From assembly GCF_039535475.1 (NCBI RefSeq), contig NZ_BAAAXG010000026.1:1984001-2048000 (forward strand): a stretch of DNA of 64,000 bases. The letters are read 5' to 3'. Positions 1-64,000 of the stretch are shown here, in pieces (position 1 is the stretch's first letter; each line of letters opens with the position of its first letter). The stretch comes from Streptomyces showdoensis. Lineage in GTDB: Bacteria; Actinomycetota; Actinomycetes; Streptomycetales; Streptomycetaceae. Made by a program: the position numbers and the translations under genes. A model generated the notes under the pieces. The model worked only from the letters and a program-made list of their open reading frames with translations, had not been told where the DNA came from and made no database searches.

Positions 1-1
1 C

Positions 2-2821
2 GGCCGCCGACTCGTCATCGTCGAGTCGCCTGCCAAGGCGAAGACGATCAAGGGCTACCTCGGCCCCGGCTACGTCGTCGAGGCGAGCGTCGGGCACATC
101 CGCGACCTCCCGAGCGGCGCCGCCGAGGTGCCCGAGAAGTACACCGGCGAGGTGCGCCGCCTCGGCGTCGACGTCGACCATGACTTCCAGCCCATCTATG
201 TCGTCAACGCCGACAAGAAGGCGCAGGTCAGGAAGCTCAAGGAGCTGCTGGCCGAGTCCGACGAGCTCTTCCTCGCCACCGATGAGGACCGCGAGGGCGA
301 GGCCATCGCGTGGCACCTCCAGGAAGTCCTGAAGCCGAAGGTCCCGGTCCACCGGATGGTCTTCCACGAGATCACCAAGGACGCGATCCAGCAGGCCGTC
401 GCCAACCCGCGCGAGCTGAACAAGCGGATGGTCGACGCCCAGGAGACCCGCCGCATCCTCGACCGGCTGTACGGCTACGAGGTCTCGCCGGTCCTGTGGA
501 AGAAGGTCATGCGGGGCCTGTCCGCGGGCCGCGTCCAGTCCGTCGCGACCCGGCTCGTCGTCGAGCGCGAGCGCGAGCGGATCGCCTTCCGCTCGGCCGA
601 GTACTGGGACCTCACCGGAACCTTCTCCACCGGCCGGGCCGGCGACCCCTCCGACCCGTCGTCCCTGGTCGCGCGCCTCGCGACGGTCGACGGCAAGCGG
701 GTCGCGCAGGGCCGTGACTTCGGCGCCGACGGCCGCCTGAAGACCGAGAACGTGCTCCACCTCGACGAGGAGAAGGCCCGCGCGCTGGCCGCCTCCCTCG
801 CCGACACGCGCTTCGCCGTCCGCTCGGTCGAGTCGAAGCCGTACCGCCGCTCCCCGTACGCCCCCTTCCGCACCACGACCCTCCAGCAGGAGGCGAGCCG
901 GAAGCTGGGCTTCGGTGCGAAGGCGACCATGCAGGTGGCGCAGAAGCTGTACGAGAACGGCTTCATCACCTACATGCGTACGGACTCCACGATCCTGTCC
1001 GACACGGCCGTCGGTGCGGCCCGTGCACAGGTCACGCAGCTCTACGGCGCCGACTACCTGCCGGAGAAGCCGCGCGTCTACGCCGGCAAGGTCAAGAACG
1101 CCCAGGAGGCGCACGAGGCGATTCGTCCTTCGGGTGATCGTTTCCGCACCCCCGCGGAGACCGGGCTGACCGGCGACCAGTTCCGGCTCTACGAGCTGAT
1201 CTGGAAGCGCACCGTCGCCTCCCAGATGAAGGACGCGACCGGCAACTCCGTCACCGTGAAGATCGCCGGCGCCGCCGCCGACGGCCGTGACACCGAGTTC
1301 TCCGCCTCCGGCAAGACGATCACCTTCCACGGCTTCATGAAGGCGTACGTCGAGGGCGCCGACGACCCGAACGCCGAGCTCGACGACCGCGAGCGGCGCC
1401 TGCCGCAGGTCTCCGAGGGCGACGCGCTCGCCGCCGAGGAGATCACCGCGGACGGCCACGCGACCAAGCCGCCGGCCCGCTACACCGAGGCCAGCCTGGT
1501 CAAGGAGCTCGAAGAGCGCGAGATCGGCCGCCCGTCGACGTACGCCTCGATCATCGGCACCATCCTCGACCGCGGCTACGTCTTCAAGAAGGGGACGGCG
1601 CTCGTGCCGTCGTTCCTCTCCTTCGCCGTCGTCAACCTCCTGGAGAAGCACTTCGGGCGGCTCGTCGACTACGACTTCACCGCCCGGATGGAGGACGACC
1701 TCGACCGCATCGCGCGCGGCGAGGCCCAGGCGGTGCCGTGGCTGAAGCGTTTCTACTTCGGTGAGGGCGGCGGCTCCGGCGAGGGCGGCGCGGCGGACGC
1801 CGGCAACGGCGACGGCGACCACCTCGGCGGGCTGAAGGAGCTGGTCACCGACCTCGGCGCCATCGACGCCCGGGAGATCTCCTCCTTCCCCGTCGGCGAC
1901 GGCATCGTGCTGCGCGTCGGCCGCTACGGCCCGTACGTCGAGCGCGGCGAGAAGGACCAGGAAGGCCACCAGCGCGCCGACGTCCCCGAGGACCTCGCGC
2001 CGGACGAGCTGACCGTCGGCTACGCGGAGGAGCTGCTCGCCAAGCCGAGCGGCGACTTCGAGCTGGGCACCGACCCCGTCAGCGGCAACCAGATCGTCGC
2101 CAAGGACGGCCGCTACGGCCCGTACGTCACCGAGATCCTGCCCGAGGACACCCCGAAGACCGGCAAGAACGCGGTCAAACCGCGCACCGCCTCGCTCTTC
2201 AAGTCGATGTCGATCGACACGGTGACCCTGGACGAGGCGCTCAAGCTGATGTCGCTGCCGCGCGTGGTCGGCGCCGACGCCGAGGGCGTCGAGATCACCG
2301 CGCAGAACGGCCGCTACGGCCCGTACCTGAAGAAGGGCACGGACTCGCGGTCGCTCACCGACGAGGAGCAGCTGTTCACGATCACGCTGGAGGAGGCGCT
2401 GGCGATCTACGCCCAGCCCAAGCAGCGTGGCCGGGCCGCCGCCAAGCCCCCGCTGAAGGAGCTGGGCACCGACCCCGTCAGCGAGAAGCCCGTGGTCGTC
2501 AAGGACGGGCGCTTCGGCCCGTACGTGACGGACGGCGAGACCAACGCGACCCTGCGCACCGGCGACAGCGTCGAGACGATCACGCCCGAGCGCGGCTACG
2601 AGCTGCTGGCCGAGAAGCGGGCCAAGGGCCCGGCGAAGAAGGCGGCCAAGAAGGCGCCCGCCAAGAAGGCCCCGGCGAAGAAGACCGCCGCCAAGAAGAC
2701 CACCGCGACCAAGACGGCCGCGGCGAAGAAGACGGCCGCCAAGAAGACCACGACGGCCAAGACCACCGCGGCGAAGAAGACCGCCACCGCGAAGAAGGCG
2801 GCGGCCGCCAAGCCGGAGTGA
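2..2821 (+). CDS. topA: DNA topoisomerase I (5' partial)
   Basis: Type IA topoisomerase that relaxes negative supercoils. The frame is already open at base 2, so the start codon and probably only about ten residues lie left of the window. The TOPRIM signature LVIVESPAKAKTIKGYLG lies at the very start and a DxDxE-type stretch (ATDEDREGEAIAW) follows. The catalytic tyrosine is in GFITYMRTDST (Tyr about residue 324 of the visible part). The C-terminus has four repeats with the G-R-[YF]-G-P-Y core instead of zinc fingers, then a long Lys/Ala/Thr tail (about 60 residues) typical of actinomycete TopA. A GTG at 128 is internal, not the start. A hairpin terminator follows. Confidence 0.98.
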   Translation, partial: GRRLVIVESPAKAKTIKGYLGPGYVVEASVGHIRDLPSGAAEVPEKYTGEVRRLGVDVDHDFQPIYVVNADKKAQVRKLKELLAESDELFLATDEDREGEAIAWHLQEVLKPKVPVHRMVFHEITKDAIQQAVANPRELNKRMVDAQETRRILDRLYGYEVSPVLWKKVMRGLSAGRVQSVATRLVVERERERIAFRSAEYWDLTGTFSTGRAGDPSDPSSLVARLATVDGKRVAQGRDFGADGRLKTENVLHLDEEKARALAASLADTRFAVRSVESKPYRRSPYAPFRTTTLQQEASRKLGFGAKATMQVAQKLYENGFITYMRTDSTILSDTAVGAARAQVTQLYGADYLPEKPRVYAGKVKNAQEAHEAIRPSGDRFRTPAETGLTGDQFRLYELIWKRTVASQMKDATGNSVTVKIAGAAADGRDTEFSASGKTITFHGFMKAYVEGADDPNAELDDRERRLPQVSEGDALAAEEITADGHATKPPARYTEASLVKELEEREIGRPSTYASIIGTILDRGYVFKKGTALVPSFLSFAVVNLLEKHFGRLVDYDFTARMEDDLDRIARGEAQAVPWLKRFYFGEGGGSGEGGAADAGNGDGDHLGGLKELVTDLGAIDAREISSFPVGDGIVLRVGRYGPYVERGEKDQEGHQRADVPEDLAPDELTVGYAEELLAKPSGDFELGTDPVSGNQIVAKDGRYGPYVTEILPEDTPKTGKNAVKPRTASLFKSMSIDTVTLDEALKLMSLPRVVGADAEGVEITAQNGRYGPYLKKGTDSRSLTDEEQLFTITLEEALAIYAQPKQRGRAAAKPPLKELGTDPVSEKPVVVKDGRFGPYVTDGETNATLRTGDSVETITPERGYELLAEKRAKGPAKKAAKKAPAKKAPAKKTAAKKTTATKTAAAKKTAAKKTTTAKTTAAKKTATAKKAAAAKPE

Positions 2822-2862
2822 CGATCCGGCACGCGCGTCCGGAGTGACGCTGCCGACACCGT

Positions 2863-2896
2863 GGGGAGGGCGGGGGCCGTGGCCCTTGCCCTCCCC
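2863..2896 (+). terminator. Rho-independent-like terminator after topA
   Basis: A GGGGAGGGC arm pairs with GCCCTCCCC around a second GGGCC/GGCCC stem and is followed by GTCTGTTTGTTC. It lies between topA and tmk and separates the two transcripts. Confidence 0.7.
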
Positions 2897-2953
2897 GTCT
2901 GTTTGTTCGGGCGAAGGCCGCGGGGAGCAAGGGCGTCCGGATAGGGTGGACGG

Positions 2954-5900
2954 ATGACGCGAGCAGAGCAGCCAGACACCGACGCCGCACTCGTCGCCGA
3001 TTCCCGGGAGCGTGCCGTACGGGCCCTGCTGCGCCATCAGCCGCTGCGGCGGCTGTGGAGCGCCCAGGCCGTCGGCGGCGTCGGCGACGCGCTCGCCGTC
3101 CTCGTCCTCATCCTGCTCGGTCTCCAGGCGGCCGTGGCCGACGGAGCCCTCGGCGGCGGGTACCGGGGCGCGGCGCTCGCCGTGGCCGCGGTCATCGGTA
3201 CCCGGATCCTGGCCGCCGTCCTCTTCGGCGCCGTCCTGCTCGGCCCGCTCACGGCGCTGACCGCGCCCGGCGGCCCGCTCGACCGCCGCTGGACCATGAT
3301 CGGCGCCGACGGGGTGCGGCTCGCGCTGCTCGTCGTCGCTCCGCTGTGGATCGACTGGACCCCCGACAAGGCGCTCTGGTTCCTGCTCGGCACCGTCTTC
3401 GTCACCGGAGCGGCCGAACGCCTGTGGACCGTCGCCCGCGAGGGCGCTGCCCCCGCACTGCTGCCCGCCCCGCCGATCGAGGGCGCCGCCGTCCGGCCGC
3501 TCCCCGACCACCTGGGCGCGCTGCGCACCCTCAGCCTGCGCACCGGCTTCCTCGCCGTGCCCGCCGCGGCCGGGGTGCTGCTGCTCGCGACCCTGGTCGG
3601 CAACCTGCTCGGCAGCGGCATCGACTGGTTCTCGCTGCACCAGGCGGCCCTCGGCGCGTACGTCGCCGCCGGGCTCTTCGCCGCCTCCGTCTCCGTGCTG
3701 GTCCCGCTCACGCTGCCCGGCGACCAGACCCCGCGGCCCCGCTCGCCCCTGGAGGGCCTGCGGCTCCCCGCCGACAAGGGCCGCACCGGCGCGCTCCCGC
3801 TCTTCGTGCTCGCCTGCGGCACCGTCGCCGGCGCCATCGCCGCCGCGGCGGCCGTCGCCGTGCTGCACGCCTACGACCTGGGCGGCGGGCTCGTCACGTA
3901 CGCCCTGCTGGTCCTCGCGCTCAGCGGCGGCACCGCCGTCGGCATCCGCACCGCGGGCTCGGTCCTCACCGTGCTCTCCCGCCGCCGGCTGCTCGCCCTC
4001 GCCGTCGCCGTCACCGGCATCGCGCTGCTCGCCATGGGCCTCGTGCCGGACACGGCCACCGTGCTGGCCCTGGCCGCCCTCGCCGGGTACGCGGCCGGCG
4101 TCGCCGCCCGCACCGGGCACAGCCTGGTCGACCAGGAGACCGAGGAGGCCCGCCGGGCCCGCGTCACCGAGCACCTTCAGGCCGTCGCCCGCGCCGCCAT
4201 CGGCGCCGGCGCCCTGGCCGCCCCGCTGCTCGCCGCCGCGATCGGGCCGCACCGGCTCGCCTCCGGCGGCTTCGTCTTCGCCCACGGCGGCGCCGCCTTC
4301 ACCCTGATGCTGGTCGGCGCGCTGCTGCTGCCCGTCGCCGCGCTCGTCCTCGCCAAGACCGACGACCGGGCGGGCGTCCCGCTGCGCCGCGACCTCGGCG
4401 ACGCCCTGCGCGGCGCCGACCCGGCCCAGGCGCCCTCCCCGACCGGCTTCTTCATCGCCCTGGAGGGCGGCGACGGCGCCGGCAAGTCCACCCAGGTCGA
4501 GGCGCTCGCCGAGTGGATCAGGGCCAAGGGCCACGAGGTCGTCGTCACCCGCGAGCCCGGTGCCACGCCGATCGGCAAGCGGCTCCGCTCGATCCTGCTC
4601 GACGTCTCCAGCGCCGGCCTGTCCAACCGCGCCGAGGCGCTGCTGTACGCGGCCGACCGCGCCGAGCACGTCGACTCGCTGGTCCGGCCCGCCCTGGAGC
4701 GCGGCGCCGTCGTCATCACCGACCGGTACATCGACTCCTCGGTGGCCTACCAGGGCGCCGGCCGCGACCTGTCACCGACCGAGATCGCCCGCATCAACCG
4801 CTGGGCCACCGGCGGGCTCGTCCCGCACCTCACGGTGCTCCTCGACGTCTCGCCGGAGACCGCCCGCGAGCGGTTCACCGAGGCGCCGGACCGGCTGGAG
4901 TCCGAGCCGCCCGAGTTCCACGCGCGCGTGCGGGCCGGGTTCCTGGCCCTCGCCGCCGGCGACCCCGGCCGCTACCTCGTCGTCGACGCCGGCCAGGAGC
5001 CGGAGGCCGTCACCACCGTCGTGCGCCACCGCCTCGACCGCGTGCTGCCGCTCTCCGAGGCCGAGGTGAAGGCCCAGGAGGAGGCCCGTCGCAAGGCCGA
5101 GGAGGACGCCCGGCGGCGCGCCGAGGAGGAGGCCGCCCGCAAGGCCGAGGAGGAGCGCCTGGAGCGCGAGCGCCAGGAGCAGCTCGCCAAGCTGCGCGCC
5201 GAGGAGGAGGCCCGCCGCAAGGCCGAGGAGGAGGAGGCCCGCCGCCTGGAGGCCGAGCGCCAGGCGGAGGAGGCCCGGCAGCGCGCCGAGGAGGCCCGGA
5301 TCGCGGCCGAGGAGGAGCGCAAGCGCCGCGCGGCCGAGGAGAAGGCCCGCGCCGAGGAGGAGGAGCGGCGCCGCAAGCAGGCCGAGGAGGAGGCCCGGCT
5401 GCGGGCCGAGGCCGAGGAGCGGCGCCTGGAGAAGCAGCGCAAGGCCGAGGAGGCCCTGGTCCGCGCGGAGGAGGCACGCCGCCTGGCGGAGGCCGCCGCC
5501 GCGAAGGCCGCGGAGGAGACCGCCCGCAAGGCCGCCGAGGAAGCCGCCCGCAAGGCCGCCGCCGAGGAGGCCGCCGCGGCGGCGCTCGCGGCCGAGGCCC
5601 AGCGGAAGGCGGCGGCCGCCAAGGCCGCGGCGAAGGCCGAGGAGGAGCGCGCGGCGGCGGAGAAGGCCGCGGCGGACCGGGCCGCGGCGGCGGAGAGGCG
5701 TGCCGCCGAGCGGGCCGAGGCCGAGCGGCGCGCCGCCGAGAAGTCCGCCGAGCGGACGGCGGCGGCCGAGGCCGCTGCCGCCCGGACCACGGCGGCCAGG
5801 ACGGCGGAGTCGGCCAAGACGACCAAGACGGCGGAGTCGGCCAGGACGGCGGAGTCGGCCAAGACGGCGGAGGCGGCGAAGGCGGCGAAGAGCGTCGAGG

Positions 5901-6406
5901 AGTCGGCGAACGAGGTCACCGTCGCCACCCCGATCGTGACGCCGGACGCGCGTCCGGCCGGGAGCGGGACCGGACGCCCGGCCGGTTCGTCCGCCCCCGC
6001 CCCCGCATCCGCCGCGGACGACGAGCCGACCGTGTCCCCCAACGAGGTCACCGTCCCCACGCCGATCGTCCGGCTCGACGACGAGACCACCGTGCTGCCC
6101 CGGATCCGGGACCCGCGCGACGCCGGGACCGACGCCGAACGGACGGCCGTGCTGCCGACCGTGAAGGACGCGGCCCCGGCCGACCGGGTGCCGCAGGACT
6201 TCTTCCGGGACGGCGGGGCCGAGCCCGAGGGCGCGAACGACCGCACCCGCGAGCTGCCCCAGCTCGACGAGAACGGCCGGCCCAAGCGGCGCTCCGACTG
6301 GGCCGAGGAGACCCCGCTCGACGACCTCCCGACCCTCGCGGACGAGCTGCTGGGCCCGCACGACGACGAGGACGGCGGCCGGGACGGCCGCCGGGGCCGC
6401 CGCTGA
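2954..6406 (+). CDS. tmk: Thymidylate kinase fused to an MFS-like membrane domain and a coiled coil
   Basis: Three-part protein of 1150 aa. Residues about 30-475 form a hydrophobic, multi-spanning domain resembling MFS transporters. Residues about 497-700 are dTMP kinase (dTMP to dTDP): P-loop GGDGAGKST near 504, the following TREPGATPIG segment, TDRYIDSSVAYQGAGR near 588 and the LID-type RFTEAPDRLE. Residues about 705-975 are an extremely Ala/Glu/Arg/Lys-rich heptad-like coil, and the last 175 are acidic and disordered. A plain bacterial Tmk is about 210 aa. The ATG is preceded by TAGGGT six bases upstream and no Shine-Dalgarno, so the mRNA may be leaderless. Fusions of this kind are known in Streptomyces; what the membrane and coil parts do is not clear from sequence. 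Confidence 0.95.
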   Translation: MTRAEQPDTDAALVADSRERAVRALLRHQPLRRLWSAQAVGGVGDALAVLVLILLGLQAAVADGALGGGYRGAALAVAAVIGTRILAAVLFGAVLLGPLTALTAPGGPLDRRWTMIGADGVRLALLVVAPLWIDWTPDKALWFLLGTVFVTGAAERLWTVAREGAAPALLPAPPIEGAAVRPLPDHLGALRTLSLRTGFLAVPAAAGVLLLATLVGNLLGSGIDWFSLHQAALGAYVAAGLFAASVSVLVPLTLPGDQTPRPRSPLEGLRLPADKGRTGALPLFVLACGTVAGAIAAAAAVAVLHAYDLGGGLVTYALLVLALSGGTAVGIRTAGSVLTVLSRRRLLALAVAVTGIALLAMGLVPDTATVLALAALAGYAAGVAARTGHSLVDQETEEARRARVTEHLQAVARAAIGAGALAAPLLAAAIGPHRLASGGFVFAHGGAAFTLMLVGALLLPVAALVLAKTDDRAGVPLRRDLGDALRGADPAQAPSPTGFFIALEGGDGAGKSTQVEALAEWIRAKGHEVVVTREPGATPIGKRLRSILLDVSSAGLSNRAEALLYAADRAEHVDSLVRPALERGAVVITDRYIDSSVAYQGAGRDLSPTEIARINRWATGGLVPHLTVLLDVSPETARERFTEAPDRLESEPPEFHARVRAGFLALAAGDPGRYLVVDAGQEPEAVTTVVRHRLDRVLPLSEAEVKAQEEARRKAEEDARRRAEEEAARKAEEERLERERQEQLAKLRAEEEARRKAEEEEARRLEAERQAEEARQRAEEARIAAEEERKRRAAEEKARAEEEERRRKQAEEEARLRAEAEERRLEKQRKAEEALVRAEEARRLAEAAAAKAAEETARKAAEEAARKAAAEEAAAAALAAEAQRKAAAAKAAAKAEEERAAAEKAAADRAAAAERRAAERAEAERRAAEKSAERTAAAEAAAARTTAARTAESAKTTKTAESARTAESAKTAEAAKAAKSVEESANEVTVATPIVTPDARPAGSGTGRPAGSSAPAPASAADDEPTVSPNEVTVPTPIVRLDDETTVLPRIRDPRDAGTDAERTAVLPTVKDAAPADRVPQDFFRDGGAEPEGANDRTRELPQLDENGRPKRRSDWAEETPLDDLPTLADELLGPHDDEDGGRDGRRGRR

Positions 6407-6476
6407 GCACCGGCCCGGCCGGGGGTGCGGCCGGGGTGCGGCCGAGGGGCGCCCCCCCGGGGTGCGTGCGGCCGAG

Positions 6477-6494
6477 GGTGTAGCCCGCTCCACC
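6477..6494 (+). promoter_or_regulatory. Dyad operator upstream of ABC exporter (copy 1)
   Basis: GGTGTAGCCCGCTCCACC is an imperfect palindrome (GGTG-N-AGC-NN-GCT-N-CACC). The same 18 bases occur in reverse orientation at 12009-12026 upstream of the histidine kinase gene. Its centre is 67.5 bp before the ATPase ATG at 6553. It is probably the binding site of the LuxR-type response regulator at 9946-10587. Confidence 0.6.
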
Positions 6495-6539
6495 CCTGAC
6501 CGGGCAGTCTGCGCCATGCCGCTCTGACCTGCGCTTTTC

Positions 6540-6545
6540 TAGCGT
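6540..6545 (+). promoter_or_regulatory. Predicted leaderless -10 box for the ABC ATPase
   Basis: TAGCGT (TANNNT) lies seven bases before the ATG at 6553, with no Shine-Dalgarno in between. This is the spacing expected if transcription starts at the A of the start codon. No good -35 is visible, consistent with an activator-dependent promoter. Confidence 0.45.
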
Positions 6546-6552
6546 GGCCGGT

Positions 6553-7305
6553 ATGACGACAGCACTTTCCCTCGACGCGGTGAGCCGGGTCCACGCCGGC
6601 CGAAACCGCGGGGACGGCGGGCTCATCGCGCTCGACTCGGTGAGCCTCACCGTGCCGCGCGGCCGCTTCCTCGCGGTCATGGGCGGCTCGGGCTCCGGCA
6701 AGTCCACGCTGCTGCGCTGCGCCGCCGGGCTCGAACGGCCGACGGCCGGCACGGTACGGATCGGGGACACCGAACTCGGCCGGCTGAAGCCCGCCGCGCT
6801 GACCCGGCTGCGGCGGGACCGGATCGGGTTCGTGTTCCAGTCGCTCGACCTCGTCTCCGCGCTCGACGCGCGCGAGAACGTCGCCCTGCCGCTGCTCCTC
6901 GCCGGAGCCCCCGACGACGGCCGGGCCCTCGCCGGCCTCGCCGCCGTCGGGCTCGCCGACCGGGCGGGCGACCTGCCCGCGACCCTCTCCGGCGGCCAGC
7001 GGCAGCGGGTCGCGATCGCCCGGGCGCTGGTCACCGAACCGGAGGTGGTCTTCGCCGACGAGCCGACCGCCGCCCTCGACCCGGCCACCGCGGCGGAGGT
7101 CCTCGCCCTGCTGCGCCGGGCCGTCGACGAGCACGGCCGCACCGTCGTCCTCGTCACCCACGACCCGGCCGCGGCGGGGTGGGCGGACGAGGCGGTCTTC
7201 CTGGAGCGCGGCCGGATCACGGCCCGCCTCGACCGGCCGGACGCGGAACGGGCGCGGGCGATGTTCCGGCCCGTGGGACGGGCGCTGGCGGCGGTGGCGC
7301 GATGA
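6553..7305 (+). CDS. ABC transporter ATP-binding protein (MacB/LolD type)
   Basis: 250-aa ATPase that powers the FtsX-type permease encoded next. It has Walker A GGSGSGKST, Q-loop FVFQSLDLV, signature LSGGQRQR, Walker B VVFADEPTAALD and H-loop VTHD. I chose the ATG at 6553 rather than the GTG at 6544 because it sits seven bases after a good TAGCGT box. The stop overlaps the permease start (ATGA at 7302-7305), so the two are translationally coupled. Such pairs usually export hydrophobic compounds or peptides or act on lipids; the substrate is unknown. A two-component system reads towards it from the other side and carries the same operator. Confidence 0.95.
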   Translation: MTTALSLDAVSRVHAGRNRGDGGLIALDSVSLTVPRGRFLAVMGGSGSGKSTLLRCAAGLERPTAGTVRIGDTELGRLKPAALTRLRRDRIGFVFQSLDLVSALDARENVALPLLLAGAPDDGRALAGLAAVGLADRAGDLPATLSGGQRQRVAIARALVTEPEVVFADEPTAALDPATAAEVLALLRRAVDEHGRTVVLVTHDPAAAGWADEAVFLERGRITARLDRPDAERARAMFRPVGRALAAVAR

Positions 7306-9956
7306 GCGGCTCCCCTGGGCGCGGCGGCGTCGTCCCGCTGCTGGCCGGGCGGTCGCTGCGCGTGCACCGCCGGGCCTGGGCGGCGGTCTTCGCCGCCGTC
7401 GCGCTGGTCTCCCTGCTGCTCGGCGCCCTCGCCCTGACCGCCGGTTGGCTCGGCCTCGGGCACGCGCGGGTGGAGCGGTACGCGGCGGCCGGGGTGGTCG
7501 TCGCGGGCGACCAGGAGGTCCGCTGGACCGCCCGGCCCTGGGGCGGCGAGCCCGTCACCGCCACGGCCCCGCTGACCGAACGGGTCAGGGTGCCGGCCGC
7601 GGCGGCGGAGCTGCTGCGGGGCGTGGCCGGGGTGCGGGCGGTGGTGCCGGACGACGGCTTCTCCGTACGGGACGCCGGGTCGTCCGTGGCGGATGCCGGG
7701 TCGTCCGTGCGGGACGCCGGGTCGTCCGTGCCGGACCCCGCGCCGTCCGTGGCGGACGCCGGGTCGTCCGTACAGGAACCCGCGCTGTCCGTGGCGGATG
7801 CCGGGTCGTCCGTACGGGACGCCGGTGGCGTACGGGGTCCCCACGGCGTACGGGAGTACCCCGGGCGCTCCTGGGAGGCGGCGGCTCGGCTCGGCGGGTA
7901 CGGGCTCACCGCCGGGCGGGCGCCCGGGACGGCGGGGGAGGTGGTGGCCGGGGCGGGGCTCGGCGCGCGGATCGGGCGGCAGGTCGCCGGGTACCGGGTG
8001 GTCGGGCTCGCCGACGGGCCCGCCGCGCTGTACTTCGGCGCGGCCGAGGCGCGACGGCTCGCCGGACACCTCGGCCGCCACGACGCGATCGGGGTGCTGG
8101 GCGAGCCCGGGGTTCCCGTCGCCACGCTCCACGCGCGGGTGCGGCAGGCCCTCGACGCGGGCGGCGCGGGGGAGTTGCGGGCCTTCACCGGGAACGGCCG
8201 GGGCGAGGTCGAGGACCTGAAGGCCCTGCCCGCGCGGGACGGACTGCTCCAGCTCCTCGCCGCCGTGGCCGGGACGGTCGTCCTGGTCGCCGTCCTCGTC
8301 CTGGGCTCGCTCGTCGCCCAGGCCCTCCAGCAGCGTTCCGGGGAGCGGGAGTTGCTGGAGTCGGTCGGCGCCTCGCCCCGGCAGGTGCGGGCCTCCGCCG
8401 GGCGCGAGGTGACCCGGGTGGCGGCTGCGGCGGCGGTCCTGGGCGCCCTCGGGGCCGTCCCGGCCTTCCTGGCGCTGCGGGCCGCCCTGCGGGACCGGGG
8501 CCTGCTGCCCCCGTCGCTCGAACTTCCCGTCCCGCCGTGGCTGTTCGCCGCCGTGCTGCTGACCGTCGGTCTGACCGTGGGGCTCGCGCGGGGCGTGGTC
8601 GTGTGTGCGGTGGCGCGGCGGGGAGGGCCGGGTGCCGCGCGGCGGTCCGGCGGTGCGCGGCGGGTGTCCGGCGTCGTCCTGCTCGTCGCCGGGGCGGGGT
8701 CCGCCGGGGCCGCCACGCTCCAGGCGGGGGAGGCCGCCGGGGTGGCGGCGGGGGCGGCGACCGTGACGCTCGTGGCCGGGTGCGCGCTGCTCGGTCCGTG
8801 GCTCGCGGCGGCGGCCATGCGGGTGGCGGGGCCGGTGCTGTGCCGGTTCGGCGGGGCGCCGGGGCGGCTCGTGGCGGCCGGGGCGGCGGCGCACTCGCGC
8901 CGGCTCGGGGCCGCGCTGGTCCCCGCCGCCCTGGTCACCGCCTTCGCGACCGTGCAGCTCGCGGCGGGCGCCACGGTGGAGCGGGCCGCGGCGGCGCAGG
9001 CGCGGGCGGCGACGGTGGCGGAGTACGCGATCGGCGGGGGCGGTGGGGCGGGTGCCGCGGACGGTGACCCCGCCGTGCCCGCCGTGGCCGCCGTGCCCGC
9101 TGTGACCGCCGTGCCCGACGCGGCCGAGGTCCGGCGGCTGCCCGGGGTGACGGCCGCGACCGGCGTGCTGCGGTCCAGCGTGGTGCTGGCCCGCACCGAG
9201 GCGGGTTCGCCCCGGCTCGACCGGCTGCCCGTGCTGGGCGTGGACGCCGAGGGGCTGGCCGGGACGCTCGATCCGGGCGTCGTCGCCGGGGACCTCGCGG
9301 GGCTCGCCCGGCCCGGCACGGTGGCCGTCGGCGCGGACCGGGCCGACTCCCTGGACGTGGCGCCCGGTTCGCGGGTGGAGCTGCGCTTCGGCGACGGGGC
9401 GCTGCGGCGGCTGACGGTGGTCGCGGTCTACGAACGGTCCCTCGCACTGGGTGAGTTCCTGCTGCCCCGCGCCGAACTGGCCGCGCACATGAGCGATCCG
9501 CGCCCCGCGCGGGTCCTCCTGGCGGGTCCGGGAGCCGCCGCCGTCGCCGGGGCCGAGGCCGGTCCGGAGCCCGAGCGGGTGGTCCCCGACGGGGCCGGGG
9601 CGAACGGCCTGGTGTCGGGGGTCGTCGTCGCCGCGATCGGCGCGCTCACGGTGCTCTCGGTGCTGAGCACCCTGGCCCTGGTCGGTGCCGGCCGCCGGGG
9701 CGAACTCGCGCTCCTGCACCGGGTCGGCGCCTCGCGCCGCCAGCTGCGCCGGATGCTCCGGCTGGAGGCGGCGTTCCTGGCCGGGACCGGGCTGCTGCTC
9801 GGCGGGGTCGTCGCGGTGCTGCCGCTGGCGGCGTTCGCCCGGGCGCTGACCGGCGGCCTGCCGTACCTGCCGCCGGGTCAGGCCGCGCTGATCGCGGGGA
9901 CGGTGCTCCTCACGACGTACCTGGGGACGGTGGTCCTCACGCCGCTCAGGCGTTGA
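7302..9956 (+). CDS. FtsX-family ABC permease with an internal 7-residue repeat
   Basis: 884-aa permease, partner of the preceding ATPase. It starts at ATG 7302, overlapping the ATPase stop. An N-terminal transmembrane helix (about residues 24-48) is followed by a long extracytoplasmic region, then a first FtsX block (helices about 320-470), a second extracytoplasmic stretch and a final FtsX block at the C-terminus. The first extracytoplasmic region holds eight tandem copies of a heptad of the type SV-x-D-A-G-S (positions 7662-7829), not a normal part of the family. The 3' end overlaps the convergent response regulator gene by 11 bases. Confidence 0.92.
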   Translation: MSGSPGRGGVVPLLAGRSLRVHRRAWAAVFAAVALVSLLLGALALTAGWLGLGHARVERYAAAGVVVAGDQEVRWTARPWGGEPVTATAPLTERVRVPAAAAELLRGVAGVRAVVPDDGFSVRDAGSSVADAGSSVRDAGSSVPDPAPSVADAGSSVQEPALSVADAGSSVRDAGGVRGPHGVREYPGRSWEAAARLGGYGLTAGRAPGTAGEVVAGAGLGARIGRQVAGYRVVGLADGPAALYFGAAEARRLAGHLGRHDAIGVLGEPGVPVATLHARVRQALDAGGAGELRAFTGNGRGEVEDLKALPARDGLLQLLAAVAGTVVLVAVLVLGSLVAQALQQRSGERELLESVGASPRQVRASAGREVTRVAAAAAVLGALGAVPAFLALRAALRDRGLLPPSLELPVPPWLFAAVLLTVGLTVGLARGVVVCAVARRGGPGAARRSGGARRVSGVVLLVAGAGSAGAATLQAGEAAGVAAGAATVTLVAGCALLGPWLAAAAMRVAGPVLCRFGGAPGRLVAAGAAAHSRRLGAALVPAALVTAFATVQLAAGATVERAAAAQARAATVAEYAIGGGGGAGAADGDPAVPAVAAVPAVTAVPDAAEVRRLPGVTAATGVLRSSVVLARTEAGSPRLDRLPVLGVDAEGLAGTLDPGVVAGDLAGLARPGTVAVGADRADSLDVAPGSRVELRFGDGALRRLTVVAVYERSLALGEFLLPRAELAAHMSDPRPARVLLAGPGAAAVAGAEAGPEPERVVPDGAGANGLVSGVVVAAIGALTVLSVLSTLALVGAGRRGELALLHRVGASRRQLRRMLRLEAAFLAGTGLLLGGVVAVLPLAAFARALTGGLPYLPPGQAALIAGTVLLTTYLGTVVLTPLRR
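7662..7829 (+). repeat. In-frame 21-bp minisatellite (8 copies) inside the permease
   Basis: Eight consecutive 21-bp units encode SVRDAGS, SVADAGS, SVRDAGS, SVPDPAP, SVADAGS, SVQEPAL, SVADAGS and SVRDAGG. The unit length is a multiple of three, so copy-number change would keep the frame. Confidence 0.9.
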
Positions 9957-10587
9957 GGTAGGCCAGGACCGCGAGGACCCGGCGGTGGCCGCTGTCGCTG
10001 GGGGGCAGGGCCAGCTTGGCGAAGACGTTGCCGACGTGTTTGTGGACGGCCCGCTCGGTGACCACCATCGAGCGGGCGATCGTCGCGTTGTCGTGGCCCT
10101 GGGCCATCAGCTCCAGGCACTCGCGCTCACGCGGGGTCAGCGAGTCCAGCGGGTCGTCGCGGCGCCGGGCCATCAGTTCGGTGACGACCTCGGGGTCGAG
10201 GGCCGTCCCGCCGGCGGCCACCCGGTCCAGCGCGTCCAGGAACTCGTCCACCCGGCCCACCCGGTCCTTCAGCAGGTAGCCGACGCCCCGGGCGCCGCCG
10301 CCGAGGAGCTCGGCTGCGTAGGTCTCCTCCACGTACTGCGACAGCACGAGGACCGGCAGGTCCGGGAGTTCGGCGCGGGCGGCGAGCGCCGCGCGCAGGC
10401 CCTCGTCGCGGAAGCCGGGCGGCAGCCGGACGTCGAGGACGGCCACGTCGGGCCGCTGCTCCAGGAGCAGCGGGAGGATCTCGGGGCCGGTCGCCGCCAC
10501 CCCCGCCACCTCGTGTCCGGCCGAGGTCAGCAGCAGGACGAGCCCCTCCCGCAGGAGGGCGTTGTCCTCGGCTATCACCACACGCAC
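9946..10587 (-). CDS. NarL/LuxR-family response regulator
   Basis: 213-aa regulator. The receiver domain has acidic residues Glu7-Asp8 and the phosphoacceptor Asp52 in VAVLDVRLPP, with Lys in YLLKDRV. The C-terminal LuxR helix-turn-helix reads LTPRERECLELMAQG through ATIARSMVVTERAVHKHVGNVFAKL. Its start lies within the 3' end of the histidine kinase gene (13-base overlap), so the pair is one operon. Probable targets are the two copies of the 18-bp dyad at 6477 and 12009, meaning it would control the facing ABC exporter and itself. Confidence 0.95.
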   Translation of the reverse strand: MRVVIAEDNALLREGLVLLLTSAGHEVAGVAATGPEILPLLLEQRPDVAVLDVRLPPGFRDEGLRAALAARAELPDLPVLVLSQYVEETYAAELLGGGARGVGYLLKDRVGRVDEFLDALDRVAAGGTALDPEVVTELMARRRDDPLDSLTPRERECLELMAQGHDNATIARSMVVTERAVHKHVGNVFAKLALPPSDSGHRRVLAVLAYLNA

Positions 10588-11975
10588 GGCAGCTCCACTT
10601 CGATCACGGTCGGGCCCCCGACGGGGCTGGTCAGGCGTACGGTCCCGTCGAGCGCGGCGACCCGGCGGCGCAGTCCGAGCAGCCCGGAGCCGGCGCCCTC
10701 GGCCGCCTCGGCGCCGCCGCGGCCCTCGTCCCGTACGGCGGCGCGCAGTCCGGTGGGGGTGCGGGCGAGCAGGACGGAGGCGTGGGTGGCGCCGCTGTGC
10801 TTGGCGGCGTTGGTGAGGGCCTCGGCGACGGCGAAGTAGGCGGCGGCCTCGACGGCGGCGGGGGCGCGGGGGGCGGCGCCGGGGGGCCCGGCCGGTCCGC
10901 GGCGGGTTCCTTCGGGCGCGCGGTGGGTCCCCTCGGGCGCGAGGTGGGTTCCTTCGGATCCGCGGCGAGGCCTTTCGGATCCGCGGCGCGGCCTATCGGA
11001 ACCGCGGAGGGTCCCTTCGAGTGGGCAGTGGGTCCCCTCCGGTGCGCCGGAGGCGACTTCCGGTTCCGGTCCGCCGGCGGTCCGCGCCGGTACGTCGGCC
11101 GTTCCCTCCAGCGCCTCGGTCGTCACCGTCACCTCCAGGCCGCTGCTCGCCGCGAGGGCGCGGACCGCTCCGGTCAGGCCGCGGTCGGTCAGGATCGGCG
11201 GGTGGATGCCCCGCACCACGTGCCGCAGTTCTGCCAGTGCCTCCTCGGCCTGGTCCTGGGCGTCGTCGAGGAGCTTGAGGGCGGTCGCCGGGTCGGAGGC
11301 GTAGGCCCGGCGGGCGAGCCCGATGCGCATGGAGAGCGCGACGAGCCGGGCCTGGGCGCCGTCGTGCAGGTCGCGTTCGATGCGGCGCAGTTCGGCGCCG
11401 TGGGCGGCGACCGCGCCCGCCCGGGTCGCGGTGAGCTGCTCGATACGGGCGGCCAGCGCGGCGTCCCGGGCGGCGGAGGGGCCGGGGGTGAGCAGGGTCC
11501 GCGACCAGTCGGCCTCCCGGTCGGCGAGCCGGCCGATCAGCGGCAGCAGGACCGGTCGGCGGCCCGCGAGGCCGGCCCATACGCCGTCGACGAGCAGGGC
11601 CGGGGCCCACAGCACCATCGCGCCGTACAGCAGGACCATGCCGTAGACGAGCTGCGCCGCCAGCCAGCGCAGGTCCGCGAAGGTGGACGGGTCGGCGACG
11701 GCCGTGCGCACCCGCTCCGGGAGGGGACCTTCGAGCGGCAGGTACGCCTCCGGGACCGGCGCCCCGGAACGTGCGGCGGTACGGCGGCGCTCCCAGCCGG
11801 CGAGGCGGCGCAGCAGCAGCACGCTCTCGGGCAGGACGCCGGCGCCGATGACGGTGAGGGTGAGGAACCCGGTGAAGAGGACGACGCCGATCATCAGGTA
11901 GCAGAGGAGGGAGACGGCCGCCCCCAGGAGGAGGTGCAGCGTCGCCCTCCCCGCCTCCTTGATCGACTCGCGCAT
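10575..11975 (-). CDS. Sensor histidine kinase (HisKA_3 type) with a repetitive insertion
   Basis: 466-aa membrane sensor kinase. It has N-terminal hydrophobic helices with a sensor-type segment (DREADWSRTLLTPGPSA), then the HisKA_3 box RIERDLHDGAQARLVALS with phosphoacceptor His204, and a C-terminal HATPase domain (FAVAEALTNAAKHSG, GSGLLGLRRR). Between the dimerisation and ATPase parts it carries about 60 low-complexity residues built from PEGTH/PEGTRRG-like units, not expected in the family. ATG at 11975 is six bases from a TAGCCT box, so it is probably leaderless. It forms an operon with the response regulator gene. Confidence 0.94.
   Translation of the reverse strand: MRESIKEAGRATLHLLLGAAVSLLCYLMIGVVLFTGFLTLTVIGAGVLPESVLLLRRLAGWERRRTAARSGAPVPEAYLPLEGPLPERVRTAVADPSTFADLRWLAAQLVYGMVLLYGAMVLWAPALLVDGVWAGLAGRRPVLLPLIGRLADREADWSRTLLTPGPSAARDAALAARIEQLTATRAGAVAAHGAELRRIERDLHDGAQARLVALSMRIGLARRAYASDPATALKLLDDAQDQAEEALAELRHVVRGIHPPILTDRGLTGAVRALAASSGLEVTVTTEALEGTADVPARTAGGPEPEVASGAPEGTHCPLEGTLRGSDRPRRGSERPRRGSEGTHLAPEGTHRAPEGTRRGPAGPPGAAPRAPAAVEAAAYFAVAEALTNAAKHSGATHASVLLARTPTGLRAAVRDEGRGGAEAAEGAGSGLLGLRRRVAALDGTVRLTSPVGGPTVIEVELPCVW
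10890..11050 (-). repeat. Degenerate in-frame repeats in the histidine kinase gene
   Basis: Imperfect units based on GGTTCCTTCGG / GGTCCCCTCGG recur and encode EGTHxAPEGTRRG-like peptides and GSERPRRGSE segments. They interrupt the kinase between its dimerisation and ATPase regions without breaking the frame. Confidence 0.7.
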
Positions 11976-11981
11976 GCGTCC

Positions 11982-11987
11982 AGGCTA
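11982..11987 (-). promoter_or_regulatory. Predicted leaderless -10 box for the histidine kinase operon
   Basis: TAGCCT (minus strand) ends six bases before the ATG at 11975. The 18-bp dyad at 12009-12026 would overlap the -35 region, so the regulator could act directly at this promoter. Confidence 0.5.
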
Positions 11988-12008
11988 GGCGACCGGCCGG
12001 AACGGCAC

Positions 12009-12026
12009 GGTGGAGCGGGCTACACC
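12009..12026 (-). promoter_or_regulatory. Dyad operator upstream of the two-component genes (copy 2)
   Basis: On the minus strand this reads GGTGTAGCCCGCTCCACC, identical over 18 bases to the site at 6477-6494. Its centre is 42.5 bp from the kinase start codon. Supports autoregulation. Confidence 0.6.
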
Positions 12027-12130
12027 ATCGGTCCGGGGGCGGGCACGGCTGTGCGGGCGGGCGGGAACGGGGAGCATCGGAGACGTACCGGGGGAGGAGC
12101 GACCGGCTCCCCGCGGACTCCCTTTCACTC

Positions 12131-12195
12131 GCCCTCTCCCTCTCCCTCTCCCTCTTCATTTCTCCCTTCATTTCTCCCTTCATTTCTCCCTTCCC
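12131..12195 (+). repeat. Pyrimidine tract made of 6-bp then 12-bp repeats
   Basis: About four CCCTCT units are followed by about three TTCATTTCTCCC units, giving an almost pure C/T strand of about 60 bases just before the Shine-Dalgarno (GGAGG at 12196) of the small gene at 12207. Confidence 0.85.
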
Positions 12196-12206
12196 GGAGG
12201 TTCTCC

Positions 12207-12392
12207 ATGCGCATGCGCTCCCTGCTCTGGCTCCTGCTCGCCGTCGGTGTCGTCGCCAACGTCTTCGTCACCACCTTCTCGGGCTACTCCGGCGTCACCC
12301 AGGCCCTCGCCAGCGCCGGGACGGGCGCCGTCTTCATCGGCTCGGGCATCGGCCTGTGGCTGACCCGCCCGCGGTCCGAGGGCGGGGCGTAG
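12207..12392 (+). CDS. Small membrane protein (61 aa)
   Basis: Short protein starting at ATG 12207, seven bases after a clear GGAGG. It has two hydrophobic segments, LLWLLLAVGVVANVFVTTF and a later AGTGAVFIGSGIGLWLTR, with a short charged tail. It resembles the small two-helix proteins often found near Streptomyces sensor kinases. I do not recognise a named family. It is divergent from the histidine kinase gene and could share its control region. Its function is unknown. Confidence 0.75.
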   Translation: MRMRSLLWLLLAVGVVANVFVTTFSGYSGVTQALASAGTGAVFIGSGIGLWLTRPRSEGGA

Positions 12393-12516
12393 GGCGAAGG
12401 CCTGGCGTGGGGCGTGGGGCGTGGGGCGTGGGCCGGGCCGGCGGCGCCCGGCGACCGGCCGGGCTGTCGGTGCCGTGCCCCACAATGGGAGGCGTACCTG
12501 AGGAGGGGCTGCAGAC

Positions 12517-13719
12517 ATGGCCGTATGGGACGACCTGGTGGGACAGGCGCGCGTGGAGGAGCAGCTCGCGGCCGCCGCGCGGGACGCCGACGCGCTCGTG
12601 ACCGCCCAGGCCGCCGGCGAGCCCGCTCCCGAGGCGTCGAAGATGACGCACGCCTGGCTGTTCACGGGCCCGCCGGGAGCCGGCCGGGACACCGCGGCCC
12701 GGGCGTTCGCGGCGGCGCTGCAGTGCGTGAGCCCGGACCGGGCCCTGGGCGGCGCGCCCGGCTGCGGCTTCTGCGACGGCTGTCACACGGCGCTGATCGG
12801 CACCCACGCCGATGTCGAGGTGGTCCGCACGGACCTGCTCTCCATCGGTGTGAAGGAGACCCGTGACCTGGTCCGGCGCGCCCAGCTGTCGCCGGCCGGC
12901 CGGCGCTGGCAGGTCATCGTGCTGGAGGACGCCGACCGCCTGACCGAGGGCGCGGCGAACGTGCTCCTGAAGGCGGTGGAGGAGCCCGCGCCCCGCACGG
13001 TCTGGCTGCTGTGCGCGCCCTCCCTGGAGGACGTGCTGCCCACGATCCGCTCCCGCTGCCGGCACCTGACGCTGAGCACCCCGTCGGTGGAGGCGGTCGC
13101 CGACCTGCTGATCCGCCGGGACGGCATCGCGCCGGAGGTGGCGCAGGCCGCGGCCCGGGCCACCCAGGGGCACATCGACCGGGCCCGGCGGCTCGCCACC
13201 GACGAGCGGGCCCGGGCCCGCCGCGCGGTGGTGCTGAAGCTGCCGCTGCGGGTGGGGGACGTCGGCGGCGGGCTGCGCGCGGCCCAGGAGCTGGTCGACG
13301 CGGCGGCGGAGGACGCGAAGCAGGTCGCGGAGGAGGTCGACGTCAAGGAGACCGAGGAGCTGAAGGCGGCCCTGGGCGCGGCGCAGGGCGGGCGGATGCC
13401 GCGGGGCACTGCGGGCGCGATGAAGGAGCTGGAGGACCGGCAGAAGCGGCGGCGGACGAGGACGCAGCGGGACAGCCTGGACCTCGCGCTCACCGACCTG
13501 ACCGGTTTCTACCGCGACGTGCTGGCCGTGCAGCTGCGCGCGGCGAGCCCCCTCGCCAACGAGGACGTGCGGGACGCGCTGGAGACGATCGCCCGCGACA
13601 CGACCCCGGAGCGCACCCTGCGCCGGATCGAGGCCGTGCTCGCCTGCCGCGAGGCCCTCGACCGGAACGTGGCGCCGCTGCTGGCGGTGGAGGCGATGAC
13701 GATGGCGCTGCGCGACTGA
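12517..13719 (+). CDS. holB: DNA polymerase III delta' subunit
   Basis: 400-aa clamp-loader subunit of the replicative polymerase. It begins MAVWDDLVGQARVEEQL, the usual actinomycete DnaX/HolB start. It has an AAA+ fold with a degenerate P-loop (GPPGAGRDT, Arg in place of Lys), a cysteine cluster with CGFCDGC typical of the zinc module, and VIVLEDADRLTEGAANVLLKAVEEP (Walker B region/sensor). The SRCRH segment follows (RSRCRHLTL). ATG at 12517 has AGGAGGGG upstream. The position beside topA and tmk is a conserved Streptomyces arrangement. Confidence 0.96.
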   Translation: MAVWDDLVGQARVEEQLAAAARDADALVTAQAAGEPAPEASKMTHAWLFTGPPGAGRDTAARAFAAALQCVSPDRALGGAPGCGFCDGCHTALIGTHADVEVVRTDLLSIGVKETRDLVRRAQLSPAGRRWQVIVLEDADRLTEGAANVLLKAVEEPAPRTVWLLCAPSLEDVLPTIRSRCRHLTLSTPSVEAVADLLIRRDGIAPEVAQAAARATQGHIDRARRLATDERARARRAVVLKLPLRVGDVGGGLRAAQELVDAAAEDAKQVAEEVDVKETEELKAALGAAQGGRMPRGTAGAMKELEDRQKRRRTRTQRDSLDLALTDLTGFYRDVLAVQLRAASPLANEDVRDALETIARDTTPERTLRRIEAVLACREALDRNVAPLLAVEAMTMALRD

Positions 13720-13771
13720 GGGCGGGCGCCGCCGACACGACGGGATTGGACACGGAGCGTGCCGGTCCCGA

Positions 13772-13777
13772 TACGCT
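13772..13777 (+). promoter_or_regulatory. Predicted leaderless -10 box for the TAP-like hydrolase
   Basis: TACGCT lies six bases before the ATG at 13784 with no Shine-Dalgarno between them. A TTGGAC lies upstream at a rather long spacing. Confidence 0.4.
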
Positions 13778-13783
13778 CCGGGC

Positions 13784-15325
13784 ATGGATTCCAGGCGCCT
13801 GTTCCGTATCTCGGCCACGGCCCTCACGGCCGCCGGTCTGATCCTGTCCGGCTGCACGAGCGGCAGCGACGCCGCCGCGCCGTCCTCGTCCGGGTCCGCC
13901 GCCGCGGCGCCGGGGGCGGAGGCGCTGCGGAAGTACTACGGGCAGAAGGTGTCCTGGCGGCCCTGCGGGGTGGCGGACTTCCAGTGCGGCACCGTGCTGG
14001 TCCCGCTCGACTACGCGAGGCCCGGGGCGGGTGACGTGAAGCTGGCGGTCTCCCGGGTGAGGGCGTCCGGCCCCGGCAAGCGGCTGGGTTCGCTGCTGGT
14101 CAACCCGGGCGGCCCGGGCGGCTCGGCGGTCGGCTACCTCCAGGGGTACGCGGGCATCGGCTACCCGGCGCAGGTCCGGGCCCGGTACGACCTCGTGGGC
14201 GTCGATCCGCGGGGCGTGGCCCGCAGCGAGCCGGTCGAGTGCCTGACCGGCCCGCGGATGGACGCGTACACGCAGGTCGACCAGACCCCCGACGACGCGG
14301 CCGAGACGAGGGCACTGGCGGCGGCGTACCAGGAGTTCGCGGCGGCCTGCGAGAAGCGCTCGGGCCGGGTGCTGCCGTACGTGTCCACGGTGGCGGCGGC
14401 CCGCGACATGGACGTCGTGCGGGAGGTCCTCGGGGACCCGAGGCTGAACTACGTGGGGGCGTCGTACGGCACCTTCCTCGGCGCCACGTACGCGGAGCTG
14501 TTCCCGGACAAGGCGGGGCGGCTCGTGCTCGACGGGGCGATGGACCCGTCCCTGCCGGCGGCCGAGCTGAACCGCGACCAGACGGGCGGCTTCGAGACCG
14601 CGTTCAAGGCCTTCGCCGCGGACTGCGTGCGCACGCCGGACTGCCCGCTGGGCACGGAGTCCGTCCCGGCGGCCACCGCCGCGCTGCAGCGCTTCTTCCG
14701 GGAGGCGGACGCGAAGCCGGTGCCGACGGGGGAGAGCCGGCCGCTCGGCGAGTCGCTCGCGACGACGGGCGTGATCGCCGCGATGTACGACGAGGCGGCC
14801 TGGCCGCAGCTGCGGGAGGCGCTGACCCGGGCGATGGACGGCGAGGGCTCGGCGCTGCTCGGGCTGGCCGACAGCTACTACGAGCGGGGGGCGGACGGCT
14901 CGTACGCGAACCTGATGTCCGCGAACGCCGCCGTGAACTGCCTGGACCTCCCGCCCGCCTTCACCGGTCCGGCGGACGCCGAGAAGGCGGTGCCTTCCTT
15001 CGAGCAGGCCTCGCCGGTCTTCGGCCGCGGCCTCGCCTGGGCCGCCCTGAACTGCACCTACTGGCCCACCCCCGCCACCGGCCGCCCCCACCGCATCACC
15101 GCCGAGGGCGCACCCCCGATCGTCGTCGTCGGCACCACCCGCGACCCGGCCACCCCCTACAAGTGGGCCCGCTCCCTGGCCGCCCAGCTCTCCTCGGGCA
15201 CCCTCCTCACCTACGAGGGCGACGGCCACACCGCGTACGGCCGGGGCAGCGACTGCATCGACACGGCGATCAACACCTACCTCCTGGAAGGCCTCGCCCC
15301 GAAGGACGGAAAGCGCTGCTCATAG
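13784..15325 (+). CDS. Secreted alpha/beta hydrolase lipoprotein (tripeptidyl aminopeptidase family)
   Basis: 513-aa lipoprotein with a lipobox LSGC (lipidated Cys24), then an Ala/Ser linker. The catalytic domain looks like the SlpD/SlpE-TAP family of Streptomyces: oxyanion-side NPGGPGGSA, nucleophile elbow GASYG (Ser227), and C-terminal GDGHTAYG (His482). It also has conserved cysteines, including those near CLTGPR and AACEKRSG, and a family C-terminal domain (TRDPATPYKWA). It would act outside the cell, trimming tripeptides or related esters/amides from substrates. A tRNA gene follows. Confidence 0.93.
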   Translation: MDSRRLFRISATALTAAGLILSGCTSGSDAAAPSSSGSAAAAPGAEALRKYYGQKVSWRPCGVADFQCGTVLVPLDYARPGAGDVKLAVSRVRASGPGKRLGSLLVNPGGPGGSAVGYLQGYAGIGYPAQVRARYDLVGVDPRGVARSEPVECLTGPRMDAYTQVDQTPDDAAETRALAAAYQEFAAACEKRSGRVLPYVSTVAAARDMDVVREVLGDPRLNYVGASYGTFLGATYAELFPDKAGRLVLDGAMDPSLPAAELNRDQTGGFETAFKAFAADCVRTPDCPLGTESVPAATAALQRFFREADAKPVPTGESRPLGESLATTGVIAAMYDEAAWPQLREALTRAMDGEGSALLGLADSYYERGADGSYANLMSANAAVNCLDLPPAFTGPADAEKAVPSFEQASPVFGRGLAWAALNCTYWPTPATGRPHRITAEGAPPIVVVGTTRDPATPYKWARSLAAQLSSGTLLTYEGDGHTAYGRGSDCIDTAINTYLLEGLAPKDGKRCS

Positions 15326-15421
15326 CCCCCGCGGGGACCCGCCCCGGCCGTGGTCGGAGCACCTCCGGAAACTGTGTAGACTTGGCGACGCTGCTGCACC
15401 CACCATGGGAACGCACGGCAT

Positions 15422-15495
15422 GCCGCCTTAGCTCAGTTGGCCAGAGCAACGCACTCGTAATGCGTAGGTCTCGGGTTCGAATCCCGAAGGCGGCT
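15422..15495 (+). tRNA. tRNA-Thr(CGT)
   Basis: A 74-base cloverleaf folds cleanly. The acceptor stem is GCCGCCT/AGGCGGC, the D arm GCTC...GAGC, the anticodon stem ACGCA/TGCGT with loop CTCGTAA (anticodon CGT at 15456-15458), and the T arm TCGGG-TTCGAAT-CCCGA. CCA is not encoded. The anticodon reads ACG (Thr). Confidence 0.98.
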
Positions 15496-15500
15496 CAGAG

Positions 15501-15535
15501 AAACCCCAGGTCGGATCCTTCCGACCTGGGGTTTT
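15501..15535 (+). terminator. Terminator after tRNA-Thr
   Basis: AAACCCCAGGTCGGA pairs perfectly with TCCGACCTGGGGTTT around a short loop and ends in TTTTCTGTT. It also faces the convergent gene at 15568. Confidence 0.9.
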
Positions 15536-15567
15536 CTGTTGCCCGGGGGAGAGGTGGGTCTCCGGGG

Positions 15568-15978
15568 TCAGCCGTGTTCGTGGCCCCAGTCCTTGCAGAG
15601 GGACCAGATGACGAAGACGGAGACGGCGATCAGGATCAGGGCCCACCAGGGGGTGTAGGGCAGCCACATGAAGTTGGCGATGATCGTGAGGGAGGCGATG
15701 GCGACGCCGGCCGCGCGGGCCCAGCTCATGCCCTTCAGGAGGCCCAGGCCGACGATGACGGCGAGGATGCCGAGGATCAGGTGGATCCAGCCCCACGAGG
15801 TCAGGTCGAACTTGAAGACGTAGTCGCCGACCCGGGTGTAGACATCGTCCTTCGCGATGGCCGCGATGCCCTGGAAGATGTCCAGGACGCCCACGACGGT
15901 CAGCACGACGCCTCCGAAGAGGGTGCCTCCCGACGCCCACTTCTCGGACGTGCTCCTCGCCTGCGGTTGTGCGGTCAT
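15568..15978 (-). CDS. Four-helix membrane protein (DUF7144-like)
   Basis: 136-aa integral membrane protein starting at ATG 15978 after AAGGAGCAGGAC. The four hydrophobic segments are GGVVLTVVGVLDIFQGIAAI, WIHLILGILAVIVGLGLLKG, AAGVAIASLTIIANFMWL and ALILIAVSVFVIWSL. This layout matches a family of small actinomycete membrane proteins. No catalytic residues are obvious. It is the last gene of a leftward group of four small genes (15568-17203), probably an operon, in which SHOCT and DUF6325-like proteins suggest envelope or stress functions. Confidence 0.8.
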   Translation of the reverse strand: MTAQPQARSTSEKWASGGTLFGGVVLTVVGVLDIFQGIAAIAKDDVYTRVGDYVFKFDLTSWGWIHLILGILAVIVGLGLLKGMSWARAAGVAIASLTIIANFMWLPYTPWWALILIAVSVFVIWSLCKDWGHEHG

Positions 15979-16007
15979 GTCCTGCTCCTTCTCCGATCGC
16001 GGGCGCG

Positions 16008-16328
16008 TCAGCGCCTGAGGATCCGGTCCTTTCCCAGGGCGAATTCCTCGTCCGACAGCACGCCCTGCTCATGGAGCTTCCCGAGGCGTTCGAGGCTGCT
16101 GATCGCTTCGTCCGTCAGGTCCGCGCCGGCCGGTGCCGGGGCCGGCGGTGCCTGGGGCATGGCGGCGGGTTCCGGGGCGGGCGGGGGTTGTTGGGCCGCC
16201 GCCCGTTCGGCCTGGCGGCGGGCGACGCGGTTGGAGACCGCGGTCGCCGTGCCGGCCGCCACGGCCGTCCTGGCGGCGACGCCGATCAGACCGGGGCGCC
16301 CCTCGCGCCTGAGGCCACGACCCAGCAT
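16008..16328 (-). CDS. SHOCT-domain protein
   Basis: 106-aa protein. The N-terminal part is basic (MLGRGLRREGRPG) with a hydrophobic VAARTAVAAGTATAV stretch, and the middle is Pro/Ala-rich. The C-terminus is a SHOCT domain (ISSLERLGKLHEQGVLSDEEF), a short helical oligomerisation motif usually tethered to other domains. I prefer ATG 16328, 11-12 bases after GGAGAAGG, over the GTG at 16337, which is too close to that site. It is nearly adjacent to the DUF6325-like gene upstream. Confidence 0.82.
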   Translation of the reverse strand: MLGRGLRREGRPGLIGVAARTAVAAGTATAVSNRVARRQAERAAAQQPPPAPEPAAMPQAPPAPAPAGADLTDEAISSLERLGKLHEQGVLSDEEFALGKDRILRR

Positions 16329-16347
16329 GCTGCTCACCTTCTCCTCG

Positions 16348-16767
16348 TCAGGCGGCGTCCTCGTACGCCCGCTCCACCGCTTCGGCGGGGATCCGCTCGT
16401 GGGCGAGGAGTTCCCCGCCCGCCCGCCGTATCGCCCCGGTGATCCCGGCGGCCCAGGTGTCCTCCCACAGGAGGACCGCGGCCGACGAGTCCGGCGCGAG
16501 TTCCTCGGCGATCAGGGCCAGGTCCTCCTGGCTGAACAGTCCGCCGATCTCCCCGTCGATGTCGTCGAACACCGACGCCTCCGAGGGGTCCAGCGCGTCG
16601 AGCTCGACGTACGTCACCGATCCGTCGGCCTCCTTCTTCACGAAGGTCAGGTCCAGGATCCGTACCGTGCCGCCGGCCACCAGGTTCCGCAGCTCCGGGG
16701 CGATCTCGCCCCGGAAGCGGTTCCCGGGAAAGGCGATGACGACGTACTCGACCGGTCCTACGTCCAT
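16348..16767 (-). CDS. DUF6325-like protein
   Basis: 139-aa soluble protein beginning MDVGPVEYVVIAFPGNRF. The pattern matches a DUF1269/DUF6325 type of small regulator-like protein: a predicted alpha/beta core followed by FSQEDLALIAEELAPDSSAAVLLWEDTWA and a terminal helix with GGELLAHERIP. These often sit beside SHOCT proteins, as here. No enzyme motif is present. Its role is unknown, possibly sensing or modulating membrane partners. Confidence 0.8.
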   Translation of the reverse strand: MDVGPVEYVVIAFPGNRFRGEIAPELRNLVAGGTVRILDLTFVKKEADGSVTYVELDALDPSEASVFDDIDGEIGGLFSQEDLALIAEELAPDSSAAVLLWEDTWAAGITGAIRRAGGELLAHERIPAEAVERAYEDAA

Positions 16768-16801
16768 GTCCGCGCACCCTCTCCGTCCACGTGCCGCACC
16801 C

Positions 16802-17203
16802 TCAGCCGGACAGCACCTTCTCCTTCGCGCGCGCGTACTCCTCCGGCGAGATGTCGCCGCGGTCCTTCAGCTCGGCCAGCTTCGCGAGCTGGTCGGCGTG
16901 GCCGGCGCCCGGCTGTTCGTTCGCGGTCGCGGCGGCCCGGATGTACTCCTGGAACTCCCGCTCGTTGCTGCGGGCCCGCTGCATCTCGCGCATGCCCATG
17001 TCCTTGCCGCGGGCGATGAGGTAGACGAAGCAGCCCAGGAACGGCAGGAGGACGACGAAGGCGGTCCAGCCCGCCTTGCCCCAGCCGCTCATCCCGTCGT
17101 CGCGGAAGATGTCGCCGATGATCCGGAAGAGCAGCATGAACCAGAGGATCCACAGGAAGACCCACATGATGGTCCAGAAGGTGTTCAGGAGGGGATAGTC
17201 CAT
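16802..17203 (-). CDS. PLDc_N / SHOCT membrane protein
   Basis: 133-aa protein and the first gene of the leftward group. The N-terminal half has two transmembrane helices (FWTIMWVFLWILWFMLLFRI and AFVVLLPFLGCFVYLIARG) of the phospholipase D nuclease N-terminal type. The C-terminus is a SHOCT motif (QLAKLAELKDRGDISPEEYA). It lacks HKD catalytic motifs, so it is not an active phospholipase. Similar proteins are common in stress regulons of Streptomyces. The ATG is preceded by GAGGAGGACGACC. Confidence 0.87.
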   Translation of the reverse strand: MDYPLLNTFWTIMWVFLWILWFMLLFRIIGDIFRDDGMSGWGKAGWTAFVVLLPFLGCFVYLIARGKDMGMREMQRARSNEREFQEYIRAAATANEQPGAGHADQLAKLAELKDRGDISPEEYARAKEKVLSG

Positions 17204-17336
17204 GGTCGTCCTCCTCGGTGGGCGACATCACGAAGCCCGGGGACCGTGTGAAGTCCGCTCTTTTCATTCTCGCCCGGGCGGGGTTTGATCGCACTCGCGG
17301 AAAGATCGCGAGTGGAGCGCACGGAGGGGGAGCGGC

Positions 17337-17990
17337 GTGGAGGTCACCGAGCGGACGCGGTTGCGGCGCATGCGGGAGAAGGGGAGCCACCGGCGGGAGG
17401 ACCTGGACGCGGTGCTCGGCGCCGGCTTCCTCTGTCACCTCGGGGTCGTGGTGGACGGGGCGCCGATGGTCGTGCCGACCGTGTACGGGGTCGAGGGCGA
17501 CGTGCTGTACGTGCACGGGTCCGTCGCGAGCCGGAGTCTGGTGCGGGCGCCGGACGGGGTCGTGTGCGTGACGGTCACGCACGTGGACGGCCTGGTGCTC
17601 GCCCGGTCCGTGTTCGAGCACGGGGTGAACTACCGCTGCGCGATGGTCTACGGCGTCCCGCGGATCGTCACCGACCCCGAGGAGAAGCTGCGCGGGCTGC
17701 GGGCCCTGACCGAGCGCTCGACGCCGGGACAGTGGGAGTACGCCCGCCGGCCGAGCCGCAAGGAGCTGGCCGCGACCTCCCTCGTCGCGCTCGATCTCAC
17801 CGAGGCCTCGGTGAAGGTCGCGAGCGGGCCGCCGGACGACGGGGACTCGCCCGATGCCGAGCTGGGGCTGTGGGCGGGCGTGCTGCCGCTCGTCACCTCC
17901 TTCGGCACCCCGGTCGCCGATCCGGCCCTGCCCGTCGACATCCGGACACCCGCGCACATCGCGGACCGGGCGGGACGCCCCCTCGGCTAG
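17337..17990 (+). CDS. Pyridoxamine 5'-phosphate oxidase family flavin protein
   Basis: 217-aa split-barrel flavin-binding protein. GTG start at 17337 follows a purine-rich GAGGGGGAGCGG. Features include the N-terminal VLGAGFLCHLGVVVDGAPMVVPT and LYVHGSVASR, which is the FMN-phosphate side of many PNPOx-like or nitroimidazole-resistance proteins, followed by VTHVDGLVLARSVFEHGVNYRCAMVYG. It is probably an FMN- or F420-linked oxidoreductase of unknown substrate, not true PdxH. It is divergent from the membrane gene at 17203. Confidence 0.88.
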   Translation: MEVTERTRLRRMREKGSHRREDLDAVLGAGFLCHLGVVVDGAPMVVPTVYGVEGDVLYVHGSVASRSLVRAPDGVVCVTVTHVDGLVLARSVFEHGVNYRCAMVYGVPRIVTDPEEKLRGLRALTERSTPGQWEYARRPSRKELAATSLVALDLTEASVKVASGPPDDGDSPDAELGLWAGVLPLVTSFGTPVADPALPVDIRTPAHIADRAGRPLG

Positions 17991-18252
17991 GCCATGACCG
18001 GGTGGCGGCGCGGACCGGCGGGGGGCCGAATCGGTCAGGCTACCCCTGATCACGGGCCCGGCCGAGGCCCCGGCTGACGTTCATTTATTTTTCATCATTC
18101 GGCGGTCGGTTCCCGTGCGCCCGGTTTCTAAACCTGGTTTTTACGCAGTATCCAGTAAGGCTCCCGTCCTGTAATGTCACTCACCCGAAAGGGTGCCCTG
18201 AACTCCTCACCGGAAATGACCACTCCGGGGCCGACTGATTCGGGGCGATCGC
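17991..18252. other. Control region left of the peptide cluster
   Basis: About 260 bases without a gene, more A/T-rich than its surroundings (for example 18078-18100 and 18121-18150). GGTTTCTAAACC is a short palindrome followed by a T-run, a possible weak terminator or operator. It should contain the promoter of the regulator at 18253; I could not place -10/-35 boxes with confidence. Confidence 0.4.
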
Positions 18253-19329
18253 ATGGTTCGAAAGATCGACCCGATGACTGAAGGTGAGAAAATGGGGGGC
18301 TTCGCCGACCCGTGCGGAGGGACGCGTCAGGGCGCCGGGCTCTCGTCGCTCGCGTCGCTGATCGGGCAGGACGAGACCTGCGTCGACGTCTACCGGCTCG
18401 TGATCACCCAACCGGGGTGGGGGATCGCCGAGATCGCCGCCGAGCTGGGGGCGGCCGAATCGACCGTCCGCGGCTGTCTGGACAAACTCGCCGAACTGTC
18501 CATGCTCTATCCCGCGAAGGACGCCACCGACGTCGCCCCGATAAGTCCGGAAGTGGGCCTCGCCGCCTACATTCACCGGCGGGAAACCGAAATCCATTCG
18601 CAACAGCTGGAGTTGGCCGCCGTGCGGGCCGCCACCGCCGAGCTCACCGCGATCTACGCCTCCCAGCGCGCCCGGCACGGCAATGCCGGCCTGGAGCAGC
18701 TGGAGGGCGTCAACGAGGTGCGCGCCCGGCTGTCCGAACTCGCCCGGCACGCCACCACCGAGATCCTCGCCTTCATGCCCGGCGGCGCCCAGAGCCCCGA
18801 GGCGCTGGAGGCGAGCCGGCCGCTGGACGAGCAGAGCCTGTCCGCCGGGGTGGCGCTGCGCACCATCTACCTCGACAGCGTCCGCAACGACCGGGCCACC
18901 ACCGAGTACGCCCGCTGGCTCTCCGAGCTCGGCGGCGAGATCAGGACGACGCCCTCGCTGCCGCTGCGCATGCTCATCGCCGACCGGAACGTCGCGCTCC
19001 TCCCGGTCAGCCCCGAGGACACCCGGGCCGGGGCCGTCATCCTGCGCGCCCCCGGGGTCGTCACCGCCCTCCTCGCCCTCTTCGAGATGGTGTGGGAGAG
19101 CGCCGCGCCGCTGCACGGGAAGCAGCAGCCCGCGGCCGACGAACCCACCCAGCAGGAGATCGAGTTGCTCCGGCTGCTGCAGAAGGGACACACCGACGAG
19201 GTGGCCGCCCGCAAGCTGGGTCTCTCGCTGCGCACCGCGCGCCGGATGATGTCCACGATCTCCCAACGCCTGGGCGCCCGCAGCCGGTTCGAGACGGGGG
19301 TTCTGGCCGAAAGGGCCGGCTGGCTCTGA
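18253..19329 (+). CDS. TrmB-like/LuxR-type pathway regulator
   Basis: 358-aa regulator. The N-terminal part (about 33-90) is a TrmB/winged-helix-like HTH: GWGIAEIAAELGAAESTVRGCLDKLAELSML. The middle is a phospholipase-D-like effector fold seen in TrmB relatives. The C-terminus is a LuxR-type helix-turn-helix: EIELLRLLQKGHTDEVAARKLGLSLRTARRMMSTISQRLGA. No receiver domain is present. This architecture is common for cluster-situated regulators in Streptomyces. It is the first gene of the cluster and the best candidate to bind the 32-bp sites at 19921 and 38319. The start is uncertain: ATG 18292 has a better Shine-Dalgarno (AAGGTGAG) than ATG 18253. Confidence 0.85.
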   Translation: MVRKIDPMTEGEKMGGFADPCGGTRQGAGLSSLASLIGQDETCVDVYRLVITQPGWGIAEIAAELGAAESTVRGCLDKLAELSMLYPAKDATDVAPISPEVGLAAYIHRRETEIHSQQLELAAVRAATAELTAIYASQRARHGNAGLEQLEGVNEVRARLSELARHATTEILAFMPGGAQSPEALEASRPLDEQSLSAGVALRTIYLDSVRNDRATTEYARWLSELGGEIRTTPSLPLRMLIADRNVALLPVSPEDTRAGAVILRAPGVVTALLALFEMVWESAAPLHGKQQPAADEPTQQEIELLRLLQKGHTDEVAARKLGLSLRTARRMMSTISQRLGARSRFETGVLAERAGWL

Positions 19330-19409
19330 CCCTTCGCCGTATACGGTCGCCGCACCCGGCGTCGTATGCGGCACCGTAAGCGGCCGTCGTATACGGTCCG
19401 AACATTACA

Positions 19410-19440
19410 AAGGGCTCACCGGATATCGGTGGGCCCTTTG
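19410..19440 (+). terminator. Terminator after the pathway regulator
   Basis: AAAGGGCTCACCG pairs with CGGTGGGCCCTTT (one G-U pair) around a GATAT loop and ends in TTTG. It separates the regulator from the next small gene. Confidence 0.8.
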
Positions 19441-19508
19441 CTGCCATGGCATCAAGCTGCCCCGGAGAACGCTCCGAAGCCCGGTATGCGACTGGGATTC
19501 TCTCTGCC

Positions 19509-19823
19509 ATGTACGCCATCCATCTCGACCTCCCGCCCGGTGAATTCGGGCAGGCGCGGATCGATCTCGACGATCTCGCCCGGGTGGTCCCCCAGGTCTC
19601 CAGATGCCACGTGGAGCACGTCTACCGGACGGTCTTCTACGTATCCGCCGGCTCCGCCCCCGAGGCCGGCACCGGGGTCCTCGCCGCGGTACAGCACCTG
19701 CTCCTGCGCCCGCCGCCCTCCGGCCGGGTGCGGGTGGAGCTGCGGGTTCCGCGCGAGGGCCGGGACATCGGGCTCTGTCATGGCGTCGTCTCCGTCGTCG
19801 AGGACGCCGGACTTCCGCTCTGA
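19509..19823 (+). CDS. Conserved-looking hypothetical protein (104 aa)
   Basis: Starts MYAIHLDLPPGEFGQ and has normal Streptomyces codon bias, so the frame is likely real. The sequence alternates short hydrophobic strands with a single Cys/His pair (RCHVEHVYRTVFYVS) and no recognised motif. It could be a small alpha/beta protein. It lies between the regulator and the first biosynthetic gene in the same direction. The frame extends upstream to an ATG at 19446, but that begins just after a terminator; neither start has a strong Shine-Dalgarno. I do not recognise it. Confidence 0.6.
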   Translation: MYAIHLDLPPGEFGQARIDLDDLARVVPQVSRCHVEHVYRTVFYVSAGSAPEAGTGVLAAVQHLLLRPPPSGRVRVELRVPREGRDIGLCHGVVSVVEDAGLPL

Positions 19824-19920
19824 GGCCGCCCGGGGCCCGTGCGCCCGGCGGCCGGCCCGCCCCCACCGGCCGCCCCGCCACACCCGTGCGGCCCCCGTGC
19901 CGCCACCGCCCCGCGGCTCC

Positions 19921-19952
19921 TGGCCACTTGCAGCCACTGCACCTTGGTGCCA
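19921..19952 (+). promoter_or_regulatory. Cluster operator, copy 1 (32-bp box)
   Basis: This 32-bp sequence is identical to 38319-38350. It contains two inverted repeats, TGCAG-CCA-CTGCA and GCACC-TT-GGTGC. It lies 11 bases upstream of a TTGTAG hexamer and in front of the NRPS operon. It is probably the activator site for the regulator at 18253. Confidence 0.75.
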
Positions 19953-19963
19953 CCGCGCATCCC

Positions 19964-19992
19964 TTGTAGGGCCCTCCCGCTCCTGACACATT
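19964..19992 (+). promoter_or_regulatory. Predicted promoter of the NRPS operon
   Basis: TTGTAG (19964-19969) and CACATT (19987-19992) are separated by 17 bases. The copy at 38361 has TTGTAG and CAGATT with an 18-base spacer. Conservation of both hexamers between otherwise diverged sequences supports the assignment. It implies a leader of about 110 bases before the gene at 20112. Confidence 0.55.
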
Positions 19993-20111
19993 CGAGAAGG
20001 CCAGCGCGTTCCCGCCGAATTCCGCCTCCCGCATTCTCGGTCTTCCGCTGCCTTCGTTGCCGTCGTCGTATTCCCTGTCCTCGTTCATTTCTGGGAAAGG
20101 TATTCCGTCCA

Positions 20112-21923
20112 ATGAAACCCGGTGTCACCCTCCACGAGAATTTCGAGCGGACCGCCTCCCGTTTCCCGGAATCCGTCGCCGTCACCGACGGCCGCACCCA
20201 GCTCACCTACCGCGAGCTGGACGAGCGGGCCGAGCGTCTCGCCGGGGCGCTGCGGGCCGCCGGTGCGGGGCGGGACCAGCGGGTCGGGCTCTGCGTCGAG
20301 CGGGGTGCGGAGCTGGTCGTCGGACTGCTCGGCATCCTGAAGGCCGGGGCCGGTTACGTACCGGTCGACCCCGCCTACCCGGCCGAGCGCCGCGAGTTCG
20401 TCCTCGGCCACTGCGACTCCGGTCTGGTCGTCGCCCACGCCGCGACCGCCCCCCTCGTCGAGGGCCGCCGGGTCGTCCGGGTGGACGCGCTGCCGGAGAC
20501 CGTCACCGAGGCGCCGGCCGGGCACCAGGCCGCGGACGCCGAGAGCCTCGCGTACGTCATCTTCACCTCCGGTTCGACGGGCGAGCCCAAGGGCGTCGAG
20601 ATCGAACACCGCAACGCGGTCCGGCTGTTCACCGCCACCGCCCCGGTCTTCGCCTTCGACGAGACCGACGTGTGGACCAACTTCCACTCCACCGCCTTCG
20701 ACTTCTCCGTCTGGGAGATCTGGGGCGCGCTGTTCTTCGGCGGCCGCCTGGTGATCGTCGACCGCGACACCGCCCGCGACCCGCAGGCCTTCCTCACGCT
20801 GCTGCGCCGCGAGCGCGTCACCGTGCTCAACCAGACGCCCTCGGCGTTCCGGAACCTCATCAACGTCGACGAGGGGCAGCCGCTCGACCTGCGGTACGTC
20901 GTCTTCGGCGGCGAGAAGCTGGACTACCGCTCGCTGAAGCCCTGGGTGGAGCGCCACGGCATCGAGACCCCCGCGCTCGTCAACATGTACGGCATCACCG
21001 AGACCACGGTGCACGTCACCTGGAAGGTCATCGGCGAGGCCGACCTGTCCGGCGAGGGCGACAGCCTCATCGGCAAGCCCATCGCCGACCTGCGGCTCGC
21101 CGTCCTCGACGAGCAGGGAGCGGAGCTCCCGATCGGCACCGAGGGCGGGCTGCACGTGGCCGGCGCCGGTGTCGCCCGCGGCTACCTGGGCCACCCGGAG
21201 CTGACCGCCGCCCGCTTCGTCGAGCGGACCCTGGCCGACGGCACCACCGAGCGCTGGTACGACTCCGGCGACCGCGGCGTGCAGATCGCCCCGGGCCAGT
21301 TCGCCTACGCCGGCCGCGCCGACCGCCAGGTGAAGATCCGCGGCTACCGCGTCGAGCCCGGCGAGATCGAGGCCGTGCTCCAGCAGCACGCCGCCGTCCG
21401 CGACGCGGTCGTCCTCGTCGCCGACTTCGGCTCCGGCGACCCGCGCCTGGTGGCCTACCCGCTGGTCGAGGCCGGCACCGACGCCGAGGCGCTCGCCGCC
21501 GAGCTGAAGGAGGCCGTGGCGGCCGCGCTGCCCGCGTACATGGCGCCGTCCACGTACCTCGCCATCGACGAGCTCCCGGTCACCGTCAACGGCAAGCTCG
21601 ACGAGAGCGTGCTGCGCAAGCGCCTGGAGGTCCAGCTCGCCGAGGCCGCCGACAGCGCCCGTGAGCAGAGCGCGGCCGGCGGCTCCGTGGAGGACGCGCT
21701 GCGCGGCATCTGGGCCGAGGTCCTCGGCACGGACGCGGCCGCGATCGCGGACGGCGACGAGTTCTTCGACCTCGGCGGCACCTCGTTCTCCCTGATCCAC
21801 ATGCTCAGCGTCGTCAACGACCGCTACCGGCTGAGCCTCAACGTCGGGACGCTCGCCGAGGGCGCGAACATCGCCGCCCTCGCCGCCGCCGTCCAGAACC
21901 AGCTCGCCCTCACCTCCCGCTAG
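20112..21923 (+). CDS. Free-standing NRPS A-T protein, predicted to load L-threonine (SyrB1-like)
   Basis: 603-aa adenylation plus carrier protein. The A domain has core motifs [30 protein letters not shown] and NGKLDE. Reading the ten-residue pocket by alignment with GrsA gives D-F-W-N-V-G-M-V-H-K, one residue from the classic Thr code (Ile at the fifth position). The carrier serine is in [11 protein letters not shown]. There is no C domain. SyrB1 of the syringomycin pathway has the same make-up and holds Thr for chlorination; here the next gene is a SyrB2 homologue. ATG 20112 is preceded by GGGAAAGG at a long spacing. First gene of the operon controlled by the 32-bp box. Confidence 0.94.
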
Positions 21924-21934
21924 GAGACCAGGAC

Positions 21935-22885
21935 ATGACCACCGAAGCCACCGAGAACACCGAGACCCGGACGTCGTTCGCGCTCTCCCCGGAGGAGATC
22001 GAGCAGTTCCACCGCCAGGGCTTCATCGGCCCGTTCACCCTCTACACGCCGGAGGAGATGAAGGCGCAGTGGCGCAAGACGCGCCTCCAGCTGCTGGACC
22101 GCAGCGACGCCGTCTACCCGGACGACGCGCTGGCCGGCGCCACCAACATCTCCAACTACGACCGTCACCTCGACAACGACTTCCTCGCCTCCCACATCGG
22201 GCGCCCCGAGATCGTCGACCGGGTGAACTCCATCCTCGGCCCGGACGTCATCTGCTGGCGCACCGAGTTCTTCCCGAAGCACCCGGGTGACGAGGGCACC
22301 GACTGGCACCAGGCGGACACCTTCGCCAACGCGTCGGGCACCCCGCAGATCCTGTGGCCGGACAACTCCGACTTCGGCGGCACCATCACCGTCTGGTCGG
22401 CGTTCACCGAGGCCGCCGTCGAGAACGGCTGCCTGCAGTTCATCCCCGGCACGCACGAGTCGATGAACTACGACGAGACCAAGCGGATGCACTACGACCC
22501 CAACTCGATCAACTCGGTCGACAAGGACGGCATCCGCCGCGGCTTCTTCGGCTACGACTACCGCCAGCTGCAGAAGGACCCGAACTGGACCCCCGACGAG
22601 GACCAGGCCGTCTCGCAGGTCATGCGCCCGGGCCAGTTCATCATCTTCTGGTCGACGCTGATGCACGCCTCGCACCCGCACGAGGGCAAGACCAACGAGA
22701 TGCGGATGGGCTTCGCCTCCCGCTACGTGCCCTCCACGGTCACCGTCTACCCGGACAGCGACCACATCGAGGAGTACGGCGGCCGCATCAGCCTGGACCG
22801 CTACGGCTCCGTCCTGGTCAGCGGCGAGAACAAGAACGCCGACAACCGCATGGTCACGGAGACCACCCGGGGGAAGAAGTTCTGA
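21935..22885 (+). CDS. Non-haem iron/2-oxoglutarate halogenase acting on carrier-bound Thr (SyrB2-like)
   Basis: 316-aa chlorinase. The iron site reads DWHQADTF, with His125 and Ala127 in place of the Asp/Glu of hydroxylases. This swap opens the site for chloride. The second iron ligand is His244 in LMHASHPH. The spacing (119 residues) is the same as SyrB2 His116/His235. Long stretches match SyrB2 as I know it (for example [33 protein letters not shown]). Expected reaction: Thr-S-carrier to 4-chloro-Thr-S-carrier using Fe(II), 2-oxoglutarate, O2 and chloride. Free 4-chlorothreonine with a similar enzyme is known from Streptomyces. It ends one base before the next start. Confidence 0.96.
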
Positions 22886-22886
22886 C

Positions 22887-24065
22887 ATGACCACCAAGAC
22901 CCTGAGCGTGGTCGAGGTCCTCGAACTGTGCCAGCCGCTGCTCGCCGCGTCGTCGAAGACCCTGCGGGTCTTCCCGGCCGGCGAGCGGGCCTCGGAGGAG
23001 TACTCCGCGGCCGAGGCGGCCCGCTGCAACGAGGTCCTGGCCGCCGTCGGCGACGCGTACGGCCTGGTCGTCCCGTGGTTCGAGGCCGCCGCACCCCAGC
23101 AGCCGTCCGCCCTGGAGGTCGCCCTCAGCACCTATGTCGACCTGGAGCTGGGCAGCTGGCGTCCCGTCGCCGAGAGCTCGGGGCAGCCGGAGGACCTCGC
23201 GGCGGGCCTGTCCGGGCTCGCCGCCGTCCCGGGCCGGCGACTCGTCGAGGCCCCGGGCGTGCCGTCCTTCGAGGCCTTCTCCGCGGGGCCGGCCGGCGAG
23301 GAGGCGATCGTCCTGATCCTGCCCTCCGGCGTGCCGGCCTCGCTGTTCCGGCCCTGGCTGGAGGAGCTGTCCTCGGGCCCGGGCGGCCGGCTGGTCGTCA
23401 CGTACGAGAACCCGTACCTGTTCGGCGGCTGGCGCGGCCTGGACACCCCGGTGGGCGACTTCGCCGAGGAGACCGCCCTGATGGGCGCGCTGCTCACGGA
23501 GTACGGGATCACCCGCGCCCATCTGGTCGGGATCTGCGGCGGGGCTCCGGTCGGCGTCGCCGCGGCGGCCGAGTTCGGCGAGCGGGTGGAGACCCTGACG
23601 GTGCTCCACCCCGACCTGAACTTCGGCGCGGGGGTCATGCGGACCCCGTTCCAGAAGCAGTTCCAGAGCGTGCTCGCCACGGCCGCGGCCGGGGTGGAGA
23701 AGGCCCGGAGCACGCTGAGCCTCTTCCTCGACCCCAACATGCTGTTCGGCGTGGAGCCGCGGCTGGCGCCGTTCATCCTCTACCCGTACGGGGACGTGGA
23801 GCTGTTCCACCGGTACGCGAAGCAGAACTACGCGCTCATGGCGTACGACGCGAACGAGGCGGCCCGGGCGATCACCCAGCGGGTGCTCATCGCCACGAGC
23901 AGCACGGACCGGATGACCCACCCCGACACCGCCCGCCACTTCGGCGACCTGGTGCGGGGCGAGGCCCGGGTCGAGGAGCGGGAGTCGGGCACCCACCACG
24001 ACATCCTGATCCCGGACCCCGAGGTCTACACGATGCTGCGGGAGTTCATCGGCGGTGGCGCGTGA
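22887..24065 (+). CDS. SyrC-like aminoacyl carrier-to-carrier shuttle (cysteine alpha/beta hydrolase fold)
   Basis: 392-aa protein of the SyrC/CmaE type. The nucleophile elbow is GICGG with Cys217 instead of Ser. In SyrC and CmaE such a cysteine takes the amino acid from one carrier and delivers it to another in trans. The following ATTLTVLHP-like strand is here ETLTVLHPDLNFGAG, and the C-terminal histidine lies in SGTHHDILIPDPEV. In this cluster it would move chloro-Thr (or the derived epoxide) from the A-T protein to the T-TE protein at 24884. It starts one base after the halogenase stop; its own stop overlaps the next GTG. Confidence 0.9.
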   Translation: MTTKTLSVVEVLELCQPLLAASSKTLRVFPAGERASEEYSAAEAARCNEVLAAVGDAYGLVVPWFEAAAPQQPSALEVALSTYVDLELGSWRPVAESSGQPEDLAAGLSGLAAVPGRRLVEAPGVPSFEAFSAGPAGEEAIVLILPSGVPASLFRPWLEELSSGPGGRLVVTYENPYLFGGWRGLDTPVGDFAEETALMGALLTEYGITRAHLVGICGGAPVGVAAAAEFGERVETLTVLHPDLNFGAGVMRTPFQKQFQSVLATAAAGVEKARSTLSLFLDPNMLFGVEPRLAPFILYPYGDVELFHRYAKQNYALMAYDANEAARAITQRVLIATSSTDRMTHPDTARHFGDLVRGEARVEERESGTHHDILIPDPEVYTMLREFIGGGA

Positions 24066-24844
24066 GCGCGGACACCCCTTCCGCCGCCGGTCCACCCGGC
24101 TCCCGTACGGCCGCCCCGGCGGAGCGCGTCGCCCTGGTCACGCAGGCGACGCGCTACGCCGGGCCCGGCGCGGTCGAGGCGCTGCGCAAGGCCGGGTACA
24201 CGGTGTTCTGCCAGGACGACGGCTTCCTCGACGAGGCGGCCCGGGCCGCCTTCGAGGACGGCCGGGACGGTGCCGTCGCCAGTGACGCCAAGACCCCGGC
24301 CGGCGCGGTCGGGCAGGCCGTCAAGCGGTACGGGCGGCTCGACGTGCTGGTCAGCAACGACGTCTACCCGGCCCGCTACCAGCCGGTCGACCAGCCCGAC
24401 GCGGCCGAGATCCGCAGGGCCGCCGAGGCGCTGCTGGTCACCCCGGCGGCGGTGCTCGGGAAGGCCGCCGCGCACATGAGGCGGCGGGGGAGCGGCCACA
24501 TCGTGGTGCTGACCTCGGCCGCCCCGCAGCGGCCCGAGCACGGCTTCTCCGTCTACAGCGCGCTGCGCGCCGCGGCCTCCGTGTACGCGCAGGCCGCGGC
24601 CCGCGAACTCGCCCCGCACGGGGTGGTCGTGCACGCGATCGCGCCCAACTTCCTCGAGAGCGAGACCTATTACCCGCCGGAGGCGTGGGCGACGGACGAG
24701 GGCCGGGAGAAGCTCCGCGGTCTGCTGCCGGCCGGCCGTCTCGGCACCGCCCGCGAGATCGGCGACCTGGTGGTCTTCCTGACCAGCGGTTCCGCCGACT
24801 TCCTGACCGGCGACGTCATCCCCTTCACGGGCGGCTGGGCGTAG
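24062..24844 (+). CDS. Halohydrin dehalogenase-like protein (SDR superfamily)
   Basis: 260-aa protein, GTG start overlapping the previous stop. It is not an ordinary SDR. The NAD-binding GxxxGxG is replaced by T27-QATR-Y32-A-G34, which is the halide-site motif T-X4-(F/Y)-X-G of halohydrin dehalogenases. The catalytic residues are Ser152-X12-Tyr165-X3-Arg169, with Arg where SDRs have Lys. Segments such as DVLVSNDVYPARYQPVD, RRRGSGHIVVLTSA and LASGS-like FLTSGSADFLTGDV follow HheC as I remember it. Expected chemistry is intramolecular attack of a hydroxyl on the adjacent C-Cl with chloride release, so 4-chloro-Thr (3-OH, 4-Cl) would give a 3,4-epoxide. Whether the substrate is free or carrier-bound is unknown. 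Confidence 0.92.
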   Translation: MSADTPSAAGPPGSRTAAPAERVALVTQATRYAGPGAVEALRKAGYTVFCQDDGFLDEAARAAFEDGRDGAVASDAKTPAGAVGQAVKRYGRLDVLVSNDVYPARYQPVDQPDAAEIRRAAEALLVTPAAVLGKAAAHMRRRGSGHIVVLTSAAPQRPEHGFSVYSALRAAASVYAQAAARELAPHGVVVHAIAPNFLESETYYPPEAWATDEGREKLRGLLPAGRLGTAREIGDLVVFLTSGSADFLTGDVIPFTGGWA

Positions 24845-24883
24845 CCGCCACCCCTTCCTTGCGACGAAAGTGAGAGTTCCGCT

Positions 24884-25969
24884 GTGAGTGCTCGGCAGAC
24901 AACCATCGAGGAGTCCGAGGTCACGCCGGGTCAGAGCCTGGTGGAGCAGACCCTCGTCGAGATCTGGAAGACCACGCTGGACAAGGAGGCCGTCGGGCTC
25001 GACGACGACTTCTTCGCGACCGGGGGCGACTCCCTCCTGGCCCTGGTCACCATCGAGCAGATCAACCAGCGGCTCGGCTGGTCCCTGAACATGGGCGACC
25101 TGCTGCGCCACCGCACCATCCGCAAGCTGTGCGCCACCAAGGCGCTGCTGCAGGCCGCGCCCACCGAGCGGTCCGTGATCCGGATGAGCAACCAGGGCGC
25201 GCGGACCCCGCTCGTCTTCATCCACCCGGGCATCGGCCTGGTCGACGGCTACGGGCACCTGGTGCGGCTGCTCGGCGCCGACCGCGCCTGCTACGGCATC
25301 CAGTCCCCGCACATCAGCGACGTGGCCGTCTCCGACGACATGCGGGAGCTGGCCGAGCAGTACGCGGACCTGATCGAGGACGAGTTCGGTGAGGACGACT
25401 TCCACCTGGTCGGCGCCTGCGCGGGCGGAGTGATCGGTTACGAGATCGCCCGCATCGCGGAGGAGCGCGGCCTGGGCCTGCAGAAGCTGGTCATCGTCGA
25501 CGGCTACCTGGACGGCTCGCGCACCGGCGCGGAGGAGCCCGGCACCGAGCAGGTCCGGCTGGTCGACTACCGCTACGACATGCTGCGGCTCATCGCCCCG
25601 CACACCGAGCACGCCTCGCTCGACCCGGCCGACGCCGAGCACGACAGGGTGTACGAGGAGGTGGCCGCGGTGCTGTTCGGCGCCGAGGCCGCGGCGCGGG
25701 GCGGCGGTGCCACCGCCTTCGCCGAGCGGGTCTACCGCGCCTTCCGCACCACCGCGCGGGCCCTGGAGACCTACCGTCCCGAGCCGCTCGACGTGGACGC
25801 GCTGATGCTGCTCGCCAAGGACAACGAGACCTTCGAGCTGTGGCGTGCGGCGATCACCGGGGAGCTGACCGCCGAGGTCATGGACTCGGACTCGTACGGC
25901 GTGAAGCTCTGCATGACCGACGCGGTCGAGATCGCCGCGCGCATCGACGACTTCGTGGGCGAGGGCTGA
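24884..25969 (+). CDS. Carrier-thioesterase didomain protein with a cysteine nucleophile
   Basis: 361-aa T-TE protein. The T domain (about 15-85) has the phosphopantetheine serine Ser50 in FFATGGDSLLAL. The thioesterase has the elbow GACAGG with Cys179 where the usual motif is GxSxG, and oxyanion-side FIHPGIGLVDGYG. It has no A or C domain, so its carrier must be loaded in trans, fitting the SyrC-like protein two genes upstream, and must receive the peptide from the C domain ending the NRPS at 34459. Cys thioesterases occur where unusual release is needed, for example the beta-lactone former ObiF of obafluorin. GTG start with weak Shine-Dalgarno. Confidence 0.92.
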   Translation: MSARQTTIEESEVTPGQSLVEQTLVEIWKTTLDKEAVGLDDDFFATGGDSLLALVTIEQINQRLGWSLNMGDLLRHRTIRKLCATKALLQAAPTERSVIRMSNQGARTPLVFIHPGIGLVDGYGHLVRLLGADRACYGIQSPHISDVAVSDDMRELAEQYADLIEDEFGEDDFHLVGACAGGVIGYEIARIAEERGLGLQKLVIVDGYLDGSRTGAEEPGTEQVRLVDYRYDMLRLIAPHTEHASLDPADAEHDRVYEEVAAVLFGAEAAARGGGATAFAERVYRAFRTTARALETYRPEPLDVDALMLLAKDNETFELWRAAITGELTAEVMDSDSYGVKLCMTDAVEIAARIDDFVGEG

Positions 25970-25973
25970 GGAC

Positions 25974-26213
25974 ATGGGCAAGGCACAGCAGACGGACGAG
26001 GCGAGCAACCCGTTCGAGAACGAGTCGGGCGTCTACCGCGTCCTGACCAACGCCGCCGGCGAGCACTCGCTGTGGCCCGACTTCGCCGAGGTGCCGGCCG
26101 GCTGGGAGGCCGCGTTCGGCCCCGGGACGCGCACGGACTGCCTCGGGTACGTGGAGGAGCACTGGACGGCCCTCGCGCCGGCCGCGAGCACGGGACGGGA
26201 CCTGCACTCATGA
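25974..26213 (+). CDS. MbtH-like adenylation partner
   Basis: 79-aa protein with the family signature: [38 protein letters not shown]. MbtH proteins bind A domains and are often needed for their solubility and activity. The stop overlaps the NRPS start (ATGA), so one is made with the other. The C-terminal tail after the conserved tryptophan ([13 protein letters not shown]) is normal. Confidence 0.96.
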
Positions 26214-29200
26214 CCGCACAGCTGGAGCACTCCGCGGCCCCGGCCGCCCCGTGGGCCGGCGGCCTCGTCGGCCGCTTCGAGACCACGGCCGCCCGCGTCC
26301 CGGCCGCCGTCGCCGTCACCGACGGCACGACCGAGCTCACGTACGCGCAGCTCAACGCCCGCGCCAACCGGGTCGCGCACCGGCTCGCGGGGCTCGGCAT
26401 CGGCCCCGGCGACACCGTCGCCGTGGCCCTGCCGTCCTCGCCCGAGCTGGTCGCCGCCCTCCTCGGCACCCTCAAGGCCGGGGCGATGTACCTGCCGCTC
26501 GACCCGGGCTACCCGAGCGAGCGCCTGGCCTACATGACGGCCGACGCCCGCCCCCGGGCCCTGATCACCACCCCGGCCGTCGAGCCGGGCCTCGGCCCGG
26601 TGCCCGAGGGCACCGCGCGCCTCTACCCGGGCGAGGAGGCCGCCGCGCCGGAGACCGACCCGGAGGGCCGTTCCACCGGGCCCGGCCAGGGCGCGTACAC
26701 GATCTACACCTCCGGTTCGACCGGCCGCCCCAAGGGCGTCGTGGTCACCCACCGCTCGCTGGCGAACTTCCTCGCCTTCATGGCGGACCGGTACGGGGTC
26801 GGCGAGGCCGACACGATCCTGTCGACCACCCCGATCTCCTTCGACATCGCGGGCCTGGAGCTCTACCTGCCGCTGGTCACCGGCGCCACCCTGCACCTGG
26901 TGCCCCGCGAGACCGCCGTCGACGGCGCCGCGCTGCGCCGCCGGCTCGCCGAGGCCCGGCCGACCCTGGTCCAGGGCACCCCGGCGCTGTGGCAGCTGCT
27001 GCGCGAGGCGGGCTGGTCGCCGGCCGAACTGCCCGCGGGCATCCGCCTGCTGTGCGGCGGCGAGGCACTGCCGCAGGACCTCGCCGACTTCCTCGCGGCC
27101 GACGGCCACGCCGAGGTGTGGAACCTGTACGGCCCGACCGAGACCACCATCTGGTCGCTGGTCGCCCCGGTCCGCGCGGGCGCGCCCGTCACCATCGGCA
27201 CGCCGATGTGGAACACCGGCGTCCATGTCCTCGACGAGCGGCTCCGCCCGGTCGCCGACGGCCAGCCCGGCGAGCTCTACCTGTCCGGCGACGGCCTGGC
27301 CCGCGGCTACCACGGGCGCCCCGGCCTGACCGCCGAGCGCTTCGTCGCCTGCCCGTTCGGCGACACCCCCGGCGCCCGCATGTACCGCACCGGCGACGTC
27401 GTGCGCCGCCGCCCGGACGGCGCCCTCGACTTCCTCGGCCGCGTCGACGAGCAGGTCAAGATCCGCGGCTACCGCATCGAGCTCGGCGAGATCGAGGAGG
27501 CGCTGCGCCGGCTGCCCGAGGTCGCCCAGGCCCGGGTCGTGGTCCGCGAGGACGGCGGCCCCGGCTCCACCCACCTCGCCGGCTACGCGGTGCCCGCCGC
27601 CGGGCACCGCCCCGAGCCGGCCGCGCTGCGCGCCGCGCTCGCCGCCTGGCTGCCCGAGCACATGGTCCCGGCCGGAGTCGCGGTCCTGGACCGCTTCCCG
27701 CTCACCCCGGCCGGCAAGGTCGACCGCAAGGCCCTGCCGCCGCTGGAGTTCGGCACCGCCACCGCGTACCGCGCGCCCGCCACCGACGGCGAGCGGGCGC
27801 TGACCGCGCTCTTCGCCGAGGTGCTGCGGGCCGACCGGGTCGGCGCCGACGACGCCTTCTTCGACCTGGGCGGCAACTCGCTGCTCGCCACCCGCCTGGT
27901 GGCCCGGGTCCGCGCCGAGCTCGGCGTCGAACTCCCCCTCCGCGCCGTCTTCGAGGAGCGCACCCCGGCCGCCCTCGCGCTCCGCCTCGACGCGGGCGCC
28001 CCGGCCAGGCCCGCGCCCGGCAGGCGGGAGCGCGGCGCCCACCTGCCCGTCTCGTACGCGCAGGGGCGGCTGTGGTTCCTGCACCGCCTGGAGGGCCCCA
28101 GCGCCACCTACAACCTGCCGATCGCGGTCCGCCTGACCGGCGCGCTCGACACGGCCGCGCTGCAGAGGGCCGTGGACCACCTGGTCACCCGGCACGAGAG
28201 CCTGCGCACCTACTTCGGCGAGGGCCCCGAGGGCGCCGAGCAGATCGTGGTGCCGGCCGCGGAGGCCCGGGTCGGGATCGCGTTCCACGAGGTGGCCGAG
28301 TCGGAGGTGCAGGCCGCCGTCGACAAGGCCGCCGGACACCTCTTCGACCTGTCGGCGGAGATCCCCACCCGCGTCGACCTGTTCCGCACCGGCCCCGACG
28401 CGCACGTGCTGCTGCTCTGCATCCACCACATCGCCTCCGACGGCTGGTCGCTCGCCCCGCTGGTCAAGGACCTGTGCGAGGCGTACGAGGCGGCCCGCGG
28501 CGGCGCGGAGCCCGAGGCGGCCCCGCTGGGCGTCCAGTACGCGGACTACACGCTGTGGCAGCGCGAGCTGCTCGGCTCCACCGACGACCCCGGCTCGGCC
28601 ATGTCCCGGCAGCTCGCCTACTGGCGCGAGCGGCTGGCCGGCGCGCCCGAGCTGCTGGACCTGCCCACCGACCGGCCGCGCCCGGCGCTCGCCACCTTCC
28701 GCGGCGACGTCGTGCCCTTCGAGGTCGGCGCGGAGCTGACCGACCGGCTGCAGGCGCTCGCCCAGCGCGAGCGGGCCAGCCTCTTCATGGTGCTCCAGGC
28801 CGCCGCCGCCATCCTGCTGAGCAAGCTGGGCGCGGGCAGCGACATCCCGCTCGGCTCGCCGCTCGCGGGCCGCGCCGACAGCGCGCTCGACGAGCTCGTC
28901 GGCTTCTTCGTCAACACGCTGGTGCTGCGCACCGACACCTCCGGCGACCCGTCCTTCACCGAGCTGCTGGCCCGCGTGAACGAGTCGAACCTGGCCGCCT
29001 ACGACCACCAGGACCTGCCCTTCGAGTACCTGGTGGAGGTCCTCAACCCGGCCCGCACCACCAGCCACCACCCGCTGTTCCAGGTGATGCTGGTGCTCCA
29101 GAACAACGTGGAGCCCGACTGGCGGCTGCCCGGTCTGGACGCCGTCCACGAGACGGTGCCGACCCGGACCGCCAAGTTCGACCTGACGGTCGAGCTCACC

Positions 29201-32200
29201 GAGCGCTTCGACCGGGCGGGCCGCCCGGACGGGCTGCGCGGCGAGATCGAGTACGCCACCGACCTGTTCGACCGGTCCACCGTCGAGCGCTTCGCCCGCT
29301 ACCTGCTGCGCGTCCTCGACCTCGTCGTCGCCGACCCGGACCGCAGCCTGGACTCCCTCGACCTGCTCGACGCCGAGGAGCGGGGCACCGTCCTCGACGG
29401 CTGGAACGCGACCGCGCTCGACCTGCCCGGCGACACCTTCCCCGCGCTCTTCGAGGCGCAGGTCGCCAGGACCCCCGACGCGCTCGCCCTCGTCCACGAG
29501 GACACCGAGCTGAGCTACGCCGAGCTCGACCGGCGCGCCAACCGGGTCGCGCACTGGCTGATCGAGCGGGGCGTCGGCCGCGACGACGTGGTGGGCCTGT
29601 CCCTGCGCCGCTCGCCCGACCTGCTGGCGAGCCTGCTCGGCATCCTCAAGGCGGGCGGCGTCTATCTGCCGCTCGACCCCGACTACCCGCCGGAGCGCCT
29701 GGCGTTCATGGTCGAGGACACCCGTCCGCGGGTCCTGATCACCACCGGTGACGTCCTCGCGAAGCTGCCCGACGAGGCCCGCGAGGTGCTCCGGCTCGAA
29801 CTCGACGACCCGGCCGCACGGGCCGAGCTCGACGCGCGGCCCGGGCACGCGCCCACCGACGCCGAGCGGCGCGCCCCGCTGCGCGCCGGCGACCTGGCGT
29901 ACGTCATCTACACCTCGGGCTCGACGGGCCGCCCCAAGGGCGTGGCCGTCACCCACCTGGGCATCCCCAACCTGGCCCGCAGCTACATCGAGCGCTTCGG
30001 CCTCGACGCGGACTCCCGCTTCCTGCAGTTCTCGTCGATCAACTTCGACCCGACCTTCTGCGAGATGTGCTGCACCCTGCTGTCGGGCGCGGCCGTCATC
30101 CTCACCTCGCCGGAGGAACTGCTCTCACCGGACCGCCAGCGCGCGCTGACCGCCCGCTACCGGCCGACGCACATCACCTTCTCGCCGACCATCCTCGGCT
30201 CGATGGCCGAGGACGCGCTGGCCGCCGTCGGCCACATCATGGTGGCCGGCGAGGCCTGCCCGCCCGGGCTCGCCGCGACCTGGTCGCGCGGCCGGACGAT
30301 GATCAACGCCTACGGTCCGACCGAGGCGACCGTCGACACCCTGTACTGGCGGGTCGGCGACGCCGGGAGCGCCTTCGAGGCCGACTCGGTGCCGGTCGGC
30401 CGCCCGCTGCACAACACCCGCGTGTACGTGCTCGACGCGGCGCTGCGGCCGGTGCCGCCGGGTGTCGTCGGCGAGCTGTACATCGCCGGCCACGGCCTGG
30501 CCCGCGGCTACCTCAACCGGCCGGGGCTGACCTCCGAGCGCTTCGTGGCCTGCCCGTACGGGGAGCCCGGCGGCCGGATGTACCGCACCGGCGACCTCGC
30601 CAAGTGGCGCACCCTGCCCTCGGGCGAGGGCGTCGTGGACTTCGTCGGCCGCGCCGACGACCAGGTCAAGATCCGCGGCATGCGGATCGAGCTCGGCGAG
30701 ATCGAGGCCGTCCTCGACACCCACGACGGCGTCGCCCAGTCCGTGGTCGTCGTCCGCGAGGACACCCCCGACCACAAGCAGCTCATCGGCTACGTCGTGC
30801 CGAAGAGCGGCGAGGAGCGGGCGCACGACCTGGCCGACGACATCGAGCACGTCGACAAGTGGCAGGAGATCCACGAGCAGGGCTACAGCGAGCAGGAGGA
30901 CCTGGGCGTCGAGCAGGACTTCACCGGCTGGAACAGCAGCTACGACAACGGGCCGATCCCGCTGGACCAGATGCGCGAGTGGCAGGACGCCACGATCACC
31001 CGCATCCTCGACCTGAAGCCGCGCCGCGTCCTGGAGGTCGGCGTCGGCTCCGGCCTCATCCTGTGGAAGGTCGCCCCGCACGTCGACCACTACACCGGCG
31101 TCGACTTCTCGCCCTCGCTCATCCAGACCCTCGGCAACCGGGCAGCCGCGTCGGAGGAGCTGCGCGACCGGATCATGCTGCGCAGCCTCGCCGGCCACGA
31201 GATCGGCGACCTCGCCGGGCACACCTACGACACCGTCGTCATCAACTCCGTCGCCCAGTACTTCCCGAGCGTCCCCTACCTGATCGACGTGATCCGGCAG
31301 GCCATGGCGCTGCTGGAGCCGGGCGGCCGGATCTTCCTCGGCGACATCCGCCACCTCGGGCTGCTCCACCCCTTCCTCACCGCGATCGCCCTGCACGACG
31401 GGGCGCACGCGGACGAGCAGGCGGGCGTGGTGCGCGAGCTGGTCGAGCACACCATGGCCCTGGAGAGCGAACTCCTCCTGGACCCGGCCTTCTTCAGCCG
31501 GATCGGCGAGGAGGTCCCGGAGGTCGCGGGCGTCGACATCCAGCTCAAGCGCGGTCACCACAGCAACGAGCTGACCGACTTCCGCTACGAGGTCGTGCTG
31601 CACAAGCGGGGCACCGAACTGGTCTCCGTCGCCGACGCCGCCGAGCTGGCCTGGGACGGGGCCGAGGCCCTGCGCGCCCGCCTCGCGGACGGGCGGCCCG
31701 GTCTGCTGCGCGTCACCGGCATCCCCAACCGGCGGGTCGCCGCCGAGGTGGTCACCGCCGGGCGCATCCGCGCAGGGAGCACGGCCACCGTCCGGACCCT
31801 GGTCCCGGCCGAGCGGCCCGGCACCGACCCGGAGGCCCTGCACGCGCTGGCCGCCGAGTTCGGCTACGAGGCCCGGCTCACCTGGACCGACGCCGCCGAC
31901 GGCGACCTGTTCGACGCCGTCCTGCTCGGCCCGGAGCGGGCCGGCGCACCCTGGCTCACCGACGTCTTCCGCCACACGCCCGCCGAGGGCCGGAGCCTGT
32001 ACGCGCACGGCAACGACCCGCGTGCCGAGGAGCACACCCGCAAGCTGGCCCTGGAGGTCCGCCGGCACGCGGCCAAGCAGCTGCCCGAGCACATGGTGCC
32101 CGCGGCGGTCGTGCTGCTCGACCGGCTGCCGCTCACCCCGAACGGCAAGCTGGACACCCGGAAGCTGCCCGCGCCCGACTTCACCTCGCGGGCCGTCCGG

Positions 32201-34459
32201 CCGCCGCGCACCGAGCGGGAGATCACCCTGGCCCGGCTGTTCGCGGAGGTCCTCGGCCTGGAGACGGTCGGCGTCGACGACCAGTTCTTCGACCTGGGCG
32301 GCGACTCCATCCGCTCCATCCAGCTGGTCAGCAGGGCCCGCGCGGAGGGCTTCGTCATCACCCCGCGCGACGTCTTCCAGCACCAGACGGTGGAGGCGCT
32401 GATCGCGTGCGCCGCGCAGGCCGCCGAGGCGGTCGACCCGGCGGCGGTCGCCGCGACCGAGCTGCCGCACTGGCTGAAGACCCTGGAGACCCCCGACCCG
32501 TCCTACGGCGAACCCGCTCTCGTGTACGCCGAGTTCGGGCGGAGCCTCACCGGGGAGGCGGCCGCCGCGCTGTTCGGCGCGCTGCCCGGGATCTTCCACG
32601 CCGCGCCGGAGCACCTCGCGCTCGCCGCGTTCGCCCCCGCGCTCATCGAGTGGCGCGCCCGCCGGCTGCCCGCCGCCCAGTCCGCGCTCCGCGTCGACCT
32701 GGCGACGGACCCGGCCCCCGCTCCGTACCCGGTCAAGCTCACCCCGGGCCTGGCCGGCATCGACCGGGCGCTGACCGACCCGAAGGGCCTCGCCCGCGCC
32801 CTCAAGCGCATCAAGGAGCAGGTCCGCCAGGCCCCGGCCGAGGGTCGCAACTACGCGGAACTCGCGGCCACGAACCCGGACTTCGGCCCCTCGCAGGTCG
32901 TCTTCCGGTACGGCTCCGGCGAGGCGGGCGGTGCGGACGCCCCGTACGCCCTCCTGGTGGAGCTGCGGCCCGAGGGCGACGCGGCGGAGCTCCGCTGGCG
33001 CTGGGACACCGGTCTGTTCGACGAGGCGGAGGTGGCCGCCCTCGCGGACCGCTTCGAGCAGCTCCTCGCCGCCCTCGCGGGCCTCACCGCGCACCCGGAG
33101 CTCGGCGGGCTCACCCCCTCCGACATCACCCTGCTGCCGCTCAAGCAGTCCACGCTCACCGAGCTGGAGCGCGGCTACCCGGGCCTCGCCGACGTGCTGC
33201 CGCTCGCCCCGCTCCAGCAGGGCCTGCTGCTCCACGTCAGCGCCTCGGCCGACCCCGAGCACGACGACGACCCCTACCAGGGGCAGACCGTCTTCGACCT
33301 GGAGGGGCCGCTCGACGCCGAGCGGCTGCGCGCCGCCGCCCACGGGCTGCTCATGCGCCACGCCAACCTGCGGGCCTCCTTCGCCGTCCGCGGCCTGGAG
33401 AACCCGGTCCAGGTCGTCCGCTCCACCGTCGAGGTGCCCTGGCGGCTGCACGACCTGACCGGTCTGCCGCCCGCCGACCAGCAGGCCGAGCGGGACCGGA
33501 TCGTCGCCGAGGACGCGCGCCTGCGCTTCGACCTGGCGAACGGGCCGATGCTCCGCTTCAGCCTGATCCGCTTCGCCGCCACCCGGCACGAACTCCTCGT
33601 CGCCGACCACCACATCCTGCTCGACGGCTGGTCCATGCCGGTGGTCTGGCACGACCTGTTCGAGCTGTACGCGGGCCGCGGCGACGCCCTGCCGCCGGTC
33701 GTCCCGTACCGCTCCTACCTGGCCTGGCTGGCCGGGCAGGACAAGGCGGAGGCCGTCACGGCCTGGCAGGCGTACCTGGACGGGCTCGCCGGACCGACCC
33801 GGATCGGCACCCCGGGTCTCGCCTCCCACGTGCTGCCGCGGATGACGGGCGCGGTGCTGCCGGCCGAGCTGACCCGGGACCTTGAGCGGGCCTGCGGCCG
33901 GCTCGGGATCACCCTCAACACGGCCGTGCAGACGGCCTGGGGCCTGCTCCTCGGGCGGCTCACCGGCACCGACGACGTCGTCTTCGGCACCACCGTCTCC
34001 GAGCGGCCGGCCGAGATCGACGGGATCGAGTCGGTCGTCGGCCTGCTCATCAACACCGTGCCCCTGCGGGTGCGCGCCGCCTCCGGCGAGCCGCTGCGGT
34101 CCACCCTCACCCGGGTCCAGTCCGCGCAGCTCGACGTCTTCCCGCACCGCCACCTGGGCCTCACCGAGATCCAGCGCCTGGCCGGCACGGGCGAGCTGTT
34201 CGACTCGTACTACGTTTTCCAGAACTACCCCGACCAGGAGGACGGAGCCGCCGACCTCGGCGGGCTGCGGGCGACCGAGCGCACCGACGGTGCCAAGGGC
34301 GTCTCGCACTACCCGCTCGGCATCACCGTGATCCCCGGGGAGCGTCTGGAACTGCTCTTCGGCCACCATCCCGATCTCTTCGACGAGAAGAAGATCGAAT
34401 TCGTCAAGGAAACACTCATCGAGATCATCGAGACCATCGCGGGGGAGGGCCGGGCATGA
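26210..34459 (+). CDS. Bimodular NRPS: A(Gly)-T-C-A[MT]-T-partial E-C
   Basis: 2749 aa, ATG 26210 overlapping mbtH. Domain order with rough residues: A1 15-520; T1 540-610 (GGNSLL); C1 610-1050 (HHIASDGW near 740); A2 1060-2000 interrupted by a methyltransferase at about 1540-1800 ([15 protein letters not shown]); T2 2005-2080 (GGDSIRS); an E-like C-terminal half 2100-2310; C2 2320-2740 (HHILLDGW near 2468). A1 pocket residues read D-I-L-Q-L-G-L-I-W-K, the classic glycine code. A2 reads about D-P-C-T-M-A-A-V-D, which I cannot assign. The MT inserted before the A10 motif indicates N-methylation. There is no terminal T or TE, so C2 should pass the dipeptide to the separate T-TE protein at 24884. 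Predicted order: Gly, N-methyl-Xaa, then the chloro-Thr-derived unit. Confidence 0.93.
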
Positions 34460-35715
34460 AGAACTTCGTCCAGCTCGTCCGCGAACTGCCCACCGCCGTA
34501 CGGATCATGCTGCTCTGCGCGATGGCGCGCGCGATCAGCTTCTTCGGCATCCTCGCCTATCTGCCGATCTACCTGCACGACTCGCTCGGCATGAACGGCG
34601 CCACCATCGGCTACGTCCTGGGCGTCTGCCTGCTGGTCGGCACCTTCGTCAGCGTCTACGGCGGCTATCTGGCCGACCGGTTCGTCAAGGTCGACTTCAT
34701 GATCGTCCTGGACGTGCTGCTCACCGGCCTCTACGGCGCGCTGCCCTTCCTGGACTCCCCGGTCCTGGTCATCGGCCTGCTCCTGGTCGCCAACACGGCC
34801 TCCTCCTCGATGAGCGTCACCGCCAACGCGCTCCTCGCCGACCTGCTCCCCTCGGAGAACCGCGCCAAGGTGTTCTCGCTGCGCTACTCGCTGCAGAACA
34901 TCGGCGCGGCCGTCGGCCCCTTCCTCGCCGTGGCGATGGTCAAGGCGGGCACCGGCGGGCCGTTCTGGCTCGCGGCCGGCGTCATCTTCGCCGCGCTGCT
35001 GCCGCTGCTGATCTTCCGCGGGCTGTTCACGGCGGGCACGGCGGAGGGCAAGGGCGCCGAGGACGCCGAGGACTCCGACGACGAGTCGATGAACTTCCGC
35101 GAGGTGCTGCGGGTCATGCGGGCCGACCGCCGGCTCGGCCTCTTCACCCTCGGCGGCATCCTCAGCATCGTGGTCTACGGGCCGCTGCTGACCTACATGT
35201 CCCAGTACCTGGGCATGGTCGAGTCCCGGGACACCGCGCTGCGGCTGGTCGCCTACATCTCGGCCGCCAACGCGATCGTCGTGATCTCCACCCAGTACGT
35301 CATCGGCAGCCGGCTCAAGGAGAAGACCCTGCTGCGCTGGCTCACCTGGGGCACCGGGGCCTTCGTCCTCGGCCTGATCGGACTGGCGCTGTCCACCGAG
35401 GTGTGGATCATCGTCGCCGCGATCGTCGTCTTCACCATCGGCGAGGTCATCGTGGTCCCCGCCGAGTACATGTTCATCGACAACATCGCTCCCGCGAACC
35501 TTCGCGGCAGCTACTTCGGCGCGCAGAACCTCGTCCACATCGGGGTCGCGATCGGTCCGATCATCTGTGGCTTCCTCCTCGTGCACGCCTCCCCGGCCGC
35601 GATGTTCGCCGCACTGATCGTCCTGGTCGTCGCCGGCTGGTGGTTCTACGTCCTGGGCTGCCGCGCCTCCGCCCCCGCCACCGCATCGGAAACCGAAGCC
35701 GTGAGGTCAGCATGA
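34456..35715 (+). CDS. MFS transporter (probable product exporter)
   Basis: 419 aa with about twelve hydrophobic segments and an acidic central loop ([12 protein letters not shown], about residues 203-215) between the two halves. The conserved loop-2 type motif is [10 protein letters not shown]. It overlaps the NRPS stop by ATGA, so it is coupled to peptide synthesis. Export of the product, and therefore self-protection, is the natural reading. The 3' end overlaps the next gene start. Confidence 0.92.
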
Positions 35716-36383
35716 GTTTCGACGAGATCGTCCGGACCACCCACTGCCCCTTCGCCAAGCCGTCCCGCATGGGCACGCCGGTGAGCGTCACCGGCACCGA
35801 CATCGAGGCCGGGCTGCGCGAACACCGCGACACCATCGAGGAGTTCTTCGCCTCGGCCCGAGAGCGGGAGCTCGACGGGATGCTGCTCACCTTCGAGGAC
35901 CCGGGGCTCGGCGCCACCCTGCCCGCCCTGACCCGGCTCACCCGGCGCTTCTTCGAGGCGCTGTGCGAGCTGTACCCCTCGGTGTACATCCAGGACGACC
36001 CGGAGCCCGACGAGACCTGGTACGCGATGATCGGCGGCGAGCGCTTCTTCGTCGTCTCCTTCGCGCCCTGCTACCCGGAGCACTCGCCGCGCTTCAACTT
36101 CGGAAGCCCGCACACCTACTTCCTGCTCCAGCCGGCCTCCACCTTCGAGCGGAACGCCGAGCTGATCGAGCGCCGCCGGGTCCGCATCCAGCGGGCCTTC
36201 AAGGCGACCGGCCGGCCGTATGACGCGGAGCTGGCGAACCTCGAGAACGACATGTTCAAGTCCGTCATGCCGATCGACCCGATCGACCGCCCCGTCCGGT
36301 GGTGGGAGGACGCGGCGACCGTGACGGCGCTGACCACGGTGGCGGCGACGGCTCCGAAGGTCGAGCTGAGGAAGGCCGGCTAG
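35712..36383 (+). CDS. YqcI/YcgG-like protein (possible haem-dependent N-oxygenase)
   Basis: 223-aa protein starting at ATG 35712 (ATGA overlap). It starts with HCPFAKPSRMG, then has MLLTFEDPG, a central WYAMIGGERFFVVSFAPCYPEHSPRF and QPASTFERN. This pattern resembles the YqcI/YcgG family (Trp, FFVV, paired Arg/His, QP...F). One studied member, GntA of guanitoxin biosynthesis, is reported as a haem-dependent N-hydroxylase. The match is by eye and distant. If right, it could hydroxylate an amine of the peptide or its precursor. It could also be an unrelated tailoring protein. Confidence 0.6.
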   Translation: MSFDEIVRTTHCPFAKPSRMGTPVSVTGTDIEAGLREHRDTIEEFFASARERELDGMLLTFEDPGLGATLPALTRLTRRFFEALCELYPSVYIQDDPEPDETWYAMIGGERFFVVSFAPCYPEHSPRFNFGSPHTYFLLQPASTFERNAELIERRRVRIQRAFKATGRPYDAELANLENDMFKSVMPIDPIDRPVRWWEDAATVTALTTVAATAPKVELRKAG

Positions 36384-36389
36384 GGGCGA

Positions 36390-37099
36390 TGATCGAGGAA
36401 CTGCTGCCCCGGCCGGTCGCGACCGCGGAAGCGTTCGGCGACCCGGCCGGGGCGCCGGTCCCCTTCCCGGGCGAGGAGCACCTGCTCGCCCGCGCCGTCC
36501 CCGCGCGGCGACGCGAGTTCACCACCGCCCGGACCTGTGCCCGGCGGGCCCTCGGCGGGCTGGGCCTGCCCCCGGTCGCCATCCCGTACGCGGAGCCCTC
36601 CCGGGCCCCGCGGTGGCCGGACGGGATCGTCGGGAGCATCACCCACTGCGCCGGCTACCGGGCGGCGGCCGTCGCCCGGGACACGGACCTGGTGGCGCTC
36701 GGCTTCGACGCCGAACCGCACGCCGCGCTCGACAACACCGGGGTGCTGCACCTGGTCACCGGCGCCGAGGAGCGGGCCCACCTCGCCGAACTGGCCGCGC
36801 TCCGGCCGGAGATCCACTGGGACCGGGCCCTGTTCAGCGCCAAGGAGAGCGTCTTCAAGGCCTGGTCGCCGCTGACCGGGCGGTGGCTGGACTTCAGCGA
36901 GGCCACGGTCGTCTTCCGGCCGGACGACTCGACCTTCACCGCCCGGCTGCTCGTCGAGGGCCCCGTGGTGGACGGCGTACGGCTGACCGGGTTCGAAGGA
37001 GGGTTTCTCGTCAGGGACGGGCTGGTCCTCACGGCCACGACGGTACGGCGGCCCGACAATGGCCCCGATCCGCACCACCGATCGAGGGGACAGCTGTGA
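36390..37099 (+). CDS. 4'-phosphopantetheinyl transferase (EntD/Sfp-like)
   Basis: 236-aa enzyme that converts apo T domains to holo form with CoA. Motifs are VGSITHCAGYRAAAVA (substrate loop), GFDAEP (Mg ligands Asp/Glu) and FSAKESVFKAWSPL (WxxKES-type, Glu and Lys). ATG 36390 follows the previous stop by six bases. It probably activates the carriers in the A-T protein, T-TE protein and NRPS of this cluster. Its stop overlaps the next GTG start. Confidence 0.95.
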
Positions 37100-38274
37100 C
37101 CAGCGCCTTTGAATCCGCCGCATCCTCCGAGTTCTCCGCATCTTCCGAGTCCTCCGACTCCTCCGCACCGACGCTCGCCGCCTACGGGTGGGACGCCGAC
37201 TGGGCCGACGCGTTCGCCCCGCACGCCGCCGCCGGGCTCGTCCCGGCCCGGGTGGTCCGGGTGGACCGCGGCCGCTGCGAGGCGGTCGCCGCCGGGTCCG
37301 CCGACGCCGACGCGCCCGTGGCGCCGTTACGGGCGGACACCGCGCCCGTGCTCGGCGCCGATCCCACCGCCGCGCCCTGCACCGGCGACTGGGCCGCCGT
37401 CGAGACGGCCCCCGCCACCGGGGGCGGCCCGGTCGTCCGGGCGCTGCTGCCCCGCCGCACCCGCTTCACCCGCTCGACCTCCTCGGCCCGCTCCGAGGGC
37501 CAGGTGCTCGCCGCCAACATCGACCTGGCCGTCATCGCGGTCTCGCTCGCCGTCGAGCTGGACCTCGGGCGGCTGGAACGCTTCCTGTCCCTCGCCTGGT
37601 CCAGCGGCGCACAGCCCCTGGTCGTGCTGACCAAGACCGACCTGGTCCCCGACATCACCCACCTGGTGAGCGATGTCGCCGAGGCCGGCCCCGGGGCGGA
37701 GGTCTTCCCGGTCAGCGCCTTCGACGGGCACGGCCTGGACGCGCTCGCCGCGGCCCTGTCCGGCCGGACCTCGGCCCTGCTCGGCCAGTCCGGCGTCGGC
37801 AAGTCCACCCTGGTCAACGCCCTGCTGGGGGCGGAGGAACAGGAGTCGGGGGAGGTGCGCGGCAGCGACGGCAAGGGCCGGCACACCACCACCACCCGCG
37901 ATCTGCTGCCGCTGCCCTCGGGCGGGCTGCTGATCGACACCCCTGGGCTGCGCGGCGTCGGCCTGTGGGAGGCGAACGACGGTCTCACCCAGGTGTTCGC
38001 GGAGATCGAGGAGCTGGCCACCCGCTGCCGTTTCCACAACTGCGAGCACCACGCCGAACCCGGCTGCGCGGTCCTCGCCGCCGTCGAGGACGGCACCCTC
38101 TCGCACCGCCGGTTCGAGAGCTACCGCAAGCTGCTGCGCGAAAGCGCCTGGATCGCCTCGCGCACCGATGCCCGGCTGCGCGCCGAGCTCGGCCGCGAAT
38201 GGCGCCGGCGCGAGGCCGCGGGGCGTGAGATGTACGAGCGCAAGCGCGGCGGGAAACACCGTAAGGCGTTCTGA
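37096..38274 (+). CDS. RsgA-type circularly permuted GTPase inside the cluster
   Basis: 392-aa ribosome small-subunit-dependent GTPase. The permuted G-motif order is visible: G4 VLTKTDLVP, then G1 GQSGVGKST near residue 229, the G2 region GRHTTTTRDL and G3 IDTPG. The zinc module follows (CRFHNCEHHAEPGCAV). The N-terminal 35 residues are Ser/Ala-rich and extra. GTG 37096 overlaps the PPTase stop, so it is cotranslated with a biosynthetic gene. Codon 78 (37327-37329) is TTA, the rare Leu codon read by the bldA tRNA. Both points argue that it is a cluster gene rather than housekeeping rsgA; a role in self-protection at the ribosome is an inference. Confidence 0.9.
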   Translation: MTSAFESAASSEFSASSESSDSSAPTLAAYGWDADWADAFAPHAAAGLVPARVVRVDRGRCEAVAAGSADADAPVAPLRADTAPVLGADPTAAPCTGDWAAVETAPATGGGPVVRALLPRRTRFTRSTSSARSEGQVLAANIDLAVIAVSLAVELDLGRLERFLSLAWSSGAQPLVVLTKTDLVPDITHLVSDVAEAGPGAEVFPVSAFDGHGLDALAAALSGRTSALLGQSGVGKSTLVNALLGAEEQESGEVRGSDGKGRHTTTTRDLLPLPSGGLLIDTPGLRGVGLWEANDGLTQVFAEIEELATRCRFHNCEHHAEPGCAVLAAVEDGTLSHRRFESYRKLLRESAWIASRTDARLRAELGREWRRREAAGREMYERKRGGKHRKAF

Positions 38275-38318
38275 TGGTGGTCCGGCCACACCCGCTTCTC
38301 GGCCAAGGGCGGCGGATG

Positions 38319-38350
38319 TGGCCACTTGCAGCCACTGCACCTTGGTGCCA
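38319..38350 (+). promoter_or_regulatory. Cluster operator, copy 2 (32-bp box)
   Basis: Exact copy of 19921-19952, including both inverted repeats (TGCAG-CCA-CTGCA and GCACC-TT-GGTGC). It lies ten bases before a TTGTAG hexamer and upstream of the small secreted peptide and oxygenase genes, placing these in the same regulon as the NRPS operon. Confidence 0.75.
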
Positions 38351-38360
38351 ACCCAACTTC

Positions 38361-38390
38361 TTGTAGCGCCCGTTCGGCCCCTGGCAGATT
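38361..38390 (+). promoter_or_regulatory. Predicted promoter of the peptide/oxygenase operon
   Basis: TTGTAG (38361-38366), 18-base spacer and CAGATT (38385-38390), matching the elements at 19964-19992. A transcript from here would have a leader of about 80 bases. Confidence 0.5.
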
Positions 38391-38475
38391 ACTCAACGGC
38401 AGCAGGTCAAAAGCAGCTGCCGAGTCAAATCGAGTAAGCCACAAGCCACTTCGAGGGAATCGGACGGTAAAAGAA

Positions 38476-38625
38476 ATGCGACGCAAGGCTTTTGTCTACC
38501 TGGTCTCGTGCGCCGTGGCCCTCTCGGCGACGGTGATGGGCGCCTCCGCCGCGCAGGCCGCGGACACCCTGCACACGAGCAAGACGAGCGTGACCGACAG
38601 CGGCGACAGCTGGGGCTGGGACTAG
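38476..38625 (+). CDS. Short secreted peptide (49 aa)
   Basis: MRRKAFVYLVSCAVALSATV begins a typical signal peptide (basic start, hydrophobic core) ending in ASAAQA. The predicted mature part is only about 20 residues, Ser/Thr/Asp-rich and ending GDSWGWD. Upstream is AAAGAAATG, a weak ribosome site. It lies between the 32-bp cluster operator and the oxygenase gene. It could be a small extracellular factor, a RiPP-like precursor or an uncharacterised conserved tail. No modifying-enzyme set other than the neighbouring oxygenase is visible. Confidence 0.65.
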   Translation: MRRKAFVYLVSCAVALSATVMGASAAQAADTLHTSKTSVTDSGDSWGWD

Positions 38626-38676
38626 CCCAGGGCCGCCCACGGCCCCTACCCACCATGCCAGAGAGGGCGAATTCCC

Positions 38677-39699
38677 GTGACCATTGACCAGGGCGTACTC
38701 CACTACGACTTGTCCACCGACGAAGTCGCCCAGCTGGACGCGCTGATCGCCGAACTGAAGCAGGCGGACTGCGACCCGGGCCACCCGCGCTTCCACGACG
38801 AGGCCTGGGAGCTGACCGGCCGGCTGCCCGTCGGGCTGCGGAAGTTCCTCGCGGAGTTCCGCCGCGACGATCCGGCCGCCGCATTCAAGATCCGGGGATT
38901 CGACGTCGACGACCAGGCCGTGGGACCCACACCCGGTAACTGGTCCGACGCCGCCGCCTCGCTGAACACCCGCCGCGAGGAAATCTTCCTCTCGCTCATC
39001 GGGAAATGCCTGGGTGAGATATTCAGCTGGCCCACTCTGCAGTCCGGCCGGATGATCCAGAATGTGCTGCCGATCGCCGGCGAGGAGAACGAGCAGAGCG
39101 GTCACGGCAGCGATGTGCTGCTGGAATGGCACACCGAGGACGGATTCCACCCCTACCGCTGCGACTATCTGGCCCTTTTCGGAATCCGCAACCACGACCG
39201 GGTGCCGACCACCGTCGCCTCCATCCGTGACGTGGAGCTCAGCGCGGAGACCCGGAAGGTGCTGTCCGAGCCTCGCTTCTACATCCTTCCGGATGACGAG
39301 CACCTGCGTCAGCTTGCCGTCCAGCAGCCGGACCACCCGGGTCTGCTGCGGATGCGCGCGATGCGCGAGACCCCGGAGCCGGTGGCCGTCCTCTTCGGCG
39401 CCCCCGACTCCCCGTACCTGCGCATCGACCCCTTCTTCATGCGGTGCGTCGAGGGTGACGCGGCCGCCGAGCAGGCGCTGAAGGAGCTCGTCGCGGAGCT
39501 GGAGCGGGCCACCCAGGACGTCGTCGTCGAAGCCGGCACGCTGCTCGTCGTCGACAACTACCTCGCCGTGCACGGCCGCAAGGCCTTCACCGCCCGCTAC
39601 GACGGCACGGACCGCTGGCTCCAGAAGGCGATCATCACCCGTGACCTGCGCAAGTCGCGGGAGACCCGGGACACCGCTTCGGGCCGTGTCCTGATCTGA
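38677..39699 (+). CDS. Fe(II)/2-oxoglutarate oxygenase, VioC/AsnO-like amino acid beta-hydroxylase
   Basis: 340-aa enzyme of the clavaminate synthase-like family. The iron triad is His152-x-Glu154 in LLEWHTEDGFHPYR and His299 in NYLAVHGR. The 2-oxoglutarate-binding Arg lies in the DGTDRWLQKAIITRDLRKSR region. The EWHTED..HPYR..DYL.L..IRN pattern is that of VioC, AsnO and relatives, which hydroxylate the beta carbon of Arg, Asn or similar residues. GTG 38677 has GAGAGGG upstream. It probably hydroxylates the second residue or its precursor; the actual substrate cannot be read from sequence. Confidence 0.9.
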   Translation: MTIDQGVLHYDLSTDEVAQLDALIAELKQADCDPGHPRFHDEAWELTGRLPVGLRKFLAEFRRDDPAAAFKIRGFDVDDQAVGPTPGNWSDAAASLNTRREEIFLSLIGKCLGEIFSWPTLQSGRMIQNVLPIAGEENEQSGHGSDVLLEWHTEDGFHPYRCDYLALFGIRNHDRVPTTVASIRDVELSAETRKVLSEPRFYILPDDEHLRQLAVQQPDHPGLLRMRAMRETPEPVAVLFGAPDSPYLRIDPFFMRCVEGDAAAEQALKELVAELERATQDVVVEAGTLLVVDNYLAVHGRKAFTARYDGTDRWLQKAIITRDLRKSRETRDTASGRVLI

Positions 39700-39730
39700 T
39701 CACCCAGGAGAGAAAAGGGGGAGTGGCGCG

Positions 39731-41026
39731 ATGGCAGCGTCCCATGCTGTACCGATCGAGGCGGTGGTCCTGGCCGACGTCGCGATCGTCCTGCTGGTCG
39801 GGGCCGTCATGGTCCGGCTCGCGCGGCGGATCCACCAGCCGCCCGTGGTGGCGGAGATCGCCGCCGGACTGATGCTCGGCCCCAGCCTGCTGGGGCTCCT
39901 GCCGGGGAACCTGCCCGCGCTGCTCTTTCCGCCCGAGGCCAGACCGATGCTGTCGGCCGTCGCCCAGGTCGGCCTGGCCCTCTTCATGTTCCTGGCCGGC
40001 TGGGAGCTCGACCTCGGCAAGCTGCGGGGCCGCACCGCCTCGGTGGGCTCCACGGCGATCCTCGCCATGGCCGTCCCCTTCGCGGTGGGCGCCGGGGCGG
40101 CGACCCTGCTCCACGGCTCGCTGGCACCCGCCGGGGTGGGGCACGACATGTTCGTGCTCTACCTGGCCACCGCCTTCTCCATCACCGCGTTCCCGGTGCT
40201 CGCCCGGATCATCCGGGACCAGGGCCTCGGCACCACGCGGGTCGGCACCACCGCCATGGCCTGCGCCGCGGCCGGTGACGTGGTCGCCTGGTGCGTCCTC
40301 GTCCTGGTGGTCGCGATGGCCGGCTCCGGCGGGACCGGCGGCTTCTTCCAGGTGCTGGCCTGGACGGCGGCGTACGCCGCGGCGATGCTCTTCGTCGTGC
40401 GGCCGCTGCTGCACAAGGTGCTGCGCTGGTCCGGCAACGGGCGGCTCGCGGTCGTCGCGGCCGGCGTGCTGCTCTCCGCCTACGCCACCTCGTGGGTCGG
40501 CATCCACGCCATCTTCGGCGCCTTCGCCTTCGGCCTGATCATGCCGAGGCAGGGCGAGGGGGAGGCGCACGCGCTGCTGCGCCGGCAGATCGAGCTGCCG
40601 CTGGAGAAGGCCTCCTCCCTGCTCCTGCCGGTCTTCTTCGTGGTCACCGGCCTCTCCGTCGACATCGGCGGGCTCGGCTGGTCCGGCCTGGCGGCCCTGC
40701 TGCTCGTGCTGGTCGCCGCGGTGGTCGGCAAGTTCGCGGGCGCCGCCCTGCCGGCCCGGTTCTCCGGGATGAGCTGGCGGGACGCGGGAGCCTTCGGCAC
40801 GCTCATGAACACCCGCGGCCTCACCGAGATCGTCATCCTCGGCATCGGCCGCGAGCTGGGCCTGATCGGTCCGGAGCTGTTCACCATGATGGTCCTGATG
40901 GCCCTGGTCACCACGGCGATGGCGGGCCCGATCCTGCGCCTGCTCGGGGTGGGCGGCCCGCCGCCCGGCCCGGACCCCGTCCCGCAGGCCGGGGCCCCGG
41001 CCAAGGAAAAGATCGGAGCCGTCTGA
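39731..41026 (+). CDS. Cation/proton antiporter (CPA2 family)
   Basis: 431 aa with about twelve transmembrane helices. Family features include PPVVAEIAAGLMLGPSLLG, LFMFLAGWELDL and FSITAFPVLARII, plus AFGTLMNTRGLTEIVIL in the second half. It exchanges Na+ or K+ for protons across the cell membrane. ATG 39731 follows GAGAAAAGGGGGAG. It lies 31 bases after the oxygenase gene and may share its transcript, but it could be a simple neighbour. TGATG joins it to the next small gene. Confidence 0.93.
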   Translation: MAASHAVPIEAVVLADVAIVLLVGAVMVRLARRIHQPPVVAEIAAGLMLGPSLLGLLPGNLPALLFPPEARPMLSAVAQVGLALFMFLAGWELDLGKLRGRTASVGSTAILAMAVPFAVGAGAATLLHGSLAPAGVGHDMFVLYLATAFSITAFPVLARIIRDQGLGTTRVGTTAMACAAAGDVVAWCVLVLVVAMAGSGGTGGFFQVLAWTAAYAAAMLFVVRPLLHKVLRWSGNGRLAVVAAGVLLSAYATSWVGIHAIFGAFAFGLIMPRQGEGEAHALLRRQIELPLEKASSLLLPVFFVVTGLSVDIGGLGWSGLAALLLVLVAAVVGKFAGAALPARFSGMSWRDAGAFGTLMNTRGLTEIVILGIGRELGLIGPELFTMMVLMALVTTAMAGPILRLLGVGGPPPGPDPVPQAGAPAKEKIGAV

Positions 41027-41226
41027 TGCACCCCTCCCGCCTCTTCGGCTACGAGCACCGCGCCAACGGCACGGTCGTGATCACCCGTGGCTGCCGCATC
41101 GCCGGCGTCGTCCGCGGCGACTCCGAGGTCGACCGCTTCCTGACCGAGCTGGCGGAGGCCACGGCCGGCACCGGCCGGCAGCAGGTGCTCGCCCGCTGGG
41201 TGACCGGCGCCGTACCGGCGGCGTGA
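41026..41226 (+). CDS. Small hypothetical protein (66 aa) coupled to the antiporter
   Basis: Starts at ATG 41026, one base overlapping the antiporter stop. Sequence MHPSRLFGYEHRANGTVVIT with CRIAGVVRGDSEVDRFLTELAEA; no transmembrane helix. It is probably a small alpha/beta protein. The tight coupling suggests a common function with the antiporter, but I recognise no family. Confidence 0.65.
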   Translation: MHPSRLFGYEHRANGTVVITRGCRIAGVVRGDSEVDRFLTELAEATAGTGRQQVLARWVTGAVPAA

Positions 41227-41255
41227 ACGGATGAACGGATGAGCGCATGAACGCG

Positions 41256-41291
41256 CGTAGGGCCTGTCCCCCGTCGGGGGCAGGCCCTACG
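41256..41291. terminator. Bidirectional terminator
   Basis: CGTAGGGCCTGTCCCC pairs with GGGGGCAGGCCCTACG (one G-U pair) around a four-base loop. It lies between the rightward gene ending at 41226 and the leftward gene ending at 41287, and overlaps the latter stop. Confidence 0.85.
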
Positions 41292-41733
41292 GCCGTGCCG
41301 GGACCCGTCGCGCGGGGTCCGGCCGGTCCGGCTCGGGCATCTGGTCCGTCTCCGCCAGCCGGCGCCGCGCCCGGGCGGCCAGCTGCCGGGCGGCGGCCGG
41401 GGTGAGCTCCAGGGCCTCGGCGATCGTGTCGAAGGGCATGCCGAAGTCGTCGTGCAGTACGTACGCCACCCGCTCGGCCGGGGCGAGCGCGTCCAGGACG
41501 GCCTCCTCGCCGGGCCCGCTGCCCAGGGCGCCCGGCGGGGGTCCGCTGCGGGCGGCCTCGCGCGCCCGCAGCCGCGCGAGGCAGACCCGGACGAGGGCCG
41601 CCGGGGCGGGCGCGCCGGGCCCGGCGCCGCGCTCCGCCTCCCGCAGGGCCTCGTCGGCCTCGGCGTGGGAGCCGAGGAGGCGGTGCGCGACCGCGCGCGG
41701 CCGCGCACCGGTGGTCACCGCGTGATCGTCCAC
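41287..41733 (-). CDS. Sigma-70 region 4-like protein (short, region 2 reduced)
   Basis: 148 aa with GTG start at 41733. The C-terminal half is a region-4 helix-turn-helix of SigJ/ECF41 type: LDALAPAERVAYVLHDDFGMPFDTIAEALELTPAAARQLAARARRRL. The first half keeps HRLLGSHAEADEALREAE, where region 2 would be much longer, so it is a cut-down sigma factor or a DNA-binding relative. It starts two bases after the stop of the leftward gene upstream, so the two are probably one operon. Confidence 0.7.
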   Translation of the reverse strand: MDDHAVTTGARPRAVAHRLLGSHAEADEALREAERGAGPGAPAPAALVRVCLARLRAREAARSGPPPGALGSGPGEEAVLDALAPAERVAYVLHDDFGMPFDTIAEALELTPAAARQLAARARRRLAETDQMPEPDRPDPARRVPARP

Positions 41734-41735
41734 GG

Positions 41736-42125
41736 TCAGTCGCCGTGCCCCGTCCCGCCGCTGCCGAAGCCGCCGCTGGAGATGCCGCCCCACTTGCGCT
41801 TCTCCTCGCTCGGCGGCTCGGGATTGGGCTCGCTGCCGTCCTTGAGCTGGTACGGCATGAGCCGGTGCTCGCCGTCGGTCCGCGGCATCTCCGCGGGCCT
41901 GCGGTACTCGGTCATCTCGCCGGGTATGGCGTCGGACTCCGGGCGGTGCGGCTGCTCCTCGGGAGAGGGCGGCCGGGATTCCCGGTTCCTCAGGTAGGAG
42001 CCCAGCCAGAAGGCTCCGATGAGGACGAGGACCAGGACCAGCCCGCCGAGGACCTGGGCGAGACCGGACTGCCAGACACCGGCCACCGTGGTGACCGGGT
42101 CGGAACCCACGAGGAAAGTGTTCAT
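41736..42125 (-). CDS. Single-pass membrane protein (DUF6479-like)
   Basis: 129 aa with one hydrophobic helix (VLGGLVLVLVLIGAFWLGSYL, about residues 26-46) and a charged Pro/Glu-rich cytoplasmic tail. The EEQPHRPESDAIPGEMTEYRRPAEMPR segment is a recurring tail in a Streptomyces family I recall as DUF6479. The C-terminus is Gly/Ser-rich. No enzymatic motif. Transcribed with the sigma-like gene. Confidence 0.75.
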   Translation of the reverse strand: MNTFLVGSDPVTTVAGVWQSGLAQVLGGLVLVLVLIGAFWLGSYLRNRESRPPSPEEQPHRPESDAIPGEMTEYRRPAEMPRTDGEHRLMPYQLKDGSEPNPEPPSEEKRKWGGISSGGFGSGGTGHGD

Positions 42126-42282
42126 ACTCCAGGATTACCCCGTTTTGCACCGTTTGGCCGCGCGGGTGGAAATCCGGTTCTGAAACATTTCCCGGAGCCC
42201 ATGGCGTCAGTGAGGTGTGGGCGCACGCACAGCGCGCCCCCAGCACCGACAGCGAACGCGTCACAGCGACGGAAGGGGGGAC

Positions 42283-42792
42283 ATGAGACAGTCCCGCGCG
42301 GACGAGTTCCTGGAGTTCGCCTCCGCCCGTTCGGGCCACCTGTTCCGCTCGGCCTGCCTGCTGACCAGCGGCGACACCCATCTGGCCGAGGACCTGGTAC
42401 AGGACACGCTGGGCCGCATGTACGTCCACTGGGGCCGCATGCACCGGGTCGGCAACCCGGCCGGATACGCGCAGACCGTGCTCGTCCGCAGTTTCCTCAG
42501 CCACCGGCGGCGCCGCTCGGCCACCGAGCGCCCCCTCGGCGAGCTGCCCGACCAGGCCCCCGCCGACGGCGAGGACCCCGCCCTGCGGATCGCCCTGCTC
42601 GACGCCCTGGCCGGGCTCGCGCCCAAGGACCGGGCGGTGGTCGTCCTGCGGTACTGGGAGGACCGGAGCATCGAGGAGACGGCCGACGCCCTGAACGTGA
42701 GCTCGGCGGCCGTCCGCACCCGTTCCACCCGGGCCCTGGCGAAGCTGCGCCGGCGGCTCGGCGGCAGCATCGGCGAGCTCGCCGCCCGCTGA
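42283..42792 (+). CDS. SigE-family ECF RNA polymerase sigma factor
   Basis: 169-aa sigma factor. Region 2: FLEFASARSGHLFRSACLLTSGDTHLAEDLVQDTLGRMYVHW. Region 4: LAGLAPKDRAVVVLRYWEDRSIEETADALNVSSAAVRTRSTRALAKLR. ATG 42283 is preceded by GAAGGGGGG. Members of this family direct transcription of small stress or differentiation regulons. The following gene, 86 bases on, encodes a membrane protein likely to hold it as an anti-sigma factor. Confidence 0.94.
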   Translation: MRQSRADEFLEFASARSGHLFRSACLLTSGDTHLAEDLVQDTLGRMYVHWGRMHRVGNPAGYAQTVLVRSFLSHRRRRSATERPLGELPDQAPADGEDPALRIALLDALAGLAPKDRAVVVLRYWEDRSIEETADALNVSSAAVRTRSTRALAKLRRRLGGSIGELAAR

Positions 42793-42877
42793 TCCCGCCG
42801 CATCCCGCGGGCGACCCCGCACGCGACCCCCGTACACGGACTTTCCCCACCCACGAAACGGAGACGGTGATTCCGCC

Positions 42878-44206
42878 ATGCCCCAGCACGACCAGCACGA
42901 CGACCACGACCTGACCCACGGGCGCTTCGAGGACGAGCTCGGTGCGGTCCTGCGCGCCACCGGCGAGGGCTTCGTCGCCGAGGACCGGCGCGAGCTGGCC
43001 ACCGGCGGCCTCGCCCGCGGCCGCCGCAGGCTGCTGCGCCGCCGCGTCGCCACCGTCGGCGGAGCCCTCGCTCTCGCCGCGGTCGGCGTGGGCGGCGTGT
43101 ACGGCGGCTCCCTGCTCGGCGGCGCCTCCGTCGGCGGCCCCGACGGCGTCTCCGTGGCGGCCGGCCCCAAGCCCGGCACCCCGTCCGGCGCCGTCGGCAC
43201 GGGCGGCCGCGGCTCCCGGGAACCCGACCAGCCGCAGATCCCCGTCGCCGACCTCGCCGCCGTCCTCAAGGCCAACACCCCCGCCGGCACCTGGGAGATC
43301 CAGGACCCCGAGGGCAAGGGCCAGTCCGTCACCGCCGTGTACGACGACGGCAAGGGCAAGGTGGGCGTCTCCGTCGGCCTCTACCGCGCGGGCAGCGACG
43401 ACGGCGAGGCCGGCGCGGGCCAGGTGACCTGCCCGGACGAGGTGGCCGTCCCGTACGACGACTGCACCAGCGAGAAGCTCGCCGACGGCTCCCGGCTGAT
43501 GGTCCTCCAGGGGTACGAGTACCCCGACAAGCGCGTGGAGACCAAGAACTGGCGGGCGGTGCTGCTCACCAAGGACGGCTTCCTGGTCGACGCGAGCGAG
43601 TACAACGCGGCCACCGAGAAGGACTCCCCGATCAGCCGCGAGAACCCCCCGTTCAGCCCGGCCCAGCTGAAGAGCCTGGTCACGTCGCCTGGTTGGCGCC
43701 CGCTGCTCCAGCAGCTGCCGGCCCTCCGGAACCTGCCGGGCACCCCGGGGGACCCCGCCCCGCACGTGCCGAGCGCCGCCGCCGTCCAGGCGACCCTGCG
43801 CTCGCTGCTGCCCAAGGCCCAGGGCCTCCGGGTCGTCGGCAAGGGCGGCGAGGGCAGCTACGCCTACCTCGTCGTCGACGAGGGCAAGGGCAGGAGCCTG
43901 GTCCAGATCAACGTCCAGCCGGGCATGACGGGCGTCCGCGCCGACCTGTTCACCGGCCCGGACGTCACGGTCGAGGCCGACGGCACGCGGGTGAACCTGA
44001 GCAAGAAGGCGGGCGAGAAGGGCGGTGAGGGCGTCGTCTGGTGGAGCGCCGACACCCTCGGAGCGGACGACTTCCGGGTCGTCGTCTCCGCCTTCAACTC
44101 CGGCACGCAGCACGACGCGGCGACCCGCGCCGAGCCCGCGCTGACCACGGAGCAGCTGAAGGCGATCGCGCTCAGCCCGAAGTGGCGGGCGCTGGTCGAG
44201 CGCTGA
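42878..44206 (+). CDS. Membrane-anchored partner of the ECF sigma factor
   Basis: 442 aa. A short cytoplasmic head (DLTHGRFEDELGAVLRATGEGF) is followed by Arg-rich GLARGRRRLLRRRVA and one transmembrane helix (VGGALALAAVGVGGVYGGSLLG, about 57-80). A large outer domain follows, with two tandem similar halves ending in the ...PAQLKSLVTSPGWRPLL and TTEQLKAIALSPKWRALV segments. No Cys/His zinc anti-sigma motif is visible. By position it is probably an anti-sigma or sensor protein. Confidence 0.75.
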   Translation: MPQHDQHDDHDLTHGRFEDELGAVLRATGEGFVAEDRRELATGGLARGRRRLLRRRVATVGGALALAAVGVGGVYGGSLLGGASVGGPDGVSVAAGPKPGTPSGAVGTGGRGSREPDQPQIPVADLAAVLKANTPAGTWEIQDPEGKGQSVTAVYDDGKGKVGVSVGLYRAGSDDGEAGAGQVTCPDEVAVPYDDCTSEKLADGSRLMVLQGYEYPDKRVETKNWRAVLLTKDGFLVDASEYNAATEKDSPISRENPPFSPAQLKSLVTSPGWRPLLQQLPALRNLPGTPGDPAPHVPSAAAVQATLRSLLPKAQGLRVVGKGGEGSYAYLVVDEGKGRSLVQINVQPGMTGVRADLFTGPDVTVEADGTRVNLSKKAGEKGGEGVVWWSADTLGADDFRVVVSAFNSGTQHDAATRAEPALTTEQLKAIALSPKWRALVER

Positions 44207-44217
44207 TCCCCCCGAGC

Positions 44218-44251
44218 GGCGGGCCGGACCTCGGCGGAGGTCCGGCCCGCC
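44218..44251 (+). terminator. Terminator after the sigma/anti-sigma pair
   Basis: GGCGGGCCGGACCTC pairs perfectly with GAGGTCCGGCCCGCC around a GGCG loop. It faces the convergent polymerase gene. Confidence 0.85.
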
Positions 44252-44296
44252 TCGTTCCGCCCCGTCCCACTCCGCCCCGTTCCGCCCTGCTCCGCC

Positions 44297-45988
44297 TCAC
44301 TTCGCCTCGGAGTAGCGCTCCACCGTGGCCGTGGTGAACGGGAAACGCACCGGCGTCTCCCCGAACGCGATCCGCCCCGCCTCGTCGCCCGCCGCGCGGA
44401 TCGCCTCCGTGACCGCCGGCGCCTCCTCGGCCGGGCAGTGCACGATCACCTCGTCGTGCTGGAAGAAGACCAGCTCGGCCCGCATCCCGGCGGTGGCGCG
44501 CCGCAGCGCCGCCAGCATCAGCAGGGCCCAGTCGGCGGCGCTGCCCTGGACCACGAAGTTCCGGGTGAAGCGGCCCCGGGCGCGGGCGTCGGTCGACGCG
44601 TACCCCGGTACGTACTGCCCGGAGGCGTCGTCCTCCGCGGCGGCGGCCTGCGGCAGGCCCGCCTCCTCGTCCTCGGCGGCCCCCGCCGCCTTCGGGCTGG
44701 TGCGGCCCAGCCAGGTGCGCACCAGCCGGCCCTCCTCGCCCGCCTTCGCCGCGTCGTCCACATAGGCCACGGCGCGCGGGAAGCGGCGCCGCAGGGCGGC
44801 CAGGTTCTTCAGGCCGTCGCCGCTGGTCTGCCCGTAGACCGCGCCGAGCAGCGCCAGCTTGGCGTGGTCGCGGTCGCCGGAGAAGGCCCGGTCGGACAGC
44901 CGGGTGTACAGGTCGTCGGGGTGCCCGGCGACCTCCATCAGGCCGGGGTCGCGGGAGATCGCGGCCAGCACCCGCGGCTCCATCTGGTCGGCGTCGGCGA
45001 CCACCAGCCGCCAGCCCTCGTCGGCGACCACGGCCTGCCGGATCACCTTGGGGATCTGCAGCGCGCCGCCGCCGTTGGTGGTCCAGCGCCCGCTGACCGT
45101 GCCGCCCGGCAGGTACTCCGGGCGGAAGCGGCCGTCGCGCACCCAGTCGGCCAGCCAGGACCAGCCGTGCGCGGTCCAGATCCGGTAGAGCTTCTTGTAC
45201 GCGATGAGGGGCGCGACCGCCGGGTGGTCGATCTCCTCCAGCTCCCAGCGGCGGGTGGACCGCACCCGGATCCCGGCCCGCGCGAAGGCCTTCAGCACCT
45301 CTGCGGGCAGGTCGGGCCGCACCCGGTGCCCGAAGGCTGCGGACACCTCGTCGGCCAGCTCCGCGAGGCGGCGCGGCTCGCCGCCGCCCGCGTACCGCTC
45401 GCCGAGCAGGCCGTGCAGCACCTCCCGGTGCACGTCGGCCCGCCAGGGCAGCCCGGCCCGGTGCATCTCGGCGGCGACCAGCATGCCCGCGGACTCGGCG
45501 GCGGTGAGCAGCCGCATCCGCCCCGGGTGCTCGGCCCGGTCGTGCCGCCGCTGCTGCTCCGCGTACACCTGGAGGAGCCCGTCGAAGGGGATGCCGGCGG
45601 ACGCCACGGGCTCGAAGAGGGAGTCCTGCGAGCCGGGCTCGGCGGCCCTGGCCGGCGGGTCGGGCGGGACCGGCGCGTTCCGCAGCCGGGCCCAGGCGGC
45701 GGCGGCCGAGCGGGGCTCGCCGAGCCGCCCCTCGTGGCCGAGGAGGAGCTGCTCGGCGTCCTCGACGTCGTAGCACCGCTCGACCCGGACGCCGGCTGCG
45801 AGCAGCCGCGGATACACCTCGGAGGTGGCGCGCCAGACCCAGCGGGCGACGTCCGGGCGGGACCGGACGGCCGCCACCAGGTCCGGCTCGCGCCGCACCT
45901 CCCCGGCGGGCAGCCCGTCCGGCCCGAGGGCGACGAGCAGCGCCCCGTCCCCCTCCGGCTCGGGCGCGAGTGCCCACCGTTCGTTCAC
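44297..45988 (-). CDS. Bifunctional 3'-5' exonuclease / family A DNA polymerase
   Basis: 563 aa from GTG 45988 (MNERWALAPEPEGDG); an upstream GTG at 46018 would add ten residues. The N-terminal part resembles an exonuclease/accessory region. The polymerase palm shows motif A VVADADQMEPRVLAAIS, motif B KLALLGAVYGQTSGDGLKNL with RR, and motif C FFQHDEVIVHCP. It is shorter than PolI and lacks the 5' nuclease domain. Actinomycetes carry this as an extra family A polymerase; its cellular role is unclear, perhaps repair. Confidence 0.92.
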   Translation of the reverse strand: MNERWALAPEPEGDGALLVALGPDGLPAGEVRREPDLVAAVRSRPDVARWVWRATSEVYPRLLAAGVRVERCYDVEDAEQLLLGHEGRLGEPRSAAAAWARLRNAPVPPDPPARAAEPGSQDSLFEPVASAGIPFDGLLQVYAEQQRRHDRAEHPGRMRLLTAAESAGMLVAAEMHRAGLPWRADVHREVLHGLLGERYAGGGEPRRLAELADEVSAAFGHRVRPDLPAEVLKAFARAGIRVRSTRRWELEEIDHPAVAPLIAYKKLYRIWTAHGWSWLADWVRDGRFRPEYLPGGTVSGRWTTNGGGALQIPKVIRQAVVADEGWRLVVADADQMEPRVLAAISRDPGLMEVAGHPDDLYTRLSDRAFSGDRDHAKLALLGAVYGQTSGDGLKNLAALRRRFPRAVAYVDDAAKAGEEGRLVRTWLGRTSPKAAGAAEDEEAGLPQAAAAEDDASGQYVPGYASTDARARGRFTRNFVVQGSAADWALLMLAALRRATAGMRAELVFFQHDEVIVHCPAEEAPAVTEAIRAAGDEAGRIAFGETPVRFPFTTATVERYSEAK

Positions 45989-46044
45989 GGGTGCGAGTCT
46001 GGCACCCGCCACTGACAATCACCGGGAGGCGGGCGCCCGGGGCC

Positions 46045-47301
46045 TCACGCCGCCTTGTGGAAGAGGGCCGCGGCCTCGCCCCGGGAGCCGACGCCGAGCT
46101 TGTTCAGGATGTTGGCGACGTGGAACTTCACCGTGGACTCGCTGATGTGCAGCTCCTGCGCGATCTGCCGGTTGCGGTGCCCGAGCGCCAGATGGGTCAG
46201 CACCTCCAGCTCGCGCTCCCCGAGCCCGGTCAGCGGGCTCATCGCGGCGACCGGGGCCTCCGGGGTGGCGAGCGGAACGGTGGCCGTCACGGTGGTGCCC
46301 CAGCCGGGCACTGCGTCGAACTCCAGCCGTCCGCCGAGCACCTCCAGACGGTCGGTGACGCTGCCCGCGCCGAGCGGGCAGGCGTCGAGCAGGCCGGGCC
46401 CGTCGTCCCGCACGGTGGCCCGCAGCTCGTGCTCGGTCAGCGTCCAGCCGACGTGCACCCGGGAGACCGCCTCCTGCTCCAGCACGATCAGCAGCAGGGC
46501 CCGGACGATCGCCCGCGTGCCGTGCGCCACGTCCGCCGGGAGGGTGCGGACGGATTGCGGCGGGCCGAGTTCGAGACGGACGGCGCTGTGCCGCAGCATC
46601 GGGCGCAGCACGTCCGCGAGCCGGGCGAAGGCCTCCGCGGCGGGTTCCTCGGCGACCGACCTGTCCCGCTGGGACTCGGCCCGCAGCTCGATCAGCGAGG
46701 AGACGGCCAGGTCGGTGGCGGTCGCCCGGGCGGCGGCGTCGTCCAGGGCGCGGCTGCGCAGCACCCCGAGCAGCCCGGAGAGCGCGGCGGCGTGCGCGGT
46801 GGTGAGCTCGGCGGTCACCCGCGCCCGGGTGTCGGCCGCAGTCCGCGAACGGGCCAGGGCGTCCGGCACCGCCTCGCTCGCGAACCGGTCGAAGTGGCTG
46901 GTCACCAGGTCCCACAGGGCCTGCGCCAGGCCGAGTTCGGGTGCGCCGGCCGGTGCGGCGCCGTCCTCCCGTACGAGGACGAGGACCGAGCCGCGGGGCG
47001 TGGCGTCGCTGCGGACCGCGACCACCTCCCGCTCCGCCCCGCCGACCAGGGCCCGGCCCTGCCAGGGGGCGCCGGGCACCCCGGCGGCGAGCAGCGGGGT
47101 GAGCTCGGCGGCGGTGTAGGGCAGCGCGGCGTCGCCGGTCCGCTTGAACGGCGAGTGCGCGCAGTGCGTGGACAGTTCGGCCGCCGCGAGGTGCGGGATC
47201 AGCGGGGCCAGGACCTCGGAGAGGCGGGGCAGGATCTCGCCCAGCGGCTGCCGGATGACGTCGTGGGCGGCCAACAGGGCGCCGGTGGCGGTGAGTTCCA
47301 T
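46045..47301 (-). CDS. LuxR-type regulator with an internal HATPase-like domain
   Basis: 418 aa from ATG 47301. The N-terminal 150 residues could be a GAF-like sensor (APWQGRALVGGAEREVVAVR). The centre has a histidine-kinase-like ATPase lobe (ELRATVRDDGPGLLDACPLGAGSVTDRLEVLGGRLEFD) but no clear phosphoacceptor His. The C-terminus is a LuxR HTH: LTGLGERELEVLTHLALGHRNRQIAQELHISESTVKFHVANILNKLGV. A TACGCT box lies seven bases before the ATG. The gene is divergent from the reductase at 47460 and probably controls it. Confidence 0.85.
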   Translation of the reverse strand: MELTATGALLAAHDVIRQPLGEILPRLSEVLAPLIPHLAAAELSTHCAHSPFKRTGDAALPYTAAELTPLLAAGVPGAPWQGRALVGGAEREVVAVRSDATPRGSVLVLVREDGAAPAGAPELGLAQALWDLVTSHFDRFASEAVPDALARSRTAADTRARVTAELTTAHAAALSGLLGVLRSRALDDAAARATATDLAVSSLIELRAESQRDRSVAEEPAAEAFARLADVLRPMLRHSAVRLELGPPQSVRTLPADVAHGTRAIVRALLLIVLEQEAVSRVHVGWTLTEHELRATVRDDGPGLLDACPLGAGSVTDRLEVLGGRLEFDAVPGWGTTVTATVPLATPEAPVAAMSPLTGLGERELEVLTHLALGHRNRQIAQELHISESTVKFHVANILNKLGVGSRGEAAALFHKAA

Positions 47302-47384
47302 GGGTGTCAGCGTACGGCCGTCCTTTCGGTCAGGTGGGACTGTCCGTTCGGACGGCGGGGGCGGGGTGGCGCCGGACGGATGCT

Positions 47385-47438
47385 TGATCCATCGGAACGG
47401 ATCACTGAGCACTTCTCCGGATCACCGAAGACGGATCC
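47385..47438. promoter_or_regulatory. GGATCA repeats in the divergent promoter region
   Basis: TGATCC (47385-47390) and GGATCA (47399-47404) form an inverted repeat with an 8-bp spacer. A second GGATCA lies at 47419, 20 bp on (two helical turns), and GGATCC at 47433. This is a plausible LuxR-type operator between the regulator and the reductase genes. Confidence 0.4.
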
Positions 47439-47459
47439 GGAGCGGGGAGACGGGGAGTC

Positions 47460-48377
47460 ATGGAAGCGATCGTGTACGAGGAGTTCGGCGGCCACGAGGT
47501 GCTGCGCCACGAGACGGCCGTGGCCGTGCCGGAGCCCGGCGCGGGCGAGGTGCGGGTCAAGGTGGCGGCGGTCGGCGTCAACCCGGTGGACTGGAAGCGC
47601 CGTTACGGCTGGGTCGAGGAGTTCTACCCGACCACCTTCCCGGCCGTCCCCGGCCTGGAGTTCGCGGGCACGGTCGACGCGCTCGGCGAGGGCGTGACCG
47701 GGGTGGCCGTCGGCGACGAGGTGTTCGGCTGGACGAAGACCGGCGCCTACGCCGAGTACGCCGTCGCCGGGACCTTCGCCCCCAAGCCGGCGGCGCTCGG
47801 CTGGGCGCAGGCCGCGAGCATCCCGGTCGCGGGCGAGACCGCGCAGCGGGTCCTCGACCTGCTGGACGTCCGCGCGGGCGAGACGCTGCTCCTGCACGGA
47901 GCCGCCGGTGCCGTGGGCGCGGTGGCCGCCCAGCTGGCCGTCGCGGCGGGCGTGACGGTGATCGGCACCGCCTCCGAGCGGAACCACGCCTTCCTGCGCG
48001 AGCTCGGCGTCACCCCCGTGACCTACGGCGACGGCCTCGCCGACCGGGTCCGCGAGGCCGCCCCGCAGGGCGTCGACGCGGTCTTCGACGCGGCGGGCCA
48101 CGACACCCTGCCGGTCTCGATCGAGCTCCTCGGCGGCGAGAGGTCCCGCATCGTCACCATCGCCGCCCCGGACGCCGCCGAGCACGGCATCGTCTTCTCC
48201 GGCGTCACCGTCGGGGAGTCCGCCGCGCGCCGGCTGCTGACCGACCAGGCCGCCCTGGTGGCCGAGGGCCGGCTGCGCTTCGACCTCGCGGAGACCTTCC
48301 CGCTGAAGGAGGCGGCCCGCGCCCAGGAGCTGAGCGAGTCGGGCCACGTGCGCGGCAAGCTGGTCATCCTCCTGTAG
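47460..48377 (+). CDS. NADP-dependent oxidoreductase (quinone reductase/MDR family)
   Basis: 305 aa. Starts MEAIVYEEFGGHEVLRHE. The catalytic half has VAAVGVNPVDWKRRYG, and the Rossmann fold has LLLHGAAGAVGAVAAQLAVAAG (AxxGxVG-type). No zinc-binding Cys/His set is present, so it is the zinc-free quinone oxidoreductase type, using NADPH to reduce quinones or enones. ATG 47460 follows GGGGAGACGGGGAG. The 3' end overlaps the convergent DUF1877-like gene by 14 bases. Confidence 0.93.
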   Translation: MEAIVYEEFGGHEVLRHETAVAVPEPGAGEVRVKVAAVGVNPVDWKRRYGWVEEFYPTTFPAVPGLEFAGTVDALGEGVTGVAVGDEVFGWTKTGAYAEYAVAGTFAPKPAALGWAQAASIPVAGETAQRVLDLLDVRAGETLLLHGAAGAVGAVAAQLAVAAGVTVIGTASERNHAFLRELGVTPVTYGDGLADRVREAAPQGVDAVFDAAGHDTLPVSIELLGGERSRIVTIAAPDAAEHGIVFSGVTVGESAARRLLTDQAALVAEGRLRFDLAETFPLKEAARAQELSESGHVRGKLVILL

Positions 48378-48867
48378 CCGCCCCCTGGAACCAGCCCGCC
48401 TTCACCACCGTGTGCCCGGCCGCCGCGGCCCGCCCGTAGAAGGCCCGCAGGTCCCGGTGGTGGCCCCGGAAGACCTCCACGACCAGGGCCTCCGCCCAGC
48501 CGGGGCCGAAGGAGGCGAGGATCTTGGCGCCCGCCGCGTCCCACAGCCCGTCGAAGGGGACGGCCGCCAGGAACGCGGCGGCGGTGCGGACCTCGGCCGG
48601 TTCGAGCAGGAGCAGCGGCGGGTGCGGGAGCTCGTCGGCCGGCGCCCCGGCCGGCTGCCGCCCGCCGAACACCGGCAGCCACCCGGCTGCGTCGGCGCCC
48701 GCCGAACAGAGCTCGTGGAGCAGACCGAAGTCCTTCTCGATCGAGGCGGCGACCCCCGCCGCGCACTCCACCTCGTGGTGCGCCCAGGCGGTGGCCATGA
48801 AGGCTTCGAGCCAGGAGTGGTCGTCCCTGATCTCCGCCTGCGCCGCCGCGCGCAGATGCATGTGCAT
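48364..48867 (-). CDS. DUF1877-like (YfbM-type) protein
   Basis: 167 aa from ATG 48867 (MHMHLRAAAQAEI), with a GGGGGA ribosome site upstream. YfbM-type features are the N-terminal helix with DDHSWLEAFMATAW, EKDFGLLHELCSAG, a LPVFGG segment and FDGLWDAAGAKILASFGPGWAEALV. The longer upstream frame has poor codon use and is rejected. Function unknown for the family. Confidence 0.8.
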   Translation of the reverse strand: MHMHLRAAAQAEIRDDHSWLEAFMATAWAHHEVECAAGVAASIEKDFGLLHELCSAGADAAGWLPVFGGRQPAGAPADELPHPPLLLLEPAEVRTAAAFLAAVPFDGLWDAAGAKILASFGPGWAEALVVEVFRGHHRDLRAFYGRAAAAGHTVVKAGWFQGAATGG

Positions 48868-49017
48868 ATGGATCCCCCGTTCGACGGTCCGCACATCGGA
48901 CCGACAGCCGCAACCTACCCGCCGGCACCGACAAGCGCCCCGGTCAGGGCGCCGGAAGGGGGGAACCACGAAGGCCCGGAGGGGACGACACGGGGGTGCG
49001 GCCCCGCCGGACGGCAC

Positions 49018-49054
49018 GGGACGGGGACCCGGCTCCGACCCCGGTCCCTGTCCC
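49018..49054 (-). terminator. Terminator of the second ABC operon
   Basis: GGGACGGGGACC pairs with GGTCCCTGTCCC (one wobble) about 25 bases beyond the permease stop on the minus strand. Confidence 0.65.
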
Positions 49055-49078
49055 GTCCCGGCTTCCCAGCCTCGCCCC

Positions 49079-51202
49079 TCAGCGCGCGAGCCGCCACGCG
49101 GGGAGCGCCGAGGAGACCGCCGCGACCACCGCGCACACCCCCGCGGCGAGCCCCGCCGGCGCCCACGGCACGGCGAGCGCGACCGGCGCGGAGAGGGCCG
49201 CGAGCGCGGCGCCCAGACCGCCGAGACAGACCGAGGCGACCGCCAGGCCCAGGACCGCGCCGATCCCGACGGCCAGCAGCGCCTCGCCCGCTACCACCCG
49301 CAGCACCTGCGGCCGGGTGGCCCCGGCCAGCCGCAGGGAGGCCAGCTCGCGGCCGCGCACGGAGGTGGCCATGAGCAGCGTGTTGGCGAGGGCGATCACC
49401 GTGTAGACGAGGGCGATGCCGAGCACCAGGAGGAGACCGAGGCGGGTCTGCGGGCTGCCGGAGAAGGAGCCGAAGGGACCGGACGAGCCGGACGACTCCG
49501 GGAAGGCCGCCGCCGCCCACGCGTCGGCGGTGCGCACGGTGCCGCCTGGCACGGGCACCGGCCGGTCGGCGTCGATCCGGTCCACCGTCGCGCCCGGGGC
49601 GTTCGCCCAGGTCACGAACGGCCCGTTGGAGCCGGTCCCGCGTGCGAGCACCGCCGCGACCCGCAGCCGCACCGGCCCCCGGCCGTCCGCCGTCCACACC
49701 TCCACCGCCGCGCCGACCGCGTGCCGCTCGAATTCCTCGTTCACGACGATCGACCGGTCGTCCAGGTCCCGCAGGTCGCCCGCGACGACCGGCAGCCGGG
49801 CGTACGAGGCCCAGGCGGCGGGGTCGGCCACGGCCCGCGCCCGGTACCCGACCACGGCCTCCGCCCCGTCCCGTACGAACAGGGAGGTCGCCCCGGTGGC
49901 CGACCCGCCGCCGGTCCGCGGCAGGTCCTCGCCCGTCGTGACGTACGCGGCGCCCGTCTGCCCCCGCGCCTCCGCCGCCTTCGCGCCGGTCACCGTCGCC
50001 GCCGAGCCGAGCAGGGTGCCCGTGAGGGCGACCGTCACCAGGACCGGGGCGGCGACCGCCGCGGTCCGCCGCACGGCCGCCGTGCCGTTCGCCCGTACGA
50101 GCGTGCCGACCGCCCCCGGCAGCCGCAGCGCCCGGGCGGCGGGGCGGACGAGGAGCGGGGCGAGCAGGGCGGCGCCGCCGATCAGCGGCATGGGCTGGGT
50201 GACGTACGTCTTGCGCTTCAGGAGTTCGGACGGCTCCGTCGCGCACGTCCACACCAGCAGGCCGAGGCCGCCGAGCAGCAGGACCGCGCCGAGCAGCGCC
50301 CGGCCGAGGGGGAGGACGTCGGCGTCCACGTCCGCCTCGCGCAGCGCCGCCGCCGGACCGACCCGCCCGGCCCGCCGGGAGGCGGCGAAGGCGCCCGCGA
50401 GGGCGACCGTCACCCCCGTCCAGAACGCCGCCTGGAACGGCCAGACGACTCCGCCGCCCGCGCCGCCGATCGCGAACCCGTCGGGCGCCACCCCGCCGGA
50501 CACCAGGACCCGGCCGAGCCAGGGCGCGCCCAGCGCCCCGAGCAGGCACCCGGCGGCCGAGGCGAGGACGCCGACGCAGGCCGCCTCCCCGAGCAGCATC
50601 CGCCGCACCTGCCCGGGGGTGGCCCCGGCGGTGCGCAGCAGCCCGTACTCGCGCCCGCGCAGTGCGACGGCGAAGGCGAAGGTCGAGGCGACCACGAAGA
50701 CGGAGACGAACGCGGTGACGCCGCCGGCGGTGCCGAGCAGGGCGTCGAGGGTGACCCGGGCCTGTGCGTCCCGGCCGGCCCCGGGGTCGGCCAGCCGCCG
50801 CTCGGCGCCGGTCAGCACCCGGGCCCGCCCGGCGGCCAGCGCCCGGACCTCGGCGGCGGGGGCGTCGACCCCGACGGCGTCGGGCCCGCCTGCGGCGGTG
50901 ACGGTCCAGCGGGCCCGCAGCTCGCGCAGCAGTTCGGTGTCCACAGGCTGTGGACGGTCCAGCGGCAGGCCGACCACGGCGGTCCCCGGCCCGCGCCGCA
51001 CCTCGACGGAGAGCCGGTCCTGACCCTGCACGACCACGGGCGAGGACGCGAACCGCTCCGGCGCCCGCTCGGGCGCGTGGGCGGTGGCGGACAGCCCGAG
51101 TCCCATGACCACGAGCAGCCCGACGCCCAGCGCGAGCGCGGTGGACCCGCCGAGGAACGAGGCCCAGCGGGCCCGCAGCCCGGCCCACACGACGGTCAGC
51201 AC
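49079..51202 (-). CDS. FtsX-family ABC permease
   Basis: 707 aa from GTG 51202, overlapping the ATPase stop by seven bases. An N-terminal helix (FLGGSTALALGVGLLVVMGLG) and outer domain are followed by a first FtsX block around FVSVFVVASTFAFAVALRGREYGLLRTAGATPGQVRRMLLGEA. A second block at the C-terminus includes YTVIALANTLLMATSVRGRELASLRLAGATRPQVLR. Partner of the ATPase at 51196-51921; an exporter or mechanotransmission pump of unknown substrate. Confidence 0.93.
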   Translation of the reverse strand: MLTVVWAGLRARWASFLGGSTALALGVGLLVVMGLGLSATAHAPERAPERFASSPVVVQGQDRLSVEVRRGPGTAVVGLPLDRPQPVDTELLRELRARWTVTAAGGPDAVGVDAPAAEVRALAAGRARVLTGAERRLADPGAGRDAQARVTLDALLGTAGGVTAFVSVFVVASTFAFAVALRGREYGLLRTAGATPGQVRRMLLGEAACVGVLASAAGCLLGALGAPWLGRVLVSGGVAPDGFAIGGAGGGVVWPFQAAFWTGVTVALAGAFAASRRAGRVGPAAALREADVDADVLPLGRALLGAVLLLGGLGLLVWTCATEPSELLKRKTYVTQPMPLIGGAALLAPLLVRPAARALRLPGAVGTLVRANGTAAVRRTAAVAAPVLVTVALTGTLLGSAATVTGAKAAEARGQTGAAYVTTGEDLPRTGGGSATGATSLFVRDGAEAVVGYRARAVADPAAWASYARLPVVAGDLRDLDDRSIVVNEEFERHAVGAAVEVWTADGRGPVRLRVAAVLARGTGSNGPFVTWANAPGATVDRIDADRPVPVPGGTVRTADAWAAAAFPESSGSSGPFGSFSGSPQTRLGLLLVLGIALVYTVIALANTLLMATSVRGRELASLRLAGATRPQVLRVVAGEALLAVGIGAVLGLAVASVCLGGLGAALAALSAPVALAVPWAPAGLAAGVCAVVAAVSSALPAWRLAR

Positions 51203-51921
51203 GGCACGCCCTCCAGTCCCGCCATCCGCCCCGCGACCGTCGCCGCCGTCGGCCCGAGCAGCTCCCCCCGGACCCGCCCGTCGGCCAGGAAGACCACCCG
51301 GTCCGCGCGGGCCGCGGCCACCGGGTCGTGGGTGACCATGACGATCGTCCGGCCGTCGTGGTCGACGAGCCCGCGCAGCAGGTCGAGGACCTCGCGGCCG
51401 GTCGTGGAGTCGAGCGCGCCGGTCGGCTCGTCGCCGAAGAGGACCGCGGGCGCGGTGATCAGCGCACGGGCCAGCGCGACCCGCTGCTGCTGGCCGCCGG
51501 ACAGCTCGCCCGGCCGGTGCCGCTCGCGCCCCGCGAGCCCGACCCGGGCCAGGGCCTCCCGCACCCGGGCCCGGGACGGGCGGCGCCCGGCGAGCAGCAG
51601 GGGCAGGGCCACGTTCTGGGCGGCGGTCAGCGAGGGCAGCAGGTTGAACGACTGGAAGACGAAACCGATCCGGTCCCGCCGCAGCAGCGTGAGCCGCCGC
51701 TCGCTCAGGCCGTCGAGGGCGACCCCGTCGACCTCGACGGTCCCGGCCGTCGGCCGGTCGAGCCCGGCCGCGCACTGGAGCAGCGTGGACTTCCCGGAGC
51801 CGGAGGGTCCCATGACGGCGGTGAAGGTCCCGGTGGGGAAGTCGAGGTCGACGCCGTCGAGGGCGTGGACGTCCCGGTGGTGGCGGCGCAGGCCGCGGAG
51901 CCGGACGGCGTAGGTGGTCAT
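51196..51921 (-). CDS. ABC transporter ATP-binding protein (MacB/LolD type)
   Basis: 241 aa. Walker A GPSGSGKST, Q-loop VFQSFNLLPS, signature LSGGQQQR, Walker B VLFGDEPTGALD and H-loop VTHD. ATG at 51921. It works with the permease that follows in the operon. The dyad at 51977-52000 is centred 67.5 bp upstream of this start codon, the same distance as in the ABC operon at 6553, which suggests the same kind of LuxR-type activation. No two-component pair is beside this copy in the window. Confidence 0.95.
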   Translation of the reverse strand: MTTYAVRLRGLRRHHRDVHALDGVDLDFPTGTFTAVMGPSGSGKSTLLQCAAGLDRPTAGTVEVDGVALDGLSERRLTLLRRDRIGFVFQSFNLLPSLTAAQNVALPLLLAGRRPSRARVREALARVGLAGRERHRPGELSGGQQQRVALARALITAPAVLFGDEPTGALDSTTGREVLDLLRGLVDHDGRTIVMVTHDPVAAARADRVVFLADGRVRGELLGPTAATVAGRMAGLEGVPC

Positions 51922-51976
51922 GGCCCCAGCGAACCGTCCGCGGCACCCCGCGGTCACGACCGCTGGAGGGCGTCCC

Positions 51977-52000
51977 GGGGGTAGGGCCGGCCCTACCCCC
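51977..52000 (-). promoter_or_regulatory. Perfect 24-bp palindrome upstream of the second ABC operon
   Basis: GGGGGTAGGGCC followed directly by its exact reverse complement. It contains the GTAGGG...CCCTAC core typical of response-regulator sites. Centre is 67.5 bp before the ATPase ATG. It is 56 bp from the divergent gene at 52056 and may act on it too. Confidence 0.65.
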
Positions 52001-52055
52001 GGCTCCCGGCCTGGGACGATGGCGACGGAACACAGGGCGTGAGGAGGCACCCGGC

Positions 52056-53234
52056 ATGGGCAGGGGCACGGGTACGGGCAGAGGGAGCGGCGACGGCGCC
52101 CGCGACGGCGCGGGCGAGGCCGCCCGGACCGTCGAGGCGGCGCTCGGGGCGCTGTACGGGAACGACGACAGGGCGCTGGACACGGCGGCCTCGCTGCTCG
52201 CCGCCGCCCCCGGCGCCGACGCCGAACTCGCCCGGCGCGGCGAGGAGTTCGTCCGCTCCCTGTGGACCCGCGGCTGGCAGCCGGCCGACCTCGCCCGTGC
52301 GGCCCGCCGCGAGCTGGCGGAGGAGCACGTCCGGCTCCTCTCCGGGATCGTCCGCGCCGAGACGGCCCGCTACGAGCGCCTCCCGCACCGCTGGCGGGCG
52401 CAGCTCGACGCGCTCGAACCGGAGGGCTGGACCGCCGACCGCTTCTCGTACGCGACCGCCGTCCTGGAGCTGTACCGGCTCCTGGTCCGGCTGCCCCGCC
52501 TCGACGCGGTCGGCCCGGTGCCGGGCGAACCGCTGCCGCCGCCCGTCGCGGGCGAGCCCAAGACGCTGGGCCGGATCCGCGCGCTGCTCGCGAAGGCCGA
52601 GGCGACCACGTACGCGGAGGAGGCCGAGGCCCTGACCGCCAAGGCCCAGGAGCTGATGGCCCGCCACAGCCTCGACGAGGCGACCCTGGCGGCGGGCGCG
52701 CCCTCGCCGGAGACGCCGGGGGCGCTCCGGATCGGCGTCGACGCGCCGTACGAGCAGGCGAAGGCGATCCTGCTGGACGCGGTGGCGACGGCGAACCACT
52801 GCCGGGCCGTGTGGAACGACGGCCTCGGCTTCTCGACGGTCGTCGGCTTCGAGGCCGACCTGGATCCGGTGGAGCTGCTCTACACCTCGCTGCTCGTGCA
52901 GGGCACCGCCGCGATGACCCGGGCGGAGGCGGAGCAGCGGGCGGGCGGCCGCAAGCGCACCAAGTCCTTCCGCCAGTCCTTCCTCCTCGCCTACGCGAAC
53001 CGGCTCGGCGCCCGCCTCTCCGCCACCTCCCGCCGCGTCGCCGCCGAGGCCCCGACCCTCCTCCCCGCCCTCGCCACCCGTGAGGTCGCGGTCTCCGCCC
53101 GCACCGACGAACTCTTTCCCGAGACCCGCACCAGCAGGGTGCGGGCCGCTTGGGACGAGGAGGGCTGGTCGCACGGCACGACGGCGGCCGACCGGGCGGG
53201 CCTGGGGGCGCCGGGGCGGGGCGAGATCCGCTGA
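52056..53234 (+). CDS. DUF2786-domain protein
   Basis: 392 aa. The conserved DUF2786 core is GRIRALLAKAEATTYAEEAEALTAKAQELMARHSLDEATL (about residues 172-211). The rest is alpha-helical with an Arg-rich stretch (AGGRKRTKSFRQSFLLAYANRLGARL) that could contact nucleic acid. ATG 52056 follows GAGGAGG. Such proteins occur widely in actinomycetes and phages without a known activity. It is divergent from the ABC operon. Confidence 0.85.
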   Translation: MGRGTGTGRGSGDGARDGAGEAARTVEAALGALYGNDDRALDTAASLLAAAPGADAELARRGEEFVRSLWTRGWQPADLARAARRELAEEHVRLLSGIVRAETARYERLPHRWRAQLDALEPEGWTADRFSYATAVLELYRLLVRLPRLDAVGPVPGEPLPPPVAGEPKTLGRIRALLAKAEATTYAEEAEALTAKAQELMARHSLDEATLAAGAPSPETPGALRIGVDAPYEQAKAILLDAVATANHCRAVWNDGLGFSTVVGFEADLDPVELLYTSLLVQGTAAMTRAEAEQRAGGRKRTKSFRQSFLLAYANRLGARLSATSRRVAAEAPTLLPALATREVAVSARTDELFPETRTSRVRAAWDEEGWSHGTTAADRAGLGAPGRGEIR

Positions 53235-53375
53235 GGGGTGGGCATGCGGGGGCCTCCGCGCGCGGTGGAGTGAATGATCATCACCGCGCTGGACGGGTGC
53301 GGAACGTGGCTGTTTGAGTACGGAACGTAACCGATGATCCGGTTTGTTTCTTGTTCCTGTTTCCAGGAGAGCCAC

Positions 53376-54479
53376 GTGTTCCACCTCAAGACTTCCTTCG
53401 TGCGGAGGGCCGCTCTCGGCGCGCTCGCCGCGCTGACGCTCGCGGCCGCCGTTCCCGGAGGTGCCGCCGCGGCGGCACCCGAGCCGGTCCAGTGGGCGGC
53501 GCTGGGCGACTCGTACACGTCCGGCGTGTTCGTGGGCGACCCCAGCCCCGCGCTCGGCAGCACGGACCGGGACGGCTGCGACCGCAGCACGGGTGCCTAC
53601 CCGAACCTCGTCGCGGCCGGGCTGGCGGCCACCCCGCCGGGCGGCCGGGCGGTGACGCTGACGGACGTCAGCTGCGGCGCCGCCACCATCGCCGAGATCG
53701 CCTCCGCCCGGCAGACCCCGATCAGCCCGGTCGAGCCCCCCGAGGGCGGCTGGCCCGGCGTGGCCGAGCAGGTGCGGCGGGCCGGGCTGGGCGCGCGCAC
53801 GGACGTGGTCACGATCGGCATCGGCGGCAACAGCCTGCCCTTCGGCAAGATGTTCACGTCCTGCCTGCTCCTGGGCTTCGGCCAGGCGGACGACGCCACC
53901 CCGTGCCGGGACGCGTACGAGGGCGGCGGCCCGGTCCTGGACCAGGAGTCGATCCACGACAAGTACGACCGGGTCACCCGGGAGTACGCGCGCATGCTCC
54001 GGGCGGTGCGGCAGGCGGCTCCCCACGCCAGGATCATCACGGTCGGCTACCCCACGATCGTCCCCGAGGACGGCACGTCCTGTGACCGCCGGGACACCCA
54101 CGAGCTCGCCGTGGACGTCGAGGGCGCCGGCCGGCTCGCGGCCACCCACGGGGACGTCGCCTGGCTGCACGAGGTGAACACCCACCTCAACTCGATCATC
54201 GAGGCGATCACCGAGCTGAGCGACGGCACCTTCGTCGACACCGCGACCGGCAGCGTCGGTCACGACGCCTGTCAGCCGAAGGGCGCCAAGTGGGTCGAGG
54301 GCGTCTGCGGCGAGGCCGGTCCGTACTGGCCGAGCGGGCTCGCCGTCGGCTTCCTCGCCCTGAAGTGCTCCGACGGCGACCGGGCCACGCTCGTGCACCC
54401 CAACGCCGCGGGTCACCGCCACACGGCCGCCCGGGTCGAGGCGGCGGTCCGGGCGGCGCTGACGCCGACCTCGACCTGA
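53376..54479 (+). CDS. Secreted SGNH/GDSL hydrolase
   Basis: 367 aa from GTG 53376, directly after AGGAGA. The signal peptide (RRAALGALAALTLAAAVPG) ends near AAAAAP. Catalytic blocks: block I WAALGDSYTSG (Ser46), the GIGGN block and the block V region VHPNAAGHRH. Paired cysteines (DGCDRS, SCGAAT) suggest disulfides in the extracellular protein, as in Streptomyces esterases and phospholipases of this fold. The substrate is unknown. A terminator follows. Confidence 0.93.
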   Translation: MFHLKTSFVRRAALGALAALTLAAAVPGGAAAAAPEPVQWAALGDSYTSGVFVGDPSPALGSTDRDGCDRSTGAYPNLVAAGLAATPPGGRAVTLTDVSCGAATIAEIASARQTPISPVEPPEGGWPGVAEQVRRAGLGARTDVVTIGIGGNSLPFGKMFTSCLLLGFGQADDATPCRDAYEGGGPVLDQESIHDKYDRVTREYARMLRAVRQAAPHARIITVGYPTIVPEDGTSCDRRDTHELAVDVEGAGRLAATHGDVAWLHEVNTHLNSIIEAITELSDGTFVDTATGSVGHDACQPKGAKWVEGVCGEAGPYWPSGLAVGFLALKCSDGDRATLVHPNAAGHRHTAARVEAAVRAALTPTST

Positions 54480-54485
54480 CCCGGC

Positions 54486-54530
54486 CCCGGACGGCCCCCG
54501 CCCGAGCCCCTCGGACGGGGGCCGTCCGGG
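54486..54530 (+). terminator. Terminator after the GDSL hydrolase
   Basis: CCCGGACGGCCCCCG pairs with CGGGGGCCGTCCGGG, extended inward by a CCGAG/CTCGG stem. Confidence 0.8.
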
Positions 54531-54560
54531 CCGAATGCCCGTTTCGCCCCAGAACGCGGA

Positions 54561-54566
54561 TAGGCT
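54561..54566 (+). promoter_or_regulatory. Predicted leaderless -10 box for the FUSC gene
   Basis: TAGGCT ends six bases before the ATG at 54573 and there is no Shine-Dalgarno. Confidence 0.45.
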
Positions 54567-54572
54567 CGCCCC

Positions 54573-56636
54573 ATGAGCTGGCTCCGGGCGCTGAAGGAGA
54601 CCGCGCGCTCGGGGCTCTCCGTCGAGCGACGGCGACTGGAGCCCGCCGTGGCCGCGCGCGGGGCGCTGGGCCTGGCGCTCGTCGTCGGGGTGTCGCTCGC
54701 GCTGTTCGGGCCCGCGGTGGCGGCCTCGTCCGCGTTCGGCGCGTTCCAGGCGGCGATCGCGACCTTCCAGCGCTCGTACCGCCCCCGCCCCACCCTCGCG
54801 CTGGCCTCCGGCGCGAGCCTCGCCGTGTCGACCTTCCTCGGCTACCTCACCGCCTCCCACCCGGTCCCCTTCCTGATCCTGCTCGGCCTGTGGACCTTCC
54901 TCGCGGGCCTGGCCTGGGCGGTCGGCCCCACCGTCGGCATCATCGCCGCCTCCAACGTGGCGATCATGCTGGTCACGGTCACCCTGCCGACCTCGGTCGC
55001 CACCGCCGCCGGCCACGCCGCGATGATCGCCGTCGGCGGTCTCGTCCAGGCCGCGCTGATCGTCACCATGCCGGTGCGCCGCTGGGGCGCCCAGCGCGAC
55101 GCGCTCGCCGACGCGCTCGCGGCCGTGGCCGACTACGCCCGGCGGCTGCGCCACGACCCGACCGCCTCCTTCGACCCCGTGCCGCTGATGACGGCCCGCA
55201 GCGCCGCCGCCGTCACCCCGCGCCAGGCCCGCCGCCGGCCCGCCGAACTGCACGGGGCGCGCGGCCTCGCCGAGCGGATCCGGCCGGTGCTCGCCTCCCT
55301 CGCCGACCCGGCCGTCGGCGCGCCCGCCGAGGGCCCGGAACGGGACCGGGTGCGCGAGCTGCTGGCCGCGGCGGGCGAGCTGCTGGACGCCGCCGCGCAC
55401 GCGATCCGGCACGGCGAACCGGTCGACCTGCCGCCCGCCGCCGTCGCCGCGCTGCGCACGCCGGACACCGGGGCGATCCTGACCGGCGCGCCCCGCCGGG
55501 CCGCGACCCGGCTCGCCGCGCTGCTCGGCGACGTCGTGGAGACCGCCGAGCCCCGCACCGAGACGGCCGCCGAGGCCCGCAGCCGCCCGACCCTGGTGCG
55601 GCTGGTCCCGGTGGCGCTCGGGAGGATGCGCGCCGAGCTGCGCCACGAGTCGCCGATCCTGCGCCACGCGATCCGGGTCACGGCGGTGGCCTGCGCCGGC
55701 TACCTGATCGGCACCGCCCTGCCCCTCGGGCACGGTTACTGGGCGCCGATGGCCTCGGTGATGGTGATGCGCCCGGACTTCTCGCAGACGTACGCGCGCT
55801 CCGTCGCCCGCTTCGGCGGCACCCTCGTCGGCGTCACCCTCGCCTCCGGCATCGTGCAGGCCGCGCACCCGGGCGCGTACGGCTCGGCGGCGCTCGCGGT
55901 GGTCTGCGCGTTCGGGATGTACCTGCTGATGCGCACGGGCTACGCGGCCAGCCAGGTCTTCGTCGCCGCGTACGTCGTCTTCCTGCTCGGCATGGCCGGC
56001 GAGGGCCTCTCCCAGACCATCCGCGACCGGGTCCTGCTGACCCTCCTCGGCGGCGTCCTCGCGATGCTCGCGTACGCGGTCTACCCGGCCTGGGAGACGC
56101 CCCGGCTGCGCGGCCGGCTGGCGGACTGGCTGGTGGCCGACGGGCGGTACGCGGCCTCCGTCGTCGCCCACTACGCCGACCCGGCCGGACCCTCCTGCCC
56201 CGACGTGCGCGAGGCGCTGCTCGGTACCCGCGCCGCCCGGATCGGGTGGCAGGAGGGGCTGGCCCGGGCCACCCACGAGCCGGTCCGCCACCGGGGCCTG
56301 TCGCACGCGGCGGCGGACGACGCCGAGCACGCCCTGGCCCAGCTGGGCCGGGTCGCCATGCTCCTGGAGGCCCATCTGCCCGAGCGCGGCGCCCCGCCCG
56401 TCCCGGAGGCCGCGGCCCTCGCGGAGGCGCTGCGGCGCTCCACCGAGCGGGGCGCGAAGGCGGTCCGGGAGCGCAAGGCGCCCCGCTGGGACGACCTGCG
56501 GGCGACGGTCGACGCCTGGTCGGCGGGGGAGGGGGCCCCGGACCACTTCCTGCTGCGCAAGGGCGCCCCGCTCCTCCTGGAGGCGCTCGACGACCTGACG
56601 ACGGCGCTGACGGAGACGTCCCGGGTCAAGGACTAG
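54573..56636 (+). CDS. FUSC-family membrane protein (aromatic acid exporter type)
   Basis: 687 aa. Two membrane blocks of about five to six helices each (about residues 30-165 and 365-510) flank and precede soluble helical regions, the FUSC arrangement. The second block contains the family-like APMASVMVMRPDFSQTYARSVARFGGTLVGV. Homologues pump aromatic acids or similar compounds, but the substrate here is not known. It is followed by a tandem repeat array. Confidence 0.88.
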   Translation: MSWLRALKETARSGLSVERRRLEPAVAARGALGLALVVGVSLALFGPAVAASSAFGAFQAAIATFQRSYRPRPTLALASGASLAVSTFLGYLTASHPVPFLILLGLWTFLAGLAWAVGPTVGIIAASNVAIMLVTVTLPTSVATAAGHAAMIAVGGLVQAALIVTMPVRRWGAQRDALADALAAVADYARRLRHDPTASFDPVPLMTARSAAAVTPRQARRRPAELHGARGLAERIRPVLASLADPAVGAPAEGPERDRVRELLAAAGELLDAAAHAIRHGEPVDLPPAAVAALRTPDTGAILTGAPRRAATRLAALLGDVVETAEPRTETAAEARSRPTLVRLVPVALGRMRAELRHESPILRHAIRVTAVACAGYLIGTALPLGHGYWAPMASVMVMRPDFSQTYARSVARFGGTLVGVTLASGIVQAAHPGAYGSAALAVVCAFGMYLLMRTGYAASQVFVAAYVVFLLGMAGEGLSQTIRDRVLLTLLGGVLAMLAYAVYPAWETPRLRGRLADWLVADGRYAASVVAHYADPAGPSCPDVREALLGTRAARIGWQEGLARATHEPVRHRGLSHAAADDAEHALAQLGRVAMLLEAHLPERGAPPVPEAAALAEALRRSTERGAKAVRERKAPRWDDLRATVDAWSAGEGAPDHFLLRKGAPLLLEALDDLTTALTETSRVKD

Positions 56637-56640
56637 AGGC

Positions 56641-56933
56641 CCTCCCGCCGCCTGCCCTCCCGCCGCCCGCCCTCCCGCCGCCTGCCCTCCCGGCGACCTG
56701 CCCTCCCGCCGCCTGCCCTCCCGGCGACCTGCCCTCCCGCCGCCTGCCCTCCCGGCGACCTGCCCTCCCGCCGCCTGCCCTCCCGGCGACCTGCCCTCCC
56801 GCCGCCTGCCCTCCCGGCGACCTGCCCTCCCGCCGCCCGCCCTCCCGGCGACCTGCCCTCCCGCCGCCCGCCCTCCCGGCGACCTGCCCTCCCGCCGCCC
56901 GCCCTCCCGGCGACCTGCCCTCCCGGCCTCCCG
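56641..56933. repeat. Tandem minisatellite of about 31 bp
   Basis: About nine units of roughly 31 bp, each made of two near-identical halves of the type CCTGCCCTCCCGCCG and CCTGCCCTCCCGGCGA. It fills the gap between two convergent genes (FUSC and rpsN). Open frames crossing it on both strands are low-complexity artefacts. Confidence 0.9.
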
Positions 56934-56962
56934 GCCCGCGCGTCCCGTCCGACGCCCCCGTC

Positions 56963-57268
56963 TCACCAGGACGACTTGCGCACCCCCGGCAGCATCCCCG
57001 CGTGGGCCAGCTCCCGCAGTCGGACCCGGGAGAGGCCGAACTTGCGCAGGTGGCCGCGGGGGCGCCCGTCGACGGCGTCGCGGTTGCGGAGCCGGGTGGG
57101 GCTCGCGTCGCGCGGCTGGCGGCGCAGTTCGCGCAGGGCCGCCTCCCGGTCGGCCCCGGGCGTCGCCGGGCGGCGGACGATCTCCTTCAGCTCGGCGCGG
57201 CGCTCGGCGTACCGGGCCACGACGCGCCGACGCCGCTCGTTGCGCGCGATCTTGCTCGCCTTGGCCAT
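56963..57268 (-). CDS. rpsN: 30S ribosomal protein S14, zinc-free paralogue
   Basis: 101 aa, the long C-minus form of S14: [20 protein letters not shown] ... [33 protein letters not shown]. It has no CxxC pairs, so it needs no zinc, unlike the short zinc-binding S14. The start overlaps the rpmB stop by one base (TGATG), so the two are cotranslated from the Zur-controlled promoter. Expected role: replace the zinc form when zinc is short. Confidence 0.96.
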
Positions 57269-57504
57269 CAGACCCGCACCCCCCGGGCGCGGATGCGGGC
57301 CACGGCCGCCTCCACGCCGATCGCGTCGACGGTCCGGATCCCGCGCACGCTCAGGGTGAGGCGCACGTGACGCCCCTCGCTCGGGAGCCAGTAGCGCTTG
57401 CGCTGGATGTTGGGGTCGAAGCGGCGGGAGGTGCGCCGGTGGGAGTGCGAGACGCGGTTGCCGAAGCCGGGCCGCGCCCCGGTGAGCTGGCAGTGGGCGG
57501 ACAT
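57268..57504 (-). CDS. rpmB: 50S ribosomal protein L28, paralogue
   Basis: 78 aa: [54 protein letters not shown]28 paralogues with reduced cysteines occur in zinc-stress operons; here only one Cys (Cys5) remains and the usual CxxC pairs are absent. ATG 57504 is preceded by AAAGGCAGGT. First gene of the leftward arm beside the Zur box. Confidence 0.95.
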
Positions 57505-57521
57505 CAGGACCTGCCTTTGGT

Positions 57522-57540
57522 AATGGGAATCGTTTTCATT
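57522..57540. promoter_or_regulatory. Zur box between divergent ribosomal paralogue genes
   Basis: AATGGGAATCGTTTTCATT is a dyad (AATG/CATT ends, GAA/TTT-type inner parts) matching the Streptomyces Zur consensus (TGNNAATGATTTTCATTTTCA-like). It lies 18 bp from the rpmB ATG and 14 bp from the rpmG ATG, so it can repress both arms when zinc is plentiful. Confidence 0.85.
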
Positions 57541-57553
57541 TACTCTACACATC

Positions 57554-57718
57554 ATGGCCCGCAACGAACTCCGCCCGATCGTGAAACTCCGGTCCACCGC
57601 AGGAACCGGCTACACCTACGTCACCCGCAAGAACCGCCGCAACGATCCCGAGCGTCTGACCCTGCGCAAGTACGACCCGGTCGCCCGCCGCCACGTCGAC
57701 TTCCGAGAGGAGCGCTGA
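57554..57718 (+). CDS. rpmG: 50S ribosomal protein L33, zinc-free paralogue
   Basis: 54 aa: [35 protein letters not shown], with no CxxC pairs, so it is the C-minus form. ATG 57554 lies 14 bases from the Zur box. Six bases separate it from the L31 gene, with which it forms the rightward arm. Confidence 0.96.
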
Positions 57719-57724
57719 GCCCCG

Positions 57725-57997
57725 ATGAAGCCCGGAATCCACCCCCCGTACGGCCCCGTCGTCTTCCGCGACAAGGCCGGCGGCTTCGCCTTCCTCACCC
57801 GCTCCACCCTCACCTCCGACCGGACCGTCGAGTGGGAGGACGGGCACACCTATCCGGTCGTCGACGTCGAGATCTCCTCGGCGAGCCACCCCTTCTACAC
57901 CGGCACGGCCCGGGTCCTGGACACCGCGGGGCGCGTCGAGCGTTTCGAGAAGCGGTACGGGCGGCGCAACCCGCCCGCCGGGGGAGGGGCGGCCTGA
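57725..57997 (+). CDS. rpmE2: 50S ribosomal protein L31 type B
   Basis: 90 aa: [54 protein letters not shown]. Lacks the zinc cysteines of ordinary L31, the mark of type B. It is cotranscribed with rpmG under the Zur box. Type B L31 replaces the zinc protein on ribosomes during zinc shortage. Confidence 0.96.
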
Positions 57998-58048
57998 CGG
58001 CAGGTCAACTCCCCGCACGGTGAGTCGCGTAGTCGCTACGCCACCCCC

Positions 58049-58065
58049 CGTGCACGTGCATCTGC
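58049..58065 (-). promoter_or_regulatory. Shared 17-bp motif near the DUF397 gene
   Basis: On the minus strand this is GCAGATGCACGTGCACG, identical to 59109-59125. The core TGCACGTGCA is palindromic. It lies about 75 bases upstream of the DUF397 start. Confidence 0.6.
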
Positions 58066-58140
58066 TCATGCAGCGGCATATGAACACAGCTATGATCCGA
58101 GGAAGTTGACACATGCACCAAACATCTCGGGGAGCTACCA

Positions 58141-58383
58141 GTGCACCACGCGCACCACGCGTACAACGGCATGGCGGCCACGGAGCTTCGTGGTGTCGTG
58201 TGGCAGAAGAGCCGGCACAGCAACTCCCAGGGGTCCTGCGTGGAGTTCGCCAAGCTGCCCGGGGGTGACGTCGCGGTGCGCAACTCGCGCCATCCCGAAG
58301 GCCCCGCGCTCGTCTACACGCCCGCCGAGATAGAGGCCCTCCTCCTCGGCGTCAAGGACGGGGAGTTCGACCACCTGGTGTGA
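58141..58383 (+). CDS. DUF397-domain protein
   Basis: 80 aa from GTG 58141 after GGGGAG. Family signature WQKSRHSNSQGSCVEFAKL, with VAVRNSRHPEGPALVYTPAEI. DUF397 proteins are partners of the XRE/DUF5753 regulators in Streptomyces, as in the BldB/WhiJ systems. Here the XRE gene (59337) and an ATP-binding kinase-like gene (58483) are close by, and all share the 17-bp motif. TTGACA lies at 58107. Confidence 0.92.
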   Translation: MHHAHHAYNGMAATELRGVVWQKSRHSNSQGSCVEFAKLPGGDVAVRNSRHPEGPALVYTPAEIEALLLGVKDGEFDHLV

Positions 58384-58414
58384 GGCGCGGCGGCCCGGGA
58401 GGGCGCGGTGGAGC

Positions 58415-58464
58415 ACGTACGGGAGGGCCCCGGTGGCAGTCGCCGCCGGGGCCCTCCCGTACGT
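58415..58464. terminator. Bidirectional terminator
   Basis: ACGTACGGGAGGGCCCCGG pairs perfectly with its complement near 58445-58464 around a short loop, between the convergent DUF397 and ATP-binding genes. Confidence 0.85.
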
Positions 58465-58482
58465 CCTGTTCCGTACCGTCCG

Positions 58483-58986
58483 CTACTCCGGTCCCAGCCG
58501 GAACAGCGCCCACACCACCTTGCCGTGCAGCGTGCCCGCCAGCGGGTGCCAGCCCCAGCTGTCGCTGAAGGACTCCACCAGGAACAGCCCGCGGCCCGAC
58601 TCGGCGGCGAAGTCCTCGCCGCCCTCGCGCGCCTCCGGGCTCTCCTGGCTGGGGTCGCGCACGGCGCACACCAGGCGTGAGGCCCAGCGCATGAGGTGCA
58701 GGCGGACCGGTGGATTCAGGCCTTCCTCGTACGCCGAGGTCGATTCCGCCGGCACCGCGTGCCGCAGCGCGTTGGTGACGAGCTCCGAGACCACCAGGGC
58801 CACGTCGTCGAAGCGGTCCGCGAGGTCCCAGTTGGTGAGCGTCCGACTGGTGAACTTCCGTGCGCCGCGCACCGCTTCGTAGCGGGGCGGCAGCGCGCAG
58901 GAGGCGGAGTTGGAGACGGCCGCGGGATCGATCGGCGGGAGACCCTGCCGTAACGGCTCGAGCATGGTCGATCCATTCGGTCCCAT
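58483..58986 (-). CDS. ATP-binding protein (RsbW/anti-sigma kinase-like)
   Basis: 167 aa from ATG 58986, preceded by GGGAG. HATPase_c motifs: VALVVSELVTNALRHAVP (N box), VRDPSQESP, and GRGLFLVESFSDSWGW (G box). No membrane segment. It is the small soluble type common in Streptomyces that often accompanies XRE/DUF397 pairs and may bind or phosphorylate partners. Transcribed towards the DUF397 gene. Confidence 0.92.
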   Translation of the reverse strand: MGPNGSTMLEPLRQGLPPIDPAAVSNSASCALPPRYEAVRGARKFTSRTLTNWDLADRFDDVALVVSELVTNALRHAVPAESTSAYEEGLNPPVRLHLMRWASRLVCAVRDPSQESPEAREGGEDFAAESGRGLFLVESFSDSWGWHPLAGTLHGKVVWALFRLGPE

Positions 58987-59336
58987 GCGAGGCACTCCCG
59001 GGAATCGCGACTGTGGTGCGACAACTGGTGCGACAACGGTGCGGCAGCACGCGCGAGTACACGGCTGTGCGGGCTCCATGGTTCCGAATGCGCCGGAGGG
59101 ATGCAAGGGCAGATGCACGTGCACGCGCCGGACCTGTCCGCCCACGTGCCGATTCTGTGCATAAGTCGCCCCGCCCGGGTGACCCGGCTGCCCGGAACCC
59201 GCCCCCGATCCGTAATCGAATGTGTACGCGCTGAAGCGTTTAGTGGCAGAATCCGGGGCTCGACGGGGGCTCGGCATCGGATTGATCCATATTGATCTTG
59301 AGGGGCGGGGAGCACCGTGATGGGGAGGCTGGAGCC
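58987..59336. promoter_or_regulatory. Divergent control region of the ATPase and XRE genes
   Basis: About 350 bases without a gene. It contains the second copy of the 17-bp motif (59109-59125). The part from 59200 to 59260 is comparatively A/T-rich and is likely to hold the XRE promoter. I see no further clear element. Confidence 0.5.
59109..59125 (+). promoter_or_regulatory. Shared 17-bp motif in the ATPase/XRE control region
   Basis: GCAGATGCACGTGCACG, inverted copy of 58049-58065. It lies between the two divergent starts and is a candidate operator for the XRE regulator. Confidence 0.6.
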
Positions 59337-60209
59337 GTGACGGCAGGCGAATCGAGCGGGGCGAGCGGGAGCGTGGTGCGCCGCATCCTGCTGGGCTCCC
59401 AGTTGAGGCGACTGCGCGAATCGCGTGGCATCACCCGGGAGGCGGCCGGTTATTCGATCCGCGCGTCCGAATCCAAGATCAGCCGTATGGAGTTGGGAAG
59501 GGTGAGCTTCAAGGCCAGGGACGTCGAGGATCTGCTCACGCTCTACGGGGTCGGCGACGAGACCGAGCGCGGCTCGCTCCTCGGCCTGGCCCGCGAGGCG
59601 AACGTGGCCGGCTGGTGGCACAGCTTCGGCGACGTGCTGCCGGGCTGGTTCCAGACCTACATCGGCCTCGAAGGCGCCGCCTCCCTCATCCGCATCTACG
59701 AGGTCCAGTTCATCCACGGACTGCTGCAGACCGAGGCCTACGCCCAGGCCGTCGTCACCCGGGGCATGCCCGGCGCCCCGCGCGCCGAGATCGAGCGCCG
59801 GGTCGCGCTGCGCCTGGAGCGCCAGAAGGTCCTGGTCTCCGAGCGCGCCCCGCAGTTCCACGCCGTGCTCGACGAGGCCGCGCTGCGCCGCCCGTACGGC
59901 GACCGGTCCGTCATGCAGGGCCAGTTGAGGCACCTCATCGAGATCTCCGAGCACCCCAACGTCACGCTCCAGGTGATGCCCTTCAGCTTCGGCGGCCACG
60001 CGGGCGAGAGCGGCTCCTTCACCATGCTGAGCTTCCCGGAGTCCGACCTCTCCGACGTCGTCTACCTGGAACAGCTGACCAGCGCCCTCTACCTCGACAA
60101 GCGCGAGGAGGTCGCCCAGTACGCCCGGGTGATGGAGCGGCTGCGCGAGGACAGCCCCGACCCGGCGGAAAGTCGGGACCTTCTGCGGGGACTCCTCCAA
60201 CTCTCCTGA
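59337..60209 (+). CDS. XRE-family regulator with DUF5753
   Basis: 290 aa from GTG 59337 (GGAGGCTGGAG upstream). The N-terminal helix-turn-helix is LLGSQLRRLRESRGITREAAGYSIRASESKISRMELGRVSF. The rest is DUF5753: GWFQTYIGLEGAASLIRIYEVQFIHGLLQTEAYAQAV and LHRLIEIS-like QLRHLIEISEHPNVTLQVMPF. This is the WhiJ/BldB-partner type, expected to bind DNA and to be countered by a DUF397 partner. Confidence 0.94.
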   Translation: MTAGESSGASGSVVRRILLGSQLRRLRESRGITREAAGYSIRASESKISRMELGRVSFKARDVEDLLTLYGVGDETERGSLLGLAREANVAGWWHSFGDVLPGWFQTYIGLEGAASLIRIYEVQFIHGLLQTEAYAQAVVTRGMPGAPRAEIERRVALRLERQKVLVSERAPQFHAVLDEAALRRPYGDRSVMQGQLRHLIEISEHPNVTLQVMPFSFGGHAGESGSFTMLSFPESDLSDVVYLEQLTSALYLDKREEVAQYARVMERLREDSPDPAESRDLLRGLLQLS

Positions 60210-60312
60210 GACGTAAGTACGATGACGTGACATCAGTGCGTCAGTGGGTCAGTGCGTCACCGACGCGTCCGTCCGTGCCGACGTCCGCCACCGCGGGTAA
60301 GGGGTCTCGTCC

Positions 60313-61782
60313 ATGTCGTCTGTCCCGTCCCTCTTCACCGAGCTGGCCCACCAGTACATCGACGGCGAGTGGAAGCCGGGCAGCGGCTCGTGGGACATCA
60401 TCGACTTCAACCCCTACACCGGGGAGAAGCTGGCCTCGATCACCGTGGCCAGCGCCGCCGAGGTCGACCACGCCTACCGGGCCGCCGAGCGGGCCCAGGC
60501 GGAGTGGGCGGAGACCAATCCGTACACCCGCCGGCTCGTCTTCGAGCGCGCGCTGCGGATCGTCGAGGACCGCGAGGACGAGCTCGCCGGGGCGATCGTC
60601 GCCGAGCTCGGCGGCACCCGCCTGAAGGCCGCCTTCGAGCTGCACCTGGCCAAGGAGTTCCTGCGCGAGGCGATCCAGCTGGCGCTGCGCCCCGAGGGCC
60701 GCATCCTGCCCTCGCCGGTGGACGGCAAGGAGAACCGCGTCTACCGCCTGCCGGTCGGCGTCGTCGGCGTCATCTCGCCGTTCAACTTCCCCTTCCTGCT
60801 GTCGATCAAGTCGGTCGCCCCGGCCCTCGCGCTCGGCAACGCCGTGGTCCTCAAGCCGCACCAGAACACCCCGATCTGCGGCGGCACCCTGGTCGCCAAG
60901 GTCCTGGAGGAGGCCGGTCTGCCGGCCGGTCTGCTCAACGTGGTCGTCACCGACATCGCCGAGATCGGCGACGCCCTGCTGACCCACCCGGTCCCGCAGG
61001 TCATCTCCTTCACCGGCTCCGACCGGGTCGGCCGCCACGTCGCCACCGTCTGCGCCCAGAACTTCAAGCACGCCGTGCTCGAACTCGGCGGCAACAGCGC
61101 GCTGATCGTCCTGGACGACGCCGACCTCGACTACGCGGTGGACGCGGCCGTCTTCAGCCGCTTCGTGCACCAGGGCCAGGTCTGCATGGCCGCCAACCGC
61201 ATCCTGGTGGACCGCGCCGTGGAGGCGGAGTTCACCGAGAAGTTCGTGGCGAAGGTGAAGACCCTGCGGGTCGGCGACCCGGCCGACCCCGGCACTCACA
61301 TCGGCCCGCTGATCAACTCCCAGCAGGCGGAGGCCGTCTCGGCGCTCGTCGACCAGACCGTCGAGGCCGGTGCGACCGCCCTGCTGCGCGGCTCGGTCGA
61401 GGGCAACGTCGTCTCGCCGTCCGTCCTCGCCGGGATCCCCGCCGACGCGCCGGTCCTCAACCAGGAGATCTTCGGCCCGGTGGCCCTGATCGTCGCCTTC
61501 GACGGCGAGGACGAGGCCGTACGGATCGCCAACGACACCCCGTACGGGCTCAGCGGCGCCGTCCACACGGGTGACATCGAGCGGGGCGTGCGGGTCGCCA
61601 AGCGCATCCACACCGGCATGATCCACATCAACGACGGCACCGTGCACGACGAGCCGATCGTCCCCTTCGGCGGCGAGAAGCACTCGGGCATCGGCCGGCT
61701 CAACGGCGAGGCGATGATCGAGGCCTTCACCACGCAGAAGTGGATCTCGATCCAGTACGGCCGCAGCCGCTTCCCGTTCTAG
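60313..61782 (+). CDS. Aldehyde dehydrogenase family protein
   Basis: 489 aa. NAD(P)+-dependent oxidation of aldehydes to acids. Motifs: GVISPFNFPFLLSIKSVAPAL, SFTGSDRVG, ELGGNSALIVLDDADLDYA (catalytic Glu), HQGQVCMAANRILV (catalytic Cys about residue 291) and NQEIFGPVALIV. It resembles benzaldehyde/vanillin dehydrogenases in length and general layout. ATG 60313 follows GGTAAGGGG. A palindrome follows the stop. Confidence 0.94.
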   Translation: MSSVPSLFTELAHQYIDGEWKPGSGSWDIIDFNPYTGEKLASITVASAAEVDHAYRAAERAQAEWAETNPYTRRLVFERALRIVEDREDELAGAIVAELGGTRLKAAFELHLAKEFLREAIQLALRPEGRILPSPVDGKENRVYRLPVGVVGVISPFNFPFLLSIKSVAPALALGNAVVLKPHQNTPICGGTLVAKVLEEAGLPAGLLNVVVTDIAEIGDALLTHPVPQVISFTGSDRVGRHVATVCAQNFKHAVLELGGNSALIVLDDADLDYAVDAAVFSRFVHQGQVCMAANRILVDRAVEAEFTEKFVAKVKTLRVGDPADPGTHIGPLINSQQAEAVSALVDQTVEAGATALLRGSVEGNVVSPSVLAGIPADAPVLNQEIFGPVALIVAFDGEDEAVRIANDTPYGLSGAVHTGDIERGVRVAKRIHTGMIHINDGTVHDEPIVPFGGEKHSGIGRLNGEAMIEAFTTQKWISIQYGRSRFPF

Positions 61783-61799
61783 TTCCCGGGGCTTTCCGG

Positions 61800-61822
61800 T
61801 TGCGGACAGCAGCTGTCCGCAA
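61800..61822. promoter_or_regulatory. Perfect inverted repeat before the DinB gene
   Basis: TTGCGGACAG, three bases, then its exact complement. There is no T-run, and a TAGCGT box follows at 61830-61835, so an operator over the promoter of the DinB gene is more likely than a terminator. Confidence 0.5.
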
Positions 61823-61907
61823 GGGTCCGTAGCGTGAGGGGTGTCGAAAGGCGGGGACGGACTCCCCGCCCGGCGCCCCTCGGCTGTATCCACGAAAGGC
61901 GGACATC

Positions 61908-62450
61908 ATGGTTGCCCTGGTTCCCACGGAGGCCCCCGGCGACGAGCGCGGAGCGTTCCTCAACTTCATCGAGACGCAGCGCCAGGCGGTCGTCCGGGCC
62001 TCGTACGGCCTCACCGAGGAGCAGGCGGCGAGCCGCCCCAGCGTCAGCGAGCTCAGCCTCTCGGGCCTGATCAAGCACTGCGCCGAGGTCGAGCTCAACT
62101 GGCTGCGGCTGGCCCAGGGGCGCCCGAACGAGCGGCAGCGCAGCGAGGAGACCTGGGGCGAGGCCTTCCGGCTCGTCGACGGCGAGACGATCCCGGAGGT
62201 CGTGGCCTTCTGGCAGGGCGTGGCCAAGGAGACCGAGGAGTTCGTCCGGAGCGTGCCCAGCCTGGACGACACCTTCCCGCTGCCGCCCGCGCCCTGGTTC
62301 CCGGTGGACGGCCGGGTCAGCGTCCGCTGGATGCTGCTGCACCTGGTCCAGGAGATCGGCCGGCACGCGGGGCACGCGGACATCGTCCGGGAGTCCCTGG
62401 ACGGCAAGGGCTCCTTCGAGCTGATCGACCTGGAGAAGCGGACTTCCTAG
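61908..62450 (+). CDS. DinB-fold protein (DUF664-like)
   Basis: 180 aa. Helical-bundle protein with FLNFIETQRQAVVRASYGLTEEQAASRPSVSELSLSGLIKHCAEVELNWL, and a late VSVRWMLLHLVQEIGRHAGHADIVRE segment with the histidines (HC.EVE, H..QE, H..H) that hold a metal in many DinB proteins. Possible use of a thiol cofactor such as mycothiol cannot be read from sequence. The stop overlaps the -10 box of the next gene. Confidence 0.92.
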   Translation: MVALVPTEAPGDERGAFLNFIETQRQAVVRASYGLTEEQAASRPSVSELSLSGLIKHCAEVELNWLRLAQGRPNERQRSEETWGEAFRLVDGETIPEVVAFWQGVAKETEEFVRSVPSLDDTFPLPPAPWFPVDGRVSVRWMLLHLVQEIGRHAGHADIVRESLDGKGSFELIDLEKRTS

Positions 62451-62453
62451 ACT
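62425..62453 (+). promoter_or_regulatory. Leaderless promoter of the PadR gene
   Basis: TCGACC (62425-62430), 17-base spacer, TAGACT (62448-62453), then six bases to the ATG at 62460. The TAG is at the same time the stop codon of the DinB gene. Confidence 0.6.
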
Positions 62454-62459
62454 CGGGGC

Positions 62460-63074
62460 ATGTCAGCAATCCGCCTTCTCGTCCTGGGCGCGGTCAAGCA
62501 GCACGGCCGCGCCCACGGCTACCAGGTGCGCAACGACCTGGAGTACTGGGGCGCGCACGAGTGGTCCCACGCCAAGCCCGGCTCGATCTACCACGCGCTC
62601 AAGCAGATGGCGAAGCAGGGACTGCTGCGCGCCGACGAGATCGCGCCCAGCACGGCGGGCGGCCCGCCGCGGGTCGAGTACGAGATCACGGAGGCGGGCC
62701 GCGAGGAGTACCTGCGGCTGCTGCGCGCGGCGGTGTCGACGTACGACCAGGACATGGACGTGCTGTCGGCGGGCATCGGCTTCATCGTGGACCTGCCGCG
62801 GGCCGAGGCGCTGGAGCTGCTGCGGGAACGGCTGCGGGCCCTGGACGCCTGGCGGACGGCGGTGACGGAGTACTACACCCCCGAGGGAGGGCCGGAGCAG
62901 CTCGGCCACATCGGGGAGATCATGCACCTCTGGGTCCACTCGGCGGACGCGGGCCGGGTGTGGACGCTCGGCCTGATCGACCGGATCGAGGGCGGGGCGT
63001 ACGTGTTCGCGGGGGAGGGCGACCCCTTCGTCGGCGTGCTGGCGGAGGGCGAGGAGAACCCGTTCGCGGAGTGA
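62460..63074 (+). CDS. PadR-family transcriptional regulator
   Basis: 204 aa. Winged helix with RLLVLGAVKQHGRAHGYQVRNDLEYWGAHEWSHAKPGSIYHALKQMAKQGLLRADE, followed by the beta wing (RVEYEITEAGREEYLRLL) and a C-terminal dimer domain. It is placed directly upstream of a DrrA-like ABC ATPase gene, the classic arrangement of PadR repressors of drug exporters. The repeated TCAAGTTTGACTA site between them is the likely operator. Confidence 0.93.
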   Translation: MSAIRLLVLGAVKQHGRAHGYQVRNDLEYWGAHEWSHAKPGSIYHALKQMAKQGLLRADEIAPSTAGGPPRVEYEITEAGREEYLRLLRAAVSTYDQDMDVLSAGIGFIVDLPRAEALELLRERLRALDAWRTAVTEYYTPEGGPEQLGHIGEIMHLWVHSADAGRVWTLGLIDRIEGGAYVFAGEGDPFVGVLAEGEENPFAE

Positions 63075-63114
63075 GGCGGCGGCCGGAGGGCCGGGCTCGT
63101 CGCCCACCGTCTAT

Positions 63115-63127
63115 TCAAGTTTGACTA
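63115..63127 (+). promoter_or_regulatory. Candidate PadR operator, copy 1
   Basis: TCAAGTTTGACTA, with a TCAA-N2-TTGA dyad. Direct repeat of 63167-63179, 52 bp apart (five helical turns). Confidence 0.6.
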
Positions 63128-63166
63128 GCTGCCCGGACGGGCATACCCTCCGCCGCGGGCAACTCG

Positions 63167-63179
63167 TCAAGTTTGACTA
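63167..63179 (+). promoter_or_regulatory. Candidate PadR operator, copy 2
   Basis: TCAAGTTTGACTA again, 22 bases before the ABC ATPase start codon. It would sit over the promoter or transcript start of that gene. Confidence 0.6.
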
Positions 63180-63201
63180 CATGATTTCGGGAGGAATCGG
63201 G

Positions 63202-64000
63202 ATGTCAGTGGAGGACGTGGTCCTCGTCGAGGGCGCACGGAAGCGGTACGGCGACAAGCACGCCCTGGACGGCCTCGACCTGGCCGTCCGGCGGGGCACG
63301 GTGCACGGCCTGCTGGGCCCCAACGGAGCGGGCAAGACCACGACCGTACGGGTGCTGGCCACCCTGCTGCGGCACGACGAGGGCCGGGTGCGGGTGGCGG
63401 GCTTCGACGTGCGGGAGCGGGCCCGCGAGGTCCGGCGGCGGATCGGGCTGCTGGGCCAGCACGCGGCCCTCGACGAGGAGCTGTCCGGGCGCCAGAACCT
63501 GGAGATGTTCGCCCGCCTGCACCACCTGGGCGCGCGCCGCTCCGGACAGCGGGCGGACGAGCTCCTGGAGCGCTTCGGGCTCGCGGACACCGGCCCCAAG
63601 GCCGTACGGAAGTACAGCGGCGGCATGCGGCGGCGGCTCGACCTGGCCGCCTCGCTGATCACCGAACCGGAGGTGCTGTTCCTGGACGAGCCGACCACCG
63701 GTCTGGACCCGCGCGGCCGGGCCGAGGTCTGGGACTCGGTGCGCTCGCTGGTCGGCGGAGGCACGACGGTGCTGCTCACCACGCAGTACCTGGAGGAGGC
63801 GGATCAGCTGGCCGACCGGATCTCGGTGGTCGACCGGGGCCGGGTGGTCGCCGACGGCACCCCCGACGAGCTGAAGACCCGGGCCGGCCGGGACCGGATC
63901 GACGTGGTCGTACGGGACGGGGCGCGGCTCGACGAGGCGGTGCGGCTGCTCCCGTTCGGCCCGCGGGACGCGGAGGTGGACCGGGACCGGCGGCGGATCA
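63202..64000 (+). CDS. DrrA-like ABC transporter ATP-binding protein (3' partial)
   Basis: At least 266 aa, cut by the right edge; the frame is open to base 64000. ATG 63202 follows GGGAGGAATCGGG. Walker A GPNGAGKTT, Q-loop LLGQHAALDE, signature YSGGMRRR, Walker B VLFLDEPTTGLDP and the QYLEEADQLADRISVVDRGR segment are of the daunorubicin-resistance (DrrA) type, which exports drugs together with a DrrB-like permease expected just downstream. Likely controlled by the PadR protein. Confidence 0.95.
   Translation, partial: MSVEDVVLVEGARKRYGDKHALDGLDLAVRRGTVHGLLGPNGAGKTTTVRVLATLLRHDEGRVRVAGFDVRERAREVRRRIGLLGQHAALDEELSGRQNLEMFARLHHLGARRSGQRADELLERFGLADTGPKAVRKYSGGMRRRLDLAASLITEPEVLFLDEPTTGLDPRGRAEVWDSVRSLVGGGTTVLLTTQYLEEADQLADRISVVDRGRVVADGTPDELKTRAGRDRIDVVVRDGARLDEAVRLLPFGPRDAEVDRDRRRI

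Follow-up and report, generated by a model that had tools for sequence, protein, structure and literature searches.

The window, a 64,000-nucleotide stretch of the Streptomyces showdoensis genome, contains five genes (20112-25969) that are proposed to form a cassette for making an epoxy amino acid via cryptic chlorination. Threonine is probably chlorinated on a carrier protein, after which a halohydrin dehalogenase (HHDH) would close the resulting 4-chlorothreonine to a 3,4-epoxide. This suggests that chlorine is added only to be expelled, with a reactive three-membered epoxide ring as the outcome. Sequence, phylogeny, and fold confirm that the protein is a true member of the HHDH family, and dehalogenation is its predicted activity. 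The evidence also leans, if slightly, toward a broader reading, namely that a biosynthetic, non-degradative clade of HHDHs works as part of a mobile cassette of five genes in Streptomyces and Pseudomonas and converts carrier-bound 4-chloro-Thr to a 2-amino-3,4-epoxybutyryl unit. The logic of such a pathway is already known from largimycin; what appears to be new is the enzyme, together with a dedicated cassette that spans two phyla.

The HHDH gene (24062-24844, forward strand) codes for 260 amino acids from a GTG start that overlaps the stop of the upstream gene by 4 nt. The fingerprint residues listed in a preliminary description of this DNA (T27, Y32, G34, S152, Y165, and R169) are all in place, and the segment P195-N196-F197-L198 aligns with the halide loop of HheC. 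Motif 2 (S-X12-Y-X3-R), likewise a published fingerprint, is present as S152-x12-Y165-x3-R169, and motif 1 (T-X4-F/Y-X-G), which is given as an HHDH fingerprint in published accounts (PMC4989007, PMC11976700), as T27-QATR-Y32-A-G34. Neither motif occurs in any of the 29 other SDR-superfamily matches from the same genome that were examined (of 35; for motif 1 the search covered residues 1-60 of each match), among which 15 carry the Y-x3-K SDR pattern and 18 the Gly-rich pattern. When the protein was searched against the PDB with phmmer, the top ten matches were HHDH entries (E = 1.1e-48 to 1.9e-41), further HHDHs followed, and the first plain reductase (6t6n) appeared at 1.3e-20; variants of HheC were the best matches, with 38% identity in the top fold alignment. 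One of the ten entries is labeled only 'dehalogenase'. An AlphaFold monomer model (pLDDT 83.5) has HHDHs as its fold matches 1-17, with a top TM of 0.84/0.86 versus about 0.77/0.81 for ordinary SDRs, which also match the fold; HheG and HheB rank lower, among the SDRs. By the preliminary description, a placement among NAD(P)-binding SDRs would have spoken against it; what was recovered is a 130-row tree in which 124 HHDH-side rows, including HheC, HheA, and 6a41, are split from six SDRs of the same genome at 100/100. Rows L101, L132, L135, L137, L138, L076, and L007 lie outside this tree, which includes 57 of the 62 halogenase-free loci considered below. The subtype placement of the window protein is unsure because only six SDRs, on long branches, are in the tree. 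An ordinary NAD(P) SDR is rejected on the grounds of motifs, tree, and fold.

The forward-strand operon encodes, in order, a Thr-coded A-T protein, a SyrB2-type halogenase, a SyrC/CmaE-like Cys protein, the HHDH, a T-TE protein, an MbtH-like protein, an NRPS, and an exporter. The free-standing A-T didomain (20112-21923; Pfam) is predicted to activate L-Thr from its specificity code, read by eye as D-F-W-N-V-G-M-V-H, the Thr reference being DFWNIGMVHK. These nine positions are identical in three Streptomyces-type clusters, and I replaces V in Pseudomonas umsongensis. As the preliminary description had it, a SyrB2-type Fe(II)/2-oxoglutarate halogenase (21935-22885) lies two genes upstream of the HHDH gene, with one gene (22887-24065) separating them. 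Its best PDB match is SyrB2 (2fct, E = 3.5e-157), it scores 485.8 bits against a cutoff of 226.3 for the NCBIfam chlorinating enzyme model TIGR01762, and H125-Q-A127 and H244, with Ala replacing the Fe-binding carboxylate (HxA), are kept in four of four clusters. Similarity to SyrB2 and the Thr-like code of the adjacent A-T protein point to C4 chlorination of carrier-bound Thr. The product of the intervening gene may be alpha/beta-hydrolase-like, with a predicted Cys nucleophile (GICGG, C217), and is, by position and analogy, a putative SyrC/CmaE-like acyltransferase. Its family matches are weak (Pfam Abhydrolase_1 falls below its cutoff), it returned no PDB match, and its Pseudomonas counterpart returned no Pfam match; its Cys, Asp, and His motifs are present in all four clusters. 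Downstream of the HHDH are a T-TE didomain (24884-25969; Pfam and alignment), comprising a carrier and a thioesterase with a Cys nucleophile (GACAGG), an MbtH-like protein (25974-26213; PF03621, E = 1.2e-24), the NRPS (26210-34459; Pfam), and a predicted MFS exporter (34456-35715; PF07690). The NRPS is organized as A1, T, C, A2 with an embedded methyltransferase, T, about 260 residues that have no Pfam match and are E-domain-like by eye, and a last C. The code of A1 is Gly-like and that of A2 reads, by eye, DPCTMAAVD; the codes are kept in four of four clusters. A catabolic operon that combines an HHDH with an epoxide hydrolase is rejected, given that the alpha/beta-type neighbor has a Cys nucleophile and that the remaining core genes encode NRPS-type proteins, the halogenase, the MbtH-like protein, and the exporter. 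Beyond what the preliminary description covered, the intervening SyrC/CmaE-like gene and the following T-TE gene complete a CmaA/B/E/C/D-T-like cassette.

In the proposed pathway, the A-T protein would load L-Thr onto its own carrier, as its code predicts, and the halogenase, judging from its family, would chlorinate C4 to yield carrier-bound 4-chloro-Thr, that is, a 2-amino-4-chloro-3-hydroxybutyryl thioester. By analogy with SyrC and CmaE, the Cys acyltransferase is predicted to shift 4-chloro-Thr to the T-TE carrier and, in the order that we infer, ring closure would come next. In the HHDH, Tyr165 and Arg169 would act as the base and Ser152 would hold the 3-OH; the oxygen would displace the C4 chloride to form the 3,4-epoxide (a 2-amino-3,4-epoxybutyryl unit), and chloride would exit into a pocket bordered by Tyr32 and by the loop P195-N-F-L. 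The final C domain in the NRPS would then couple a dipeptide (a Gly-like and an N-methylated residue) to the epoxide unit, the TE would free a small peptide that may still bear the epoxide, and the MFS protein would export it. On chemical grounds, the 4-chloro-Thr thioester would be the 2-amino analogue of ethyl 4-chloro-3-hydroxybutyrate, which HHDHs are described as turning over (PMC4989007); the titles of two HheC complexes among the fold matches (4ixt and 4ixw) are in line with this turnover. It is possible, if rather less probable, that the HHDH takes as its substrate 4-chloro-Thr after release, or the completed peptide, and not a carrier-bound species, a variant that retains ring closure. 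The HHDH substrates in available descriptions are free small molecules, and an interface with a carrier is beyond what a monomer model can show. Against this, transfer of the CmaE type is described as essential, with later enzymes refusing the substrate on the first carrier (PMC8748450), which, as an analogy only, fits tailoring on the T-TE carrier.

The cassette is similar to CmaA/B/E/C/D/T of coronamic acid biosynthesis in having an A-T carrier, a SyrB2-type halogenase, an acyltransferase, a separate carrier, and a thioesterase, and in having an enzyme for three-membered ring closure with loss of chloride. For coronamic acid, this enzyme is CmaC, which is of the metal-dependent vicinal-oxygen-chelate type and closes a cyclopropane, whereas the SDR-fold HHDH is predicted to close an oxirane. 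SyrB1, SyrB2, and SyrC likewise load, chlorinate, and shuttle Thr; syringomycin keeps its chlorine, and we know of no HHDH in that system. Also alike are LrgS, LrgH, and LrgY of largimycin biosynthesis in Streptomyces argillaceus, in Thr activation, chlorination, aminoacyl transfer, and chlorine loss to a 3,4-epoxide (PMC9396626). Gene inactivation there, reported in 2022, led to the idea of cryptic Thr chlorination on the way to a C3/C4 epoxide and showed that formation of the matching epoxide requires Thr chlorination (PMC9396626). The sequence of chlorination and ring closure put forward in the preliminary description stands as regards the HHDH family, the adjacent Thr-type chlorinase, and the CmaB/CmaC parallel, but the chemical idea was not new. 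In its accessible text, the 2022 study did not find the epoxide-forming enzyme, said that the genome was without HHDHs, named the VOC-domain protein LrgB among the unknowns, and mentioned the enzyme class of CmaC (PMC9396626). Largimycin is a hybrid peptide-polyketide; the window operon instead has a true HHDH and a T-TE protein. That the largimycin strain makes the same epoxide without reported HHDH homologues means that an HHDH may be dispensable for ring closure. Further, HHDHs are reversible and accept other nucleophiles, such that the epoxide may be an intermediate only. Its opening by an internal or external nucleophile to a lactone, an azetidine-like ring, a diol, or a conjugate is conceivable but doubtful. 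HHDHs are described as using several nucleophiles on epoxides (PMC4989007), and largimycin congeners carry either S-conjugated N-acetylcysteine or an epoxide, with mutants giving C-19 hydroxy compounds (PMC13200230). However, no epoxide hydrolase was recognized among the core genes scanned with Pfam. Epoxide hydrolases of the alpha/beta fold use an Asp nucleophile, and the alpha/beta-type neighbor has Cys.

The preferred reading, closure of 4-chloro-Thr to an epoxide, draws on a conserved operon. The cassette order and NRPS codes are found again in three further genomes: another of the genus (G384), that of Streptomyces galbus DSM 40089, and, from a different phylum, that of P. umsongensis DSM 16611; identities to the window proteins in these three clusters are, respectively, 84, 65, and 57% for the HHDH, 78, 58, and 44% for the acyltransferase, and 84, 70, and 55% for the exporter. 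The acyltransferases of 12 halogenase loci without an HHDH are 27-33% identical to that of the window, and the higher identities in the HHDH clusters suggest that the cassette has traveled as a unit. A plasmid search gave no match at E ≤ 1e-30. The association of HHDH and halogenase is based on no more than four genomic contexts. In P. umsongensis, one desaturase-like gene is inserted between the HHDH and T-TE genes, and the TE nucleophile is Ser there and Cys in the other three clusters; end products may differ between clusters as a result. 4-Chloro-Thr is an antimetabolite, and an alternative that we consider unlikely is that the HHDH strips chlorine from free or mis-loaded 4-chloro-Thr as self-protection, with the product keeping its chlorine. 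Halogenase and acyltransferase loci without an HHDH within 20 kb are common (12 of 13 in the genus set), and mineralization of halogenated compounds is a reported setting for HHDH-family dehalogenases (PMC4989007). Yet those 12 loci manage without a nearby HHDH, and the matches listed in an HHDH search include none from their genomes. Moreover, the HHDH gene sits in the middle of the operon, shares a 4-nt overlap with the acyltransferase gene in three of four clusters (the start is not resolved in the fourth), and has the T-TE gene downstream in all four (directly in three, after one gene in Pseudomonas).

The four cassette HHDHs and 28 relatives without genomic context form a fully supported clade. 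S152, Y165, R169, Y32, and G34 are invariant in 29 of 29 clade sequences and T27 is kept in 28, with neither T27 nor N196 fully invariant. Motifs, fold, and catalytic triad are common to the window protein and to HheC and other A/C/D-type HHDHs, which are described from degraders or database mining (PMC4989007), whereas the window HHDH is in a biosynthetic operon. Compared with HheC, the clade has Y32 in place of F12, mostly E159 (25 of 29) at the position of W139 in an alignment counted by hand, and stops no more than three residues past GGW (29 of 29), where the C-terminus of HheC is about ten residues longer. That the protein is an SDR-fold enzyme departed from dehalogenase chemistry (a reductase, epimerase, or dehydratase) is highly improbable: Pfam and NCBIfam label it as SDR only, the top 25 of 176 NCBIfam matches all falling short of their cutoffs, but Arg stands in place of the SDR Lys, T-x4-Y-x-G replaces the Gly-rich cofactor motif, and tree and fold group it with HHDHs. 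A general association of HHDHs with Thr chlorinases is rejected on the basis of 62 distinct, more distant HHDH-like loci (63 of 66 tested, of which L076 and L112 are the same locus and count once), the flanks of which, several of them short, gave no SyrB2-type halogenase with the window halogenase as query (E ≤ 1e-8). Only 22 of these keep motif 2 at its exact spacing in a regex test, the rest having other spacing or being partial, and thus not all need be HHDHs. Weak adenylation-domain matches only were seen at L079, L092, and L116, and Pfam scans of neighbors (five genes at L112, three at L131, and two at L079) showed neither halogenase nor NRPS domains.

HHDHs are used industrially, and the cassette may supply HHDHs with a natural fit to amino-acid-type chlorohydrins. 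A 2016 review, in its accessible text, counted only two known HHDH genes that share an operon with an epoxide hydrolase gene and left room for other physiological functions (PMC4989007); the biosynthetic clade, if the proposal is true, would assign a role in nature to some members of the family. Among the matches listed from the openly licensed PubMed Central literature, as far as their excerpts go, no dedicated biosynthetic HHDH was found, and nothing relevant was found there on an oxiranylglycine-type natural product. The largimycin papers, in the text accessible, left open the enzyme that converts chlorothreonine to the epoxide (PMC9396626, PMC13200230), a step for which the cassette offers a concrete, expressible candidate. 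A family of peptides that carry an epoxide is a further prediction from the cassette, and S. galbus DSM 40089 and P. umsongensis DSM 16611 could be screened for it by mass spectrometry. Upstream, a putative cluster regulator with IclR-type and LuxR/GerE-type HTH domains (18253-19329, forward strand; Pfam) has homologues at L039 (88% identity) and L077 (70%), each upstream of the same cassette.

A single plus-strand operon spans window positions 20112-35715, as judged from the open reading frame map and from Pfam and NCBIfam scans. Its first five genes form a cassette encoding an A-T didomain protein (20112-21923), a SyrB2-type halogenase (21935-22885; 485.8 bits with TIGR01762, whose cutoff is 226.3; PDB matches to SyrB2, E 3.5e-157, and CytC3, E 9.9e-126), an alpha/beta-type protein with weak family matches (22887-24065), a candidate halohydrin dehalogenase (HHDH; 24062-24844), recognized by its motifs, PDB search, tree and fold, and a T-TE protein (24884-25969). 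Genes for MbtH (25974-26213), an NRPS (26210-34459) and an MFS exporter (34456-35715) follow; these three and the A-T and T-TE proteins were assigned by Pfam and NCBIfam. The same cassette occurs in genome G384, Streptomyces galbus DSM 40089 and Pseudomonas umsongensis DSM 16611, and in three of the four clusters (all but G384, where its start is ambiguous) the HHDH gene overlaps the gene upstream by 4 nt.

Membership of the 24062-24844 protein in the HHDH family, as claimed in the preliminary description, is borne out by fingerprints, PDB matches, fold and tree; the residue numbers given there for the HHDH and the halogenase also proved correct when read from the window proteins. Passages in two papers present T-X4-F/Y-X-G and S-X12-Y-X3-R as the fingerprints that tell HHDHs from SDRs (PMC4989007; PMC11976700). 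Both occur in the candidate, and neither was found in the 29 that were read, as a control, of 35 other SDR matches in its own genome. Across the query and its 28 homologues of at least 55% identity, no variation occurs at Y32, G34, S152, Y165, R169 or P195; T27 is kept in 28 of these 29 sequences and N196 in 27. The top ten hits of a PDB sequence search were HHDH entries, and a profile of the 29 sequences likewise placed HHDH entries first. An AlphaFold model from these sequences (pLDDT 83.5, with a weak loop at 198-202) matched HHDHs at ranks 1-17 among PDB structures and FabG at rank 18; ordinary SDRs are also good fold matches, with the HheG and HheB types interspersed. Placement among NAD(P)-binding SDRs, a check named in the preliminary description, was not what the 130-row IQ-TREE tree returned: the protein lies on the HHDH side, a group of 124 rows with HheC, HheA and 6a41 that a 100/100 split sets apart from six SDRs of the own genome; a long-branch warning leaves the exact HHDH subtype unsure. 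Pfam and NCBIfam alone resolve the protein to SDR and nothing finer, and its near relatives are labelled 'SDR family oxidoreductase' in database sources, so that routine annotation would overlook this HHDH.

At the nine GrsA-type specificity positions, a reading by eye of the A-T protein gives D-F-W-N-V-G-M-V-H, with I replacing V in P. umsongensis; the latter code is identical at the positions read to the Thr code DFWNIGMVHK. The expected product of the halogenase, 4-chloro-Thr, is 2-amino-4-chloro-3-hydroxybutyrate, a vicinal chlorohydrin. Ethyl 4-chloro-3-hydroxybutyrate is named as a known HHDH substrate in a passage of PMC4989007, in agreement with the titles of HheC complexes among the PDB fold matches. 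By analogy, a 4-chloro-Thr thioester would be the amino analogue of this ester and hence a plausible type of HHDH substrate.

The intervening protein (22887-24065), whose alpha/beta fold rests on weak matches, has in every one of the four clusters the G-I/V-C-G-G motif of a Cys nucleophile as well as motifs for Asp and His. SyrC shuttles threonyl and chlorothreonyl residues, according to the title of a reference cited in PMC8748450, and transfer by CmaE is described there as required because downstream enzymes refuse the CmaA-bound substrate. By analogy with SyrC and CmaE, the chlorinated residue would be shifted to the T-TE carrier, on which the HHDH could close the ring, the part that CmaC plays in coronamic acid formation. 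The NRPS (A-T-C-A(MT)-T-C) ends in a C domain and no third A domain was seen in it with Pfam; it should therefore take up the residue carried by T-TE. Its A1 and A2 codes (nine positions, by eye) are identical across the four clusters; A1 resembles a Gly code, A2 (DPCTMAAVD) is unusual, and the methyltransferase embedded in A2 suggests that residue 2 is N-methylated. The stretch of about 260 residues that separates T2 from the final C domain has no Pfam match and resembles the remnant of an epimerization domain.

The earlier claim of chlorination followed by epoxide formation is well supported as a prediction, but precedence belongs to work on largimycin, for which this route was proposed before (PMC9396626). 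According to passages of that paper, inactivation of lrgH replaces the C18/C19 epoxide by a plain Thr side chain, intermediates from other mutants carry chlorine at C19, and cryptic chlorination is proposed to lead to the epoxide, with candidates for the closing enzyme called unclear. Known HHDHs are described there as confined to xenobiotic degraders, and the producer genome is reported to lack a homologue; thus, such an epoxide can form without an HHDH homologue, which is a weak point for the role proposed here, where an HHDH is encoded in the operon. Passages of a 2026 largimycin paper propose dehalogenation prior to off-loading and name no enzyme (PMC13200230). Among the matches listed from the openly licensed literature, no HHDH in a biosynthetic cluster is described. 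The cryptic-chlorination route is therefore precedented, and an HHDH within it is, as far as that literature goes, apparently without precedent. Closure of chlorothreonine by the HHDH is a predicted role, well supported as such and unproven, and the cassette makes two questions directly testable: the natural role of HHDHs, and which enzyme closes chlorothreonine to an epoxide.

SyrB2-type halogenases (E<=1e-80) were found in 33 of 392 genus genomes, own included, and only one of 36 other halogenase loci has an HHDH match (E<=1e-10) beside it, namely that of G384 (L039), where the entire cassette is present. An HHDH profile search of genome contigs yielded 64 loci; with repeats of the G384 locus (L075) and of an HHDH-like locus of Streptomyces sp. 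NWU339 (L076, repeating L112), 66 were tested for cassette partners. The cassette was present in three (L075 in G384, L077 in S. galbus, L078 in P. umsongensis), HHDH stood alone in 60 and a weak adenylation-domain match was the sole extra in three, the comparison set being mixed, with motif 2 exact in just 22 of 62 distant HHDH-like loci. In the tree the four cassette HHDHs share one 32-row clade (100/100) with 28 database proteins that come without genomic context; all 57 halogenase-free loci that the tree includes fall outside it. Only four genomic contexts support the HHDH-halogenase association. HHDH matches occur in three of 392 genus genomes at E<=1e-28 (one, G142 at 42% identity, outside the clade). 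A phylum sample of 396 genomes gave a match at E<=1e-40 only in the own genome, and a 398-genome genus sample drawn around P. umsongensis gave one at E<=1e-45 only in P. umsongensis itself. The combination of HHDH and halogenase is rare. A halogenase with an acyltransferase match occurs without HHDH at 12 other genus loci, where the putative acyltransferase is 27-33% identical to that of the window, versus 78, 58 and 44% in the HHDH clusters, which suggests that the HHDH cassette is a single lineage that has moved across phyla. The NWU339 relative (L112 7343-8062; 42% identical) lies outside the cassette clade, with thiolase and acyl-CoA thioesterase genes close by and no SyrB2-type halogenase found near it; G142 and the NWU339 contig share this one HHDH-like locus.

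The thioesterase nucleophile is Cys in the window (24884-25969), G384 and S. galbus proteins and Ser in the Pseudomonas T-TE (L078 11592-12647), and in P. umsongensis a fatty-acid-desaturase-like gene (L078 10708-11595) sits between the HHDH and T-TE genes. Given these differences, the end products of the four clusters may differ.

Downstream of the exporter lies a PptT-like phosphopantetheinyl transferase gene (36299-37099), with a 77% relative beside the G384 cluster and none found beside that of S. galbus. An arginine/enduracididine-type hydroxylase of the VioC/GntD family (38677-39699; NF041363, 412.6 bits, cutoff 345) is conserved beside the G384 (91%) and S. galbus (77%) clusters, had no match in the Pseudomonas stretches, and may tailor the A2 residue of the NRPS. 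Whether it belongs to the cluster is unsure, since 22 of 101 genus genomes (counting the own one) hold relatives at E<=1e-60, among them a 76% relative in a genome that lacks this HHDH. A second RsgA-type ribosome small-subunit GTPase (37138-38274) also adjoins the cluster; the own genome holds another copy on C28 (64% identical) and a weak third match (37%, E 1e-28), and seven of 101 genus genomes, own included, list two or more matches at E<=1e-60. None was found in the Pseudomonas stretches examined; relatives adjoin the G384 (70%) and S. galbus (75%) clusters. This second GTPase may serve in self-protection, which would point to the ribosome as the target.
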